NCBI RefSeq assembly: GCF_000238775.2
Contig: NZ_AFEJ02000002.1
Span: forward strand, 558,001-622,000
Source of the DNA: Acaryochloris sp. CCMEE 5410
Lineage (GTDB): Bacteria > Cyanobacteriota > Cyanobacteriia > Thermosynechococcales > Thermosynechococcaceae
Length of the DNA stretch: 64,000 nucleotides
Direction of reading: 5' to 3'
Numbering within the stretch: the first letter of the stretch is position 1; every line of letters begins with the position of its first letter. The notes beneath the pieces are model-generated. The model saw only the letters and a program-made list of their open reading frames with translations. It did no database searches and was not told the DNA's origin. Made by a program: the position numbers and the translations under genes. Shown one piece after another: positions 1 to 64,000 of the stretch.

Positions 1-764
1 CGCTTGGTTTTAGCATCCTGAATTCGACGTTCCGCTTCAGCAGTAGCAATGCCGATGTCGCGGTCTAATCGCTTGAGAGACGTGATCCGTTCATTTTCGG
101 CGGCTTTAATGGTGGATTCGGCCTGGGCTTCCGCTTCCGAAATCCGAGCATCTCGCTGCAGATCCGCTTGCTGTTTGCGACCAATGGAATCTAGGTAGCG
201 CACATCATCAGAAATATTTTGAATCTGTAGGGTATCTAGGACTAACCCCAGCTGTTCTAAATCATCTTCAGCTTCTTCCAGTAGGCTTTTGGCAAAGGCA
301 ATTTTGTCTTCATTCACCTGCTCAGGGGTTAGGCTAGCCAAAACGCCCCGTAGATTGCCTTCAAGGGTTTCCTTGGCAATTTGCTCAATTTCTTTGCGGC
401 TTTTCCCCAACAGTCGTTCAATGGCATTGTGAATGGTAGGTTCTTCCCCAGCAATTTTGATGTTAGCAACCCCTTCCACCTGCAGCGGAATGCCCCCTTT
501 GGAATAGGCATTAGAAACCCGCAAGTCAATAATCATATTGGTGAGGTCCATGCGTAAGGCCCTTTCCAGCAAGGGCTTACGCACACTGCGACCACCTTTG
601 ACGAGGCGATACCCGACCCGCTTTCCATCGGCGGATCGCTGAGTACTCCCCGCAAAGATAAGGACTTCACTGGGCTGGCAAATATACAGGAGATTGCGGA
701 TAACTAAAGCAACGGCCCCCGTTCCTAACCCCATCACGCCCAACAGGGCAATCACTAATTCCAT
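1..764 (-). CDS. Flotillin-like SPFH/band 7 protein, C-terminally truncated by window edge
   Basis: Reading the minus strand from ATG at 764 gives an open frame to the window edge (about 254 residues), so only the N-terminal part is present. It opens with one hydrophobic segment (residues 2-26, MELVIALLGVMGLGTG...), followed by an SPFH/band 7 domain resembling the next gene upstream (shared blocks such as KETLEGNLRG, SLTPEQVNED and YLDSIGRKQ). An alanine/glutamate-rich coiled coil begins near residue 205. Flotillins form membrane-microdomain scaffolds. A good Shine-Dalgarno (AAAGGAGAG) lies inside the end of the preceding gene, and only two bases separate the two frames, so they are probably co-transcribed and translationally coupled. 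The two copies look like a tandem duplication. The exact function in cyanobacteria is not known to me. Confidence 0.85.
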   Translation of the reverse strand, partial: MELVIALLGVMGLGTGAVALVIRNLLYICQPSEVLIFAGSTQRSADGKRVGYRLVKGGRSVRKPLLERALRMDLTNMIIDLRVSNAYSKGGIPLQVEGVANIKIAGEEPTIHNAIERLLGKSRKEIEQIAKETLEGNLRGVLASLTPEQVNEDKIAFAKSLLEEAEDDLEQLGLVLDTLQIQNISDDVRYLDSIGRKQQADLQRDARISEAEAQAESTIKAAENERITSLKRLDRDIGIATAEAERRIQDAKTK

Positions 765-766
765 GT

Positions 767-2119
767 CTACTCTCCTTTATCCTCATGCTGGGCTTTCAGG
801 GTGCCAGTGACGTCAATGCCGAGGGTTTGATCGACCCGCTCGAGGAATTGTCGCACCATTTCTGGGTAAGCATTTACCAAGCTGGCAATGGACTGTCCAT
901 CCCCGTTATCAATGACATTGATCCGTTCTAATTTGACCCGATTGGGAATCTCTGCTGCCTGTTGCAGCACCATCTCAATTTGCTGAATTAAGAAGACTTC
1001 TGAAGCATCCGTCCCGGTTTCTTCCCAGACCTTGGACAACATATCGTTGACTTGGGCTGCGGCTTTGGCGTTTTCTCCTAAGCTGGCTGCTTCTCCTCGA
1101 GCCTGCAATGCCTTGGCCTGCCGCTGGGCTTCTGCGGGAAGCACCTCATCTGCTTCTAGGCGCAACCGCTCTAAATCGGCCCGCATGGCTTGGAGTTGCT
1201 GTTCGGCCCGGGCGCGGGCTTCTTTCCCTGCAGCAATGGTTCGTTCTTCTTCAGATTTGGCTCGCTGTTCTAGCTCCGCTTTAATTTTGCGTAGCTCGTT
1301 TTGCTTTTCCTGAACAATGGCTAGGGCCTGGGTTTGAGCGACTTCTGACTGCTGCTGACAGTCAGCTTCAATCCGCTCAGCTTCTCCCATGGCGTTGGAC
1401 TCGGCAATCTCGGCGTCCCGGACAATCTGGGCAATTTGTCTCCGACCGATGGAGCTAAGATAATCAACCTCATCGGCGACGCTCTGGATTTTGAGGGTAT
1501 CCAGCTGTAACCCCAGCTTTGCCAGTTCTCGCGAGACGTCCTGGGCAATGCGCTCGGCAAATTCCAGTCGGTCTTCGTTGATTTGTTCGGGGGTCAGCAA
1601 AGCCACCACACCTCGCAAATTTCCCTCTAAGGTTTCTCGGGCCACCCGAAGTATTTCTTTGCGATCGCGATCGAGGAATCGCTCAATGGCATTCCCAACC
1701 ACCGCCGGATCACTGGAGATTTTGACGTTGGCAATGGCTTGGATATCGAGGGGTGTCCCTCCCCGAGAATAGGCATTTTTGACTTCAACGGGGACGGGCA
1801 TGGTGGTCATGTCCATGATTTTGACAGATTCCAAGATGGGAATCGAAATCACTCGGCCCCCAAAAATAACCCGATAGCCAACGGTTTGACCGTCTTTAGT
1901 GCGATGTTTGCGCCCCGATAAAATCAAGATTTCATTGGGATTGCAAATTCGCAAAAAATTCTTGAGAAACCAAACGACCAGAATGACACCAAAAATGGAC
2001 ACCGCAATCGGCACTGCCGCAGGTATACCAGCTTCCTCCTGATTCACTCTAGTTGAAGATTCAACTTGGGCAATCAATTGGGATTGCTCCCAAATGGGCT
2101 GATCAACAGACTCACTCAT
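767..2119 (-). CDS. Flotillin-like SPFH/band 7 membrane scaffold protein
   Basis: About 450 residues. I place the start at the ATG at 2119 (MSESVDQPIW...) because AGGA lies about 11 nt upstream; the frame is open to 2179. A single transmembrane segment (roughly residues 30-52) is followed by an SPFH domain with the flotillin pattern GETLEGNLRG/LLTPEQINED-like blocks and YLSSIGRRQ. A long Ala/Glu/Arg-rich coiled coil (roughly residues 230-380) leads to a C-terminal region containing VFLIQQIEMVLQQ. Known flotillins oligomerise at the inner face of membranes. The downstream neighbour is a second flotillin and the upstream neighbour is an NfeD-like protein, the usual partner of bacterial flotillins, so the three probably form one operon. 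Confidence 0.88.
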   Translation of the reverse strand: MSESVDQPIWEQSQLIAQVESSTRVNQEEAGIPAAVPIAVSIFGVILVVWFLKNFLRICNPNEILILSGRKHRTKDGQTVGYRVIFGGRVISIPILESVKIMDMTTMPVPVEVKNAYSRGGTPLDIQAIANVKISSDPAVVGNAIERFLDRDRKEILRVARETLEGNLRGVVALLTPEQINEDRLEFAERIAQDVSRELAKLGLQLDTLKIQSVADEVDYLSSIGRRQIAQIVRDAEIAESNAMGEAERIEADCQQQSEVAQTQALAIVQEKQNELRKIKAELEQRAKSEEERTIAAGKEARARAEQQLQAMRADLERLRLEADEVLPAEAQRQAKALQARGEAASLGENAKAAAQVNDMLSKVWEETGTDASEVFLIQQIEMVLQQAAEIPNRVKLERINVIDNGDGQSIASLVNAYPEMVRQFLERVDQTLGIDVTGTLKAQHEDKGE

Positions 2120-2220
2120 AGATTGAAATTTCCTGCTACTTACCATGTCAAAAAACACAACAATGTAACGACAACACAAAACAGAAATTCGCTACTAGGT
2201 GTTGCAAAAAACGCTAAAAC

Positions 2221-2862
2221 TCAGGGTTGACCGCTGCTCAACGCATCTGGCGGCTGATTAAACGAATCACTAGAGACGACCCAAACTCTGTTCTCTTGGG
2301 TACCCACGACGACCACTTGCTCACCGGGCCGAAAAGAACCATTGCCATCGGTAAAGGCTACAACTTCCAGGATGCTACCCTTTACTTTTAAGCGGACTTT
2401 GCCTCGGGATTGGGCATCAAAGGGGATTTCAACCGTGCCTGCTAACCCCACCAAATCATCATGGCTAATTAGGCTATCCGTTTGCTGATGCTGGAGGTAT
2501 AGGAGTAACCCAGACATGGCCGTTCCACAGAACAGGCCCATTGCCATGGCGATCAACGTAATCGCTAGGGTCGGCAACCCTATTTGTAATGTACTCAGCA
2601 GGACGCCGGTTAGACCAAAAAAACAACTGCCAAAGGTCCAGAATTTGAGGCTTTTAATCAGACCTAGTAAGGGGAACTTTCGGTGTTTCTTAGAGATGGA
2701 GTCGAAGGTGGAGGAGGAACGAGATCTTTGATCAAAGATTTCTACATCTGAGTCTAGTCCTAACTCATCTAGTTCAAACTCAACTCCATCAATCCCACCA
2801 ATAACAGCTAGAAAAACAAAAACACCACCGATCAGAAAACAAGACCAATACAGGGTCAGCAT
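2221..2862 (-). CDS. NfeD-like membrane protein with OB-fold, flotillin partner
   Basis: About 213 residues from the ATG at 2862 (MLTLYWSCFL...); a GTG at 2874 adds four residues and cannot be excluded. There is an N-terminal membrane segment, an acidic linker (GVEFELDELGLDSD), two further membrane segments around residues 70-120, and a C-terminal beta-rich domain with GLAGTVEIPFD, GKVRLKVKG and GEQVVVVG, typical of the NfeD/YqiJ OB-fold. NfeD-family proteins are commonly encoded beside flotillins and are thought to help assemble or stabilise the scaffold. Here the gene sits directly upstream of two flotillin genes on the same strand. The family call is by motif and context, not by a database search. 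Confidence 0.75.
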   Translation of the reverse strand: MLTLYWSCFLIGGVFVFLAVIGGIDGVEFELDELGLDSDVEIFDQRSRSSSTFDSISKKHRKFPLLGLIKSLKFWTFGSCFFGLTGVLLSTLQIGLPTLAITLIAMAMGLFCGTAMSGLLLYLQHQQTDSLISHDDLVGLAGTVEIPFDAQSRGKVRLKVKGSILEVVAFTDGNGSFRPGEQVVVVGTQENRVWVVSSDSFNQPPDALSSGQP

Positions 2863-2961
2863 TACTGAGTACACCTAGTAGGCTATTTCAATCTTAGCCA
2901 CTAGATTTCCCAATTGTCGGAAATACCAAACATTCTTAAAGGAGTAGGAAAAAAGATAACT

Positions 2962-4248
2962 TTAAGCCGTCACCATCGTTGAAATTTGGATGGCAATCAC
3001 GGCCACGGCCAGAACCACCATAATAATCAGCGTCCCCCGGCCTCCTGGTACTAACATTTGGGGTGAAGTCTGCAGAGGAGAACGATACCGTAACGTCCAG
3101 GCCATGATCGCCGGTAAGATTCCCCCTAGAACCGAAATACTAAAGGCTCCCGCATAATCAAGGGCCGTAAAGAAGATATTGGGATTTAAGGTGGACAGGC
3201 CCAAGGCGGGGAGAAAAACAATCGAATAAAAGGGGAGGCGATTGTCGGATGTTATTTCCCGGACTTGAAACGCGTCTTTGAGGAAATCTAGTAGCCCGTA
3301 GGTGAAGCCGATGAACGAGGTTGCGATCGCAAATTCCGAAAACACCGATACCACGATACTCAACCCCGGTAAGTCAGCATTGTTGCGCAGTATTTCTAAG
3401 GGGTCAAACACTTCACTGCTAGCGCCTAAGCTAGCTAGGCCCCCTATGCTTCCCAAAATGACTGCATTCCAAATGAGAAACATCAGCAAGGGAATCACAG
3501 AACCCACCACAATCGACTGGCGGATTTTGCCTAAGTCTCCCTCCAGTTGGGTTGCTACCACCGGCACTACATTGTGATAGAACAACGCCACTAACATGAC
3601 CGAGATGGCAGGACTAATGGCGGGCCAGTTTTGATGGACTAATTCTCCCGGATCAACCTGAGTACCGCTCAGCACCAATAAAGCCACAAACGTGATAATT
3701 ACGATTCCGACAAAGGTGCTGTTAAACTTGGCGACCAGATGATCACTTCCCCAATACAGAAGTCCCCCAAAGATCAAGGCAAATACCGAGGGTCCTATCC
3801 AACTAGGAACCGCTCCACCCACAAGATGAGCCAACCCACCGGAAAGAATATCTCCCCCTTGAGATAGGTAGGCAACGAGTAACGCATAGTGCAGGAACAA
3901 ATAGGCGCCCCCCGCTACATTAGCGATAGGTTTACCCAGGGTACGTTCGACCATCCCCAGCAATCCCATATTGGCCTGCCCCGATCGGCGCATACAAAAG
4001 ACATTGACTTCAGCCAGCAACAGGGCCGCCACCAGGGCATACACCCAGACCACCATCAGCATCACCGTTGAGGGCAGAAATCCAGCGGGGTGAGTCATGG
4101 CCGGTAGGGCTAAAATACCTGCCCCAACCGTGGTTCCAGCCACTAAGGCGATGGCAGACCATCGTTGGTCTGGTCCCTGCTTTAAGGGCTGTTTAAAGTC
4201 CTCAAGTTGAATTAACGGTCGATCTTCTGTTAGCAAATCTTTTCTCAA
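2962..4248 (-). CDS. Aromatic amino acid permease (TyrP/HAAAP-type)
   Basis: 428 residues with about eleven hydrophobic segments. The first contains GTTVGAGILALPA, the signature of the hydroxy/aromatic amino acid permease family (TyrP, Mtr, TnaB), which import tyrosine or tryptophan by proton symport in the inner membrane. An LLLAEVN block in the second segment and YHNVVPVVATQLEGD in mid-protein also fit the family. The frame opens with TTG at 4248; no in-frame ATG occurs before the first membrane segment, and a second TTG a few codons in has GAGA upstream, so the exact start is uncertain. It stands alone between the flotillin operon and yidD, all on the minus strand. Substrate specificity cannot be read from the sequence. 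Confidence 0.8.
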   Translation of the reverse strand: MRKDLLTEDRPLIQLEDFKQPLKQGPDQRWSAIALVAGTTVGAGILALPAMTHPAGFLPSTVMLMVVWVYALVAALLLAEVNVFCMRRSGQANMGLLGMVERTLGKPIANVAGGAYLFLHYALLVAYLSQGGDILSGGLAHLVGGAVPSWIGPSVFALIFGGLLYWGSDHLVAKFNSTFVGIVIITFVALLVLSGTQVDPGELVHQNWPAISPAISVMLVALFYHNVVPVVATQLEGDLGKIRQSIVVGSVIPLLMFLIWNAVILGSIGGLASLGASSEVFDPLEILRNNADLPGLSIVVSVFSEFAIATSFIGFTYGLLDFLKDAFQVREITSDNRLPFYSIVFLPALGLSTLNPNIFFTALDYAGAFSISVLGGILPAIMAWTLRYRSPLQTSPQMLVPGGRGTLIIMVVLAVAVIAIQISTMVTA

Positions 4249-4296
4249 GTAGTAGAGACTACATTAACTGTAATCTTACTTCATGAAACTCAAGCT

Positions 4297-4590
4297 TTAC
4301 TCAGAACCGTGAGGGCTATTGCCCTGATCTGCCTCAGAATCAATCGTTTCAGAATGAGCTGAATCCGATAATGTAGCAACTGTTGGCACAGGATCGTAGC
4401 CACCAGGGTGAAAGGGATTACAGCGACAAATCCGTTTAGCGGCTAACCAACTGCCTTTGAACGTTCCCCAAGTAGAGATGGCTTTGATGGCATAAGCAGA
4501 ACAAGTAGGATGAAAGCGGCAGGAAGGAGGGAAAAGAGGGGAGATCAGTCGTCGATACACCTGAATCATCCCAATCAATAGCTGTTTCAT
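4297..4590 (-). CDS. yidD: YidD, membrane protein insertion efficiency factor
   Basis: 97 residues, the usual length plus a short acidic tail. The family signature is clear: [20 protein letters not shown], then YAIKAI and [15 protein letters not shown], with the conserved cysteines at about 23, 30, 55 and 57. YidD is a small amphipathic membrane-associated protein that assists YidC-dependent insertion of membrane proteins. In many bacteria it lies beside rpmH/rnpA/yidC, but here it is separate, as is common in cyanobacteria. The ATG at 4590 has no strong ribosome binding site. Confidence 0.93.
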
Positions 4591-4608
4591 AAAACTAGCT
4601 CAAACCAA

Positions 4609-4639
4609 AACAGGGATAGCCTATTAGTCTATCCCTGTT
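4609..4639 (-). terminator. Rho-independent terminator after the 4691-5293 gene
   Basis: An 11-bp perfect stem (AACAGGGATAG with CTATCCCTGTT) around a 9-nt loop lies about 50 nt past the stop of the secreted-protein gene. Read on the minus strand, it is followed by TTTTGGTTT, so it fits an intrinsic terminator. It also separates that gene from yidD. Confidence 0.75.
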
Positions 4640-4690
4640 CAATCATATAAGTTTAGGTTTGGAGGTTGACTCTATCCGTTCAAACCATAA

Positions 4691-5293
4691 CTACCACAAG
4701 GCAGGAATAGGCTCAGAGGGAATGGGGTCAGGCTCAGCACCACCAAAAGGAACAATTGGCTCTTGGACGGGCGGGGCAACCACAGGAGCTGCAGCTCTGG
4801 GTAGACAAACCTTCGTAGCCCAAGTGTCTGCGAATTTGGTCACCATCATTTCTTTGCCAGGTTCTAGGCCTAAGCGAGAAATCGTGCTTTGGGACACTCG
4901 TGTGTCGATAGGTGCGTCAGCGCCTTCCGGTAAAAGGGTAACGGTTTCGCTTTCTAAATCGACATCCGTAACTGTACCGCGAATGACTTCGTCTACAACA
5001 GGGGGCTGGACATTAGACACCATAGTGCCTTCTTTATCAAGATCAAACCCAATCAGATCGCCTTGCTTTAAGGCTGGAGAAGTACCTTCAGGAACTGAGT
5101 AGGTTTTTTGGGTACCGTCTAATAGGCGAACCTCTAGATTCTGGCCATCATAAGAGCGGACAAGCCCATAGTTTCCGGGTAGAGATTGTGGATCAATACT
5201 AGTTTCTTGGGCAAGGCTGACATTCACCGACCCGAAAGAGGCAATAGTGGTTACTAGTAGGGATACACCTGCTCCAGTCAATAGGTTTTTCAT
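4691..5293 (-). CDS. Secreted protein of unknown function with SH3-like repeats
   Basis: 200 residues starting at ATG 5293. A typical Sec signal peptide (MKNLLTGAGVSLLVTTIAS, cleavage probably after SLA near residue 28) precedes two beta-rich segments: GNYGLVRSYDGQNLEVRLLDG and IRGTVTDVDLESETVTLLPEG. The repeated pattern of G-x-V-x-x-x-D-x-x-x-V-x-L suggests small beta-barrel units. The tail is rich in proline and alanine (APVVAPPVQEP). I do not recognise a named family. It is probably periplasmic or surface-exposed, and it is monocistronic, with a terminator just downstream. Confidence 0.75.
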   Translation of the reverse strand: MKNLLTGAGVSLLVTTIASFGSVNVSLAQETSIDPQSLPGNYGLVRSYDGQNLEVRLLDGTQKTYSVPEGTSPALKQGDLIGFDLDKEGTMVSNVQPPVVDEVIRGTVTDVDLESETVTLLPEGADAPIDTRVSQSTISRLGLEPGKEMMVTKFADTWATKVCLPRAAAPVVAPPVQEPIVPFGGAEPDPIPSEPIPALW

Positions 5294-5459
5294 TGGCGTT
5301 CTCTTGCAGATTTGGTTTGTATGCTAGATACCCCCAGCCTATAAAGCCAATTATGGCGCAGAAATTTGCATATGCCTAGGTCTAGCGGTGAAATATTCAT
5401 GTCCACCAGATATATTATGCATATTTTTGCGAAATTAAAATTATCCACAAATATTTTTT

Positions 5460-6800
5460 TCAGGTTTTTAAGTCAACCAATACCGAAGAGGATGCTCGAA
5501 AGCCAGCGCTGGCAAGAGCTTGAACCGCCATATGCTCATTTTGGACTCGAAATTGGGACCCCAGACGAACCAATTGACTTTTTTCATCTCCCTTAATTTT
5601 GGCAATGACGGATACTTTGGCGGCGTTTTCCTCTCCAGCCTGCTGTCGCAAAATTTCCTTGAGCCGTTGCTGTTGCTGGATATTACCGGCATCTTGGGCC
5701 GGAATTTCCACCATAACAAGCTTCACCTCTTCGATCGGCTCGGCATCTTCAACGATGATCTGAATGCGATCGTCTCGCCGATCCACTTTTCCCCAGATCA
5801 TCAGGCGAAGGTCTGTCTCAATATATTCGCCAATCCGCTCAAAGCTTCGAGGAAAGACGACGCCTTCTGCCTTCCCCGACAAGTCTTCCATCTGCACGAT
5901 CGCCATCCGATCGCCTTTCTTGGTAATAATCGGTTTGACTTCCGTCAGTAACACAATGGCGCTGACGGTCGTTTTTTCTGGCTGCTCTTCTAAATTCGCC
6001 AAACTGATGGGAGCCATGAGCCGAGCAGGCCGCTCAATTTCTCGCAAGGGATGATTAGAAATATAGAAGCCGAGGATTTCTTTTTCCAGCTTCAGCTTTT
6101 CGGATTCTTGAAAATCTTCAACGGGTTCAGCCTTGGGGGCTGTCTCTAAAGAGGTAGGTGCATCGCCTTCGCCGCCCATGATGTCAAAGAGATTGCCCTG
6201 GCCGATAGCTCGATCCTTCGCCCGCGACTGAGCCCATTCCAGAATGAGTTCTAAATCATGGACTAACTGATTGCGATTAGTGTCAAAGGCATCCAGAGCA
6301 CCGCTATAGATTAGCGCTTCTAAGGCCCGCCGATTAACCACTCGTGGATCAACGCGATCGCAAAGCTCTGCTAAGGACTCAAATCCCCCATCCTCATCCC
6401 GAGCCGCCAAAATAGCTTCAATGGCCCCTTGACCCAAATTACGGACCGCAGACAGGCCAAATAGAATATTTTTATCTAAGGGAGTAAAGTCCACGCCAGA
6501 ACGGTTAATATCAGGCGGTTCCACTTCAATCCCCATGCTGAGGGCCGTGGCGATGTATTTCTGCACCTTATCTTGGTCACCACTATTGGCGGTGAGCAAG
6601 GCCGCCATATATTCAACAGGGTAGTTGGCTTTTAAATAGGCCGTTTGATAGGTGACATATCCATAGGCGGTGGAGTGAGATTTATTAAAGCAGTTGGCCG
6701 CGACCCAGCCATTGGCAATCACAAAATTATGATCCTGGGCAAGACCGATATCATAAACAGACTGGAGGCCAAGGGAGCGACGTTGAGTAATCTTCACCAC
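5460..6800 (-). CDS. dnaE: DNA polymerase III alpha subunit, C-terminal half fused to split intein C-fragment
   Basis: 446 residues. Residues 1-36 are the C-fragment of the cyanobacterial DnaE split intein (MVKITQRRSLGLQSVYDIGL..., DHNF block, ending VAAN). Residue 37 is the nucleophile Cys+1, followed by the extein FNKSHSTAYGYVTYQTAYLK. The rest is the C-terminal part of bacterial DNA polymerase III alpha, including helix-hairpin-helix-like residues around VRNLGQGAIEAI and an OB-fold (TVSAIVLLTEVKP...GVVFPRSF). The N-terminal half with the intein N-fragment must be encoded elsewhere, and the two products join by protein trans-splicing. The start codon is GTG at 6800 with AGGA about 10 nt upstream. 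This split arrangement is a well-known hallmark of cyanobacteria. Confidence 0.95.
   Translation of the reverse strand: MVKITQRRSLGLQSVYDIGLAQDHNFVIANGWVAANCFNKSHSTAYGYVTYQTAYLKANYPVEYMAALLTANSGDQDKVQKYIATALSMGIEVEPPDINRSGVDFTPLDKNILFGLSAVRNLGQGAIEAILAARDEDGGFESLAELCDRVDPRVVNRRALEALIYSGALDAFDTNRNQLVHDLELILEWAQSRAKDRAIGQGNLFDIMGGEGDAPTSLETAPKAEPVEDFQESEKLKLEKEILGFYISNHPLREIERPARLMAPISLANLEEQPEKTTVSAIVLLTEVKPIITKKGDRMAIVQMEDLSGKAEGVVFPRSFERIGEYIETDLRLMIWGKVDRRDDRIQIIVEDAEPIEEVKLVMVEIPAQDAGNIQQQQRLKEILRQQAGEENAAKVSVIAKIKGDEKSQLVRLGSQFRVQNEHMAVQALASAGFRASSSVLVDLKT
6693..6800 (-). other. DnaE split intein C-fragment (IntC, 36 aa)
   Basis: The 36 codons from the GTG start to the Asn codon at 6693-6695 encode the trans-splicing intein C-fragment. 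It has the block F residues DHNF and ends in Asn36, which cyclises during splicing; Cys+1 is encoded at 6690-6692. Its length and sequence match the known cyanobacterial DnaE-IntC class. The usual penultimate residue before Asn is small or Ala in this class, as here (A35). Confidence 0.93.
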
Positions 6801-6939
6801 AGAACTTTGATCCTAGATTGACGCAATGGGAAGGATTCGGGCAGGTCAGTTTCTCACCATCTTAATCCTAAAATTTCGCCTCGTTGGTTGAGACTAAGGC
6901 CGATCAGGCAATTTGTAATCTCCCGTTAAGGTTTGCAGT

Positions 6940-8046
6940 TCACGAAATAGGAGATATCACTTGCTCAATCTGGACCTGGCGTTGGGCCATGGTTTGCTGA
7001 AATAAAGACGTCGGCACAGCAGCTTCCACGGGCCACACCCCAGGTTTCTCTAACGCCTGGGTCAGAATCAGTTGGGCAATGCTACCTGTACCGTATCCAG
7101 CTGCGATCGCAGTATCAGGCAACACCAATGTAGATATAGCCTGCGTTGGCTTCCCCAGCCGGATACCCGTTACGGCAGAGCGCATGGCGACACCCACACC
7201 ACTAAAGCGATCCGTAAATTGTGTTGTCACAAAGCCGCCCCAGGATAGAAATTCAATCATGCGTCGGTTTTGTAGCCAAGCTTTAGGCATCCAATGGGCT
7301 AAAGCCCAGGTAATCCCGTTATAAATCTCAGGAACTGATCCAAATTTAGTGATGACAGACTGTACGGGAAACGTCTGCGGTAAGGTGAGTCGCTCCGGCA
7401 CATCAAACCAAAAGACATTGACCCGACCGTAGGGCGAGGGAAACGTAATCGTTTCCCGACCACTATAGGGCTGGATGGGCTGCCATTTCCCCTGGAGCCA
7501 CCCAGGAAACGACTCAATTAATCCCAGAAAAGTAGTGCGCATAATCGTCACTCCAGCACCTCCCGTACCAGCGACGACATAGCTAAGGTGAATGGTATCG
7601 GCTTGATCCAACGCTTCCACATCTTGGCGGACCATGCTGTTGGAAATCCCTGGGAAAACCCCTGTGTTAATGATCGCGGTAACCCCTGCAGCCTGGGCTT
7701 GCCCCTGATACTGAAGTGCTTTTTCTGTAAAAGAAGGATGATCGCTGACATCCAGATAATTAACTTGGTGTTGAATACAGGTTTTCAAGACTCGGGCATC
7801 GCGATCATGGAATGGACCGGCACAGTGAATGACGAGATCATGGGATGCGATCGCATCCTCCAATGTCACCCAGTCATCCAAATCTAACTGCACAGCGTGA
7901 ATATTTGAGCCAAGGCCAGTAGCCTCTTGAGTGCTTTGTATATCCCGGCTGGTAACCGTAACATCAACACCTGGTTGCTTTACAAGATCAGATGCGACAC
8001 TTTGCCCTATGCGCCCCCCTCCGCCAATAACTAAAACCCTACTCAT
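6940..8046 (-). CDS. Saccharopine dehydrogenase-like NAD(P)-binding oxidoreductase
   Basis: About 368 residues. I start at ATG 8046 (MSRVLVIGGGGRIG) because GAGAGG lies about 10 nt upstream; a GTG nine codons earlier has no usable binding site. The N-terminus is a Rossmann fold (VLVIGGGGRIGQSVASDL), followed by VTSRD and VIHCAGPF, and then INTGVFPGISNSMV, which fits the saccharopine dehydrogenase/trans-acting enoyl reductase superfamily. Real lysine-pathway saccharopine dehydrogenase is not implied; such proteins in cyanobacteria are mostly uncharacterised. It is a single gene on the minus strand, upstream of dnaE-C with an intergenic gap of about 140 nt. Confidence 0.75.
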   Translation of the reverse strand: MSRVLVIGGGGRIGQSVASDLVKQPGVDVTVTSRDIQSTQEATGLGSNIHAVQLDLDDWVTLEDAIASHDLVIHCAGPFHDRDARVLKTCIQHQVNYLDVSDHPSFTEKALQYQGQAQAAGVTAIINTGVFPGISNSMVRQDVEALDQADTIHLSYVVAGTGGAGVTIMRTTFLGLIESFPGWLQGKWQPIQPYSGRETITFPSPYGRVNVFWFDVPERLTLPQTFPVQSVITKFGSVPEIYNGITWALAHWMPKAWLQNRRMIEFLSWGGFVTTQFTDRFSGVGVAMRSAVTGIRLGKPTQAISTLVLPDTAIAAGYGTGSIAQLILTQALEKPGVWPVEAAVPTSLFQQTMAQRQVQIEQVISPIS

Positions 8047-8810
8047 AGAGCTGAAACCTCTCAAACCTTGCACCTTAAGTATTTAGCTTGACTCGAAGAA
8101 ATGGGGGTTCCCAAAGTGAACATCAATCAGGTTGAACCTTCACGCGATTGATGGAGGAGAAATTAACTCAGCAAATAGCAGCAGGACCCCAAACTATTTT
8201 TTTGTTGTGGAACATGTTTAAATTATGTAAGAAAAAGTTGGCGTGAGATAAATTGGGAATTTTCTCCGCTTATCCTGCATAAATTAAGATAAAAAGCTTT
8301 TTGATTGCAAAAGCAGTAAAAAATATTGAATACTTAGCTCTAGCTTCGTTTTGCCGTCTAACCCATCAAGGACGACCTCAGGTAATTCTCAAATGATACT
8401 GACTCATTCACTCCAGACTCTTCTATCCGGGGGTGTGGTTACCCTTTGGACACTGCCAGTTAAAGCTGTAACCCTCATACTTTGGTCCTTCTCCGGAATG
8501 TTGAGCATCGCTGATGGCGTTTCCCTCTTTGAGGTTATGATGGATACGCCTTCAAGAGTGAGAATTAAGCCCTTCTCTTACGGGGTGGGCGTTTAGCAGA
8601 TGGACCAGATATTTCACCAGGTGGATTTGCCCTCATTTTGACCTTAGTTTGATAGCAACAATACTGTTATTGCTGACAACATAGCAGTCGATAATTTATT
8701 AAGGACGCGAAGTCTAATACAGACTCCATCGTTTACGACATTTCTTGACCTTTACGATCTACTGAGTCTATTTCAATGCGTAAGTCCTGAGTTGATTAAA
8801 GGTGCAAGTG
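8047..8810. other. Long non-coding stretch, no supported gene
   Basis: About 760 bases without a convincing gene on either strand. The only open frame of note (TTG at 8351, ATG at 8393, to 8596) has no ribosome binding site and no recognisable motif. The right-hand part runs into a decayed acetyltransferase remnant, so this stretch may be eroded accessory DNA. Confidence 0.5.
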
Positions 8811-8975
8811 TTTGATTCCGCGACAAATGATGACAACATTTTCTTCTTCAAAGGCTTTGGTTTTGAGATGGTCGGCGTGCAAAAAGAGGTTGGACATGTT
8901 GCTGATCGTTGGCAAGATGTTACCATCATGCAGCTCATTCTGCCCCAAGTTCCACCCTATTCAACCGGAGAATAA
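8811..8975 (+). pseudogene. C-terminal remnant of a GNAT-family acetyltransferase
   Basis: A 54-residue open segment with no start codon of its own encodes FFFKGFGFEMVGVQKEVGH and RWQDVTIMQLIL. This is the pattern of the C-terminus of phosphinothricin-type GNAT acetyltransferases (a KxGF-like helix end, then VG...K.G.W.DV..MQ..L). The preceding bases are closed by a stop in the same frame and continue similar-looking sequence in another frame (SPELIKGASV), so I read it as a degraded gene. Length and context support loss of function. Confidence 0.5.
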
Positions 8976-9013
8976 GCGTTAGGGTATTAAGAAGCAAAAC
9001 TTTTACATCAGGC

Positions 9014-9244
9014 ATGCAACCCATCACAACTGTTGAAGCGGTTTTACAGAAGATAGACACGTTTTCTGGCGAAGCTGCTGAATTTCAATTACCCATCTCA
9101 GAATCGCTCATGGATAAGATTGGCATCAACATGGCAATTATCACGGACCGAATCTTGGCGAAGGGATGGACACCTAACGGTTTTCAACAAGAAGAGGGGT
9201 ATCGCGTTTATTCATATCGCGATTTAAATGGATTCGGATGTTGA
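9014..9244 (+). CDS. Small conserved-looking protein of unknown function
   Basis: 76 residues if started at ATG 9014 (MQPITTVEAVLQKIDTF...). The frame is open further upstream to 8909, but that part overlaps the GNAT remnant and looks non-coding. Acidic and basic residues are mixed, with no signal peptide or membrane segment. I recognise no family. It ends 9 nt before the RidA-like gene on the same strand, so the two are likely co-transcribed. Confidence 0.5.
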   Translation: MQPITTVEAVLQKIDTFSGEAAEFQLPISESLMDKIGINMAIITDRILAKGWTPNGFQQEEGYRVYSYRDLNGFGC

Positions 9245-9253
9245 TAGATAGTA

Positions 9254-9646
9254 ATGAATGACGCAGAAGAAGCAGCGGGACTCCCGAAAACATCAAACTA
9301 TCGTTATGCCAAACAAGTGGGCAACCAGCTATTTGTGGCTGGACAAGTTCCGCACAATTCCAGTGCCCAACTGGTGGGTCAATCTGATCCATCCCTTCAA
9401 GCAGCTCAATGCTTAGCTAATCTTCGGCAGCTTCTGATCGTGCATAGATTTAGCGAAGTCGATATTCAGCAGCTCACCATTTATGTGGTCGGCGAAGCTG
9501 CCAATCTTACGAGTGCCTGGAGTGCTGTCGAACAGTGGTTTAACAGGAACGTACCTCCTGCAACATTGTTAGGTGTTGCTCAGTTAGGGTATGCCGATCA
9601 GTTAGTCGAAATCGATGCCACTATCATTCGAGAAGTGTCAGAGTAA
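9254..9646 (+). CDS. RidA/YjgF-family protein
   Basis: 130 residues. The sequence follows the RidA fold: YAKQVGNQLFVAGQVPHN, a central helix (LQAAQCLANLRQLL), IQQLTIYVV, and the family block PPATLLGVAQLGYADQLVEIDA. RidA proteins hydrolyse reactive enamine/imine intermediates released by PLP enzymes. The Arg that binds the substrate carboxylate in canonical RidA sits in a region that here reads VPPATLLGV, lacking the usual P-x-R-x pattern, so this may be one of the Rid subfamilies with another activity. It follows a small unknown gene closely. Confidence 0.78.
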   Translation: MNDAEEAAGLPKTSNYRYAKQVGNQLFVAGQVPHNSSAQLVGQSDPSLQAAQCLANLRQLLIVHRFSEVDIQQLTIYVVGEAANLTSAWSAVEQWFNRNVPPATLLGVAQLGYADQLVEIDATIIREVSE

Positions 9647-9691
9647 ACCAGCCAGGAAAGCTTACTTGGGATACAGCCCAATACAACCCAA

Positions 9692-9976
9692 TTAGGCCGT
9701 CACCTGCACGCCTTTCCAAAAAGCAATGTACCCCTTAATATTCTTAGCGGCATCTTTAGGATCAGGATAATACCAAGCGGCATCTTTGTTGACCTGACCG
9801 TCCACTTCAAGACTGTAATAGCTAGCAACACCTTTCCAAGGGCAGGTCGTATGGGTGTCGCTGGCCTTGAAATAGTCAGATTTAATGGCATCGGGTGGGA
9901 AATATTGATTCCCTTCTACCACTTCGCATTGGTTGCTTTCAGCCACAACCACACCATTCCAAACTGCTTGTGCCAT
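9692..9976 (-). CDS. DUF427 domain protein
   Basis: 94 residues, the usual size of this single-domain family. Key features are AVWNGVVVAES, EVVEGNQYFPPDAI, the conserved TTCPWKGVASYYSLEVDG block and AAWYYPDP. No catalytic function is established for DUF427 proteins that I know of. It is convergent with the RidA-like gene. Confidence 0.85.
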   Translation of the reverse strand: MAQAVWNGVVVAESNQCEVVEGNQYFPPDAIKSDYFKASDTHTTCPWKGVASYYSLEVDGQVNKDAAWYYPDPKDAAKNIKGYIAFWKGVQVTA

Positions 9977-10070
9977 TCAGGCTCTCCCCGAATCAAACTA
10001 CTCTTCCTTGTAACGTACCGTGTCAAATCTGACAAGTGAATGGGAAACCTGTTGTTAGGGCCAAATAGAT

Positions 10071-10511
10071 ATGATTTGGCTACTTGACAATCCTTTTATC
10101 CAATACAAACTAGGGAATATGGCTCCAACTAAACCTAAGCCCCCCGTTCAAGTAATTGATTCTTTTCTCACTCAGCAGGATATTTTGAGTGCCTTAGTAG
10201 TTTGGGTGATTCTCGAAGGATTTAGCTTTATTCTCTTGCCCAACTTCACACTGATCACTGGGGAAAATAAAACCCTGACTTGGGTTTTGATCAGTGCTCC
10301 TTTAGGAATTATTGGATCTATCATCATCGGTCTTTGTTCTAGCTGGTTGCAATACTGCCATGTGCGATTGCATAAAACCGATCCTAAAAAAAAGCTTATG
10401 GTTGCCTTCGCGAATATGGGGAGCTGGCTTGGTTTGGCCGGAATTGGATTTCCCCTAATAATGGTGAGTCTAGAATTCTGGTTGCTGATAATTCATGGTA
10501 TTGATAGCTAA
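10071..10511 (+). CDS. Small membrane protein of unknown function
   Basis: Up to 146 residues, with three or four hydrophobic segments (ALVVWVILEGFSFILL, VLISAPLGIIGSIIIGL, LGLAGIGFPLIMVSL). The start is uncertain: ATG 10071 has no clear binding site, while ATG 10119 has AGGG only 4 nt upstream. I recognise no family. A MITE lies shortly downstream. Confidence 0.6.
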   Translation: MIWLLDNPFIQYKLGNMAPTKPKPPVQVIDSFLTQQDILSALVVWVILEGFSFILLPNFTLITGENKTLTWVLISAPLGIIGSIIIGLCSSWLQYCHVRLHKTDPKKKLMVAFANMGSWLGLAGIGFPLIMVSLEFWLLIIHGIDS

Positions 10512-10558
10512 ACCGTTAAAGCTAAAAATATTGTGATTGGCCTGTCGCTCCTTTAATA

Positions 10559-10668
10559 GACCTCTTGCAATACTCGTTTCATGAGGTGCTACTTATGAAA
10601 AAAATGCTGCGATCTGATTCAGATTTTAGCCCTCTACCATATCGATTAGCTGAATTATGCAAGAGGTC
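10559..10668 (+). mobile_element. 110-bp MITE, copy 1 (TA-flanked, IS630/Tc1-type ends)
   Basis: The element has terminal inverted repeats GACCTCTTGCA...TGCAAGAGGTC and lies between TA (10557-10558) and a decayed TG (10669-10670). It is the same 110 bp long as the second copy at 26161-26270, which is in the opposite orientation. The interiors align along the whole length with scattered substitutions (for example ATTCGTTTCATG, TGCTACTTATG and CTCTACCAT blocks are shared). There is no coding capacity. TA target duplication is typical of IS630/Tc1-mariner-mobilised MITEs. Confidence 0.85.
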
Positions 10669-10866
10669 TGATACGTTGAGAATATATTGGTGGCTTACAG
10701 TATTCAGCCCAGTTAACTCGCAGTTCAGCTAGGCAAGTTCTTAAATAACTTTGGTGCTCGGGAGTAATCAAGTGACAGCTCATGCTCTCAAAGAGAATAG
10801 AAGAAGATAAGAAACACTGTTAATGATATAAAGCGAACTTCTAAAGTGATTTTTTTTACGTTCTTC

Positions 10867-11304
10867 ATGAACCATCCAGATGAGATACAGGAACGTATTA
10901 ACTGGAAAATAGCTTCTGCAGCTGTTGCTTATATGAGTGATGCAAAGTGGCGTAAACTGTTCAACGCTCTTGTCAGCTATTCCGGGAATATCCATGGATT
11001 ATATCTAAAGTTCGTCAATGATGAGCGAATTCTGCTATTGGACAGCATTCCAGGGCCATATAAAGCAAATGAGCTCGGATTTAGAGATGAAATGCCATCT
11101 CCATACATTCCATTTAGAGAAATAGATTTTGTACTGATCCCAAACGCAGTTCAACATCCAAAAGCGGATTTGAATCGTCCCCTTCCTGATTTGAGTAACG
11201 ATATAGCTTCAATAATTTTGTATTTAGAGAATATTGCTAAGTTTCCTATTCAAAATTGTGTAGACGGTAGCTTTAAGATTCTGGGTTATGAATGGAGTAA
11301 CTAG
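10867..11304 (+). CDS. Protein of unknown function, possibly DUF6678
   Basis: About 145 residues from ATG 10867 (MNHPDEIQER...); a GTG at 10846 is also possible, and neither has a good binding site. The block AYMSDAKWRKLFNAL followed by a short linker and PSPYIPFREIDFVLI resembles what I remember of DUF6678 (small soluble proteins often found near toxin/immunity loci), but I am not sure. There is no signal or membrane segment. The base composition is more AT-rich than its neighbours, and with the adjacent MITE this suggests accessory DNA. Confidence 0.55.
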   Translation: MNHPDEIQERINWKIASAAVAYMSDAKWRKLFNALVSYSGNIHGLYLKFVNDERILLLDSIPGPYKANELGFRDEMPSPYIPFREIDFVLIPNAVQHPKADLNRPLPDLSNDIASIILYLENIAKFPIQNCVDGSFKILGYEWSN

Positions 11305-11456
11305 TTTCAGTCGTTTGGACGAATCAGCAAGTCTAATCTTTGAGTTCATCTAGAAATTCAATGGATGGACAGCTGCCATACTTCTCCTTGTTAATGAGAG
11401 GGAATAATCTTAACTCATGTTCCTCCATACTTCACTTAAAGAGTCAAAAGTCCTTT

Positions 11457-12419
11457 CTATTGGCCATCTTTGAGCCAATAGGGATCTTCCGTGAATACGA
11501 TATCGACTTCTGGAAATGGATGTAAATCTGCGATCGCATCCGCAAATTTCTGCCTCAACTGGTCTAGCTCTTGCACCCGATCAACCACAAACTCAGCAGG
11601 GACCAAGATCTGGATAAAGACATATAACACCCGTCCTTGCACCATCATCTGCAAATGAAAGCGATCGATGGGGTGTTTTTGAATACGGGCGACTTGGGAA
11701 ATGGTCTTGCGAATCTCACGATCCAGCTCACTTTCTGGGGCAACGCCCAGTAGCTGATTGACGCCTTCAAATACGGTGCGTAGAGGCAACGGGATAATTA
11801 CCAGCACCAGTATGGCAACCAGCAGCGGGTCAACGTAAGAAAGATAAATATTCCAGGAGGTGTCTTGCAGCAACAACGTCACCACAAAGGTCAACGCTAC
11901 CGCGCTACTGATACAGCCATCTACTGTCCAGTCTCGGGCTTCCACCTCCAGCAACGGTAAGTTTAACCGTTGAGCATAGCGATGCATCAAAATGGCAAAG
12001 GTAAAACACCCGACCGTTGATAGGGTCGCGTAGGCCAAAGCCAGGCCCACGACGAGATCTCGGCCACCATGTAGCAAGTCTTCTATCGCGGATACAAAGG
12101 CGAATAAACTAACCGATAGAACGATGATGCCTTTAATCGTATTAATAAAAGGTTCAAAGCCGTAATAGCCAAACTGGTAACGCCGACTGGGACCTTCCTG
12201 GATTAGGGCTGCCACCTTGAGACTGACAAAGCTCATGGTCATGGTCATCAGGGAATAGAACCCATCCAGCAAGATCGCGCCAGAATGAGTATAGAGTCCA
12301 AACACCCCACCCAGAACGGCAAAGACGGCGGATCCCATAATCGAAAGGGTCAAGGCCCACTGTTCTTGCGACCCCTGATCGGACGGGGTTGATGTTGTTG
12401 CTAGCATTTCGCTGTCCAT
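11457..12419 (-). CDS. Cation diffusion facilitator (CDF) family metal exporter
   Basis: 320 residues with six membrane segments. The metal site pairs expected for CDF proteins are visible: HSGAILLDGFYSL in TM2 (His and Asp) and EARDWTVDGCIS at TM5 (two Asp). The C-terminal cytoplasmic domain follows (IRKTISQVARIQKHPIDRFHLQM...), with the usual ferredoxin-like fold pattern. CDF proteins export Zn, Co, Fe or Mn by proton antiport. The gene starts 6 nt after the stop of a DNA methyltransferase gene and is probably the last gene of the long minus-strand series. The metal cannot be predicted from these motifs alone. Confidence 0.85.
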   Translation of the reverse strand: MDSEMLATTSTPSDQGSQEQWALTLSIMGSAVFAVLGGVFGLYTHSGAILLDGFYSLMTMTMSFVSLKVAALIQEGPSRRYQFGYYGFEPFINTIKGIIVLSVSLFAFVSAIEDLLHGGRDLVVGLALAYATLSTVGCFTFAILMHRYAQRLNLPLLEVEARDWTVDGCISSAVALTFVVTLLLQDTSWNIYLSYVDPLLVAILVLVIIPLPLRTVFEGVNQLLGVAPESELDREIRKTISQVARIQKHPIDRFHLQMMVQGRVLYVFIQILVPAEFVVDRVQELDQLRQKFADAIADLHPFPEVDIVFTEDPYWLKDGQ

Positions 12420-12425
12420 CTGTGC

Positions 12426-13706
12426 TTAGGGGGAGGACAGCCGCTCATACCCTGGCCATTCCAGCCAAACGACTTCTTCCCGTAATTGTTCGCCCGTGAC
12501 ACTGGATAAGCGAGTTCGAAACAGCTCTACGTCCCGGACTGTATAGCCAAGTTCTTCAGCAATGGCCGCCAACAGCTCTCCGGTACGAATTAAAACCTGG
12601 AGAAAAGAGGCTTGATCACCAACAACATAGGCTAGTTGGGCTCCCGGCTTGAGGATGGGGCGCAAATTCGCAAAATGGCGTTTCATGCCCCCAAAGTAGA
12701 GGGAGGTGACCCTATGATATAACTTCTCAAACCCAGAATCTTTGCCCAATTCTAGTCGGCGGCGTTCGATGGTGGCAGCGAGCTGGGTGACTTGCGGTGT
12801 ATTTGCCACCCATAAATCATCCCGATCCGCTGCAAAGGCATTGCGGGTATTGGAGCGCAGCAGCGACTGTTTGTAGGCTTTTAAGTCAGATGGATCCTTG
12901 AGAAACCCCAGCAGTACGGACTCTAACCGCGTAGTGCGGGTATAGTCTTTTTCATTGGGATAAGGGGGAGAGGTAATCACCGCGTCAATGGATTCTGGCT
13001 GCAGAATTCGGGTTAAATCTCGAGCATCTTGGTGATAACAAATCGTTGGAGGGGAGCAATCAATGGTTGCTAAGTCCGCTGCCATCGCCAAAACCTGCTG
13101 ATGCCAAGCCGTCAAGACAGGGGCATCTTGTTTTCGCTGGCGGCTAATACCCACTTCTGGGGCAAATCGGAGGTTGCTGGCGGTGTGGACGCTGGTATGG
13201 GCAAGGGCGAGCTGAAGAAGATGTCGTAGTGGCAGATTGGGTTCGGCATCGATAGCCTCTTGCAGGACCAGACATTTATGGAGGGGCAGATCGCCAATGG
13301 AGTTTTTAAGCAGGAGAGATCGCGCGTCTGGTGCCAGCTTTTTTAGGTGGGTTGTATTTTTAGGTGTAATGTCGGCAGCAATGCGATCGCAAATCCGTTC
13401 TGCTGCCCTTCGCACCTGATCCGGGTCAACAGTCCAGGTGGTTTTCGTCCGAGAAGCAAACCAGGACATGGGTGTCGCTTCGGTGCCAACGGCAGGAATA
13501 CCCTGCTTCTTGGCTTCTACAATGGTCGTCCCGGTACCGCAAAAGGGATCTAGCAGCGTGCTTTTTTCAGTCAGACCAAACTTATTGATATAGGTGCGAA
13601 CTAAATGGGGCGGAAAGGACAAGATAAAGCGATACCAATCATGGAAACTGCGATCGCACTCCTGCAAGCGGTTCAGGTTCAGGTCTTTGGGATTAGAAAC
13701 GTCCAT
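12426..13706 (-). CDS. Putative DNA N4-cytosine/N6-adenine methyltransferase
   Basis: 426 residues. The SAM-binding motif I is LLDPFCGTGTT (about residues 51-61) and the catalytic motif IV is SPPY (residues 246-249, in DAVITSPPYPNEKDY). The order I then IV, about 190 residues apart, suggests that the region between could hold target recognition. No restriction endonuclease is next to it, so it looks like an orphan methylase. Its ATG overlaps the stop of the preceding reductase gene by one base (TAATG), implying translational coupling, though a functional link with the lipid-type genes upstream is not obvious. The target sequence is unknown. Confidence 0.75.
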   Translation of the reverse strand: MDVSNPKDLNLNRLQECDRSFHDWYRFILSFPPHLVRTYINKFGLTEKSTLLDPFCGTGTTIVEAKKQGIPAVGTEATPMSWFASRTKTTWTVDPDQVRRAAERICDRIAADITPKNTTHLKKLAPDARSLLLKNSIGDLPLHKCLVLQEAIDAEPNLPLRHLLQLALAHTSVHTASNLRFAPEVGISRQRKQDAPVLTAWHQQVLAMAADLATIDCSPPTICYHQDARDLTRILQPESIDAVITSPPYPNEKDYTRTTRLESVLLGFLKDPSDLKAYKQSLLRSNTRNAFAADRDDLWVANTPQVTQLAATIERRRLELGKDSGFEKLYHRVTSLYFGGMKRHFANLRPILKPGAQLAYVVGDQASFLQVLIRTGELLAAIAEELGYTVRDVELFRTRLSSVTGEQLREEVVWLEWPGYERLSSP

Positions 13707-14539
13707 TAAGAGGATTGCGATCTCGTCTTCGTAACAATCCGATCAAAATACCAGTTCAGCCCTGGGGCTAAAACACTGTGCAGCTTGGCCAATAGCCCCA
13801 TTTCCAAACCAGGAGCCACCACAAACTGTTGGTGTTTAATCCCTTTGACAATCTCTTGGGCCACAGCTTCCGGCTGCCACATCTCCGCCGAGGCGGTGAT
13901 ATTTTTGGTCTCTGGAGGTTTGGTTTTATTCTCTGCTTCCAGTTGGGGTGTATCGGTATCGGGGGGATAAACAATCGATAAACCAATCCCAGTCCCTTTC
14001 AGTTCTCCCCTTAAAGATTCGGCCAACCCCCGCAGGGCAAACTTGCTAGGGCTGTAGGGGGTATAGCCAAAGAGTCCCACCAATCCTGCCCCTGATGAAA
14101 TCAACACAATATGCCCTTGCTGACGTTCCTCCATAAGGGGTAAAACCGCTTTGATCGCATACAAGGTGCCAAAGTAGTTGACCGCCATCGTTTGCTCAAA
14201 AACGTCTAGCGGTATTTCTTGAAAATAGCCAGGACGAGCCATGCCTGCAGCGGTAATTAAAACATCGGGTGGCCCCAGTTGAGTCGTTGCAGTTTGGATA
14301 GATTGGGTCAAGGCTTCTTGGTCAGCCACATCTGCTGTGAGCGCTATAACCTGCTGGTCTGACTGGACCTGAGCCGCTGTAATTTCTTGGACTGCGACGT
14401 CTAATTGACTCGGTGTACGAGCAATCAAAGAGAGATTGGCTCCCTGATTGGCAAGGAGGCAGGCAGTGGCTTTACCAATGCCACTCGATCCACCCGTAAT
14501 CATGACATGGCGCTGATTAAAGTCCATTCGCTGACTCAA
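13706..14539 (-). CDS. SDR reductase with 3-ketodihydrosphingosine reductase signature
   Basis: 277 residues. The classical SDR features are the cofactor loop TGGSSGIGKA (near residue 15), NYFG, catalytic SSG...YSPSK and a C-terminal tail. The diagnostic block is YPPDTDTP followed by ENxxKPxET, which matches the eukaryotic-type 3-ketodihydrosphingosine reductase (KDSR/TSC10) family. That enzyme reduces the ketone made by serine palmitoyltransferase using NADPH. Context agrees: an alpha-oxoamine synthase, ACP and acyl-AMP ligases lie just upstream on the same strand. The start may be TTG 14539 (AAGGA six bases upstream) or ATG 14527. The substrate assignment is inference; the reductase family is fairly certain. 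Confidence 0.8.
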   Translation of the reverse strand: MSQRMDFNQRHVMITGGSSGIGKATACLLANQGANLSLIARTPSQLDVAVQEITAAQVQSDQQVIALTADVADQEALTQSIQTATTQLGPPDVLITAAGMARPGYFQEIPLDVFEQTMAVNYFGTLYAIKAVLPLMEERQQGHIVLISSGAGLVGLFGYTPYSPSKFALRGLAESLRGELKGTGIGLSIVYPPDTDTPQLEAENKTKPPETKNITASAEMWQPEAVAQEIVKGIKHQQFVVAPGLEMGLLAKLHSVLAPGLNWYFDRIVTKTRSQSS

Positions 14540-14581
14540 AGATTGTCCTTAACGATAGAAATTGCCCTGGAACCCTCACCC

Positions 14582-15253
14582 TTAGCGATGAACAATTTGC
14601 CGTAATAGATAATTCCATATCTCTGGAATCGGGTGGCGAGGCTGGCTGAGATGGGAGGTTTCGCCCGTAAAAGCCATCTTCCATTCTCCCTGTTCACGAA
14701 CCAGTTTGGTTAACCCACAGGTGGGAAAGCGAACGGGAGGGCGTTGATTGATCAGCCCCCAAGCCGCTCCCTTGCCAATTAACTCATGGGTAACAATCAG
14801 CAACGGTCCTGAAAAGGTGCCCACCAATTGCTGAAGTGCTTCTCCGGCTCGAGCGAGGGCTTCTTCTTCCGTTTCTGGAAAAAGCGGAATAATTTGGCTC
14901 TGGTAATGTCGATCAACCTGAGGGAAGCGATCGGCCATTTCACCGACAGGCAGTGGTTCGGGACGGCTTTTGAACAGATGGGAACTCATATGTTCTCCTA
15001 ACCCAGCCTCTAAGTGGATGGGCAAATTTAGCTCCGTTGCTGTATGGGCGGCTGTCACAACGGTTCGTAAAAAAGGGGAAGCAACGATATGCGCAATGGA
15101 TTCTGCCTTAAGACACTGGGCCAAGTCCTGGGCCTCCACAACCCCTGCAGCCGAAAGGCCTGGATCATGGGGACGGTCTGCCTGTTTGCGCCAGCCTAAG
15201 TCAGCATAATCTTGCCGATGGCCATGCCGCGCAATCCATACTACTTCAGACAT
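14582..15253 (-). CDS. Histidine phosphatase superfamily protein
   Basis: 223 residues. The catalytic motif ARHGHRQDY lies at residues 7-15 and the second catalytic His is in IVTHELIG. RPHDPGLSAAG and SPFLRTVVTA are the other conserved phosphate-pocket segments. The closest family flavour is the TULA/phosphoglycerate-mutase-like phosphatase group. It lies 14 nt after the alpha-oxoamine synthase gene and 42 nt before the KDSR-like gene, all on the minus strand, so it is probably in the same transcript. A role in removing a phosphate from a lipid or intermediate is possible but not shown. Confidence 0.78.
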   Translation of the reverse strand: MSEVVWIARHGHRQDYADLGWRKQADRPHDPGLSAAGVVEAQDLAQCLKAESIAHIVASPFLRTVVTAAHTATELNLPIHLEAGLGEHMSSHLFKSRPEPLPVGEMADRFPQVDRHYQSQIIPLFPETEEEALARAGEALQQLVGTFSGPLLIVTHELIGKGAAWGLINQRPPVRFPTCGLTKLVREQGEWKMAFTGETSHLSQPRHPIPEIWNYLLRQIVHR

Positions 15254-15267
15254 ATGGGCACCCCCAA

Positions 15268-16602
15268 TTAGGCAGGGATTTCAGTCTCTATATGCGCTAG
15301 AGCAGTGGCAAGGGTCTCTACGGTTTGGCGAATTTGCGCCTCCGTATGGGTGCTGCTGAGGAAAAAGCGGAGTCTAGCTTCGTTTTGGGGCACCACCGGG
15401 AAGGTCATCGGCTGAACATTAATGCCTTGGTGAAATAGCTGCTGCGACAAATGCAGGGCTTTGAGGGTCTCACCCACCATCACGGGAATCACCGCTGAAC
15501 CATGACTAGTACCGGTATTGAGTCCTTTCTCTTTCGCCAAGTCGAGGAACAACTGAGCCCGAGCATGGAGCCGAGCCACGCGTTCAGGTTCTTGTTTCAA
15601 CACCTGCAACGCCGCCAAAGAGGCCGCCGTATTGGCAGGGGTAATGCCAATGCTATAGATAAATCCCGGTGCCGTACATTTGAGGTATTCAATCAGGGGC
15701 TGAGAACCGGCAATATATCCGCCACAGCTGGCAAAGGACTTACTCAGGGTGCCCATCCAAATATCAACGGTTTTAGGGTCAATGCCGAAATGCTCGCTAA
15801 TGCCTTGACCATGCTCGCCCAAAACACCAATCGAGTGAGCCTCATCCACCATCAGAAAAGCCTTGTGGCGTTCTTTGAGTTCAATAAATTTAGGTAATTC
15901 AGGAATGTCGCCATCGGCACTGTAGACCCCTTCAATCACCACCAGAACTCGCTGATAGCGATGACGATGCTGCTTTAAGAGTCTTTCTAGATCGGCTACA
16001 TCATTATGGGCAAAGGACATGGCCCGAGCGCCCGACAGCATACAGCCAAGAAAAATACTGTTGTGGCTATAGGCATCGTAAAGAATCAGGTCATTACGGC
16101 CAAATAAATGCCCAATGGTTGTGACGTTGGTACCGTGACCAGCGACATAGAGAACGGCGTCATCTACACCAATAAAGTCTGCAATTCCTTGCTCAAGCTC
16201 TAAATGTAAGGGTTTCTCACCAGAAACGGGGCGGCTGGCTGACACCGAAGTGCCGTAGCGATCAATGGCTTGTTTAGCGGTTTCAGAAACCGTCGGATGT
16301 CCGGCTAGTCCTAAATAGTTGTAGCTGGAGAAGTTGATCAGCTCTTTGCCATCAATGCGGGTGGTATCTCGGGCAATCCCTTCATGGACAGAGAAATAAG
16401 GGTTGCGGATATCATTCGCCTGCAGTTGGGCTTGTTGCTCTTTGAGCTGGAGATATTCAGGGTAGAGATCGAAGCGATAGTGCTCGGGAGGAATCTCAGG
16501 TTCGGCGTCGGCTTTTTTCTGCAATAATTCCGCCAGCAATTCGCGCTTTTCTTCTGCGGAGAGATGATCCAGGGAATTAGAGGAATTACTCATGGGCAAC
16601 AT
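15268..16602 (-). CDS. Alpha-oxoamine synthase, serine-palmitoyltransferase-like
   Basis: 444 residues (or 441 from ATG 16593). It is a PLP-dependent enzyme of the AONS/KBL/ALAS/SPT group: FSSYNYLGLAGHP near residue 90, YGTSVSASRPVSG, LYDAYSHNSI with the His that stacks on PLP, MVDEAHSIGVLG with the cofactor Asp, and the Schiff-base lysine in GTLSKSFASCGG. The SYNYLG form and an N-terminal extension of about 80 residues resemble serine palmitoyltransferase and PKS-linked AONS rather than BioF. Members condense an acyl thioester with an amino acid, losing CO2. The frame overlaps the ACP gene just upstream, so acyl-ACP is the likely acyl donor. The amino acid partner (Ser, Ala, Gly, cysteate) is not determined. 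Confidence 0.82.
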   Translation of the reverse strand: MLPMSNSSNSLDHLSAEEKRELLAELLQKKADAEPEIPPEHYRFDLYPEYLQLKEQQAQLQANDIRNPYFSVHEGIARDTTRIDGKELINFSSYNYLGLAGHPTVSETAKQAIDRYGTSVSASRPVSGEKPLHLELEQGIADFIGVDDAVLYVAGHGTNVTTIGHLFGRNDLILYDAYSHNSIFLGCMLSGARAMSFAHNDVADLERLLKQHRHRYQRVLVVIEGVYSADGDIPELPKFIELKERHKAFLMVDEAHSIGVLGEHGQGISEHFGIDPKTVDIWMGTLSKSFASCGGYIAGSQPLIEYLKCTAPGFIYSIGITPANTAASLAALQVLKQEPERVARLHARAQLFLDLAKEKGLNTGTSHGSAVIPVMVGETLKALHLSQQLFHQGINVQPMTFPVVPQNEARLRFFLSSTHTEAQIRQTVETLATALAHIETEIPA

Positions 16603-17041
16603 TATGCTCTGACAACATCGCGTTCAGCAGGCCATCTACTTCATCGTCACTCAGTACATCCAATTTGGATAGGAGTTCATCGGCATCTGCGGGTAATGCT
16701 GAAGTAGTGGGAGAACTGCCTTCATTATCGGCTACTAGGTGCTCTGATAATTCACGAATATTGGAATAATCTAGAACCAGCATGGGATCCAAACGGCGAC
16801 CCAGAAAATGTTCTAGTTCACCGGAAATATTGACGACTTCTACAGAGTTCATTCCGTAATCAATGAAATCCACATCGATATCAATTTCCTCTGGACTCAT
16901 TTCCAAGGAAGTTGCCAAGTGTTTTTTTAACCAGGCTTGAATGTCTGCTAATTTAGGGGAAGTCTCCAGGGGCGAAACAGCGCCCTGAGGCTGCGCTTCC
17001 GCTACAGCGACCGTGCTTTGATAGTTATCCTGGATTGGCAT
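16586..17041 (-). CDS. Acyl carrier protein dedicated to the lipid-type cluster
   Basis: 151 residues. The central carrier domain (about residues 30-105) has the phosphopantetheine site in DYGMNSVEVVN, with Ser as attachment residue, preceded by a long helix (AWLKKHLATSLEMSPEEI). Two extensions make it longer than a housekeeping ACP: a low-complexity N-terminus and a C-terminal helical tail (LLSKLDVLSDDEVDGLLNAML) that resembles the docking-type helices at the ends of modular megasynthases. It overlaps the start of the alpha-oxoamine synthase gene by several bases, so the two products are probably made together and may dock. Confidence 0.85.
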   Translation of the reverse strand: MPIQDNYQSTVAVAEAQPQGAVSPLETSPKLADIQAWLKKHLATSLEMSPEEIDIDVDFIDYGMNSVEVVNISGELEHFLGRRLDPMLVLDYSNIRELSEHLVADNEGSSPTTSALPADADELLSKLDVLSDDEVDGLLNAMLSEHNVAHE

Positions 17042-17407
17042 ATTGTTTTTACTCTAATTGCTTTAGACAACAGGTTAAACCGAATTGTGAATTTAAGTTA
17101 AAACTTCGGTTCATCATAAAAGATTTATTTAACAGCAACAAGGTGGCATGTAGAGATTAATCAATTGGCCCATTCTTTAAAAGTCTCAGAAACTAAATGT
17201 TCCAATCTCCTTAGTAATGCCGCTGATCGGTCTATCCCCTTGCTGTTATAGGGTAGTTATAACTTAGTCCAGAGAGGGGAAAAGTGATCAAGGTTGCGTT
17301 AGTCGGAACCGACTCATGGTAAGCATGGCTGATGTCCTTCCTGAGATAAGTGTGTAAGTTGAGACTGACTTTTTGCCTGCAAAAGTTCCAAGAATTGCTG
17401 TTTTCTT
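17042..17407. other. Intergenic region inside the lipid-type cluster
   Basis: 366 bases between the stop of the acyl-AMP ligase gene and the ACP start. No open frame is convincing. It is long enough to hold an internal promoter for the ACP-to-CDF part of the cluster, which could therefore be a separate transcript, but I could not identify clear -35/-10 boxes. Confidence 0.45.
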
Positions 17408-19276
17408 TTAGGCGCGGGGCACGCTCTTGGCCACGCTCTCTAAGTCTCCCTCTAGAAATTTGGCTCTACAGGTAAACCGCTGAATTTTACCACTAGAGGT
17501 CTTGGGAATACTGCCGGGTTTGAGCAACAACAGGGCATGAATCTGCAGGTCATGGTCTTTGGCAACAGCTCGACGGATTTGAGTGAGAATATCTTTTTCG
17601 ACGGCGGCAGGTTCTGACTCTCCCGTCAGGCTGGTGGGGGGGACAAAATTATTGAGCTGAGGCGGTTGGGAAGAGGGCTTCTTGCCATTTTTTTGATAGC
17701 GGTTGATATAATTCCGCTCCAATTCCGCCACCACGACTAGCCGTTCTTCCCCGGCTTCCGTAATCGAAAATGCTGCAGCACAATTGGGTCGAATACCCGG
17801 ATAGCTTTGGACGACGGTCAACTCAATGTCCTGGGGATAATGATTACGGCCATTGATAATAATCACGTCCTTTAAGCGACCGGTCACAAACAGCTCGGAG
17901 CCCACCAAAAAGCCATAGTCTCCGGTGCGTAAAAAGGGGCCAGCTCCGGTATCGGCTAAATGAGCCTGAAAGGTTTGCCGAGATACGTCCGATTGCCGCC
18001 AGTATCCCTGGGCAATGCTTTGGCCAGACACCCAAATTTCGCCGACTTCTTCGGCTGGACATTGTTGGAGGGTTTCAGGATTAGCAATCACAATTTCTTG
18101 ACCTTGGAGGGCAGTGCCGCAGCCCACTAAGGTGCGAGCATCGGTATCTCCTAAGTGAGCAGAGACGACTTGATGTTGTTCTAAGGCTGCCCCTTGGACC
18201 GTTTTAAGCGCAGGTTTGGCCTGTCTCTGTCCCCCAGAAACGATCAGGGTGGCTTCGGCAAGGCCATAGCAGGGGAAAAAGGCTTCAGGCCGAAATCCGC
18301 AGGGAGCGAACTTGGTGGCAAAATCTTCGAGGGTTTGAGCACTGATGGGTTCTGCGCCATTAAAGGCCACCCGCCAAGAGCTTAGGTCCAGGGTTTCAAG
18401 CTGCTCTGGCTTGATCTTGCGCAGACATAAATCATAAGCAAAATTTGGCCCGCCGCTAGTGGTGGCTCGATAGCGAGAAATGGCTTGGAGCCAGCGAATC
18501 GGACTTTGCAAAAACATAAAGGGAGACATCAGGGCTACGGGGAATCCGCCGTATAAGGGCTGCAAAATCCCGCCGATTAAACCCATATCATGGTAGGGCG
18601 GTAGCCAAATCACCCCTTGGCACTGGGAACTGTGCTCAAAGCATTGGTGAATCAGCGCCAGGTTCTGCAACAGATTGTGATGGGTAATCATCACCCCTTT
18701 GGGCGTTGCGGTTGAGCCAGAGGTGTATTGAAGAAAGGCTAAATCTTGGCCCTGGGGATGAATCTCTTGCCAAGCTTGACGGGGTTCGGTGACGCTAAGG
18801 CTATCGGTGGCCAACCACTTTAGGGCCCTTAACTCTGGGGCATCAATCAACTGTCGTTCTAGCTTCGACAGAATTTGAGAGGTGGTCAGGGCAAAAATGG
18901 CTTGGGAGTCCGCGATCACACTCTGCAAGCGCATCAGGGAGCGATTCGGGCGGGGTGGATAAATGGGGACCGCCGTAACGCCTGCATAGAGGCAGCCAAA
19001 GAAAGCGGCAACATACTCTAATCCGGGCTGATAGACCAGTAGAGCGCGATCACCGGGTTGACAGGCAGACTGTAGCGCAGCTGCGATCGCACGGGCTTTG
19101 GCATCCAACTCCGCATAGGTCAGATGGAGGGTTTCTTCCTCGCCATCCACTAAAAAGGTGAAGCCTTGATGGCTAGGCTGGTGAGCGGCTCGATAGCGGA
19201 GTAAATCCACCAAACTGTCCACCTTTGGCGGACCCGTTGCTTCGACCTTGGCATCCCAATTTTTTGTTTCAGCCAC
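17408..19276 (-). CDS. Fatty acyl-AMP ligase (FAAL)-type adenylating enzyme 1
   Basis: About 622 residues if started at GTG 19276 (GGAG six bases upstream); ATG 19288 is the next choice, and the frame is open to 19396. Adenylation motifs are present: FLQYTSGSTATPKGVM, WLPPYHDMGLIGG, SGGPNFAYDLC, FNGAEPIS, PCYGLAEATL, LRTGDYGF and the terminal PKTSSGKIQR lysine motif. The combination HDMGLIGG and GGPNFAYDLC is typical of long-chain fatty acyl-AMP ligases, which load acyl groups onto an ACP instead of CoA. It lies between the hydroxylase genes and the ACP gene. Confidence 0.85.
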   Translation of the reverse strand: MAETKNWDAKVEATGPPKVDSLVDLLRYRAAHQPSHQGFTFLVDGEEETLHLTYAELDAKARAIAAALQSACQPGDRALLVYQPGLEYVAAFFGCLYAGVTAVPIYPPRPNRSLMRLQSVIADSQAIFALTTSQILSKLERQLIDAPELRALKWLATDSLSVTEPRQAWQEIHPQGQDLAFLQYTSGSTATPKGVMITHHNLLQNLALIHQCFEHSSQCQGVIWLPPYHDMGLIGGILQPLYGGFPVALMSPFMFLQSPIRWLQAISRYRATTSGGPNFAYDLCLRKIKPEQLETLDLSSWRVAFNGAEPISAQTLEDFATKFAPCGFRPEAFFPCYGLAEATLIVSGGQRQAKPALKTVQGAALEQHQVVSAHLGDTDARTLVGCGTALQGQEIVIANPETLQQCPAEEVGEIWVSGQSIAQGYWRQSDVSRQTFQAHLADTGAGPFLRTGDYGFLVGSELFVTGRLKDVIIINGRNHYPQDIELTVVQSYPGIRPNCAAAFSITEAGEERLVVVAELERNYINRYQKNGKKPSSQPPQLNNFVPPTSLTGESEPAAVEKDILTQIRRAVAKDHDLQIHALLLLKPGSIPKTSSGKIQRFTCRAKFLEGDLESVAKSVPRA

Positions 19277-19301
19277 GTTATACTCCATCCTGACTACAGG
19301 A

Positions 19302-20084
19302 TTATGAATTCGTTTTCGATTTGAACAGCCCTTGTAACCGCTGGTCCCATTTCTTTTGATTGGTCTCGGCATCCTTGATATAGGGAGACCAGGCAATCAG
19401 CTGAATAATAAATTGATTCAGCAGGGATGCAGGGAATTTGAGGGGACGGACAATATCAACAAAAAGAACCACCCGAACTTCGTCGGTATTATTCCAGGCT
19501 TCGTGCTCGAAGGAGTCATCGAACACGAGGCTCTTGCCTTCTTGCCAATGGCGGACATCTTCTCCCACTCGAATCCCACAGTCTGAGGCAGCCTCAGGAA
19601 TGATCAAGCCCAAATGGTAGCGCAGCACCCCATTAAACGGACCTCGGTGGGGTGGGATTTGCTTTTGGGGCAGCAAAATCGAGAAAAAAGCCGTCTTCAC
19701 CCCGGGGATACTGGACAACAGCTTGGCCGTTTCCGGGCAGAGGCGACAGTTTTGCTCTGCCGTCACTCCATAGGCATAGAAGAAAAAGGTTTTCCAGCGC
19801 TGATCATTGGTGATGTTGTACTGATCCGGGGAAATATCTTGAAAATTTGGTAGGTCGTCTCTATATTTAAGAATCTCATCGAGTTCCTTGCGAATCACCT
19901 GCCAGTTATCTTCGAAGGTTTTGACCCATGCAAACTGATCAGGATCGAAGAAGGTTGAGTTGCCCACTAAAGAAGAGGTTCGGATGATCCGCTCCAACTG
20001 ACGCAACAAGCCTTCTCCTGCTTTGAGGGCAACCTCACGGTTCTTGGTTTTGAAATCGGTGTAAAACTGGCTCAATGCACTCAT
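19302..20084 (-). CDS. Aspartyl/asparaginyl beta-hydroxylase (LpxO)-family oxygenase, copy C
   Basis: 260 residues. The Asp_Arg_Hydrox-type core is clear: FFSILLPQKQIPPHRGPFNG with the first iron-binding His, RYHLGLIIPE, CGIRVGEDVRHWQEG, then FDDSFEHEAWN with the second iron His and RVVLFVDIVRP carrying the 2-oxoglutarate-binding Arg. A conserved NCRLCPET motif upstream is shared with the two neighbouring paralogs. Family members are Fe(II)/2-oxoglutarate hydroxylases acting on aspartyl residues or on lipid acyl chains (LpxO). The setting, between acyl-AMP ligases, favours a lipid or acyl substrate. It is last of three tandem paralogs. Confidence 0.82.
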   Translation of the reverse strand: MSALSQFYTDFKTKNREVALKAGEGLLRQLERIIRTSSLVGNSTFFDPDQFAWVKTFEDNWQVIRKELDEILKYRDDLPNFQDISPDQYNITNDQRWKTFFFYAYGVTAEQNCRLCPETAKLLSSIPGVKTAFFSILLPQKQIPPHRGPFNGVLRYHLGLIIPEAASDCGIRVGEDVRHWQEGKSLVFDDSFEHEAWNNTDEVRVVLFVDIVRPLKFPASLLNQFIIQLIAWSPYIKDAETNQKKWDQRLQGLFKSKTNS

Positions 20085-20157
20085 AAGTTAGGGCTTAGAA
20101 ATCAACAATCGGGCGCATTAACACTCCAGCCAATGTACACCATGATCTGTCACGACG

Positions 20158-20928
20158 CTATTGGGTCCCTTTCGCAGCCAATACGGCATCCAATCGCTTG
20201 TCCCATTTCTTTTGATTGGCGGCTGCGCCTTGAATATAGGGGGACCAAGAGAAGAGTTGAATCACGGCTTGGTTCAGCAGAGAGATGGGAAATTTGACGG
20301 GTCGGACCACATCCAAGAACAGGACAACGCGCACACTATCCGTGTCGTTCCAGGCCGTATGTTCGAAGGAATCATCGAAGACGAGACTTTGGCCTTCTTG
20401 CCAATGGCGAATATCCTTACCGACACGAATACCGCATTGGTCTGTGGCCTCCGGCACCATCAACCCGAGGTGATAGCGCAGCACCCCGTTATAGGGCCCC
20501 CGATGAGGCGGGATGCGCTGATGGGGCAGCAAAATCGAGAAAAAGGCAGTTTTCAACCCCGGAATTTGTTCGATCAGCCGGGTGGTTTCCGGGCAGCGAT
20601 CGCAATTCTTTTCGGCTTTAATCCCGTAGGCGTAGAAGGCGAACATTTTCCACTGGGTATCTTTGGTGAGGTCGGCGTCATACTCCACCAACTCTTCAAA
20701 ATTGGGCAATGCCTCTTGATATTGAAGAACCTGTTCCAGTTCCTGACGAATGGTTCGCCAGTTCTGTTCCAAAAGAGGGACCCAGCTAAATATTTGGGGG
20801 TCAAAGAAGGTTTTGTGGCCCACAAGGGACGAACGCGAAACCAAACCCCCAATATGCTTGCGCATTAAAGTTTCGAGAAATTCTTTCACAGGACTGTATT
20901 CCAATGATGTGTTGACTATATTAATCAA
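20158..20928 (-). CDS. Aspartyl/asparaginyl beta-hydroxylase (LpxO)-family oxygenase, copy B
   Basis: 256 residues. It is very similar to copy C through the core (IPPHRGPYNGVLRYHLGL, CGIRVGKDIRHWQEG, FDDSFEHTAWN, RVVLFLDVVRP) and has NCDRCPET. Both iron His and the 2-oxoglutarate Arg are kept. Its N-terminus (INIVNTSLEYSPVKEFLETL) differs from the other two. It overlaps the end of copy A by 8 bases; the first codon is TTG with AAGGA immediately upstream, so a slightly later start is possible. The same fatty-acyl or lipid hydroxylation role is inferred. Confidence 0.8.
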   Translation of the reverse strand: MINIVNTSLEYSPVKEFLETLMRKHIGGLVSRSSLVGHKTFFDPQIFSWVPLLEQNWRTIRQELEQVLQYQEALPNFEELVEYDADLTKDTQWKMFAFYAYGIKAEKNCDRCPETTRLIEQIPGLKTAFFSILLPHQRIPPHRGPYNGVLRYHLGLMVPEATDQCGIRVGKDIRHWQEGQSLVFDDSFEHTAWNDTDSVRVVLFLDVVRPVKFPISLLNQAVIQLFSWSPYIQGAAANQKKWDKRLDAVLAAKGTQ

Positions 20929-21730
20929 TCCTTAACGTTTGATGCCTAACGCTGGCATCAGAATGTTTCATAATCGCGCCTAGGCGCTGTTCCCACTGGT
21001 TTTGAAGCTTTTTAGCATCCTGGACAAAAGGCGACCAGGAAATTAGGCGAATCAGGGTCTGATTGAGCAGCGAGACAGGAAATCGCAGGGGGCGGATCAC
21101 ATCAATAATCAGGACAACCCGCACCTCGTCGCTATCGTTCCAAACCTCATGGGGAAATCGATCATCAAAGACTAACCCCTGCCCCTGCTGCCAATGGCGA
21201 ATTTGGTCTGCCACCCGGAGACGACATTGAGTTTCTGGTTGAGGCACTTTCAGGGCCAGATGGTACCGAACCACCCCCTTAAAGACCCCGCAATGCTCGG
21301 GAATATGTTTATGGGGCAGCAGGATAGAGAAAAAGGCCGTTTTCATGCCCGGAATCGATTCAATCAGCTGGCTGGTTTGAGGACAGCGGGCGCAGTTCTG
21401 GGCCGCTTTCACCCCAAAGGCATAGAAGAAGAAGGTCTTCCAGCGATCGTCTTGGGTGAGACGATACTGATCCGGCGATAAATCTTGGAAATTGGGCAGC
21501 TCATCTTGATATTGGAGAATATCCTCCAATTCTTGGGCAATGGTGGGCCAGTTATGTTCTAGCTGCTTGACCCAGGGGAACGGTTGAGTCTCGATAAACG
21601 GCGTATTGCCCACTAGGGAGTGGGACTCGATTAGACCTTCGAACCGCCGCAGGAGCTGCTCGGCTGCCTTGAGAAAGCGTTGGCGAATTTTGGCCTGCCA
21701 ATTTCCATCCGGTTGACTGAGAACATTCAT
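20921..21730 (-). CDS. Aspartyl/asparaginyl beta-hydroxylase (LpxO)-family oxygenase, copy A
   Basis: 269 residues from ATG 21728-21730. Most divergent of the three: the first iron-ligand block reads IPEHCGVFKGVVRYHLAL (Cys where the others have Arg), the second FDDRFPHEVWN, with RVVLIIDVIRP after it, and the shared motif NCARCPQT. Iron His residues and the 2-oxoglutarate Arg remain, so it should be active, perhaps on another position or substrate. It is the first of the three hydroxylases after the upstream acyl-AMP ligase gene, separated from it by 73 nt. Confidence 0.8.
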   Translation of the reverse strand: MNVLSQPDGNWQAKIRQRFLKAAEQLLRRFEGLIESHSLVGNTPFIETQPFPWVKQLEHNWPTIAQELEDILQYQDELPNFQDLSPDQYRLTQDDRWKTFFFYAFGVKAAQNCARCPQTSQLIESIPGMKTAFFSILLPHKHIPEHCGVFKGVVRYHLALKVPQPETQCRLRVADQIRHWQQGQGLVFDDRFPHEVWNDSDEVRVVLIIDVIRPLRFPVSLLNQTLIRLISWSPFVQDAKKLQNQWEQRLGAIMKHSDASVRHQTLRID

Positions 21731-21803
21731 AGCACTGGAGTTTTGGGGTAGACAATCGGTCCTTGGCTTGCACCAAGGAGGACAATATTCGGGGAACTTT
21801 AAA

Positions 21804-23597
21804 TTACGGTTGATTCGCAGCCATAGGCGCCATCAAATCGGAGATATTACCTTGGGTTTCTTGTTTCCACTCGGCAACCGGTTGAAAGCTGCTTTCTAAA
21901 AATTTAGTCCGACAAGCACGGCGTTGAATCTTGCCACTAGAGGTTTTGGGAATTGCACCTGGCTTGAGGAGCAATACGGCATAGACTTCAGCCATATGGT
22001 CCTCGGCAATGGCTAAACGAATCGCTCCGATAACCTCTTCGACGGGGAGGCGTCGGAAAAAGTTTCGTTCCACCTCATGGACAATCACCAAATGCTCTTC
22101 ACCATTCAGGGGAATGGAAAAAGCGGCACCATGATTGGGTCGGAGAGCAGGATGACATTGCTCCACGGTCTGTTCAATCAGCTGGGGATATTGGTTCCGA
22201 CCCCAGATAATCATCAAATCTTTAATCCGGCCCGTGATATAAACTTCGCCATCCTGAACAAAGCCTAAGTCTCCGGTCCGTAGGAAGGGGCCTTCTCCGG
22301 TATCGGCTAAGCGGGCTTGAAAGGTCTCGGCGGTGACGTCGGGTTTGTTCCAGTAGCCTTTGCCCACGCCATCCCCGGCAACCCAAATCTCACCGACTTG
22401 ATTTTCCGCACATTTAGTCAGGGTATCGGGATTTGCGATCGCAACCTGATCCCCTAACCACATACGACCACAGCCGATAATCGCCTGGGCCTTGTCTGAC
22501 GCTGGCTCTACAGGAACCACCTTGTTTTCGGCCAAAGCCGTACTGTCAAGATAACGAACGATGGGGGGCTCCGACTTTAGGCCCCCAGAGATAAAGAGGG
22601 TGGTTTCAGCCATACCATAGCAGGGATAAAAGGCTTCTCGCCGGAAACCACAGGGACCAAAGAAGTCCACAAATTGATCCAGGGTATCGGCTTTGATCGG
22701 TTCTGCCCCGGAAAAGGCCACTTCCCATTTGCTTAGATCCAACTGGTCTCGCTGCTGCGGCTTCACCTTCTGGCAAAGTAAATCGTAGGCAAAATTGGGA
22801 CCGCCGCTGGTGGTTGCCCCATATTTGGATACGGCCTCTAACCACAAAATCGGTTTTTGGATCAGGGCAATCGGCGACATCAGGGTGACCGGGAAGCCAC
22901 CATATAAAGGTTGGAGGACGCCCCCGACCAGCCCCATATCGTGGAATAGGGGCAGCCAAATCACCCCCTGACTCTGGTCGGAATGGCCAAAGCTCTCATA
23001 GATCATCTTGGAGTTATGGAGCATATTGCCATGGGTGACCATCACCCCTTTCGGATCTCCGGTGGAACCCGAGGTGTACTGCAAGAAGGCGAGGGTATCG
23101 GTCTCTAACTCCGGCTGAGTCCAGGCAGAGGCTTGATCCGTGGGTACGGTATCCGTTGCCAGCCAGGTGAGCTGATTCAAATACGGGGCTAAATCAGGAT
23201 TCTTTTTGAGCTGGTTTTTCAGATGCTCTAAAAATCCTGCCGTGGAGACCAGCACCGTGGCTTCTGAGGCTTTGGCCCGGATTTGAAGTTTGGCAATGGC
23301 TTCGGGCTTCCGGGGTGGATTATCGGTGACGGCCACCACTCCGGCATAGAGACAGCCAAAAAACGCGGACACAAATTCCAGTCCGGCATCGTAGGGATAA
23401 ACGACCAGAACGTTGGTGCCTCGGGCGGTTAGGGCCTGTATTGCGGCTGCAATTGCCCGAGCCTGCAAATCCAAGGTGGCGTAGGTGAGGGTCCCGGATT
23501 CGTTTTTGCCGTCGGCCAAAAAGGTATAGGCCGTTAAATCAGACTGGAGCTGAGACCGCTCTCGCAGTAAGTCGACTAGGGTTGAAGGTTGGGTCAT
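21804..23597 (-). CDS. Fatty acyl-AMP ligase (FAAL)-type adenylating enzyme 2
   Basis: 597 residues from ATG 23597. Motifs parallel the other ligase: FLQYTSGSTGDPKGVMVTH, WLPLFHDMGLVGG, SGGPNFAYDLL, FSGAEPI, PCYGMAETTLF, LRTGDLGFV, GRNQYPQLIEQTVE and the terminal PKTSSGKIQRR. These are the adenylation motifs with the FAAL-type HDMGLVGG/GGPNFAYDLL signature. It starts the minus-strand cluster and would activate a free fatty acid as acyl-AMP for transfer to a carrier protein. With only one ACP gene nearby, both ligases may load the same ACP with different acids, or one may feed an N-acyl transfer. The ribosome binding site is weak. Confidence 0.86.
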   Translation of the reverse strand: MTQPSTLVDLLRERSQLQSDLTAYTFLADGKNESGTLTYATLDLQARAIAAAIQALTARGTNVLVVYPYDAGLEFVSAFFGCLYAGVVAVTDNPPRKPEAIAKLQIRAKASEATVLVSTAGFLEHLKNQLKKNPDLAPYLNQLTWLATDTVPTDQASAWTQPELETDTLAFLQYTSGSTGDPKGVMVTHGNMLHNSKMIYESFGHSDQSQGVIWLPLFHDMGLVGGVLQPLYGGFPVTLMSPIALIQKPILWLEAVSKYGATTSGGPNFAYDLLCQKVKPQQRDQLDLSKWEVAFSGAEPIKADTLDQFVDFFGPCGFRREAFYPCYGMAETTLFISGGLKSEPPIVRYLDSTALAENKVVPVEPASDKAQAIIGCGRMWLGDQVAIANPDTLTKCAENQVGEIWVAGDGVGKGYWNKPDVTAETFQARLADTGEGPFLRTGDLGFVQDGEVYITGRIKDLMIIWGRNQYPQLIEQTVEQCHPALRPNHGAAFSIPLNGEEHLVIVHEVERNFFRRLPVEEVIGAIRLAIAEDHMAEVYAVLLLKPGAIPKTSSGKIQRRACRTKFLESSFQPVAEWKQETQGNISDLMAPMAANQP

Positions 23598-24379
23598 AGG
23601 GTCAAAATCTGCAGTAGCAAAATCCTAAATTTGAGCATATAAACCCGCTAGTACTTACATCACAATGAAGGCGGATCTGCATCACATTACTGTAGTTTAG
23701 GGATGCTTTAGACTTCAAGTATTCTGGCGTACAGTTGGCAGTGAATGGCTCTTCCTTGGACGTGCCATTGCCCCTCTAGTTCCTTCTAAAAGATGGATTT
23801 GACGATCAACTGTGACGGTCAATTTTGTTGCATATGCGACCCAGAAATCACATTTTCACTGTCCATACTAGCGATAGTTAATGATGAGTGAGGATGCGTT
23901 TTTGGCTTAAGTCCCAGGCAGGGAATTCCTCAGTTTTGAAGCTGTTGCATCGCACTTCTCAGACCTTGCTGCCAAGACAAATGCTCCCTAAAAAGGGATA
24001 ATGGCAACAAAATACAAGGAGGATTAAGCCTCTAAAAGTCTGTTCACCTTGGAGAAATCAACCCTTAGAAATAATGACTTCCCTGGATTCACGAGGGACA
24101 AGTTTAGATCTAAAAAAACAATCCATTTCTATTGGTTAATCTAGGCTTTGATTGTCCAGGCCACAGAATGATTCTACTCAAAACCTCAACGCGTTTGCAT
24201 AGAGAGATGATGCAGATAACTTTTTCCCAAAGTAAAAAGAATGATTGGAGAATTGGCGATCAGCATCTCTAGGCAGAGTATTAGACCCATCAGTGGAGAA
24301 GGAGACGAATCTTGCAGATATCAAAGTTGTTATTCCCCCATTCAACCGCTCATGCCAAGTCTCATCTTGCTGCAAACCA
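23598..24379. other. Divergent intergenic region, likely promoter area
   Basis: About 780 bases between the acyl-AMP ligase gene (minus) and the flippase-like gene (plus). I see no supported gene; the few short open frames lack binding sites and motifs. It should contain the promoters of both transcription units, although I cannot name the boxes. The frame of the plus-strand gene is open from 24245, but the extra residues look non-coding. Confidence 0.5.
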
Positions 24380-25393
24380 ATGAATAAGTTTTGGCATAAG
24401 AAAACGTTTGTCCGTCTCTTAATGCTGTTTTGCGTTGGACTTGGACTCGCTTTTCTGTTTCAAAAAATCAATCTCCAAGGCCGTGATTTGCTAGAAGCAT
24501 TTCAACGGTTTAGTCCCGAAATGCTCGTGCTAATGCTAGGGGTTACATTAGTGCAAATGGTGTTTCAGGTAACTCGCTTATGGGTGCTTTGTCCCCAAGC
24601 GGCTGGGGTGAGTTGGGCACAAGCGGCGAATACCTATGTATCAGGCCAGTTTATTGGCAATTTTGTGCTTAGCCAAGCTGGACATGCCGTCAAAATTGCC
24701 CTGTTGCGCAAGGATAAAGATGCGAAGGGCCGCAAGATTGATGCGGCTGAAGCCACGGCGGTTATTTTAGTGGATAAGGTGCTGGATGTTGGCATCTTGG
24801 TCACCTTAGCAGTGCTATCCGCCTTACAAGTCTCTGTCGGGCTACCCCAGGTTGATTGGTGGGAGAAAGGCATTATTGTTCTGATCGGCATTCCTTTTCT
24901 GGGGATTGCCTTGTGGGCACTTCAGCGAAGTTTGCGCCAACGGTTCCCCAAACTACGGCAGTGGCTTCGTAAGTTTAAGGTCGGACTGGCAGTGATTCGT
25001 AATCCTCTCCAAATTCGCAATGCTGCGGTCATGGACTTGGGGGATTGGTTTACGGAATGTCTGCTGCTGCAGCTATTGTGTATGGCTCAAGGCCATGTTC
25101 TGTCCTTACCACAGCTTTTAATTTGTCTGTTTATTCTGAATCTGGGGCTGACGGTGCCAACCACGATGGCGAACTTGGGCACCTATGAAGCGGCCTTGGC
25201 GTTTTCTCTGAATGGTATGGGGGTTCCTTTGGCACAAAGTGTCGTGATTGCCACGATGTTTCATGCCTACCAGCTGTTTGGATTACCGGTGTGGATGTTT
25301 ATCCAAAAATTGAGTGTTCGCTTCTCACCCAAGTTGGATTCTGCGGTGCCTATTCCTGTCCCTCAAGAGCGGCCTAAAGTTACGTCCAAGTAA
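24380..25393 (+). CDS. Lysylphosphatidylglycerol-synthase-TM/flippase-like membrane protein
   Basis: About 337 residues from ATG 24380 (MNKFWHKKTFVRLL...), which is the best start because the upstream part of the frame is non-membrane and unusual. Seven or eight hydrophobic segments carry the LPG_synthase_TM/UPF0104 pattern: VTRLWVLCPQAAG, QFIGNFVLSQAGHAVKIALLRKD, ATAVILVDKVLDVG, and near the end VPTTMANLGTYEAALAFSL. In MprF the corresponding domain flips modified lipids across the membrane; the aminoacyl-transferase domain is absent here. Placed divergently to a lipid-type cluster, it could export or flip the product, but that is inference. Confidence 0.75.
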   Translation: MNKFWHKKTFVRLLMLFCVGLGLAFLFQKINLQGRDLLEAFQRFSPEMLVLMLGVTLVQMVFQVTRLWVLCPQAAGVSWAQAANTYVSGQFIGNFVLSQAGHAVKIALLRKDKDAKGRKIDAAEATAVILVDKVLDVGILVTLAVLSALQVSVGLPQVDWWEKGIIVLIGIPFLGIALWALQRSLRQRFPKLRQWLRKFKVGLAVIRNPLQIRNAAVMDLGDWFTECLLLQLLCMAQGHVLSLPQLLICLFILNLGLTVPTTMANLGTYEAALAFSLNGMGVPLAQSVVIATMFHAYQLFGLPVWMFIQKLSVRFSPKLDSAVPIPVPQERPKVTSK

Positions 25394-25494
25394 TTTCTTA
25401 CAGGATAAAAATTAAAGCCGTTGCCCTCTGTCGTCATCATGAGCCGCGTTGAGAAGCTGTTTTGGACGCTCAGTTAAACTTTGCATTCGCTCCC

Positions 25495-25521
25495 TAACTC
25501 CCCCATCTTGGGGGACTTTGA
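25495..25521 (+). repeat. Palindromic inverted repeat, left copy
   Basis: A 27-base unit beginning TAACTCCCCCATCTTGGGGG and ending ACTTTGA. It is itself a short hairpin (CCCCCA...TGGGGG) and matches in inverted orientation the copy at 25954-25980, with only a few mismatches. The two copies enclose the DUF559 pseudogene exactly, its stop codon touching this repeat. Confidence 0.75.
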
Positions 25522-25908
25522 CTATCGATCAATACTTTTCTTACTCGCATATTGGATATGCTGAAGTACAGGATCTAGGTGGTGCATAACGTCTGAGTTA
25601 TGGAATCGGATTACTCGGGAACCAAGCTGGTTGAGCTGCTCAGTACGGGCTTTATCGTATTCCACCTGCTGATTGTGGATGTCGCCGTCTAGCTCAATCA
25701 CTCATCGGCATTGGGGACAGTGAAAATCGACAATGAACGAGCCAATGGCGTGTTGGCAGCGGAATTTTAGACCGCTGAGTTGACGTTTTTGCAGTGCTTT
25801 CCACAGCTTTTGTTCTGCGGTCGCCGGATTTATTCTTAGTCGTCGCGCGGCGGCAATGGCTGGGGTCGTGCCGCGAATGTGGTGGTGTTGCGTCTGCTAT
25901 TCTCGCAT
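25522..25908 (-). pseudogene. DUF559 (VSR-like endonuclease fold) gene, inactivated
   Basis: The minus-strand frame from ATG 25908 to TAG 25522-25524 would encode about 128 residues typical of DUF559: HHIRGTTPAIAAARRLRINP, AEQKLWKALQKRQLSGLKFR, IGSFIVDFHCP, VIELDGDIH and RVIRFHNSDV. Two in-frame stops break it: TAG at codon 4 (25897-25899) and TGA at codon 69 (25702-25704), where the family has a hydrophobic residue before VIELDG. The protein family has a restriction-endonuclease-like fold of unknown role. It is framed by inverted palindromic repeats. Confidence 0.8.
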
Positions 25909-25953
25909 CTTGTTACCCCTAACCCTGTCTCCCATCTCGGATAATCATAAATC

Positions 25954-25980
25954 TCAAAGTCCCCCAGAATGGGGGATTTA
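25954..25980 (-). repeat. Palindromic inverted repeat, right copy
   Basis: Inverted counterpart of 25495-25521; its minus-strand reading begins TAAATCCCCCATTCTGGGGG and ends ACTTTGA. It abuts the interrupted ISAs1-type transposase, which begins immediately to the right. Confidence 0.75.
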
Positions 25981-27037
25981 GCGATTATCGCCAGCCTTTA
26001 AGTGAGCTATTGGGACTTGAGAGCCTCGAAGTTCCGTCTCACTGTACCTTTCGTCGAGTGATGATGGGGCTTGACTTCCAAGCGTTGAGCCACCAATTTG
26101 AAGCATGGATGCTCTCGAAAGCCCAGACTCACTCTCCCGATAATTATGCAGCCTCCATTAGACCTCTTGCATAATTCAACTAACGACATGGTAGAGGACT
26201 TAAAATTCGAGTCAGATCGCGACATTTTTTGCATAAGTAGCACATCATGAAACGAATATTGCAAGAGGTCTATTGATGGCAAACGGATTCGTCAGGGGCT
26301 GACAGATGCCAAGGGGAAGCAGCGTTTTGTAGGGTTGGTGAGTTTATTTGCGGTGGAAGCAAGCATCACCCTCAAGCTCGAAGCCCTCACTCAGGAGGAT
26401 AATAGCGAAATCAAAGTCGTGCAGGCTTTGTTGGAAACCCTTCAACTCGATGGCTTGCTGATTACCATGGATGCCTTACACGCCCAAAAAAACACTTGAG
26501 AAGATTGTGGCCTCGGGTAATGACTATCTTGTGGCGGTCAAATCCAATCAGGGAAGACTTTACGACCACCTCCAGACTTACTTTGAGTGTCTTATACCTC
26601 TGGCTGAGCACACCCACTCCACCCAAAGTAGAGGACGAGATGAACATCGGTGTATCCAGGTTTATGAGCCTGTTGGCATAGCCCTACAAGAATGGACAGC
26701 AATTCGCTCTGTACTTTGTGTCCAACGATGGGGTACTCGCAAAGGAAAGGAGTATCACAATACCGCCTATTACATCAGTTCAGCTGCCACCTCACCCCAG
26801 CATTGGCAATCTCTGGTCCGAGAACATTGGGGCATTGAAAATCGGTTGCATTGGCCGAAGGATGTTGTTTTTGGCGAAGATGATTATCGACTCGAAGATG
26901 AACAAGCACTGCTCAATTGGTCAGTGCTTAGAACTATTGGGATTAATATCCTGCGGCTAAACGACTATCAATCCCTCAAAACCGCGATGACTAAGCTGGC
27001 TAATCGGGTCGATATTATTTTTTCGCTGCTAACTTAA
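25981..27037 (+). pseudogene. ISAs1-family transposase, disrupted by MITE and frameshift
   Basis: Three pieces read as one ISAs1-type transposase. Before the MITE: SDYRQPLSELLGLESL, then CTFRRVMMGLDFQALSHQFE. After it: DGKRIRQGLTDAKGKQ, FVGLVSLFAVEASI, QALLETLQLDGLLITMDALHAQ. Then a +1 shift in a run of seven A at about 26487-26493 puts the remainder (LEKIVASGNDYLVAVKSNQG, REHWGIENRLHW, VVFGEDDYRLEDEQALLNWS) in another frame, to the stop at 27037. The N-terminal part is missing, replaced by the DUF559 cassette. A likely right IS end (AACTTAAAACAGCCCTG) lies at 27031-27047. The element cannot be active by itself. Confidence 0.85.
26161..26270 (-). mobile_element. 110-bp MITE, copy 2, inserted in ISAs1 transposase
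   Basis: Inverted copy of the element at 10559-10668, also 110 bp, with ends GACCTCTTGCA and TGCAAGAGGTC, flanked on both sides by TA (26159-26160 and 26271-26272), an intact target-site duplication. It splits the transposase frame between ...DNYAAS and DGKRIRQG, so the direction of insertion history is clear: transposase first, MITE later. Confidence 0.9.
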
Positions 27038-27073
27038 AACAGCCCTGTGTTGTACATGCTTCTTGCGCTCTTT

Positions 27074-27517
27074 TTAGCTCTCATGGGTAATATCAATTAG
27101 AGAGCTATCATGATTTAGCATGACAGACAGGAATCTATCACTTAAATCATTCGGGAATGTGAAGTCAAATACTGAGTAGCACTCATTGCTTGGGTAGATC
27201 CCTACTCTCATGAGGACAAGCGTACCAAGCTCTAACCTCAGTCCATAATCCTTAATCAAGTCTTGGTGGCACTCAAAATATTCAACGATTAACTCATCAT
27301 CTTTAGCTAAGTGATTTAGATATTTCTGGGCAATTCTTATATTCTGTGGAAGGAGACTCAAAAAGACTTTTATCTGGTGGAGTTTAACCTCTTCCAAACT
27401 TGATATCTCAAAGTTTAAGTCCAATTCAACTGGTTTTTCGTCAAATTGAATTTTGGTTTCAAGATAGTCAGGTAGGTTCTGATGATCGATTTTCCCAAAG
27501 TAAGGTATTTCAAACAT
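27074..27517 (-). CDS. DUF2004-like protein
   Basis: About 147 residues from ATG 27517 (MFEIPYFGKIDHQNLPDYLE...), with GGA about 8 nt upstream; the frame is open to 27640, but the added N-terminus is unlikely. The pattern FGKIDHQNL..YLETKIQFDEKPVELDLNFE resembles what I recall of DUF2004, small soluble proteins often found among toxin-immunity genes. There is no signal peptide. It sits just beyond the mobile-element graveyard and is AT-rich, consistent with acquired DNA. The family call is tentative. Confidence 0.6.
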   Translation of the reverse strand: MFEIPYFGKIDHQNLPDYLETKIQFDEKPVELDLNFEISSLEEVKLHQIKVFLSLLPQNIRIAQKYLNHLAKDDELIVEYFECHQDLIKDYGLRLELGTLVLMRVGIYPSNECYSVFDFTFPNDLSDRFLSVMLNHDSSLIDITHES

Positions 27518-27683
27518 AGTTATCCAAGCAACCTGTCCATATAAATGTGATAAGGGGTAAAGACCTAATAGGATAAAACGTTTGACTAGCTGTATATCTC
27601 CATACTTCCTTTTCCTAATCCGTATAATGCTGATACGCATCAGATAGCAGGGACTACATCAGAAATAGAACGGGAAAGAAATT

Positions 27684-28142
27684 ATGAAAATTTGGGTTGA
27701 TGCCGATGCCTGCCCGAATGCAATCAAAGAAATTCTGTATCGAGCTGCAAGGCGAGTCAAAATTCACGTAACGTTGGTCGCGAATCAATATATTAACCCT
27801 CCTGCATCCGATTATATTGATGCGGTTCAAGTCCCTACGGGCTTTGATGGCGCTGACAACCATATTGTGGAACATCTCCAGGCTGGCGATCTCGTGATCA
27901 CGGCTGACATTCCCTTGGCCGCTGCTGTCATTGAAAAATTAGGCCATGCCCTCAACCCCCGAGGTGAGCTGTATACGCAAAACAACATGCGAGAACGACT
28001 CTCGATGCGTAACTTTATGGAAGAGATGCGAGAAGGTGGACTGGTCACGGGTGGACCACCGGCATTAAATCAACGAGATCGACAACTGTTTGCCAATCAG
28101 CTCGATCGATTTTTAGCTAAACATCATCACCCCCCAGCCTGA
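27684..28142 (+). CDS. YaiI/YqxD-family (UPF0178/DUF188) protein
   Basis: 152 residues, standard for the family. Signatures: [18 protein letters not shown] at the N-terminus, [42 protein letters not shown]-like and the terminal [20 protein letters not shown]. The fold is a PIN-like nuclease domain with conserved Asp residues, but no activity is established for most members. It converges with the methyltransferase on the other strand, overlapping by 16 bases. Confidence 0.9.
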
Positions 28143-28756
28143 GGTTTAACCGCCACAATCACCACCCAAGACTGTTGATCTTGGGGAAGTCCCGGCGGTC
28201 GGTAGTAATGCTCCACTACGGTGAACCCAGCTGCTTGCACCAAAGGGGCGAGGGTTGCATATTCCCAATAAGAGACAAACCGCTGACCGGAAGGGCGATT
28301 GACAAAGCCCTCTTGCTTACCTCGGGCCATGGATAACACAATGGCCCCTTCAACCACTAAGGATTGCCACAAGTTATTGAGGACCGACTCCATTGAAGCT
28401 TGGGGGACATGCAGTAAAGACGCATTGGCAAAAATCCCGTCAAAATAGCAGTCTGGCAGATCTAGATCCAGAAAGGTTTGCTGCCAAACTTCACAGCCTA
28501 TTTGCTGAGCCATCTCCACAAAGGCGGGAGTGGCATCTAAACCAATTGCTTCATGCCCTTGTGATTTAAACGCCAAGAGATCGCGACCGGGGCCGCAGCC
28601 TAAATCTAAGATGCGACCCGGATTGTGGGGCATCCATTTCACTAACGCCTGTCGGTTCTGGGAGACATCATGGTCCCAAGTTCCTTCTCGGAAGCTGTTG
28701 GCAGTAGCCTGATATTCAGCAATGGTGATATTTTCGTGGGATTCCACTCGGCTCAA
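28127..28756 (-). CDS. Class I SAM-dependent methyltransferase
   Basis: 209 residues. The SAM-binding motif I is [14 protein letters not shown], with the acidic loop [12 protein letters not shown], and a later [14 protein letters not shown] block. Family context suggests a small-molecule methyltransferase, substrate unknown. It starts with TTG, overlapping the last codons of the epoxide-hydrolase-like gene (TTGA), so translational coupling is likely. Confidence 0.82.
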
Positions 28757-29625
28757 ACCATCAAAAAGGTGCGCATATATTGATTGACCAGCTCCGGCTG
28801 TTCTTGTTGGATCCAGTGGCTACACTGACTGAGATAGTGTAGTTCAAGATCGCGAACATAATCTTTAGTACCATAGGTGAGTTCCTTACCCAGGGCAAAG
28901 TCATCTTCTCCCCATAGCAGCAGAGTAGGAACGTCCAAGACTCCCCACTCTTTTGGCTTCAAGAGCATATCAAGGTTACTGCGATAGTAGTTGATCATGG
29001 CAGTGAGGGCACCTCGCTTGGCCGCAGCGTTTTTATACGCTTCTAAATCGGCAGGGCTAAAGGCATGTTTATTGGTCGCCCGTTCTGAAAACATAGATGC
29101 GATCGCACGGTAGTCATTAGCCTGAAACATTAGCTCCGGCAACATCGGCACTTGGAAAAAGCCGATATACCAGCTCCGCAGCATTTGTTGGGGATTACTG
29201 CGTAGCGCTTCTTGGAACTTGGCGGGGTGGGGCAAGTTCATAATGATCAGTTTGTGCAGCATCTCTGGGTGAGCATAGGCGAATTGCCATGCGATCGCAC
29301 CACCCCAATCATGAGCGACCAAGATGCACTGGTCATAGCCCAGCCCTTGAATCACCCCCTGCACATCCTTAATCAGCTCTGCCATGCGATAGGCACTGAT
29401 ATCCTGGGGCTTTTCACTATCGTTGTACCCTCGCATATCCAAGGCCACAACTTTATAGTCCTGGGCAAAAACAGGAATTTGATGTTGCCAAGAATACCAA
29501 AATTCTGGGAAGCCATGGAGCATCAGCATTAATGGCCCTTCCCCCTGGGTCACATAATGTAACCGCACCTGGTTAGTGGTGATGTATTCATGTTGAAAAG
29601 CGGATCCTAGCTCATTGTCAGCCAT
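28753..29625 (-). CDS. Alpha/beta hydrolase, epoxide-hydrolase-like
   Basis: 290 residues. The family pattern LMLHGFPEFWYSWQHQIPVF (oxyanion hole HGFP), ALDMRGYNDSEKP and the nucleophile elbow VAHDWGGAIAW (Asp nucleophile, as in epoxide hydrolases and haloalkane dehalogenases rather than serine hydrolases) are clear. The catalytic acid is probably the Asp in LLLWGEDDFAL and the base the His in LSQCSHWIQQEQP. Coupled to a methyltransferase downstream. The natural substrate is unknown. Confidence 0.85.
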   Translation of the reverse strand: MADNELGSAFQHEYITTNQVRLHYVTQGEGPLMLMLHGFPEFWYSWQHQIPVFAQDYKVVALDMRGYNDSEKPQDISAYRMAELIKDVQGVIQGLGYDQCILVAHDWGGAIAWQFAYAHPEMLHKLIIMNLPHPAKFQEALRSNPQQMLRSWYIGFFQVPMLPELMFQANDYRAIASMFSERATNKHAFSPADLEAYKNAAAKRGALTAMINYYRSNLDMLLKPKEWGVLDVPTLLLWGEDDFALGKELTYGTKDYVRDLELHYLSQCSHWIQQEQPELVNQYMRTFLMV

Positions 29626-29750
29626 AGCTTTAAGAAGATTCAGCTTATCTAGAGTTATCGTGTTTTTGAAAGGCCAATATTGCGATTATGAGGCATCCTT
29701 CCATAAATTCAAAGTTCCAGGCTGATGCCTATTCCTGCCATCTGGATTAG

Positions 29751-29765
29751 TGATAATGACTATCA
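29751..29765 (+). promoter_or_regulatory. Candidate Fur box
   Basis: TGATAATGACTATCA is a 15-bp 7-1-7 palindrome matching the Fur consensus TGATAATnATTATCA at 14 of 15 positions. It lies 53 nt before the start of the small membrane protein gene. The match is close, but no -10/-35 was identified nearby. Confidence 0.45.
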
Positions 29766-29817
29766 TAAGTAGGGGGTATGAATGTCCCCATGGATAGACA
29801 CCTAATTTCACCCAGGA

Positions 29818-30117
29818 ATGGATCAAGGCAAAGCACCCATCACGGTTTTCTTATCTTTAATCTTAGGGGTACTCGCTTATTTCCTCTGGATTAAAACACC
29901 AATAGGCCACCACATCGTCTTTAAACAATCTGAGATCCTGCGGGGTGACATTGCCAAAATTTCGGTTGTGCCCAATACCTTTACCAATTTACGAATTTAT
30001 TTATTTGCCTACAGCGTTAAGCAAACCCTTTTTTGGGTGAAGCTGCTTGGCCCATTTGTGGCTGCAGCAGGATTATTGATCCTGGCCGCGACTGCTCTTT
30101 TTTCGCCAGAGGAATAA
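29818..30117 (+). CDS. Small two-span membrane protein of unknown function
   Basis: 99 residues, with hydrophobic segments near each end (ITVFLSLILGVLAYFLWI and LLGPFVAAAGLLILAATALF), and a soluble loop of about 45 residues between. The ATG at 29818 is preceded immediately by AGGA. I recognise no family. A candidate Fur box 53 nt upstream hints at iron-dependent expression. Confidence 0.55.
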   Translation: MDQGKAPITVFLSLILGVLAYFLWIKTPIGHHIVFKQSEILRGDIAKISVVPNTFTNLRIYLFAYSVKQTLFWVKLLGPFVAAAGLLILAATALFSPEE

Positions 30118-30205
30118 GTTAGCATCCATACATCATCATTGCCCTGATCTAGAACAGGGTAGACTCTATTCCCTAACGCCCCTCGCCGTTCTGCCTGTTT
30201 TCACC

Positions 30206-30910
30206 ATGATTGAGCTATATTATTGGCCCACTCCCAACGGACATAAGATAACCCTATTCCTAGAGGAAACTGGGCTAGAATACGAGATTAAGCCCATCAA
30301 TATTGGGACTGGAGATCAGTTTCAGCCAGAGTTTCTCAAAATCTCTCCCAATAATCGGATTCCTGCCATCATTGACCATGCTCCTGCGGATGGCGGTGAA
30401 CCTGTTTCAGTCTTTGAATCTGGCGCTATCTTGTTGTACTTAGCAGAAAAGGCCAAAAAATTTCTGCCGAACGATATACGGCAACGCAATATTGTGCAGG
30501 AATGGCTATTTTGGCAAGTAGGGGGATTAGGGCCAATGGCTGGGCAAAACCATCACTTTTCTCAATATGCACCAGAAAAGCTACCCTATGCCATTACCCG
30601 ATATGTGAATGAAACAAATCGATTATATGGCGTTTTAAATCTGCATCTCCAAGGGAAAGACTTTATTGCCGGTGACTACTCCATTGCCGACATGGCCTGT
30701 TATCCCTGGGTTGTGCCCTACAAATGGCAAGGTCAACAGTTAGAGGACTTTCCGGAGATTGACCGCTGGTTTCAGCAAATTGAACAGAGACCTGCTACCG
30801 TCACCGCTTATGAAAAAGGCAAGCAGATTAGCCAATCAGCCCAATTGACCGCCGAAAAGAGAAAAGTCTTATTCGGCCAAACGGCAAAAACTCAATCGTC
30901 GCAAGTTTGA
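30206..30910 (+). CDS. Glutathione S-transferase family protein (YfcG-like)
   Basis: 234 residues. The thioredoxin-like N-terminal half has LYYWPTPNGHKITLFLEETG, FLKISPNNRIPAIID and the substrate-binding FESGAILLYLAEK. The C-terminal helical domain contains QNHHFSQYAPEKLPYAI and ADMACYPWV. The pattern (TPNG, SPNNRIPAI, ESGAIL) matches the YfcG/YghU/Ure2-like group, which act as disulphide-bond or organic-peroxide reductases using glutathione. It stands alone. Confidence 0.88.
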   Translation: MIELYYWPTPNGHKITLFLEETGLEYEIKPINIGTGDQFQPEFLKISPNNRIPAIIDHAPADGGEPVSVFESGAILLYLAEKAKKFLPNDIRQRNIVQEWLFWQVGGLGPMAGQNHHFSQYAPEKLPYAITRYVNETNRLYGVLNLHLQGKDFIAGDYSIADMACYPWVVPYKWQGQQLEDFPEIDRWFQQIEQRPATVTAYEKGKQISQSAQLTAEKRKVLFGQTAKTQSSQV

Positions 30911-31115
30911 GTTGATAGTGGCAAGGCGGGGGCCAGGCTAGCAGACAAAACAAATCTCCCGGTCCAGTACAGAACCAGGAGATACATAAAGGTTATTTAG
31001 AGTGTTAATCGCTTTGAAGCGGAAATAAGCTCGATTCAATGAAGCCAGGATTCTTAACAAAGAATTTGCTAGGAATCTAAATTAATTTATTAATTCAAAA
31101 GGCCAATGGTGACGC

Positions 31116-31274
31116 TTAGTTTAGTCCGCCTAAGCTAGCCAATAGATCATAAGCTTGGTCGGGAAGTGCGAAGGGTCCCATCTTCTGCAAGTCATCCATA
31201 CTGACTTGAGTTAATTCTTCAATCGCTCCATGAATCTCTAATTTAGGGGAAGTCCAGGCTTTTTTCATGCTCAT
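31116..31274 (-). CDS. Candidate RiPP precursor peptide with lasso-type leader
   Basis: 52 residues from ATG 31274 (MSMKKAWTSP...), with GGAA about 10 nt upstream. The N-terminal half carries the leader pattern aromatic-x-x-P-x-L-x-x-x-G-x5-T-x: W7, P10, L12, G16, T22. This is the motif recognised in lasso peptide precursors. The remainder (about 29 residues, DDLQKMGPFALP and a Gly-Leu-Asn end) has no Asp/Glu at positions 7-9 after the Thr, so it does not fit a canonical lasso ring. The gene starts 23 nt after the stop of an HprK-like kinase gene on the same strand, so the two form an operon. Confidence 0.65.
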   Translation of the reverse strand: MSMKKAWTSPKLEIHGAIEELTQVSMDDLQKMGPFALPDQAYDLLASLGGLN

Positions 31275-31297
31275 TTCACTTGTTCCGCGACGGAACT

Positions 31298-32224
31298 CTA
31301 TTTTACCACTTCACACTTTAGCGAATATTTCCCAGAATGGGTACTCTTTATATGGTCTTTTAAGAATTCAGCTAATTTCGAAAGCTGGTTCAAGTCCCGT
31401 GGACGCCTTAGTCTATACAGATTTACATGCTTGACCAGTTGAGCTGCTTGCTTAAAATGGCGGCGGTCTCGAACCGGCAACACGGACTTTAAGCCAGAAA
31501 ACCTGAGTAGTTCAATAATGGCTTGCTGCTGGGGCACGGGTTCAATAGACCAGTCTTCTCCATATTCCAAAATGTACAAATTCTGAAGGTCATAAGCTTT
31601 GGAGGAGCTGGCTATCGAAAATGCGAAAGCAGATTCTTCAGTCGTCGATATCGAGGAGACCAACTGGAGCTGAGCGGCAGCGGTTGCAGACAACTTCATC
31701 TTGGGGACACCCGAATAGAGCGAGGCGTTGTCTATATTGACATGAACGGCTGTTAAATCATCCGTGATACCGATCCATCCCTGATCTACCGATGCGGCCA
31801 AAGCGGATGATTTACCCGCCCCCGAGTCTCCAAGAAAGGCAATGGCTATGTTGTTAATAGCGACTGCGCTCGCATGCAAAATATAGAGTCCTCGTTGATG
31901 CAGCAGAACGGCCAGCACAACACCCAATAATGCCTGGCAGATGGATTCTTGTTCTGCACCTTGGGTACAAACGAGGACTATTTTGCACCCCCCTTGAACA
32001 ATAAAAACACCGATACCCCGTAGATAAACTAAGGCATCCGTTGGATCAATTTGGATCGCAATGGGCTGTTGGGCAACCCCTGGGGGGATAAAGTCATGGA
32101 TACAGCCATCCGTCACCAGCTGAATCGTGGCATCTGGCTTCTGGTCTGTAGGCAATAATTCTGGTAAGTCTGGAATAGAAAAGGTTGATTGAAAAATCAG
32201 ACCATAGAGCTGATAAAAATGCAT
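31298..32224 (-). CDS. HprK-like serine kinase of RiPP/lasso peptide type
   Basis: 308 residues. The P-loop AFLGDSGAGKSS is at residues 129-140, preceded by LYILHASAVAINN (the HASAV block common to this kinase group), then ITDDLTAV. There is no N-terminal HPr-kinase hexamer domain. HprK-like kinases of this form phosphorylate the precursor in some lasso peptide clusters. Here it lies directly upstream of a peptide with a lasso-type leader, and no lasso cyclase or leader peptidase is in the window. Divergent from the giant kinase gene. Confidence 0.75.
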   Translation of the reverse strand: MHFYQLYGLIFQSTFSIPDLPELLPTDQKPDATIQLVTDGCIHDFIPPGVAQQPIAIQIDPTDALVYLRGIGVFIVQGGCKIVLVCTQGAEQESICQALLGVVLAVLLHQRGLYILHASAVAINNIAIAFLGDSGAGKSSALAASVDQGWIGITDDLTAVHVNIDNASLYSGVPKMKLSATAAAQLQLVSSISTTEESAFAFSIASSSKAYDLQNLYILEYGEDWSIEPVPQQQAIIELLRFSGLKSVLPVRDRRHFKQAAQLVKHVNLYRLRRPRDLNQLSKLAEFLKDHIKSTHSGKYSLKCEVVK

Positions 32225-32438
32225 ATCGAGAGAGGGGACACTAAGGGATAGAGGCTCGCCTCTCGTGCTTGGAGAAAGTGGAGAGTTTTAGAGCGATGCT
32301 TTGACAGGGGGCCGAAACAGGTCAGAAATGAGTTGGGAAATTGATTGGCTCCAAATAATAATCTAACTCGCATCAGGAATTAGGGTTGAAAGTATACCTT
32401 TGTGGGCATGCTCAAAAGTAATGGACCTTGTGGGAAAA

Positions 32439-35400
32439 ATGGATCTTTCTGACATGCGCCTGACTCCAAGTGCTCGTTTGAGCGGATATACTCCCCTTGA
32501 AATGCTGCATGAGGGACAGAAGACGCGGGTCTATCGGGCCTTACGGGTCATTGATCAGCAACCTGTAGTCATCAAAACTACGCCTCCTCAAGTGATCTTA
32601 AGTTTTTCCGATCACCTTGCCTTTCGGAATCAATTCACTATCAGTCACAACTTAGATCATCCTGGGATTATCACGACCTATGGTCTAGAGTCCTACGATC
32701 AGACCTATGCCCTGGTGATGGAAGATATCCAGGGGATTCCCCTTTCACAATTCTTACAGTCTTCTATTTCTCTCAAAGTTGGGTTAAAGATTGCCCTGCA
32801 ATTGGCAGACGTACTTCATTACCTCGGTCAACAGCGTGTCTTACACAAAGACATCAAGCCTGCCAATATTCTGATCCATCCTCAAACGCTTCAGGTTAAG
32901 CTGATTGATTTTGGGATTGCGTCCCTTTTACCCAAAGAGACTCAAGAGATCAAAAATCCTAATTCATTAGAAGGAACTTTAGCCTATATGGCCCCGGAGC
33001 AAACGGGACGTATGAACCGGGGAATTGATTTTAGAAGTGACTTTTATGGCTTGGGTGTAACGCTGTTTGAATTGTTTGCAGGTCAGCTTCCGTTTCAAGC
33101 AGATGAGCCCATGGAGTGGCTCCATTGCCATATTGCTCAAGAACCCCCTTCCCTGACTCAGTTTGGGGTACCAGAAGCTATTGCAACTATCGTGGCTAAG
33201 CTCCTGGCTAAAAATGCTGAAGATCGTTACCAAAGTGCGTTGGGGTTGAAGCATGATTTGGAACATTGTCTTTTTCAGTGGACTAATAAAGGAGCAGTTG
33301 AGCCGTTTGAGGTTGGGCGGAGAGATGTGTGCGATCGCTTCTTGATACCCGAAAAACTCTACGGTCGGGAAAAAGAAGTACAAACCTTGCTAGACACCTT
33401 CGACCGTGTGGTTGAGGGTAGTTCAGAACTTTTGTTGGTGGCAGGTTTCTCTGGCATTGGCAAAACGGCAGTCGTCAATGAAATCCACAAACCGATTACT
33501 CGACAAAAGGGCTATTTCATTAAGGGCAAATTTGACCAGTTCAATCGGAATATTCCTTTCGCTGCATTTGTACAAGCTTTTCGTAGCCTGATGGGACAAC
33601 TCCTCGGTGAATCAGATGCAGCACTAGACCAATGGAAATCGAGAATCCTAGCTGCGGTGGGCAATAGTGGTCAGATCTTGATTGAGGTGGTTCCAGAACT
33701 TGAGCAGATCATTGGTAAACAACCTGCTGTGCAGGAATTAGCAGGGGAGGCAGGGCAAAACCGATTCAACTTAGTATTTAGCAGGTTTGTAGAGGTATTA
33801 GCTACCCAAGAACATCCTCTTGTGATCTTTTTGGATGATTTGCAGTGGGCAGATGCAGCCTCGCTGAATTTACTCAAATTGATTATGGAGGGTGTTGGAT
33901 TAGACATAAACACAAAACACCTGCTCATGGTAGGGGCCTATCGAGATAATGAAATATTCTCGGCTCATCCCCTTATGTTGGCCTTGGAAGAGATCGACTC
34001 ATATGTGGCCATTCAAACCCTTACTTTGCCTTCCCTCGAAGCCCTTTCTATTCAGGAGATTGCGGTAGATACACTGCATTGTCCAGAAGAAACAGCTATC
34101 CCCCTTTCCCAACTTATTTACCAAATAACCCAGGGGAATCCTTTTTTCTGCATTCAGTTTTTACAGGAACTCTATCAAGCAGGTCAAATTTTCTTTGACT
34201 ATGAGGTAGGGCATTGGAAATATAACTTACACAAAGTACATCAGCTGGCTTTCAATACTGATTTACTAGACTTCATGGTAGCAAGGCTTCGAAAACTACC
34301 ACTATCTACCCAAGAAATCATAAGACTAGCAGCATGCATTGGCAATACTGTCGATTTAGACACTCTAGCCACTATTTCCAGGCAATCTCCAGGTCAGATA
34401 ACTGAGCACTTGTGGACTGCTTTACAAGGAGGATTTATCGTTCCAGCGTCAGAAAACTATAAGTTTTTCTATGGGAATAGTGTATCTTCCCTGGCGATTG
34501 AAGCCCCATCAACATACCACTTTGCCCATGATCGGATTCAGCAAGCTGCCTATTTATTGCTACCAGATGAACTGAGGATAAAAACTCATTACACGATCGG
34601 CCAGTTACTGTTAGCCCGCACCCAAGAGCATCAAATTGACAACAACATATTTGAGATTGTCTCTCACCTCAATATCAGTAGCGAACAATTGAATACAGAG
34701 ACGGAGATACGTGAACTCATTAAGTTGAATTTGCAAGCGGCTGACAAGGCACTCATATCAACCGGATATTCCACAGGATTAAGATGTATTTGCACTAGCA
34801 TCACGCTACTGCACAAATTAGGAAATGATATTTGGTCTGTTAATCGTGAGTTGGCATTGTTGTTGCATGAGAAAGCAGCAGAATTAGCGTATCTCAGTGC
34901 TGACATCGCCACTATGGACGCTTGTATTGAGGAGGTTCTGCTGCATGCAACCACGACATTAGAAAAAGTCAGTGTATATAAGACTAAAATTCAAGCTCAA
35001 ACCGCTAGTCGTCAACCCTTGTTAGCGGTTCGAACGGCCTTGAAAATTCTAGACGAATTAGGCGTGAAGATTCCTCTGTATCCATCTGATGCAGATATTG
35101 AGGCGATATTAAACAAGACTCAAACGGCGCTGTTGGATCTATCCATAGACCGATTACTAGACCAACCCATTAATCAAAACCGTAGACAACTTGCTATCGT
35201 CGAGATTCTAGGTGTAGTTCATTCCGCCGCCTTTTTTGCCGCACCTCAACTGATATCTATAGAAATTTGTACCCGTCTCGGTATTTGTTTGCAGTATGGT
35301 CACTGCCCAGAATCAGCTCATACGTATGTAGATTATGGTTTGCTGTTATGTGGAGTCTTGAACGATATTGACTCTGGATATCAGTTCGGAGAGTTAGCTC

Positions 35401-38400
35401 TGGCGATCACCCATCAATTCCCCCAATCTGGAATACAGGCTCGGGCTAAAGTGGTACATTTTTTCGGTGTTGCCCATTGGAAAATACCTCTAAACTCACT
35501 CGTCGCCCCCCTCAAACAAGCTTATGGGGAAACGCTGGAATCGGGGGATTTAGAGTTTGCAGCCTACGCAGCCTTTGAAATTTGTGCAACCTCATTTCTG
35601 GCAGGAAATAGCCTCGATGAGATCAAACCAACCATAACTACCTACTGTGATGCCATCACTCAACTTCGCCAGAAATCACAACATGGGTGGAGTCAAATTT
35701 ACTACCAAACAGTCATCGTACTTATAGCAGGCAACAAAACCCCCTGGAATTTAACAGACGATCAATTTGATGAATCCGCTCTCTGTAAGCGCTATCAGGC
35801 AGAAGGAGAAGGACTAGGCACGTTCGTCTTGCATACCAATAAAATGATGCTGGCTTACTTGTTTGGGGCTTTAGAGGTAGCGGCTGATAATGCTGATGTG
35901 GCTCAGCAACATACGGCTAGTGCTACCGCCATGGTCATCCAGCCTATTTTCTACTTTTATGATTCTCTTGTGCAGCTAGAACGGTCGGCATTGCTAGCAG
36001 ATTCCAAAAGACAAGAGCAGCTGATGCAGAGGGTTAAAGGGAATCAAGAGAAGTTTAAGATGTGGAGCACTCATTGTGCCGCTAACCATCAACATAAATA
36101 TGATTTAGTTGAAGCCAAGAAAGCTGAATTAGAGCAGCTATATGCTGAAGCCATTCATCTCTATGATCTGGCAATATCTGGCGCTAAGGCTAACCATTTT
36201 CAACAGGAAGAAGCCCTTGCAAATGAACTTGCTGCCAAGTTTTACCTCGCCTGGGGGAAAGAAAAAGTGGCTGCTAGCTACATGCAAGAGTCTTATCACT
36301 GTTATTCCCGCTGGGGAGCCAAAGCTAAAAGCAACGATCTTGAACAGCGTTATCCTGAGTTGCTCCAACCCATTCTCCAGAAAGCTTCTCAGATTTTCAG
36401 CCCATTGGACACCCTTACAAGCTTCTCTTCACCTAGCCTATCCATTCATTCTTCTGCTTCAGCTCAATCAACGCACAACAGCATCAATACAGCATTCGAT
36501 TTGGCCGCGATTCTCAAAGGTGCTCAAGCCCTTTCAGAGAGTTTACACCTGGATCAATTACTAGAAAAACTCGCGCCGATGATGCTACAAAATTCTGGTG
36601 CAGATCGATTGATTCTACTGCTCCCTGAAGCCGATAGCACTTGGCATGTCAGAGCCACTGCGACCCCTGAAATGATGGAACTGTCTTCAGCTCCTCTGGC
36701 GGATCACCCGGATCTACCCCTACAACTGATTCAGTTCGTTAAAAATACTCAAGAAGCGCTGGCGATTGATGATTTAAAGACCGATTTACCGATCATTGAT
36801 CATTATCTTGAAACCCATCAACCTCAAAGTGTTCTGTGTTTGCCGATTCTGCATCAAGGGCATTTGAATGGACTGGTGTACTTGCAGAACCAATTGGCGT
36901 CGGGGGTATTTACATGCGATCGCATCACCGTCCTTAACTTCCTCTGTTCCCAAGCGGCTATTTCTCTAGAGAATGCTCGTTTGTACCAACTCGAACAAGA
37001 TAAAGCTGCGCAATTAGCCGAATCAGAACACCGTCTGCAAACTTTATTTGATCAGGCGGCAGATGCGGTGTTCTTGTTGGGCGATCAAGGCTTTATTGAC
37101 TGCAATCAGGCGGCGGTTGATCTGCTGCAATATGCCCATAAATCTGAATTATTATCCCTCCACCCCTGCCAAATCTTGCCAGAGAGGCAGCCCAATGGTC
37201 AACGGTCTGCTGATCACGTTCAGGCGATCATGCAGGCCGCCCTAGACCAGTGTTTTCTCCGATTTGAGTGGGTCCATCAACGTTCCAGTGGAGAACACTT
37301 TTGGGCAGAAGTGACCCTCACGCCCATCCAATATCAGGAAGAAATGATCTTCCACTGTACCCTTCGAGATATTGGCGATCGCAAACAGCTAGAGCAAGAA
37401 CAAGCCCGTCTTACTGCCGTTCTCGAAGCCACACCCGATTTTATTGGTATCTCCAATGCTAAAGGTGGGGACGTATGGTGTAATCGTCAGTTGGCGAACC
37501 TTCGCCCTGATTTGATGGCCTTAAGCCAACGATGTATTGCCGACTTTCATCCCCCATGGGTGAACGAATTAGTAGCCAGCGAAGTCATACCGACCGCAAT
37601 CCAGCATGGCAGTTGGTCTGGAGAATTAGCCGTCTTAGATACCGAGGGGAATGAAATACCGGTTTCTCAAGTTGTGATTGCCCATAAAGCAGCGGATGGC
37701 ACCGTTGAAAACTTTTCAACCATCATGCGAGATATTCGCGATCGCAAAATTGCGGAGGCCAACTCTCATCTACTGGCATCCGTGGTTGAATCTTCCAATG
37801 ACGTGATTTTAACGAAGACCTTAGATGGCACCATCACCAGTTGGAATCAAGCAGCCACCGACTTGTTCGGATATTCGGAAGCAGAAGCGATTGGCCAATC
37901 TATCTTAATGTTGTTTCCACCGGATCGACATCATGAAGAAACCCACATTCTGACTTGTCTTAAAGAGAAAAAAAGCATTGAGAACTTTGAAACTGTTCGA
38001 CTTCACAAACAGGGGTATCCCATTGATATATCAGTCACCATCTCCCCTCTGGTAAATGGCCAGGGTGAGGTAATAGGGGCATCAAAAATCGTCAGAGATA
38101 TTCGCGAACGCAAAATTGCGGAGGATGCTTTACGACAAAGTGAAAGTAAATTCCGTAACCTGCTCACAAATTTAGATGGCGTGGTTTATCGCTGCCAAAA
38201 CGATGCAAATTGGACCATGGAGTTTATGAGTGATGCAGTTACAGCTTTGTCTGGCTATCCGGCTGCAGACTTTATCGATAATCGCCACCGCAGCTACACT
38301 AGCATTATCCATCCCGATGATATGGAATGGGTGGATCAAGCCATTAACGAACAACTGACTCGCCATCAACCCTTCTCCCTGGAGTACCGTGTGATCCACC

Positions 38401-41348
38401 GAGATGGTTCAATTCGCTGGGTGACGGAAAAGGGGAAGGGCATTTTTAATGCCGACCATCAACTCCAACATTTAGAAGGTGTGATCGTTGATATTAGCGA
38501 TCGCAAACATACAGAACTGGCCCTTCAACTCAGCGAAGCCCGAGCCAATGCAGCCTTCGATCAGGCTGCCTTGGGTATTGTGGAAATCAATAATCAAACG
38601 GGTAAGATTTCCCGGGTTAATAACTATATGTGCGGCTTGCTGGGCTATAGTCACCTTGAACTACGACAAAAGACCGTTGCCGACATCACCCATCCTGATG
38701 ATTTGTCCGAATCTCATCAATTGATGCAGCTCCTTCAGAAGGGAAAAATTGGTGACTTTACAACCGAGAAACGATATCTCCGAAAGGACGGTGGCATTAT
38801 TTGGTCATCAACCACCGCTACCCTCGTGGAAATGGGAAATGGAGAAGCCCAGTATTCCCTAGGGATGATTCAAGATATTGGCGATCGCAAAGCCGCAGAA
38901 CTGGCCTTGAAGGATAGTCAGGCTCAATTTCGACGGATGACCGAAAACGTACCGGGGATGATCTATCGCTACGTCTTACACCCGGATGGTCGGAATGAGC
39001 TGACCTATATCAGTTCTCAGGTTCGGGAAATATTTGAAATAGAACCCGAAGTGGCACGCCAGGATGCGAGCAAGCTCTGGGAGCGGGTCCATCCCGATGA
39101 CCTTGCTTTTGTCCAATCTGAGGTTCAAGCCTTTCACCAAACCTTGCAATCAACGCCGATTGAATGTCGTCTTCTCCTGCCCCAAAAAGGACTGTGCTGG
39201 ATTCAACTGATCGCTCGCATCGAACGATTGGATAATGGCGATACCGTCTGGGACGGCGTTGCTCTAGATATTAGCGATCGCAAAGCTGCAGAAGAGAACC
39301 TGCGCTTTAGTGAACAACGGTTTCGGCGGGCGATTGAGGATGCCCCTTTCCCGATTATGCTGCATGCCGAAGATGGTGAAGTTCTTCAAATCAACACCAC
39401 CTGGACAGAACTCACGGGCTATACTCACCCCGAGATTCCCTCCACAACCACTTGGGCTCAGCGGGCCTATGGAGAAGATGCGGACCGGGTGATTAAAGAG
39501 GTGATGGCCAAAAAGTACGCTTTAACCTCTCGATGGGAAGAAGGTGAATTTACCATTCACACCAAAGCGGGCGATCAGTGCCGTTGGCAGTTTAGTTCTG
39601 CGCCCTTAGGGACTTTACCGGATGGTCGACGAATTGTCATTTCCATGGCAGTGGATGTTACCCAACGACGTCAAGCTGAAGATGAATTAGAACAAGCCAA
39701 TCAACAGCTCGAGGAATACTCCCACACTCTGGAGCAAAAAGTTGAGGAACGAACCCAGGCACTCCAAATAGCCAAGGAACAGGCGGATGGGGCCAACCAA
39801 GCGAAGAGTGAATTCCTAGCCAATATGAGCCATGAACTTCGCACCCCTCTCAACGGCATTTTAGGCTATGCCCAAATCCTCAATCGGTCTTCAACATTAA
39901 AGGAACAAGAACGTCACGGCATTAAAGTTATCCACCAATGTGGTTCCCATTTACTCAGCCTGATTGATGACATCTTAGATCTAGCCAAAATTGAAGCCCG
40001 TAAGTTGGAAATAGTGCCAGTTGATACCTACTTACCCACGGTGCTTCACAGCGTGGTCGAAATGTGCAAAATCAAAGCTCAGCAAAAGGGGATAGATTTT
40101 GTTTATACTCCCCAGGGCCTACCTGTAGGGGTCAAGGTTGATGAAAAATGTCTGCGGCAAGTATTAATCAATTTATTAGGCAATGCCATCAAATTTACGG
40201 ATTATGGCTCGGTCACTCTCCAAGTTGAAGTTTTGAACACCACTGACCTGGAAACGTCACTTCTATTTCAGGTCATCGATACGGGTATCGGGATTGCTGA
40301 AGCAGATCTCTCCAAACTCTTTGATGCCTTTGAACAAGTTGGAGCCCGTGAACGACGAGCAGAAGGCACAGGTTTAGGACTGGCCATCAGTCAGCGTATT
40401 GTTCAACTGATGGGCAGCAATATTCAAGTCAAAAGCCAAGTGGGAATAGGAAGCGAGTTCTCCTTTAAGGTCGACCTCCCTCTCACGGAGAATCGGGTTC
40501 AATACCAAGTTATTCTCAACAACCACGATCGCATTATCGGCTACCAAGGTGAGCGCAAACGGATTCTCGTGGTTGATGACCATGAGGACAATGTCGTGAT
40601 GCTAGCCAATCTCTTGAAACCCCTCGGATTTAATGTAGACGTGGCCCATAATGGCTTAGAAGCATTGGAAAAGCTCAGCCATCACCCAGATTTAGTCCTC
40701 ACGGATTTATCCATGCCCGTAATGGATGGATTTGAGTTATTACTCCATATTCGTGGCAAGGCCGATCTCCAAACCCTCAAGTTCATCGTTTCTTCAGCCT
40801 CAGTTGATCCCATTCACCATCAACAAGCGTTAGATATGGGTAGCGATGCTTTTCTCGCTAAACCCATTGATACCCAAGCTTTATTTCAGACCTTTTCCGA
40901 ACAGCTTAATTTGGATTGGATTTACGAAGCGCTAGCCCCCTCGCCCGAGCAGATGGAGGTTGCTTCACCAGAAATAATGTCTAACGCAACCCAAACCGTA
41001 AAAAGCGCTTCGCCAACGGCTCAACCGAACTTAATTACCGACCCGTCAGGCTTGTCAGACGTTGATGGGGAGAGAACATCTCCAGTCCTTCTTAACTCTC
41101 CTACCAAGGAAAAAGAATCATTTTCAAACCTAGTTTACCCACCTAAAGAGATCTTAGACAAACTAGTAGGCATGGCCAATAAAGGTAGTATATTTGAAAT
41201 CAAAGATGAGTTATTAGACATTCAAATGTCCTGCCCAAAATATCAATTCTTTTGCCAGAAAATATTACATTGGTCAAACCACTTTGAACTGAATAAAATT
41301 CAAGCTTTTTTACAAGATGCTTACAACAATCATCAAGAAAGTAGATAG
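32439..41348 (+). CDS. Giant Ser/Thr kinase-ATPase-GAF-PAS-histidine kinase-receiver protein 1
   Basis: Up to 2,982 residues (numbers from TTG 32400). I prefer ATG 32439, which has GGGA upstream and matches the paralog's N-terminus. Order: Ser/Thr kinase with [10 protein letters not shown] (about 149) and DFGIAS (170); AAA-type ATPase with Walker A GFSGIGKT (349) and Walker [10 protein letters not shown] (478); a long helical region; GAF (about 1,367-1,530); about seven PAS domains (1,540-2,422); coiled coil; HisKA with His at about 2,478 ([11 protein letters not shown]); HATPase; receiver with phospho-acceptor Asp at about 2,769 ([11 protein letters not shown]). It is intact and cytoplasmic; there is no membrane segment. 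Several PAC ends carry HIP1 octamers. Confidence 0.92.
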
Positions 41349-41495
41349 AAAAAGTTGTCTATCTCATCGCCCTATTTACTAGGCTAATTTCTTCAGATAA
41401 GAGAGTTGAAATCTGATCTCATTTTCTGGTGTTCATTCCCTATATTTATCAGCCCAAAAGATTCATCTATTGCTGAGGCCAAGGCTTAGCAGAAT

Positions 41496-44400
41496 ATGGC
41501 ACCCAATCTTGATGCCCCCTTCCCTTCCATCCCAGGCTATACCATCTCAGAACAGCTCCACGAAGGACATCATTCTGCTGTCTATCGAGCTTTTTCTAAG
41601 GAACAGCAGCAATCGGTCATTCTCAAGGTCTTACGGTCGCGGTTGCCCCACTTGCGGGAGCTGGTCAAATTTCGCAATCAGTTCACCCTGACGCAACATC
41701 TCAATATCCCAGGGGTGGTTAAACCACTTTGCTTGGTGCCCTGGAACAGCAGCTATGTTCTGGTGATGGTGGATCATCATGCTCTCCCCCTTCACCACTA
41801 CTCCCTCCATCAGCCCCTTGATTGGCCCCAGGTGCTGGAAATAGCCCTCCAACTGGCTGATATTCTCCACCATCTCAGTCAATCGCGAATTATTCATAAG
41901 GATATTAAACCGGCCAATATCCTGATTCATCCTCAGTCTCAGCAGGTCTGGCTGATCGATTTCAGCATTGCCTCCCTCTTACCGAAAGAACGACAGGTTC
42001 TCCAAAGTCCAGGGAATTTGGAAGGGACCCTGGCCTATCTGGCCCCCGAACAGACCGGACGAATGAACCGAGGTATCGACTACCGAACCGATTTTTATGG
42101 ATTGGGGATAACGCTCTATGAGTTACTGACTGGCAAGCTTCCCTTTGCTACGGATGACTGGATGGAATTGGTTCATTGCCATCTAGCGAAGCCACCACAG
42201 CCGCCCCACGAGGTGAATTCTCAGATTCCTATGTCGGTCTCCCAAGTGGTGTTGAAGTTGATGGCCAAGAATGCGGAAGACCGTTACCAAAGTGCGTTGG
42301 GGCTAAAGCATGATCTGCAACGGTGTTTAGAGCTGAGGCACGACCAGGACAGCGATGAAACCTTTGAGTTGGGGGTGCGAGATGTTTGCGATCGCTTCTT
42401 GATACCGGAAAAACTCTATGGCCGTGAACCGGAAGTCCAGACGTTGCTCAATGCTTTTGAACGAGTGGCCCAGGGGAATTCAGAGTTAGTGCTGGTGGCT
42501 GGATTTTCAGGCATTGGCAAAACGGCGGTGGTCCATGAAGTACATAAGCCCATCACCCAGAAAAAGGGCTACTTTATCAAAGGAAAGTTTGACCAGTTCA
42601 ACCGCAACATCCCCTTCTCCGCCTTTGTCCAAGCCTTTCGCGGCTTAATGGCCCAGCTCCTGGGTGAAACGGACGATCGCTTAGCCCGTTGGAAAACCCA
42701 AATTCTAGAGGCTGTGGGGGAGAGTGGTCAGGTCCTACTGGAGGTAATTCCGGAACTGGAGCATATTATTGGTGAGCAGCCCGCCGTCCCAGAATTGTCT
42801 GGTCTCTCTGCCCAAAATCGATTTAATCGGTTGTTTAGCCAATTCGTCCAGGTCTTTACCACGCCAGAACATCCCTTAGTTATCTTTTTGGATGATCTGC
42901 AGTGGGTCGATTCGGCTTCCTTGGGTCTGCTTAAATTGCTAATGGTCGAAGCCCAGGCAGGCCACCTGCTTGTCCTCGGTGCTTATCGAGATAATGAGGT
43001 ATTCCCGGCTCATCCGTTGATGCTGACGGTAGATGAGCTAAAGAAGCAACATGCCGCAGTCCACACCATCACCTTGGCCCCCCTTGGGCAGCTCCATGTC
43101 AATCAACTGGTTGCGGACACCCTGCTATGTGAACCAGAAGTAGCAGTCCCCTTATCTAAGCTGGTGTACCAAAAGACCCAGGGCAATCCCTTCTTTATGA
43201 CCCAATTCTTGCTGGGGTTGCAGAGTGATGGTCATCTGACTTTTGACCGTGATCTGGGATATTGGCAGTGTGATTTGGTCCAGGTGCAACAACTGGCATT
43301 GACGGATGATGTCGTGGCGTTTATGGAAGCGCGACTCCAAAAGCTCCCCACTCCCACCCAAGATGTTTTAAAGCTGGCAGCCTGTATTGGAAACCTGTTT
43401 GACTTGGCTACTTTGTCACTGGTTTGCGATCGCAACTCCCAAACCGTCGCCTCCGATCTATGGCCAGCCCTGCAAGCGGGCCTTGTTATTCCCGAAAGTG
43501 CCCTATACAAGTTTTTCCAGGGTGAGAATCGAGACCTCACGGATACAGTAGCCATAACGACTTCCTACCGTTTTTTGCATGATCGGGTGCAGCAAGCCGC
43601 CTACGCTCTGATTCCAGAGACGCAAAAGCAAACCACCCATATTGATATTGGCCGATCGCTGCTCAACCGACTATCCCCCACAGAGATCGAAGACCGACTC
43701 TTTGATATCGTTAATCACTGGAATGTCGGTATTGATATCCTCAAGGATCCTACGGAACAAGAGCAGCTTTGCCAGCTCAACCTCAGAGCAGGAGAAAAAG
43801 CCAAGGGGACAATTGCCTATGATATGGCTCAGCATTACGCGGCAACGGCGGTTCAATTCCTCCATCCCCAGAGTTGGCAAACGGATTATGCCCAAACACT
43901 AGCCATCCATAACTTGTCCGCTGAAGTAGCCTACCTCAATGGCGATTTTGCCCAAGTTACTCACTGGACTGAGCAGATATTGCAGAATGTGCAGCGGTTG
44001 GATCAAACAAAAGCTTATGAAATCAAGATTCTGGCAACGGTTGCCCAAAAGCAGTTTTTAGAGGCGATTGAATTAGGGCGACAGGTTCTAAAACCGTTAG
44101 ATATCGATATTCCGCGGGAGCCTGATACCCAGGAGATCCAACAGGCTCTTGACGCTACAGCTAAGCTAGTTCCTCAAGCTCAAATTCAGTCTCTGGTGGA
44201 TTTACCAGAGATGACGGATCCGAAGTCCCTGGCTGCCCTGCGCATTCTCAATAGCATTGCGGTCAGCGTTTACTTGGCTCAGCCCCAGCTTTTTCCTCTG
44301 ATTGTTCTTGCTCAAGTCAAACTGTCGATCTTGCATGGCAATGCCCCTATCTCGGCCGGAGCATACGCTCGCTACAGTTTGGTGCTGTGCGGCAAGGTCA

Positions 44401-46412
44401 ATGATATTGAAGCAGGCTATGCCTTTGGTCAATTAGCCTTAACCCTCTCAGATCGGTTCGGCAATCGAGAAATCAACACCCGTGTTCTTTTGATGGTGGG
44501 GGCATTAACATTGCCCTGGCAGCAGCACTTGAATACGGCCATTCCGCTTCTGCAACAGGGCTATATCGATGGCCTGGAATCTGGCAGTCTAGAAGCGGCG
44601 GCCCTGAGTCATTACTACGAAAGTCAATCTGCATATTTAGTGGGTCAAGAGCTGGGGGACTTTGAGCAACAAACTCGGCTCTACAGCGAACATATTCGTC
44701 AAATTAAGCAGGCGGTCCATCTGCAGAATAACGAGCTTTTCCGTCAAGTTGCCTTGAACTTGATGGGAGAGGGAGACGATCCTTGGGCGTTAGCTGGAGA
44801 GGCGTTTGATGAAACGGTGATGCTGCCACAGTATCAAGCCACCAATAATCTGTTGGGATTATTCTGCTTCCATCTTCACAAACTGATGCTGTGCTATTGG
44901 TTTAATCAACCAGAGCAAGCCATAGCCCATGCCCGGCAAGGAGTGGACTATCTATCTGGGGTAACGGCTCAGGCAACCGTTCCAGTCTTCTACTTTTATG
45001 ATTCATTGGCGAGGCTATCTGAGTCAGTCTCTGATAGCCATCTAGCCACCCCAGACCAGTCAGATTCCAGCTTAGATTTAGAGGTCGTTCACGCGAATCG
45101 TGCCAAGTTAGAGCATTGGGCAAAATTTTGCCCAGAGAACTTCCAGCACAAACTGGACTTAATTAACGCAGAGTATCACGCTCGCCTGGGGCAAAAGCTG
45201 GAAGCGATAGAGCATTATGACCGCGCCATTCAAGGGGCGAAGGAAAACCAGTATATCCAAGAAGAAGCCCTTGCCCATGAACTGACCGCCAAGTTTTATC
45301 TGAATTGGGGAAAAGAACAGGCGGCAGTCGGTTACTTGCAGGCAGCTTACTACTGCTATGCCCGTTGGGGAGCCACCGCTAAAACGGATGAATTGGAATG
45401 GTGTTATCCCGACCTCCTCCAACCGATTCTCCAACAGGCCAGTCAAGCATCCACCTCTTTGGGCACTTTAAACAATATTGCACCGCTGAAGCTGTCCATT
45501 CATTCGTCCACCAGCACATCTGAACCGTCCACCCAAGGCGTTAATCAAACTCTGGATCTCGCTGCCATTTTGAGATCTGGCCAAGCGCTGTCTACCAGCC
45601 TTGATCTGGATGAGCTGCTAGAAAAACTGGCTGGAATAGGGCTACGGACGTCTGGCGCAGATAGATTGAATCTTTTGCTACCGGAAGAGGACGGTTCTTG
45701 GCAAATCAGAGTCAACGCTACGCCTGAGACCACACAACTGGATGCTACTCCTCTGACCGCTCCTACTAACCTACCGATTCAACTGATTCAATACGTCAAA
45801 CATACCCAGGAAGTTCTGTGTATTGATGGCTTGGAAGCAGAATTGCCCATCATTGATCCGTACCTGCAAGGCTGTCAACCTCGGAGTGTCCTTTGTCTTC
45901 CTCTCCTGCATCAAGGGAGCCTCAACGGGCTTCTGTATCTAGAGAATCAAGCAATGGCTGGGGTATTTACTTGCGATCGCATCACCGTCCTTAACTTCCT
46001 CTGTTCCCAAGCTGCGATTTCCCTAGAGAATGCCAAACTCTATAAATCGGCAACCCTCAAATCCTCCATCATCGAATCGGCGATTGATGGCATGGCGATA
46101 TTAGAAGATGGCAAATATGTGTATTTGAATGAAGCCCATATCTCTCTATTTGGCTATGAAGTAGAAGAGTTGAAGGGGCAAAGCTGGGAGAAACTCTATT
46201 CCCCATTAGAGGTAGAACGCTTAAGGGAAACAGCTTTCTCATCATTGGCAAAGAAAAGGCAATGGACGGGAGAAGCAACCGCAACTTGCAAAGATGGCAG
46301 TTCTTTCGCTGAAGAAGTCAGTGGGCGTAAGCACAGAATCGGGGATGTATGGCTCAAAGAAAAACGGGTCAAGGACAATAGATCCTGTACCCGAATCAAA
46401 AACTTGTCATGA
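41496..46412 (+). pseudogene. Giant hybrid kinase 2, 5' part, interrupted by ISKra4-type element
   Basis: 1,638 residues: 1,609 native, then about 29 read from the inserted element before a stop. Domains as in paralog 1: Ser/Thr kinase ([10 protein letters not shown] near residue 134), ATPase (GFSGIGKT near 336, FLDDLQWVD), helical region, GAF (about 1,352-1,515) and the start of a PAS domain that ends at EEVS. Similarity to paralog 1 is high in the kinase, ATPase and GAF parts. The IS lies in the PAS domain with a 9-bp target duplication. The 5' product, if made, would lack the histidine kinase half. Confidence 0.9.
46314..46322 (+). repeat. Target-site duplication, left copy (GAAGTCAGT)
   Basis: The nonamer GAAGTCAGT lies immediately before the left end of the element and is repeated exactly at 47808-47816 after its right end, the expected footprint of a recent insertion. 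Confidence 0.92.
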
Positions 46413-47807
46413 GCCTAACATCGCAATTGCCAACCGTACTAGAGCATCACGAATTTCTAGAACAGGTCGAAGCACTCAAAGAATCACCCAGCCTGAGTCA
46501 GATGGTTTATATCGTTCTGCAAATGGGTTTGTATTTGGCTCGATGGCTTCTGGAGGATGAACTCTCACGGCGAGCAAAAACAGTATTTGAATGGCCTAGG
46601 TGTAGCACCTGCGGAACCCGCTTGCACTCGAAGGGATGGGAATCTCGTCAGATGCAGACACTGGTGGGAAATATTTACTGAAAGCGACGGGTGGGTCGTT
46701 GTCCAAAAGGGTGTCCAGGTAGTCTATCAGCTCCTCTGGACCAATCCATTGGGATTACCTCTTACCAGCACAGCAGTAAAGAACTGGTGCGTCTAGGCTG
46801 CTTGTTAAGTCTATTTATGCCCTATGAACTGGCCAGTTGGATGCTGAGTCAGTGGAGTGGTTTATCCGTCAGTTCATCAAGCTTGTGGAATTGGGTGCAA
46901 GTCATGGGCAACAAAGCTTATCAGGAGCTAGAGGCTCAACTCAAAGCTCAAGCATCAGGTGAACAGGCTCCTAGTGAAGCGATTTCAGAGGTGTTGTCTG
47001 CTCTGCCTTTGGCCATTGCTGCTGACGGTGTGATGGTGCCCTTTCGCCCCACTCCGAAAACCCCCAAGGGAAAAATCCAGTGGCGAGAAGTTAAAGTCGC
47101 TATCTTAGCCCGCCTGGGAACACGGCTCACCCGAGCTAAAAAGAGTGTCCCCCAACTACTGCGTCGAAGACTGGTAGCAGTATTGGGCGATATCGACCAG
47201 TTCATCCCCTTACTGCAACTCGAAGCCCGCAAACAAGACTTTGAATCGGCCCCAAGCGTCATCTGGTTGAGTGATGGGGGGCGAGGCTTCTGGCGAGTCT
47301 ACCGCACCTTGTTCTCTCACTGTGCTGTGGCAGTTCTCGATTTTTTCATGCAGCAGGCCATCTTGCACGAGCAACAAAAGTGATGTTTGGGGATGTTCGC
47401 TCTGCTCAAGCCCAAGCCTGGTTTCGGCGCTGGCGACACCAATTGCGACATGGGCAACACCTATTAGTATTGCGGTCCTTGACGATGTTGATTCACTCAC
47501 AATTGTTTACGGGCAAATCTTTTACGACGTTGCTCCAGGTACAGGCTTATTTCCAGCGCCATCTGCGACACATCCAATATCGCCACTTTGAACAACTACA
47601 GATACCGCTGGGGTCAGGAATGGTCGAAAGTGCTTGTAAGTGGCTGATTCAACAGCGCTTTAAGGGGGTTGGTATGCGCTGGAGTGAGGATGGTTTCAAT
47701 CATCTACTCATGCTGCGGCTTGCCTGGGTCAATCAACGGTTTGACTCCCTATTCCCAGGGGTAACCATTCCGAAGTCTAAGGCATCCCCGATCCATTAGC
47801 TACGCCC
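46323..47807 (+). mobile_element. ISKra4-type insertion sequence, 1,485 bp
   Basis: The ends form imperfect inverted repeats: left GGGCGTAAGCACAGAATCGG and right, on the minus strand, GGGCGTAGCTAATGGATCGG, both continuing GGATG. Flanked by the 9-bp duplication GAAGTCAGT. It carries one transposase frame, on the plus strand. Removing the element and one duplication copy (1,494 bp) restores the kinase gene in frame. Confidence 0.92.
46409..47799 (+). pseudogene. ISKra4-type transposase, inactivated by stop and frameshift
   Basis: The frame from ATG 46409 reads MSLTSQLPTVLEHHEF and the zinc-finger-like RCSTCGTRLHSKG. A TGA at 46679-46681 replaces a probable Trp in IY-KRRVGRCPKGCPG. It continues in the same frame (GYLASW-like helix, IAADGVMVPFRP, VIWLSDGGRGFW) to about 47345, where a one-base loss in a run of T shifts the frame at LDFF/HAAGHL. 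The rest (MFGDVRSAQAQAWF, LGSGMVESACKWLIQQRF, GMRWSEDG) ends at 47799. The DGV, SDGG and GSGMVES blocks suit ISKra4. Two separate lesions argue that it is dead. Confidence 0.85.
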
Positions 47808-47816
47808 GAAGTCAGT
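47808..47816 (+). repeat. Target-site duplication, right copy (GAAGTCAGT)
   Basis: Exact copy of 46314-46322, immediately after the right IS end. The kinase coding sequence resumes in frame directly after it (LFLLDDDKLICICRDISDRK). Confidence 0.92.
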
Positions 47817-50402
47817 CTATTTTTACTGGATGATGACAAGCTTATTTGTATCTGCCGAGATATCAGCGATCGCAAACGGCTTGAACAAGAACAGGCCCAG
47901 CTGTATAAATCCCTCGCCCTCAAATCTTCTGCTATCGAGGCATCAGATACTGGCATCGCAATTCTAAAGGATGGGAAATATATCTATCTCAACGCCAGCC
48001 ATCTGTCCTTGCTGGGGTATGAGGAACATGAACTACTGGGCGAGAGTTGGGAAATACTCTATGACCTGGAAGAGATGGAACGATTCAAACAACAGGTTTT
48101 CCCGCTTATGGCGCGGGAGGGGCGCTGGTTAGGGGAGGCAACGGCTCGACGGAAAGACGGGAGTTACTTCTCTCAAGAGGTGAGTTTGTCGGCATTAGAA
48201 GATAACACACTGATTTGTATTTGCCGAGATATTAGCGATCGCAAACTACTGGAGCAAGATCAAGCACGATTGACGGCTGTTCTAGAAGCGACCCCGGACT
48301 ACATTGGGATTGCCAGTGCTCAAGGAGAAATCCTATGGCATAACAGACAGCTTAGAACCCTCCGTTCAGATCTGGAGCGGCATCAGGAGCATCGCTCGAT
48401 TGCAGATTGTCATCCCAATTGGGTCAACCAAATTATTGTTGAAGAGGCTTTACCTGCTGCGATTGAAAATGGCAGTTGGACTGGAGAGTTGGCACTCCTT
48501 GATGGGAATGGAGATGAAATCCCCGTTTCGCAAGTCATTATTGCCCATAAAGCAGTGGATGGGACCATTGAGAATTTTTCGACCGTCATGCGAGATATTC
48601 GCGATCGCAAAGCGGCAGAAGCCAATCTTCGCGCCAGCGAGCAACGATTCCGACGCGCCATCGAAGATGCGCCTTTCCCGATCATGATTCACGCCGAAGA
48701 CGGAGAGATTCTGCAGATTAGCTCTACATGGACCGAGTTAACTGGTTATACCCTCGCCGACATCCCCACGACAGCGGACTGGACCCAGCGGGCCTATGGA
48801 CCAGATGCTATCCGTATTCTCGAAGAAGTCATAGTATCCAAATATAGCCGAACCAAGCGTTGGGATGAAGGGGTGTTTGTTATTCGCAAACAGGATGGCG
48901 ACTACTGTTTTTGGCAGTTTAGCTCTGCCCCCTTGGGAACTTCACCGGATGGACGTCGCTTAGTCGTTTCCATGGCCGTTGATGTCACTCAACGACGACA
49001 AGCTGAAGATGATCTGGAACAAGCCAATCAACAACTGGAAGAGTATTCCCAAACCCTAAAGCAGAAAGTAGAAGAACGTACCATTGCCCTCCAAGCCGCC
49101 AAAGAACAGGTTGAGAAAGCCAATGAGTACGAACAGGCACTCAACCGGATCACCAAAGACATTCGCCAAAGCCTCAACCTCAACGATATTTTTGCCACCA
49201 CAACCCAAGCCGTCAGGCCCATTCTGGGGTGTGAACGGGTAACGGTTTACAAATTTGATGTGTATTGGGGCGGAAAGTTTATTTTCGAGTCGAAACAAGA
49301 GACGCTAGAACCGTTAGTTTTTAGCTCTCGTCAAGCCGAGTGGAATGATTCCTTCCTTGTGAATGAAGAAGGGAATCCCTGTGTCTTTAACACCACTTAC
49401 CAGGTTGATGATATCTACGAGAAAGATCTGTCCCCCTGTCACCTTGAGGTTCTGGAGCGATTTAATATCAGAGCCTACCTGGTAGTCCCAATTTATGTCG
49501 GCCAGAAGCTCTGGGGGTTACTGGCGGCCTACAATCATTCCCAACCCCGAGCATGGCAGCCCGGTGAGGTCAGGCTATTTGAACAGGTCTGCAGTCATTT
49601 AGGCGTTGCCCTCAAGCAAGCAGAGCTACTATCAGCCATGGCTGAGTCCAAAGAAAAAGCCGATGCGGCGAACGAAGCCAAAAGCCTTTTTCTCGCCAAT
49701 ATGAGTCACGAACTCCGTACGCCCCTCAATGGCATTCTGGGTTATGCCCAAATCCTGCGCCGCTCAGAATCCCTATCGAATAAAGAACGGGAAGGGATAG
49801 ACACCATTTATCAGTGTGGTTCCCACCTGCTGAACCTGATTAATGACATTCTGGACATTTCTAAGATCGAGGCGCTCAAACTGGAGTTGACCCCTAAAGC
49901 AGTCAATCTGCCTCACCTCTTACAGACTGTCGTCGAAATGTGCAAAGTTAAGGCTGATCAAAAGGGGATTCAATTTCACTATCAACCCAGTTCCCAGCTT
50001 CCTCAGCAGGTTGAGGTGGATGACAAGCGCTTGCAACAGGTTCTGCTCAATCTATTGGGGAATGCTGTCAAATTTACGGATCATGGCTCGGTGGCCTTTA
50101 TCGTCGATGTCGCCCCCCTTTCGGAACAGCAGGTTTCCATCTCTTTCCGGGTTATCGATACAGGGGTAGGCATTGCTGAGCAAGATTTGGTCAAACTTTT
50201 CCAGTCCTTCGAACAGGTCGGTGATCAACATAAACAAGCTGAAGGGACGGGCTTGGGACTGGCCATTAGTCAGCGTATTGTCCGGCTGATGGTCAGTGAA
50301 ATTCATGTCACCAGTCAGCCTCAACAAGGCAGCGAATTTTCCTTTACGGTTAATCTTCCCCTAGCGGAGCAGGGGAAGATTAACAGCAGAGTAATCCTGT
50401 GA
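47817..50402 (+). pseudogene. Giant hybrid kinase 2, 3' part: PAS, candidate bilin GAF, histidine kinase
   Basis: About 861 in-frame residues from the IS junction to the stop at 50402; the first ATG is internal (48009). Order: end of a PAS domain (CRDISDRK), three further PAS domains, coiled coil, a GAF domain with SPCHLEVLERFNIRAYLVVP and LWGLLAAYNHSQPR (Cys codon at 49437), then HisKA ([11 protein letters not shown]) and HATPase ([13 protein letters not shown]). The Cys-His pair in this GAF is where cyanobacteriochromes attach their bilin, and paralog 1 has no GAF here. The part has no promoter of its own except within the IS. Confidence 0.85.
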
Positions 50403-51073
50403 TTGTTGATTACCAAGGAAAACGGCGACAAGTGTTGGTCATCGACGATCGATGGGAAAATCGAGTCGTCCTGTCGACGTTGTTAGAATTGGTGGGCTTT
50501 ACTGTCTTTGAGGCAGAGCAGGGACAGGCTGGACTCGACATTCTGAATCAGGGAACCCCCGATCTAGTCATTACTGATCTGATCATGCCAGGCATAGATG
50601 GTTATGATTTTTTAGCTACCGTTCGCCAATCTGAACCCATCAAAACGATAAAGATGATTGCGACGTCGGCAACGATTAACCAAAATGTACAGAACAGAGC
50701 ATTTAAGGCGGGTTGTGATGCTTTTCTACCAAAGCCCATTGATGCACAGAATTTGTATCACACGATTGCTGAACTGCTGCAGTTGGAGTGGATTTATGAA
50801 GCTTTACCCGAGGGACAAACATCTAAACAGACTGGGTTGACCACTCCGAGTACTGATATCATTGTGCCGCCTCCGGAGAAGCTGACTGTTTTGCTGGAAT
50901 ATGCTGCCAGTGGTTTTGTCAAAGACTTGCGCGAACAACTCGATCAGCTGGTTGCAGCTGACACCCAGTATGCTGCATTTGCCCAACCGCTCATAATTTT
51001 ATCCAAACAATTCAAGATTGAAGAGATCGAAGGGATACTTAGAGATTATTTAGGTCAATCAGACTCCAATTGA
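50399..51073 (+). CDS. Response regulator receiver protein, split from giant kinase 2
   Basis: 224 residues starting at GTG 50399, which overlaps the TGA of the kinase (GTGA). Receiver domain with VLVIDDRWENRVVL, phospho-acceptor Asp in VITDLIMPGIDG, and the switch/Lys in FLPKPI. A C-terminal helical region (PPEKLTVLLEYAASGF..., FKIEEIEGILRDYL) resembles the tail of paralog 1 after its receiver. In that paralog the receiver is fused, so this is a gene fission, or a -1 frameshift product could fuse the two. It probably receives phosphate from the adjoining kinase. Confidence 0.88.
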   Translation: MIVDYQGKRRQVLVIDDRWENRVVLSTLLELVGFTVFEAEQGQAGLDILNQGTPDLVITDLIMPGIDGYDFLATVRQSEPIKTIKMIATSATINQNVQNRAFKAGCDAFLPKPIDAQNLYHTIAELLQLEWIYEALPEGQTSKQTGLTTPSTDIIVPPPEKLTVLLEYAASGFVKDLREQLDQLVAADTQYAAFAQPLIILSKQFKIEEIEGILRDYLGQSDSN

Positions 51074-51129
51074 TACGTTATCAACAGAGCCATCTGGGAT
51101 TTGAGGATAAGCCCGTTCTGTCTCAATTT

Positions 51130-53199
<2,070 letters not shown>

Positions 53200-53264
53200 T
53201 CAGTTAGAGATATCCAGAAGCTAGGGTATATCCCACTCTGGTTTAGAAGTAAAAAAATGAACAA

Positions 53265-54146
53265 TCACTGAAGGAATGGATTGATCGAAATCGGTGTTTT
53301 TTGCAGCTTGGCCCCGGTAGGAGGGACAAAGCGAAAGGCGTCGGCAGGAACTGCAAGGGGATTGGTGTATTGAATCACCTTCTCCTGAATATTGAAGTCC
53401 AAGGTTTGGGGATTCTGACTGGCCATTTGCAAGTACTTAATTTCAGAGGTCAACTCATCTATAAAGGCCTGCAGCTGATAGCCTTTCGTTTGATCCAAAT
53501 AGGAGTAGGTGGTGTATTGAGCCCCCTCTAACCGTTGGGTATCAGACTTGAGTCCAGCCTTATCCGGTGCAAACTTAGATTCCAAAATCTCCACCAGCTT
53601 GTCTTCTGGCACATTCACCAACAAGGCAATATTGTCTTTCCCAGCGCTATTACGGATGGTTGAAAACAACCGAGACAGCATACCCGAGAGAAAGTTATCA
53701 TTGGCATCTTGGAACTGTTGATAGTCACGAACCGAGTAAACATTTTTACTGAGATCGTGGGTCCAAACGTGTTGACCGTCTGAGACTAACAGATATTCTC
53801 TCCCCACTTCCCCCGTTTGGTCCCTAAAGCTAATCTTGGTTCTGAACCGGTTAGGCTCTTCTGAAATGGTTTGGATTTGAGCCACTGAAACGAGATCTGC
53901 CCCAGGCGTTTTAGCCTCCAGGGTCAATTCTGATTGGAGCAAATAACGATCGTTGGCTAAGAACTGGCGCATGGCCCGAACAAGCAGGCCATAGTCAACC
54001 GTTTTCTCTGCTGGATGGACAAAGGGTTGGGCAACGGGTGTCAAAAGAGGGGAATGAGACCGGGACCAAGCAGGTTGAACCAGCAATCCCACCATAAAAG
54101 CTGACAACAAGCAAACCTGACGCTGATAGCCAAAAAGTTTCGTCAT
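53265..54146 (-). CDS. Secreted DUF2092/LolA-like protein
   Basis: About 293 residues from ATG 54146 (MTKLFGYQRQ...), nine bases after AGGTGG; the frame is open to 54224. Signal peptide with hydrophobic core VCLLSAFMVGLLVQPAWS. The mature part has the fold pattern of LolA/DUF2092 proteins: MRQFLANDRYLL, VSVAQIQTISEEPNRFRTKISF, YLLVSDGQHVWTHDLSKN and YTTYSYLDQTKGYQLQAFID. Such proteins bind lipid or act as outer-membrane-sorting-like factors, but I cannot say which here. It lies downstream of the Rad52-type gene on the same strand. Confidence 0.7.
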   Translation of the reverse strand: MTKLFGYQRQVCLLSAFMVGLLVQPAWSRSHSPLLTPVAQPFVHPAEKTVDYGLLVRAMRQFLANDRYLLQSELTLEAKTPGADLVSVAQIQTISEEPNRFRTKISFRDQTGEVGREYLLVSDGQHVWTHDLSKNVYSVRDYQQFQDANDNFLSGMLSRLFSTIRNSAGKDNIALLVNVPEDKLVEILESKFAPDKAGLKSDTQRLEGAQYTTYSYLDQTKGYQLQAFIDELTSEIKYLQMASQNPQTLDFNIQEKVIQYTNPLAVPADAFRFVPPTGAKLQKTPISINPFLQ

Positions 54147-54238
54147 ATCCATCAACCACCTACGCCAGCTATCACCTACCGTTCTAGCCTGGATTTTTTG
54201 CCGTAGCCAGTCGGGCTTTGGCATAGGATGCCCTATTG

Positions 54239-54709
54239 CTACCCTGCTTTTTTCAGGGGTTGACGATTCTTTTGGGTGCGAATTTGCTGTCGTATATCGG
54301 AATAAGCATAGGCTCTGCCGTCCCCCTGCTTCTGCATATGCCTGATCACAAATTCTTGATTGTCCAGGTAGGCCCCAACGCCAAATTGTTCAGCTGCATT
54401 TTTAAAGGCATCAGCAATCGCTCGTTCAATGGGTGTGCCATAGGTTTGCTTTTCGGGATAAGCTTTGTCGTTTCCCACACCTTCTCGGGTTAATCCCTCT
54501 AGGGTGAGCTGACAACGCACCACCACATATTCCCCAACGATCACAGGATCGCTATAGGAAACGGACCAGTCTGGACAAACCTCATTGAGTCGTTTGCGAA
54601 TTCGCTGCCAAGGGATAAAGAACCACTTACCGCCTCCTGGCAGAGTTCGATCTTGATGCTCTGCGGCGGGGAAGGGAGCTTTGAGTTGGTCTAGAAGTTC
54701 AGTCTTCAT
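54239..54709 (-). CDS. Rad52-family (Rad52/22) single-strand annealing-type protein
   Basis: 156 residues from ATG 54709 (MKTELLDQLKAPFPAAEH...). The pattern KWFFIPWQRIRKRLNEVCPDWSVSYSDP, then VVVRCQLTLEGLTREGVG, and PIERAIADAFKNAAEQFGVGAYL matches the Rad52/22 domain. Eukaryotic Rad52 and phage relatives anneal complementary single strands and load recombinase. It is short, essentially the DNA-binding core without a Rad51-interaction tail. Upstream is an AT-rich promoter with a palindrome over the expected transcription start. The following gene is 15 nt away. Confidence 0.82.
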   Translation of the reverse strand: MKTELLDQLKAPFPAAEHQDRTLPGGGKWFFIPWQRIRKRLNEVCPDWSVSYSDPVIVGEYVVVRCQLTLEGLTREGVGNDKAYPEKQTYGTPIERAIADAFKNAAEQFGVGAYLDNQEFVIRHMQKQGDGRAYAYSDIRQQIRTQKNRQPLKKAG

Positions 54710-54724
54710 GACTTCGATAGCTTT

Positions 54725-54748
54725 ATAGTATAATTGTACTATATTATA
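54725..54748 (-). promoter_or_regulatory. Promoter with operator-like palindrome for the Rad52-type gene
   Basis: On the minus strand a perfect TATAAT (54748-54743) is followed at once by ATAGTA-CAATTA-TACTAT (54742-54725), an inverted repeat covering the likely start of transcription. It ends 15 nt before the ATG. A TTGTCA lies 15 bases upstream of the -10. The palindrome suggests repressor control. Confidence 0.6.
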
Positions 54749-54906
54749 CCCATATAAATACAGTGACAATAAGCAAAATACCGAAACCATTTATCAGTCT
54801 TTGGTCGATGATTCCTTAAGGTTTATTGCAGAATCCACTGAAACCCTTTTTGTTGTGTGAACCTGAAGATTAGTAAATTTAAGTCAAAAAAGCTTAAGAA
54901 GCCTGA

Positions 54907-55920
<1,014 letters not shown>

Positions 55921-55947
55921 TTCAGATCTACTTTGGCATCAAAAACA

Positions 55948-55973
55948 GAGCGCCGCGGAATCCCACGGCGCTC
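55948..55973 (+). terminator. Hairpin after por
   Basis: An 8-bp perfect stem (GAGCGCCG with CGGCGCTC) around a 10-nt loop, 28 nt after the por stop. The T-tract is weak, so it may act in both directions between por and the convergent HupE gene. Confidence 0.55.
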
Positions 55974-56024
55974 TTCCGATTTAAACCAGACGAATGGCCT
56001 AATGAATCAGACTTACAGTTTAAA

Positions 56025-56687
56025 TTAACCCAGGACAACAGAACTCAGAAACGCAGCTCCCATACCGCTCAGGATAAATCCGGCAAATCTTAAATTCAAC
56101 AAACCTTGGCTCTGATTCTTTTTCTGAATGGCTTTACCCATGGTCCAGGCCACTAGACTAATTACTAGCTGAATGGAGACAAACCCGAGCAAGTAGGACA
56201 GGGTAGGCGTCATCTCCGCACCAACAATGGCTTCACCATAGGCATAGCCATGAAACACACCTGCAGCTGCACCCAGCAGCGATATCAACCAAATATTAGT
56301 TTGTAATCCTCGGGCTAAGACTAAGCCAAATGCTAGGACTGAAGCGGAAATAAACAATTCAGGAGCAGGCAAATCGAGGGCCTGTAAATGGATGCCTGTG
56401 CCTGCTAGGGACCCTAGTACAAATACTATCGGTACCAGCACCCCTTTGCGCATCAAGGCCGCCACCAGGCCAGCAGCAATCACAAAGGCCAGATGATCCA
56501 TGCCAATCACGGGATGTCCCATCCCAGACATAAACCCTTCAAAGGCATTGGCTGGTAACCGCCCACCCAAAGGATGATGGGCGAAAACCGGGGAAGAACA
56601 GGTCAGTAAGGTGAGGATCCCTAGGGTAATGCCCAGTCCTAGCCGACGGCTAGTGAAGGGGCTGCGGGATCGGGTGGAAATGGTCAT
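56025..56687 (-). CDS. HupE/UreJ-family metal transporter
   Basis: About 220 residues from ATG 56687 (MTISTRSRS...), or 232 from 56723. A signal-like first segment, then the diagnostic HPVIGMDHLAFVIAAGL motif in the first permease helix, six or seven membrane segments and GVFHGYAYGEAI. HupE/UreJ proteins import nickel or cobalt. As the last gene of the nitrile hydratase operon, which uses a cobalt-type active site, it is probably a cobalt importer. The metal is inferred from context. Confidence 0.85.
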   Translation of the reverse strand: MTISTRSRSPFTSRRLGLGITLGILTLLTCSSPVFAHHPLGGRLPANAFEGFMSGMGHPVIGMDHLAFVIAAGLVAALMRKGVLVPIVFVLGSLAGTGIHLQALDLPAPELFISASVLAFGLVLARGLQTNIWLISLLGAAAGVFHGYAYGEAIVGAEMTPTLSYLLGFVSIQLVISLVAWTMGKAIQKKNQSQGLLNLRFAGFILSGMGAAFLSSVVLG

Positions 56688-56730
56688 CGATTGGCTTTCC
56701 TCAGATAGATGATGCAACTTCAATAGGGGG

Positions 56731-57078
56731 CTATCCCTTACAATCCAACAGTTGGGCCAGTTGGGCCTCTAGTTCACCAGCAGCAATGACCCCAGACTCA
56801 ACGGCTACTTTTTCTAAAGCGGTTAACCAACATTGATAATAGTCCCATTCCGGATCATCTAGGGAATGGGTGGTTTCCCACTCATCGATGGTCTCGATTA
56901 AGGTTTGGCGGAAGGCTTCCCATTCAAAATGCCCCTGTTTTGAGAGGGCAATGGCGACCCCAAAGGCCAGCTTTTCCCAATCCCGTGCGAAATGAAGGTG
57001 ACCGTCTTGGCGGGGAGGAGCTTCTTCGGGCGACCCCATCAAACTGGTTGCGGCAAAATGCTCAAACTGGGTAAACAT
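56731..57078 (-). CDS. Nitrile hydratase accessory/activator protein
   Basis: 115 residues from ATG 57078, nine bases after AGGAGG; ATG 57087 is too close to it. It resembles the N-terminal part of NHase beta subunits: RDWEKLAFGVAIALSKQGHFEWEAFRQTLI, then WDYYQCWLTALEKV. These proteins exchange or deliver the metal-loaded alpha subunit (self-subunit swapping in cobalt enzymes). The gene follows nthA by 16 nt. Confidence 0.85.
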   Translation of the reverse strand: MFTQFEHFAATSLMGSPEEAPPRQDGHLHFARDWEKLAFGVAIALSKQGHFEWEAFRQTLIETIDEWETTHSLDDPEWDYYQCWLTALEKVAVESGVIAAGELEAQLAQLLDCKG

Positions 57079-57094
57079 GACTGTCATCCTCCTC

Positions 57095-57718
57095 CTAGAC
57101 TTGCACGGTGGCAACACCCATCATGGCTTCTGGCGTTAGTAGATCAGCCAATTGGGCCTCGTTCATACCCTCAGTCCCCGCTGGCCGCATGGGCAAGACC
57201 CACCAGCGAATCTGAGCACTGCTATCCCAGACTCGTACCTCTACAGAATCGTCCAGGGTGACGCCAAATTCTTTGAGGACCACACGGGGTTCTCTGACCA
57301 CCCGTGCCCGGAACGTTGGATCTTTAAACCAGTAGGGGGGTAAGCCCAAGGTGGGCCAAGGATAGCAAGAGCATAAGGTACAAACAATAACGTTATGGAC
57401 CTCGGGGGTATTCTCGACAATCCGCATATGCTCCCCTTCCGCCCCGGACATGCCTGCAGGAAAGTCTAGTTCTTGGCAGGCGGCATTACAATCGGCCAAC
57501 AGCCGCTGTTTGAATTCCGAATCCACCCAGGCTTTGGCCACCAACTTGGCTCCGTTAAACGGCCCCATTTCCGTTTCAAAGTAGCTGAGGATTTGATCGA
57601 CGGTCTTGCCAGTGATAATCCCTTTTTCGATCAGCAAGGATTCCAAAGCCTTAACCTTGGCAGCACTGTAAGTTTCCCGATCGGCGCCATATTTAAATCC
57701 AGGGTAATTGCTAGGCAT
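57095..57718 (-). CDS. nthA: Nitrile hydratase alpha subunit, cobalt-type
   Basis: 207 residues. The metal claw is VCTLCSC at residues 112-118 (Cys113, Cys116, Cys118; Thr in the second place, as in cobalt enzymes, where iron enzymes have Ser). YPWPTLGLPPYWFKDP follows, and RVVREPRVVLKEFG is the family helix. Cys116 and Cys118 are oxidised in mature enzymes. It hydrates nitriles to amides together with the beta subunit. Start ATG 57718 is 3 nt after the stop of nthB. Confidence 0.95.
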   Translation of the reverse strand: MPSNYPGFKYGADRETYSAAKVKALESLLIEKGIITGKTVDQILSYFETEMGPFNGAKLVAKAWVDSEFKQRLLADCNAACQELDFPAGMSGAEGEHMRIVENTPEVHNVIVCTLCSCYPWPTLGLPPYWFKDPTFRARVVREPRVVLKEFGVTLDDSVEVRVWDSSAQIRWWVLPMRPAGTEGMNEAQLADLLTPEAMMGVATVQV

Positions 57719-57721
57719 AAT

Positions 57722-58468
57722 CTAGGCGGCTTCCAAATAAACTTCAAAAATATCGTTGTAGTAAACAGAATTGGGCTCAGTCAGAGATTCAGGCCAAATA
57801 TCTTGGGGCTGGAACAGCAGGCTATACACCGGCATGGGCGTACCAATCCCATCTTCAGTGGGGAAGAAGTAGGTAAAGGCCCCTTCATAGACCAAGACCA
57901 CCACCGCTTCTCTATCTCGCAACTGCCCAGGCAAGCGACTATGGGCACCAGGATGAACATTTTTGACTTTGACGCGATCCCCCACTTTAAATTTGGGCGG
58001 GGCCGGGGCGGGCCGCATCGGTGAGTCCCCTTCTCGCAAGTATTTATCGACCTGGGTATCGATTCCAGCTTTGCCACCCTTGGGGAGGGGAGCGGCAGCT
58101 TTCGTGCTGTCTTCTAAAAACTCAGCGGTGCGGGTATCGAGTTCTTCTTGGGTAATGTAGCCTTCTTCCACAAAGAAGCCCGAAATCCCCCCCAGCCATT
58201 TTTCGTAATACCGTAGCCGGAAATACTCAAAGGGATGCATGGCTTCAGCCCCTTTGCGCAGATGCCCCCAGGTCCAGAAGCTCTTAAATTGGGTGGGGAC
58301 TTTGGCAATCTCATAATTCGGCAGAGCGGTATCCAGGTGATTGCTCAGGGCCATCATGGCAGTGTGGATACCGAAGATCCGCTTTTCCCAGGGTTCCACA
58401 AATACTTGTTTTTCAACGTTAATGGGATCGAGCCCTTCGAGGCCCCCTAGATTGTGCTGTAGTTTCAT
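57722..58468 (-). CDS. nthB: Nitrile hydratase beta subunit
   Basis: 248 residues. It opens with [16 protein letters not shown], the typical beta start, then [22 protein letters not shown] and the SH3-like C-terminal barrel ([41 protein letters not shown]). Beta precedes alpha, as in cobalt-type operons. Its ATG overlaps the stop of the CobW-type gene (ATGA). Confidence 0.95.
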
Positions 58469-59466
58469 GCGTATACCTCTGCAGTTAAGGCTGGGGAAAG
58501 GGGCTGGGCCAAACAGCTCTGAAAACCAGTACGCAGTTTGGTTTCATCAAGATTTCTGCCGATAAAGACCAATTCATTGCGGCGGGTTTCCCCCGGACGC
58601 CAGGGTTTACCGGGCCTGCCGTCTAAGGTCATATGCACCCCTTGAAAAACAAACCGACGATCGGCGTTATCCATATCCAAAATGCCTTTCATCCGAAACA
58701 GATCGGGGCCGCGAGCTTGAACGAGCTGGTAGAGCCATCGATTGAGTTTGACGCTGTCTACGGTGCCCGTCTCGGTAATGGCAACAGAGGAGACGGTTTG
58801 ATCATGTTCGTGGGCATCTTCGTCTAAAAACTCGGGGTCGATGCTGAGGGCATGGCTGAGGTTAAAGGCTTGGACCCCCAGAAGTTGAGTGAGGTCCATC
58901 TTGCAGTGGGTGGTGGGATGTAGGGTTGCGATCGCATTGATGCTCCTTACCTGTTGCGTCAGGGCCGTCAGAATTTCCGGTGAGACCAAATCCTGCTTAT
59001 TCAGCAAAATCACATCCGCAAAAGCAATTTGCTCTTGGGCTTCACTACTCTCCCAGTGGTCCCAAATATGCTTGGCATCTACGACGGTGACGACGGCATC
59101 GAGTTGGGTTTGCCGCAGCATCACTTCATCGACAAAAAAGGACTGGATCACGGGGGCTGGATCGGCAAGGCCCGTCGTTTCAATCACCAAGTGATCAAAG
59201 CGGTCTCGCCGCTGCATCAGGTTGCCAATAATCCGAATTAAGTCTCCGCGAACGGTGCAGCAGATGCAGCCATTGTTCATTTCAAAGACTTCTTCATCGG
59301 CATCAATCACCAACTGATGATCGATACCGACCTCACCAAATTCGTTGACAATCACCGCTATCCGTTGATGGTGCTCTTCTGTCAGAATGCGGTTCAGTAG
59401 AGTGGTCTTTCCTGCTCCCAAGTACCCCGTCAAAACGGTAACCGGAATCTTTTGGATCAATGCCAT
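58465..59466 (-). CDS. CobW-family GTPase, nitrile hydratase metallochaperone candidate
   Basis: 333 residues. P-loop [16 protein letters not shown], the metal-binding Cys motif CICCTVRGD, the GTP-specificity segment LLNKQDL and the C-terminal CobW domain ([22 protein letters not shown]). CobW GTPases deliver metals to proteins; in NHase operons they act as activators. Here the coupling to nthB by ATGA supports cobalt delivery to the alpha subunit. Ends with VYA. Confidence 0.9.
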
Positions 59467-59480
59467 TGTGTTCTCCTGCC

Positions 59481-60401
59481 CTAACTCAATACCGTCATGA
59501 CTCGAAATCCAATCGTCCGGTTGAGGGCATTGGGGTCATAACCGGAACGGCTGGCCGAGCGCAGTCGCTCTGGAGGATCTAACCAGCCCCCACCCCGAAT
59601 AGACCGCTGTGCCAGGGTATTTCGAGCATCGGTTCTTTGCCACCGATCCGCACACCATTCCCACACGTTGCCGTGCATGTCGTGTAACCCAAAAGCATTC
59701 GGGGCAAAGCTGCCTACGTCCAGGGTTTGTCGCCGATACGTGCCTGCGGCTTCTCCTGCATAGGTGTATGTGCCCACATAGTCGGCCCATTCGCTGGTGA
59801 TAGTTGCTCCGGTATGGAACGGGGTCTGGCTACCCGCCCGACAGGCTTGTTCCCACTGAGCTTCTGTGGGTAATTGGTAGGTCCGTCCCGTTAGATGGCT
59901 GAGGCGAACACAGAATTCGACCGCCTCTAGCCAAGAGATACTCTCCACTGGACGGCGAGAACCCTGAAAATGGGAGGGGGCAGGATCCAGTTCTCGCTTT
60001 ACTTTTGGTAACGCTGCGACTGCCGCCCACTGGGCTTGGGTAATGGGACATTGACTAATAAAAAAGGCTGGTTCGCTAGTATGCCGAGCTTGGGCGAAAT
60101 TGCGATGTTTAGAATGAACCCATCTGACCCAGGATTGACTAGATGGGATGGCTACCATGTTTAATGCTTGTTGAGAATCTAAGGACTCTAAAAAAAACTG
60201 GTTACTTAGCTTTTGAAGACCAACTAACTGCCCCTTTCGATTAATTTTTGGTGTCTCATACTCAAAGTTCTGTAAATCAACTGAAGTTAAGGGTTGTGAT
60301 TGAAAAAACTTTAAATCCTGAAGCTTACCCTGTATTGAACAGGCAAGAGAAATACTTCCAAGTCCAGCAAACTGAAGGAATCTGCGACGTTTTACCACCA
60401 A
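59481..60401 (-). CDS. FGE-sulfatase-domain protein lacking FGE catalytic cysteines
   Basis: 306 residues, starting at TTG 60401 or GTG 60398, with GGAGG at 60412-60408 upstream. N-terminus [13 protein letters not shown] looks like a Tat signal; the mature part is a formylglycine-generating-enzyme fold: [71 protein letters not shown] and IGFRV. Active FGE has two Cys near the final repeat (usually after RGGS and in GFRC); neither is present, so it is not a classical FGE. First gene of the nitrile hydratase operon, 15 nt before the CobW gene. Confidence 0.8.
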
Positions 60402-60539
60402 ACTAAACCTCCGAATATGGGGTTAACAACTGTCAGCAGGCTTAATAAAGAAGGGATCTTAGTCTAGATAAAACTTTTTAATAATAATGTTTTTTATAGA
60501 AGACTGATAATACCAATATTTTATTTTTTACCTGTAGTG

Positions 60540-60581
60540 AATGTAAGAGAATTACAGCAAGCTTTATGTATTACCTGATAC
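60540..60581 (-). promoter_or_regulatory. NtcA-activated promoter for the nitrile hydratase operon
   Basis: On the minus strand the NtcA site GTATCAGGTAATAC (60581-60568; GTA-N8-TAC exact) is followed after exactly 22 bases by TACATT (60545-60540; TAN3T). That is the canonical class II NtcA promoter spacing. It would start transcription near 60530, about 130 nt before the FGE-like gene. On the plus strand no -10 lies at that distance. Confidence 0.75.
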
Positions 60582-60839
60582 GTTCTCTCGTTATGTCATA
60601 AAAGTTCAATAATAATGAACAGACTTCATGCTTGTATTCAGCAAATAAAGGCGGGCTTCAATTATGTCGAATTAAGATGCTAATTGATTTCTTGCATTGG
60701 CTTTTTGAACCGTTTGAACGGTGTGCAGAGGCGGGTATCTGCATGGACTGACGCTGTGTTTTAACTAGATGCTTTGATATTGAGGCATGATGGCTACAGC
60801 GCTGCCTTTATTGAACGGGTGTAGGCACAGGGAATGATG
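60582..60839. other. Rest of the divergent intergenic region
   Basis: About 250 bases between the NtcA site and the plus-strand secreted-protein gene. It holds one inverted repeat (GTTCA-N7-TGAAC at 60604-60620) but no gene that I can support. Confidence 0.4.
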
Positions 60840-61319
60840 ATGAAAATTTGTCTATGCAGTCTGGGGATACTCCTTTTATCGGAGTCAGTCCTTGCAACCC
60901 CCTGTAAAATTTCTCAGAGTGTTTACCGAGATGCTGACGGCAAAGGTTTTGAATTAGTGTTTGGGGTTCCAAAAACCGGATCACCCTTTCTAGCCTCGGC
61001 CACGATCCAACATTCCCAACAAGATCCGCTGTATCGATTTAACCTAACCCAGGCGAATGGTTATGGCTCCATCTCATTACTATGGCAGCCAAAGACTAAA
61101 CAACAAATCCAAAGCTTCCGCTTGAACTTTTTTAGCCCAGACTTTAAATCAGCGACTCCTGTGATCTTTGGACGAGAGCCGCAAGCCCCAAAGTATGCCT
61201 TTATTACAGACTTAGGAAGTTTTGACTACTATCAACGTCGAGGTCAAATCTCAGACCAAACCCCACCCCAAATCGTAGACATGATGTGGGTTCATGATCG
61301 CTGTGTGGGCAGCAATTAA
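60840..61319 (+). CDS. Secreted protein of unknown function
   Basis: About 159 residues. Three successive ATG codons (60834, 60837, 60840); the third is best spaced from AGGGA. Signal peptide (MKICLCSLGILLLSESVLA, cleaved before TPC). The mature part is probably beta-rich (FELVFGVPKTGSPF, SISLLWQPKTKQQIQ, KYAFITDLGSFDYY) with two Cys that could form a disulphide (TPCK and DRCVG). I recognise no family. The end overlaps the convergent methyltransferase gene by 4 bases. Confidence 0.65.
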   Translation: MKICLCSLGILLLSESVLATPCKISQSVYRDADGKGFELVFGVPKTGSPFLASATIQHSQQDPLYRFNLTQANGYGSISLLWQPKTKQQIQSFRLNFFSPDFKSATPVIFGREPQAPKYAFITDLGSFDYYQRRGQISDQTPPQIVDMMWVHDRCVGSN

Positions 61320-61999
61320 CCCTGAGGATATTGGTAGAGTATTCTCGCCTGCTGAACGGTGATGGTTTCGCCTTCTACAAAGGTGGCTCGCTCTATTTCG
61401 ACCAGCCCATAATTCTCAAATTCAGCCAGTTCCAAGGGGGACAAGGGCCAGGGAGGTCCCTCACACGCTTGTTCATTGGCACGAATTCGGGTCACAACGA
61501 GGAGCTGACCTGTTTTGGCAACGAGCGGTGCGATCGCACCCACGACTTGTGGACGTAAAGGGATGGGCAACGCTTGAATATTGCGGCATTCATAGACCAA
61601 ATCAAACGCCTGGTTCCAGTCGGGATCTAGGTGAAAAAGATCGGCGACTTGGTAGTCCACTGCCGAGTTCGGGAAGCGTTGATGGCACCATGCGATCGCA
61701 GTGGGTGATACATCAAACGCAGTCACCTGATACCCATAGTCTTGTAGAGCCTCAGCGTCATTTCCCAACCCACAGCCAATCACCAGGGCTTTGCTCTGAG
61801 CTGGGGGTTGGGGTTGTTCTGGTAGCCAAGCTTGTAAATAAGGATGAGCCGTGGCTTTGGCCCAAGGCACTTGATCTGCATTGCCATTGGCTTGAGCATA
61901 TAGAGGTTCAAACCAAGCATAGGGCTGGTTTTGGGCTTGGGCTTCGGAGGCTAAAGATTTAACCCGATTTTGCACAGAGTGGGGCTGTTCTTCAAACAT
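61316..61999 (-). CDS. Class I SAM methyltransferase, thiopurine-methyltransferase-like
   Basis: 227 residues. Motif I is ALVIGCGLGNDAEAL, followed by VTAFDVSPTAIAWCHQRFP and a DLVYECRNIQALP block. The FDVSPTAIxWCxxRFP pattern fits the TPMT/bact_TehB-like group. N-terminal YAWFEPLYAQA and VPWA are typical of it. Substrate unknown. ATG 61999. Confidence 0.8.
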   Translation of the reverse strand: MFEEQPHSVQNRVKSLASEAQAQNQPYAWFEPLYAQANGNADQVPWAKATAHPYLQAWLPEQPQPPAQSKALVIGCGLGNDAEALQDYGYQVTAFDVSPTAIAWCHQRFPNSAVDYQVADLFHLDPDWNQAFDLVYECRNIQALPIPLRPQVVGAIAPLVAKTGQLLVVTRIRANEQACEGPPWPLSPLELAEFENYGLVEIERATFVEGETITVQQARILYQYPQG

Positions 62000-62078
62000 A
62001 TTCTTTTAGGGTTTCTTCTCAAGTATTGCAGGGCAGACTAGTAATGAATGATCGAACAAACCAGCTTTGGGGGCAGGT

Positions 62079-63032
62079 ATGGCGAATTCAGAGCATTTTC
62101 AGATTCTGGAGAAAGGGACAGAAGCCTGGAATCAATGGCGGCAGGATAATCCCACGGTTAGTCCAGACTTACAAGCAGCCAATCTCAGCGGGAAAGACTG
62201 TTGCGAGATTAACCTCAGTGGAGCCAATCTTACCCAAGCCAACCTTAGCCGTACTTTTATTCGTTGGGCCAATCTCAGCCAAGCCCAACTGGTCGGCGCA
62301 CAGCTAACAGGTACAGATTTAAGCGGTACCAACCTGGAACATGTCAATCTCAGCCAAGCCAACCTGCAAGGGGCAACCATGCGCTGGGTCGACCTCTCCT
62401 TTGCTAATCTGACCCAAGCCAATCTTCAGGGAGCAACCTTGAGTGGTTCCAATCTTTGTCATTCCACCTTAGCGGAGACCGATTTCAGACGGGCTGAATT
62501 CCGCTGGGCCGATTTGCGAGGGGCTGACCTATTGGAGGCTGACTTAACTTGGGCCGATCTGCGAGGGGCTGACCTGAGAACGGCTGCCCTTGAATCAACA
62601 ATTGCTATTGCGGCAGATTTCACTCAAGCCATTTTTACGGGGGCTTGTCTGCAAAACTGGGACATTAGTATCGAAACTAAGCTTGATGATATTGAGTGCC
62701 TCCATATTTATCTACAGGCTGACCAGCAGGATCGTCATCCATCCGAAGGAGACTTTACCCCTGATGCATTTAGAAAGCTCGTGCAACCGAAGCTAGCAAC
62801 CCTCGATTTGATCTTTATGGATGGTATTGATTGGCTCGCTTTTTTGCAGGCGTTTCAATCGCTATGTACCAAATTTAATCAGGACGAGATTGAGATTCGC
62901 GATATTGAAAAAAAACATGGCGGGACTTATAGCATTCGCCTGAAAGTGGATAACCATTCAGATCTGGAGAATATTGAATCGTTTATCAAACAAGCTTATG
63001 ATGAACAGCTTTTAACGGCTGGCAAGGTTTGA
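62079..63032 (+). CDS. Pentapeptide-repeat protein with C-terminal alpha/beta domain
   Basis: 317 residues from ATG 62079 (MANSEHFQILEKGTEAWNQW). Roughly 30 A(N/D)LxxA-like repeats span residues 35-185 (LSGANLTQANLSR, LRGADLLEADL), giving a right-handed quadrilateral beta-helix. The C-terminus (FRKLVQPKLATLDLIFMDGIDW..., IEKKHGGTYSIRLKV) is a separate small domain seen in other cyanobacterial pentapeptide proteins, as I recall. Cyanobacteria have many such proteins, and few have known roles. Confidence 0.88.
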   Translation: MANSEHFQILEKGTEAWNQWRQDNPTVSPDLQAANLSGKDCCEINLSGANLTQANLSRTFIRWANLSQAQLVGAQLTGTDLSGTNLEHVNLSQANLQGATMRWVDLSFANLTQANLQGATLSGSNLCHSTLAETDFRRAEFRWADLRGADLLEADLTWADLRGADLRTAALESTIAIAADFTQAIFTGACLQNWDISIETKLDDIECLHIYLQADQQDRHPSEGDFTPDAFRKLVQPKLATLDLIFMDGIDWLAFLQAFQSLCTKFNQDEIEIRDIEKKHGGTYSIRLKVDNHSDLENIESFIKQAYDEQLLTAGKV

Positions 63033-63227
63033 CGCAGAATGTTATCAAGATTGTTGTGTAAATTAACATATTCAAGCATCTATCACGCAAAGACCATTTT
63101 TTTAGTTAAATGGGTTGCTTTTTATCCCAAGGCGAATAATGCTGATATTGATGCAAAAATCGTATTCTTCTTGGAAAAATTGCAATTCTCGGTATAAATT
63201 ATTCCGTGATTAATAGAGGGGATAACT

Positions 63228-63626
63228 ATGGGTGCATGGGGATATGGCAACTTTGAAAATGACGATGCGATGGACTGGGTAGCTGACCTAGAAGGCTACT
63301 CAGACGATGGCATGATCATTGATACGCTCAACACCATTATTGACCAAGCAGATGACTATCCCGAAGCTCCAGAATGTTCAGGCGCTGTAGTAGCAGCAGA
63401 AGCCGTTGCAGCCCTTTTAGGAGAACCCCACGAAGATTGCCCAGATGAAATTGATGCATGGGTTGAGGAGCGCACCTCCCCTTCAGCAACGTTGGTGGCT
63501 AAGGCAAGGCAAGCGGTGGAAGTGATTATGTCTAATTCTGAGCTTAAGGATTTATGGCAAGAATCCGAGGATTTTGAGGCGTGGCAATCGAGCTTGGAAG
63601 ATTTACTAACGCGATTGCCATATTGA
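63228..63626 (+). CDS. DUF4259-like protein
   Basis: 132 residues. It starts MGAWGYGNFENDDAMDWV, the strongly conserved opening of DUF4259 proteins, and continues with AAEAVAALLGEPHEDCPDEI and a final DLWQESEDFEAWQSSLEDL. Acidic, with no signal. Function unknown. GAGGGGAT lies about 7 nt before the ATG. Confidence 0.85.
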   Translation: MGAWGYGNFENDDAMDWVADLEGYSDDGMIIDTLNTIIDQADDYPEAPECSGAVVAAEAVAALLGEPHEDCPDEIDAWVEERTSPSATLVAKARQAVEVIMSNSELKDLWQESEDFEAWQSSLEDLLTRLPY

Positions 63627-63664
63627 TATAGTTACCATCTGAAACAGTAAAGACATCTGTAAAT

Positions 63665-63710
63665 GAATCAGGAGGGCACCCTCAATTACTTGTGGTTACC
63701 CTCCTGATTC
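63665..63710. terminator. Hairpin between convergent genes
   Basis: A 12-bp perfect stem (GAATCAGGAGGG with CCCTCCTGATTC) around a 22-nt loop lies 39 nt after the DUF4259-type gene. It is placed to end transcription from both sides, though the T-tracts are weak. Confidence 0.6.
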
Positions 63711-63746
63711 GTTAATAAAAGACAGCGCTGCTGATCTTTTCTCGAC

Positions 63747-64000
63747 TTAAGGAGCGACTAGGTTAGAGTTCATTTGAATAAAAACCAAAGCCAATAAGAT
63801 TGCGAGCGCTACCAGCAACAGTGCTCTTCTTTCTTGGACAGACAGTTTCCCACAAGGTCCATCAGGTGGTGGAGTGACAGGAGTCGTTCTGCGACCCCCA
63901 GTTCGCGGAGGAACTGGGCGCACAAACGGCTGCACTTCACGAGTGAGCCGATTGGCAGATGACACTGATGGCGTTCTCCCCCGGTGGGGTGGTCGGATTC
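63747..64000 (-). CDS. C-terminal part of a Pro/Arg-rich single-span membrane protein
   Basis: The minus-strand frame is open from the window edge to the stop at 63747, so the true N-terminus probably lies outside. The visible 84 residues are rich in Pro, Arg and Gly (RPVPPRTGGRRTTPVTPPP), followed by one membrane segment near the end (ALLLVALAILLALVFI) and MNSNLVAP. A GTG at 63965 could start a 72-residue protein but has no good binding site. I recognise no family. Confidence 0.5.
   Translation of the reverse strand, partial: IRPPHRGRTPSVSSANRLTREVQPFVRPVPPRTGGRRTTPVTPPPDGPCGKLSVQERRALLLVALAILLALVFIQMNSNLVAP

Follow-up and report, generated by a model that had tools for sequence, protein, structure and literature searches.

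In Acaryochloris sp. CCMEE 5410, a run of genes on the minus strand probably builds the backbone of a sphingolipid, with a ready-made fatty acid placed on a carrier protein and joined to serine. We consider it likely that this run represents a version of the SgaABC route to sphingoid bases that works without a polyketide synthase. This reading draws on the genes present, on the families in which they fall, on the conservation of catalytic residues and on the co-occurrence of synthase and reductase. Sphingolipids are fats familiar mainly from plants and animals. The original prediction held that they are not a known hallmark of cyanobacteria; they are not unknown there, as two structures have been reported (from Scytonema and Moorea, without a genetic basis), and the one genetic study found no sphingolipid genes in Nostoc punctiforme (PMC8895605). 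If our reading is correct, the cluster would supply the genetic basis for cyanobacterial sphingolipids that has been missing until now; together with its relatives, it makes the question directly testable.

The window, by which we mean the whole stretch of DNA analysed, comprises 64,000 nt of contig NZ_AFEJ02000002.1 (positions 558,001–622,000 of the forward strand). The run occupies 13706–23597 and is accompanied by a divergent flippase-like gene (Table 1); the ORF listing together with Pfam and NCBIfam scans located every gene named in the original prediction where it had been placed. The ACP gene overlaps the start of the gene for the alpha-oxoamine synthase (AONS) by 17 bases, and the order ACP-AONS-HisP-KDSR is conserved in five of the six same-genus genomes, with FAAL2 and an oxygenase preceding the ACP-AONS block in the three whose contigs are long enough. 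Because gene order is conserved across these genomes, the grouping of the genes goes beyond chance. The histidine phosphatase (HisP) keeps its place in five of the genomes, was not detected in the sixth (G006) and is absent from the other cyanobacterial loci listed. The DNA-methyltransferase-like gene shares one base with the KDSR stop; it follows KDSR in 4/6 same-genus genomes, no such gene was detected next to KDSR in G005 and G006, and it probably lies outside the pathway. In case of FAAL2, where the listed start overlaps oxygenase c, and of KDSR, the TTG starts are mechanical calls and an internal ATG is the likelier start. The flippase-like protein scores just below the cut-off of TIGR00374 and is a candidate lipid translocator; no relatives were found within 12 kb of AONS in the 80 named loci, of which many are short.

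Table 1. Genes of the run and its neighbours (positions within the window).
Feature	Position	Strand	Evidence
FAAL1, fatty acyl-AMP ligase, 597 aa	21804..23597	-	PF00501 + DIP2-like C-domain
LpxO/OlsC-like 2OG-Fe oxygenase a, 269 aa	20921..21730	-	PF05118 5.5e-53
LpxO/OlsC-like oxygenase b, 256 aa	20158..20928	-	PF05118 4.3e-57
LpxO/OlsC-like oxygenase c, 260 aa	19302..20084	-	PF05118 1.7e-59
FAAL2, fatty acyl-AMP ligase	17408..19396 (listed TTG start)	-	PF00501 2.5e-70
Dedicated ACP, 151 aa, GMNS attachment site	16586..17041	-	PF00550 2.4e-14
SgaB-type alpha-oxoamine synthase (AONS), 444 aa	15268..16602	-	trees, catalytic residues, fold match
Histidine phosphatase superfamily protein (HisP), 223 aa	14582..15253	-	PF00300 1.4e-18
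TSC10/KDSR-type SDR, 277 aa; candidate 3-ketosphinganine reductase	13706..14539	-	PDB match, motif, tree
Flippase-like membrane protein, 382 aa, LPG_synthase_TM	24245..25393	+	PF03706 3.3e-27
DNA-methyltransferase-like protein	12426..13706	-	PF01555; PADLOC MTase_II 118 bits

AONS belongs with the alpha-oxoamine synthases among the class I/II PLP enzymes, and its sequence suggests that it is neither a BioF nor a canonical bacterial SPT. Over the aligned part it is 56% identical to an AONS of P. putida that adjoins a 2529-aa protein in a layout resembling SgaAB. This P. putida homologue (L112), which was used in the trees in place of MYb115 SgaB, forms one clade with AONS (100/97 to 100/99 in three trees); the AONS family as a whole is a separate clade with 97–100% support. 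The published member of this clade, PfSgaB, has proven, serine-selective SPT activity: 3-KDS is formed from L-serine, and Ala and Gly are hardly used (PMC12134224). The catalytic and PLP residues of AONS are present (H180, D253, H256, T285, K288, R412); among 97 family rows, some of them copies of one genome, H180, D253, H256, S287 and K288 are conserved throughout, R412 in 96 with one gap and T285 in 95. In the trees AONS falls outside the canonical bacterial SPT clade and is thus not of the Caulobacter type; the SgaB-type clade instead has the catalytic SPT subunit of eukaryotes as its sister (SPT2; 100/99 in three trees). AU tests leave this deep placement borderline: uniting the AONS family with BioF/KBL/ALAS was not rejected (p 0.09), and uniting eukaryotic SPT2 with bacterial SPTs was marginally rejected (p 0.04). 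The best NCBIfam model for AONS is bioF (371 bits against a cut-off of 426, not reached), and the SPT models NF047599, NF047600 and NF047603 also stay below their cut-offs (293/500, 348/640 and 233/670 bits); the P. putida SgaB homologue displays the same pattern. The top fold match was SPT (3a2b), with near-ties (structural Z: SPT 50.5, ThaOS 48.4, KBL 48.0). Eukaryotic SPT2 chains (human Z 41.5) rank below several BioF and ALAS entries, and hence the fold comparison does not echo the sister relation to SPT2.

The reductase is, on sequence grounds, an SDR of the TSC10/KDSR type. It carries the SDR cofactor motif TGGSSGIG and the YxxxK-type active site YSPSK, and the two motifs on which the original prediction relied were found (YPPDTDTP and ENKTKPPET). 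Its best PDB match is TSC10 (8jat, 9.5e-31). TSC10 scores 105–134 bits against 36 rows of window-type KDSRs from 32 genomes, versus a best score of 88 bits (others at most 68) against 19 other SDRs retrieved from the genome under study, and the ENxxKPxxT motif occurs in TSC10 and in 35 of the 36 window-type rows, versus none of 33 other SDR rows. In the tree the reductase groups with TSC10, the branch of which is long and its exact place unsure. A structural model of middling confidence (pLDDT 76) returned generic SDRs as the best 50 Foldseek matches listed, with TSC10 not among them. The arrangement that had been named as adverse to the original prediction (synthase with BioF, reductase outside KDSR) is not the one recovered in the trees: AONS lies away from BioF, with the AU test (p 0.09 for the BioF side) not decisive, and the reductase lies with TSC10. 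A polyketide-associated group had been named in the same way, and here AONS does belong to such a group, but to one with demonstrated SPT activity.

Across 291 genomes of the class, AONS (E<=1e-110) and KDSR (E<=1e-60) were each found in 34, with both in 29; leaving aside the own genus, AONS was present in 27/284 genomes. The Fisher probability of this co-occurrence is 9e-30 and, when the own genus is excluded, 2e-23, both uncorrected for shared ancestry; counted by genus, 16 are shared of 19 and 18 among 130 (1e-15). In 16 of the 29 genomes with both, the two genes are not adjacent. Five genomes have AONS without KDSR (G014, G017, G050, G460, G465). Of the five with KDSR only, three possess a FAAL-AONS fusion, KDSR and a second FAAL, with the AONS falling in the canonical SPT clade: here the same reductase accompanies an SPT-clade synthase of another kind. 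No AONS was found in the remaining two KDSR genomes, G567 and G584, and a search of 15 AONS genomes from planctomycetes and proteobacteria yielded no window-type KDSR.

Taken with the biochemically proven homologue family (SgaB), phylogeny and genome-wide co-occurrence leave a sphingoid-base pathway well supported. A FAAL would adenylate a free fatty acid and load it onto the dedicated ACP; the SgaB-type PLP enzyme, which we propose to be a serine acyltransferase, would condense an amino acid (L-serine is the most likely one) with the acyl-ACP, giving 3-ketosphinganine and CO2, and KDSR would reduce this to sphinganine, the most likely product. We propose that two fatty acids are activated, one of them by FAAL1, with the second FAAL of the pathway probably acting on a second (N-acyl) chain; no ceramide synthase was identified among the annotated genes of the run. 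We infer the use of serine, as we do the chain lengths, step order, N-acylation, head group and export. For both FAALs the NRPS/PKS model PRK05691 ranks first in NCBIfam and FAAL models next, all below cut-off. In relatives, AONS is fused to FAAL, to ACP or to PKS domains, and, of 35 planctomycete loci examined, 30 have FAAL-AONS and no ketosynthase; a scan of 20 window ORFs around the run and of four larger window ORFs detected no ketosynthase. FAAL and ACP would represent a loading route for a synthase family published so far with a polyketide synthase.

The three oxygenases may hydroxylate the sphinganine product, and the word "hydroxylated" in the original prediction depends on them alone. 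One or more of these OlsC/LpxO-like enzymes would introduce a hydroxyl next to the former carboxyl carbon, either on the N-acyl chain, giving a 2-hydroxy-ceramide, or on the acyl-ACP prior to condensation, giving the C4-hydroxyl of phytosphingosine. They share the Asp_Arg_Hydrox domain with the OlsC/LpxO acyl 2-hydroxylases, and OlsC is the best curated model for all three (a 256, b 266, c 293 bits; cut-off 450) ahead of LpxO (115–146 bits, a = 115; cut-off 500); they differ in standing within a sphingoid-base cluster as a tandem of three, all below these cut-offs. It is possible, albeit somewhat unlikely, that a separate hydroxy-lipid pathway (e.g. 2-hydroxylation of another lipid), made up of the oxygenases and FAAL1, abuts the sphingoid-base genes, which would be compatible with our reading of synthase and reductase: 35 genomes lacking AONS also have LpxO relatives, and in the KDSR-bearing loci L056, L081 and L091 none is found nearby. 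However, together with FAAL2 the oxygenases and FAAL1 make up a single compact run on the minus strand, in relatives too, and LpxO relatives lie near AONS in L033 (G052), L058 and L068. Moreover, oxygenase c has relatives scoring at least 320 bits, a threshold chosen after a gap in the scores was seen, outside the genus in 7/284 genomes, of which six have AONS (Fisher 3e-6) and all seven KDSR.

In case of the synthase, the amino acid could be one other than serine, with the SDR reducing the resulting ketone: alanine would lead to 1-deoxysphinganines, cysteate to capnine-like sulfonolipids. Other AONS families do use other amino acids, and the fold ranks do not cleanly part SPT from KBL or cysteate transferases; yet we regard this as improbable, given that the proven clade member is virtually serine-exclusive (PMC12134224), that the reductase is of the KDSR kind and that three genomes pair such a reductase with a canonical SPT-clade synthase. 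That AONS is a second BioF for biotin, surrounded by an unrelated lipid-hydroxylation and loading cluster, would accord with its best NCBIfam model and with the AU test, which did not firmly reject a BioF/KBL/ALAS side, but is very improbable, as a separate BioF-like gene elsewhere in the genome (G000:C1, 40%) falls in the cyanobacterial BioF-like group and AONS, in its own clade, co-occurs with KDSR and is fused to FAAL or PKS domains.

The sphinganine route proposed here can be compared with several known systems. BT_0972 from Bacteroides (PMC9278070), which was absent from our tree, is likewise a bacterial 3-ketosphinganine reductase of the SDR family and, according to that paper, is not clustered with SPT. 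The rhodobacterial AasR-AcpR-SPT system (Caulobacter; PMC9386255) also employs a dedicated ligase to load a free fatty acid onto a dedicated ACP for 3-oxosphinganine, whilst the present cluster has a FAAL-like ligase, a TSC10-type KDSR and a non-canonical synthase. SgaAB(C) from P. fluorescens MYb115 (PMC12134224) shares the clade, through the SgaAB-like P. putida homologue, as well as a dedicated acyl supply and a KDSR-type step. KDSR beside carrier-bound acyl supply, considered unusual in the original prediction, is not unique, given SgaC in Pseudomonas; the search of four proteobacterial AONS genomes yielded no window-type KDSR, and "cyanobacteri" does not occur in the accessible text of PMC12134224. 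The difference lies in the PKS there, as against two FAALs and a free ACP here, and in the additional three oxygenases, histidine phosphatase and flippase-like gene. As for eukaryotic SPT (LCB2/SPTLC2) and KDSR (TSC10), the synthase belongs to the sister clade and the reductase has the same SDR type and motif, but the cluster lacks an LCB1-like partner, and an ACP-bound rather than CoA-bound donor is expected. That a eukaryote-like synthase and a eukaryote-like reductase occur together is relevant to the origin of the eukaryotic sphingolipid enzymes. Speculatively, and with more doubt than confidence, we suggest that SgaB-type synthases, not canonical bacterial SPTs, may be the bacterial sister of eukaryotic catalytic SPT and that, for the bacteria compared, the nearest KDSRs may be those of cyanobacteria, such that the first two eukaryotic steps would share bacterial ancestry with clusters of this kind, cyanobacteria being the only sampled group with both.

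ORF listing and domain scans of the window, which belongs to a cyanobacterial genome of 8.09 Mb, bore out all of the gene calls that the original prediction had made: within the minus-strand run, intergenic gaps are short or negative, with an overlap of 17 bases between the genes for the acyl carrier protein (ACP) and the alpha-oxoamine synthase (AONS), the exception being a gap of 366 bases between FAAL2 and the ACP gene. AONS was present in all six genomes of the same genus that were searched, with the synthase 97% identical in Acaryochloris loci L051 and L052, and the order ACP-AONS-histidine phosphatase-KDSR is retained in five of them; the sixth (G006) exhibits ACP-AONS-KDSR with genes broken by stops and no detectable histidine phosphatase. 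FAAL2 and an oxygenase lie upstream in all three same-genus genomes whose contigs extend there, and a methyltransferase is found downstream of KDSR in 4/6. Neither a tRNA nor an Rfam match at gathering score was found within the window.

Features of the window (positions in the window)
Feature	Position	Strand	Remark
Flippase-like membrane protein	24245-25393		divergent to the run
FAAL1	21804-23597	minus	first gene of the run
Two LpxO/OlsC-like oxygenases		minus	
Oxygenase c (LpxO/OlsC-like)	19302-20084	minus	third oxygenase
FAAL2	17408-19396	minus	
ACP	16586-17041	minus	
AONS	15268-16602	minus	
Histidine phosphatase	14582-15253	minus	
KDSR (SDR)	13706-14539	minus	last gene of the run
DNA-methyltransferase-like gene	12426-13706		one-base overlap with the KDSR stop
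Two giant proteins	32400-46412		2982 and 1638 aa; both combine Ser/Thr kinase with AAA and GAF/PAS domains; the 2982-aa protein has histidine kinase and receiver domains in addition

The synthase falls below every NCBIfam cut-off, with bioF as the top model (371 of 426 bits) and the SPT models reaching at most 348 of 640 bits. The same pattern, bioF first and all models below cut-off, was obtained for the Pseudomonas putida homologue (L112, 56% identical to the window synthase) that stood in for the proven enzyme SgaB, and the bioF ranking is thus weak evidence against SPT activity. A family profile separated 97 family rows at 516 bits or more from all other AONS at 364 bits or less, among 156 domain sequences compared. 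Trees were calculated with curated SPTs (loci above the NCBIfam cut-offs), named BioF, KBL and ALAS genes, cyanobacterial BioF-like genes and eukaryotic SPT2 fragments, leaving out long, redundant or near-duplicate rows: in three trees the SgaB-type family forms one clade with eukaryotic SPT2 as its sister (support 100/99). In AU tests, a union of eukaryotic SPT2 with bacterial SPT gave p 0.04 and a grouping of the family with BioF/KBL/ALAS p 0.09; the deep branching order of the family relative to SPT2 and BioF/KBL/ALAS is not beyond doubt. The PLP and catalytic residues, whose roles are known from SPT, are conserved throughout the family, and the AlphaFold model (pLDDT 84) has serine-bound SPT (3a2b) as its first-ranked fold (Z 50.5), with near-ties for ThaOS (48.4) and KBL (48.0) and a lower score for human SPT2 (41.5). 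A Caulobacter-type SPT was ruled out, as the window synthase falls outside the canonical bacterial SPT clade. The identity as BioF was rejected on the grounds of the trees, a separate BioF-like gene in the genome and the co-occurrence with KDSR, despite bioF being the top NCBIfam model and an AU test that does not settle the matter. On a megaplasmid of Sinorhizobium sp. C101, a further AONS with 51% identity lies at L174:12001-13212, where no genes are annotated; only six features are given in that record.

In case of the reductase, the best match among solved structures is the KDSR TSC10 (8jat, 9.5e-31). In the reverse comparison, TSC10 gives 105-134 bits with 36 rows of window-type KDSR from 32 genomes, 88 bits at best and otherwise at most 68 with 19 other SDRs retrieved from the window genome, and at most 69 bits with SDRs of the other genomes compared. 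The motif ENxxKPxxT is shared by TSC10 and 35/36 window-type rows and occurs in 0/33 other SDR rows. In a tree that likewise omits long, redundant or near-duplicate rows, TSC10 is nested on a long branch within the cyanobacterial KDSR clade (joint group 100/99). The 50 fold matches listed for the KDSR model are generic SDRs, and TSC10 is absent from these.

Synthase and reductase co-occur. Using E-value limits picked after the score gap was visible, AONS (E<=1e-110) and KDSR (E<=1e-60) were each found in 34/291 genomes of the class and both in 29 (Fisher 9e-30 over the 291 genomes, shared ancestry uncorrected). With the own genus excluded, 22 are shared out of 27 AONS and 27 KDSR genomes (Fisher 2e-23); counted by genus, the only way in which the tests account for shared ancestry, 16 are shared, of 19 with AONS and 18 with KDSR among 130 genera. 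Adjacent pairs make up 13/29 and the remaining 16/29 are separated or on different contigs, so that linkage does not by itself account for the co-occurrence. Five genomes hold AONS without KDSR (G014, G017, G050, G460, G465) and five KDSR without a family AONS: two of the latter (G567, G584) have fragmented assemblies, and in the three that were inspected (G518, G582 and G031; loci L294, L295 and L296) the neighbours of KDSR are a FAAL-AONS fusion and another FAAL. The AONS of these three (33-36% identity) groups with the canonical bacterial SPTs (100/97), and one kind of reductase is therefore paired with two distinct SPT-like synthases; the synthase beside KDSR has apparently been replaced in these loci. 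Window-type KDSR was found in 0/15 planctomycete (11) and proteobacterial (4) AONS genomes (best 97 bits) and in none of seven further bacterial genomes (best 96 bits), and ENxxKPxxT was absent from 15 SDR loci retrieved from the planctomycete and proteobacterial AONS genomes: the pairing is thus not general to the synthase family. SDRs near proteobacterial AONS were considered as homologues of SgaC and rejected, with weak TSC10 scores (at most 48 bits) and no motif.

A search with an alignment of ten sequences (the query and nine relatives) gave at least 579 relatives, of which the 80 that score best are the named loci; phylum counts among them are therefore not frequencies. Of these 80, 40 exhibit a FAAL without a ketosynthase (KS) near AONS (30 of these planctomycete), 19 a KS and 21 neither (many on short contigs); a window-type KDSR lies nearby in six, all cyanobacterial. 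Within the same best 80 of at least 579, 30/35 planctomycete loci hold a FAAL and no KS, often as a single protein of ~1150 aa. Cyanobacterial arrangements comprise a free FAAL, ACP and AONS (window), a FAAL-ACP-AONS fusion (L034), FAAL-AONS fusions with ACP unscored (L081, L298-L300) and PKS-ACP-AONS fusions (L033, L035). The simplest route for the acyl chain would run from FAAL via ACP to the synthase, since in Caulobacter a dedicated ligase and ACP feeding SPT are established, according to excerpts of PMC9386255. A second FAAL beside the core recurs (L055, L081, L294-L296, L299, L300) and points to a second acyl chain.

A relative of oxygenase c (E<=1e-60) was found in 23/34 AONS genomes and in 35/257 without AONS (Fisher 8e-11); at 320 bits or more, a threshold fixed after a gap in the scores was seen, seven genomes outside the genus hold one, with AONS in 6/7 and KDSR in 7/7. 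Because C2 of the fatty acid becomes C4 of the sphingoid base, alpha-hydroxylation ahead of condensation would lead to phytosphingosine; hydroxylation of the N-acyl chain would lead to a 2-hydroxy-ceramide. For the window cluster, the use of serine, N-acylation, the target of the oxygenases and the roles of phosphatase and flippase are inferred. Related clusters exhibit GT28/MGDG-synthase-like genes (L081, L298, L299, L300; some scores near or below cut-off) and GT4 genes (L033, L084, L294, L295). Plasmid p3 of Planktothrix agardhii (L171) holds a PKS-AONS with FAAL, annotated glycosyltransferases and an alpha/beta hydrolase, which makes it a plasmid-borne variant that may be glycosylated. In a Pseudanabaenales MAG (L056, 6668-13875), a myo-inositol-1-phosphate synthase gene immediately upstream of FAAL, ACP-AONS and KDSR hints at an inositol-phosphate head group. 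These glycosyltransferases and the myo-inositol-phosphate synthase fit a head-grouped lipid; no such genes lie within the window run.

Regarding cyanobacterial sphingolipids, excerpts of PMC8895605 describe two published structures without genes, and state that sphingolipids were undetected in Nostoc punctiforme, whose sole such enzyme is a BioF homologue. The planctomycete SPT candidates are not new as such, since a Black Sea study counted Spt-like proteins in 138 planctomycete MAGs (excerpts of PMC11334938). In the open-licence PMC literature we found no paper on sphingoid-base genes of Acaryochloris or other cyanobacteria and nothing on FAAL-loaded SPT or sphingoid-base synthesis in bacteria. 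In Pseudomonas and other Proteobacteria, family members adjoin proteins of ~2500 aa, with KS matches near AONS in 12/14 of the proteobacterial loci among the 80 best-scoring ones: SgaAB of P. fluorescens MYb115 exhibits this same arrangement. As excerpts of PMC12134224 report, SgaB converts acyl-CoA and L-serine to 3-ketodihydrosphingosines, hardly using alanine or glycine, and the KDSR homologue SgaC is proposed for the reduction step.
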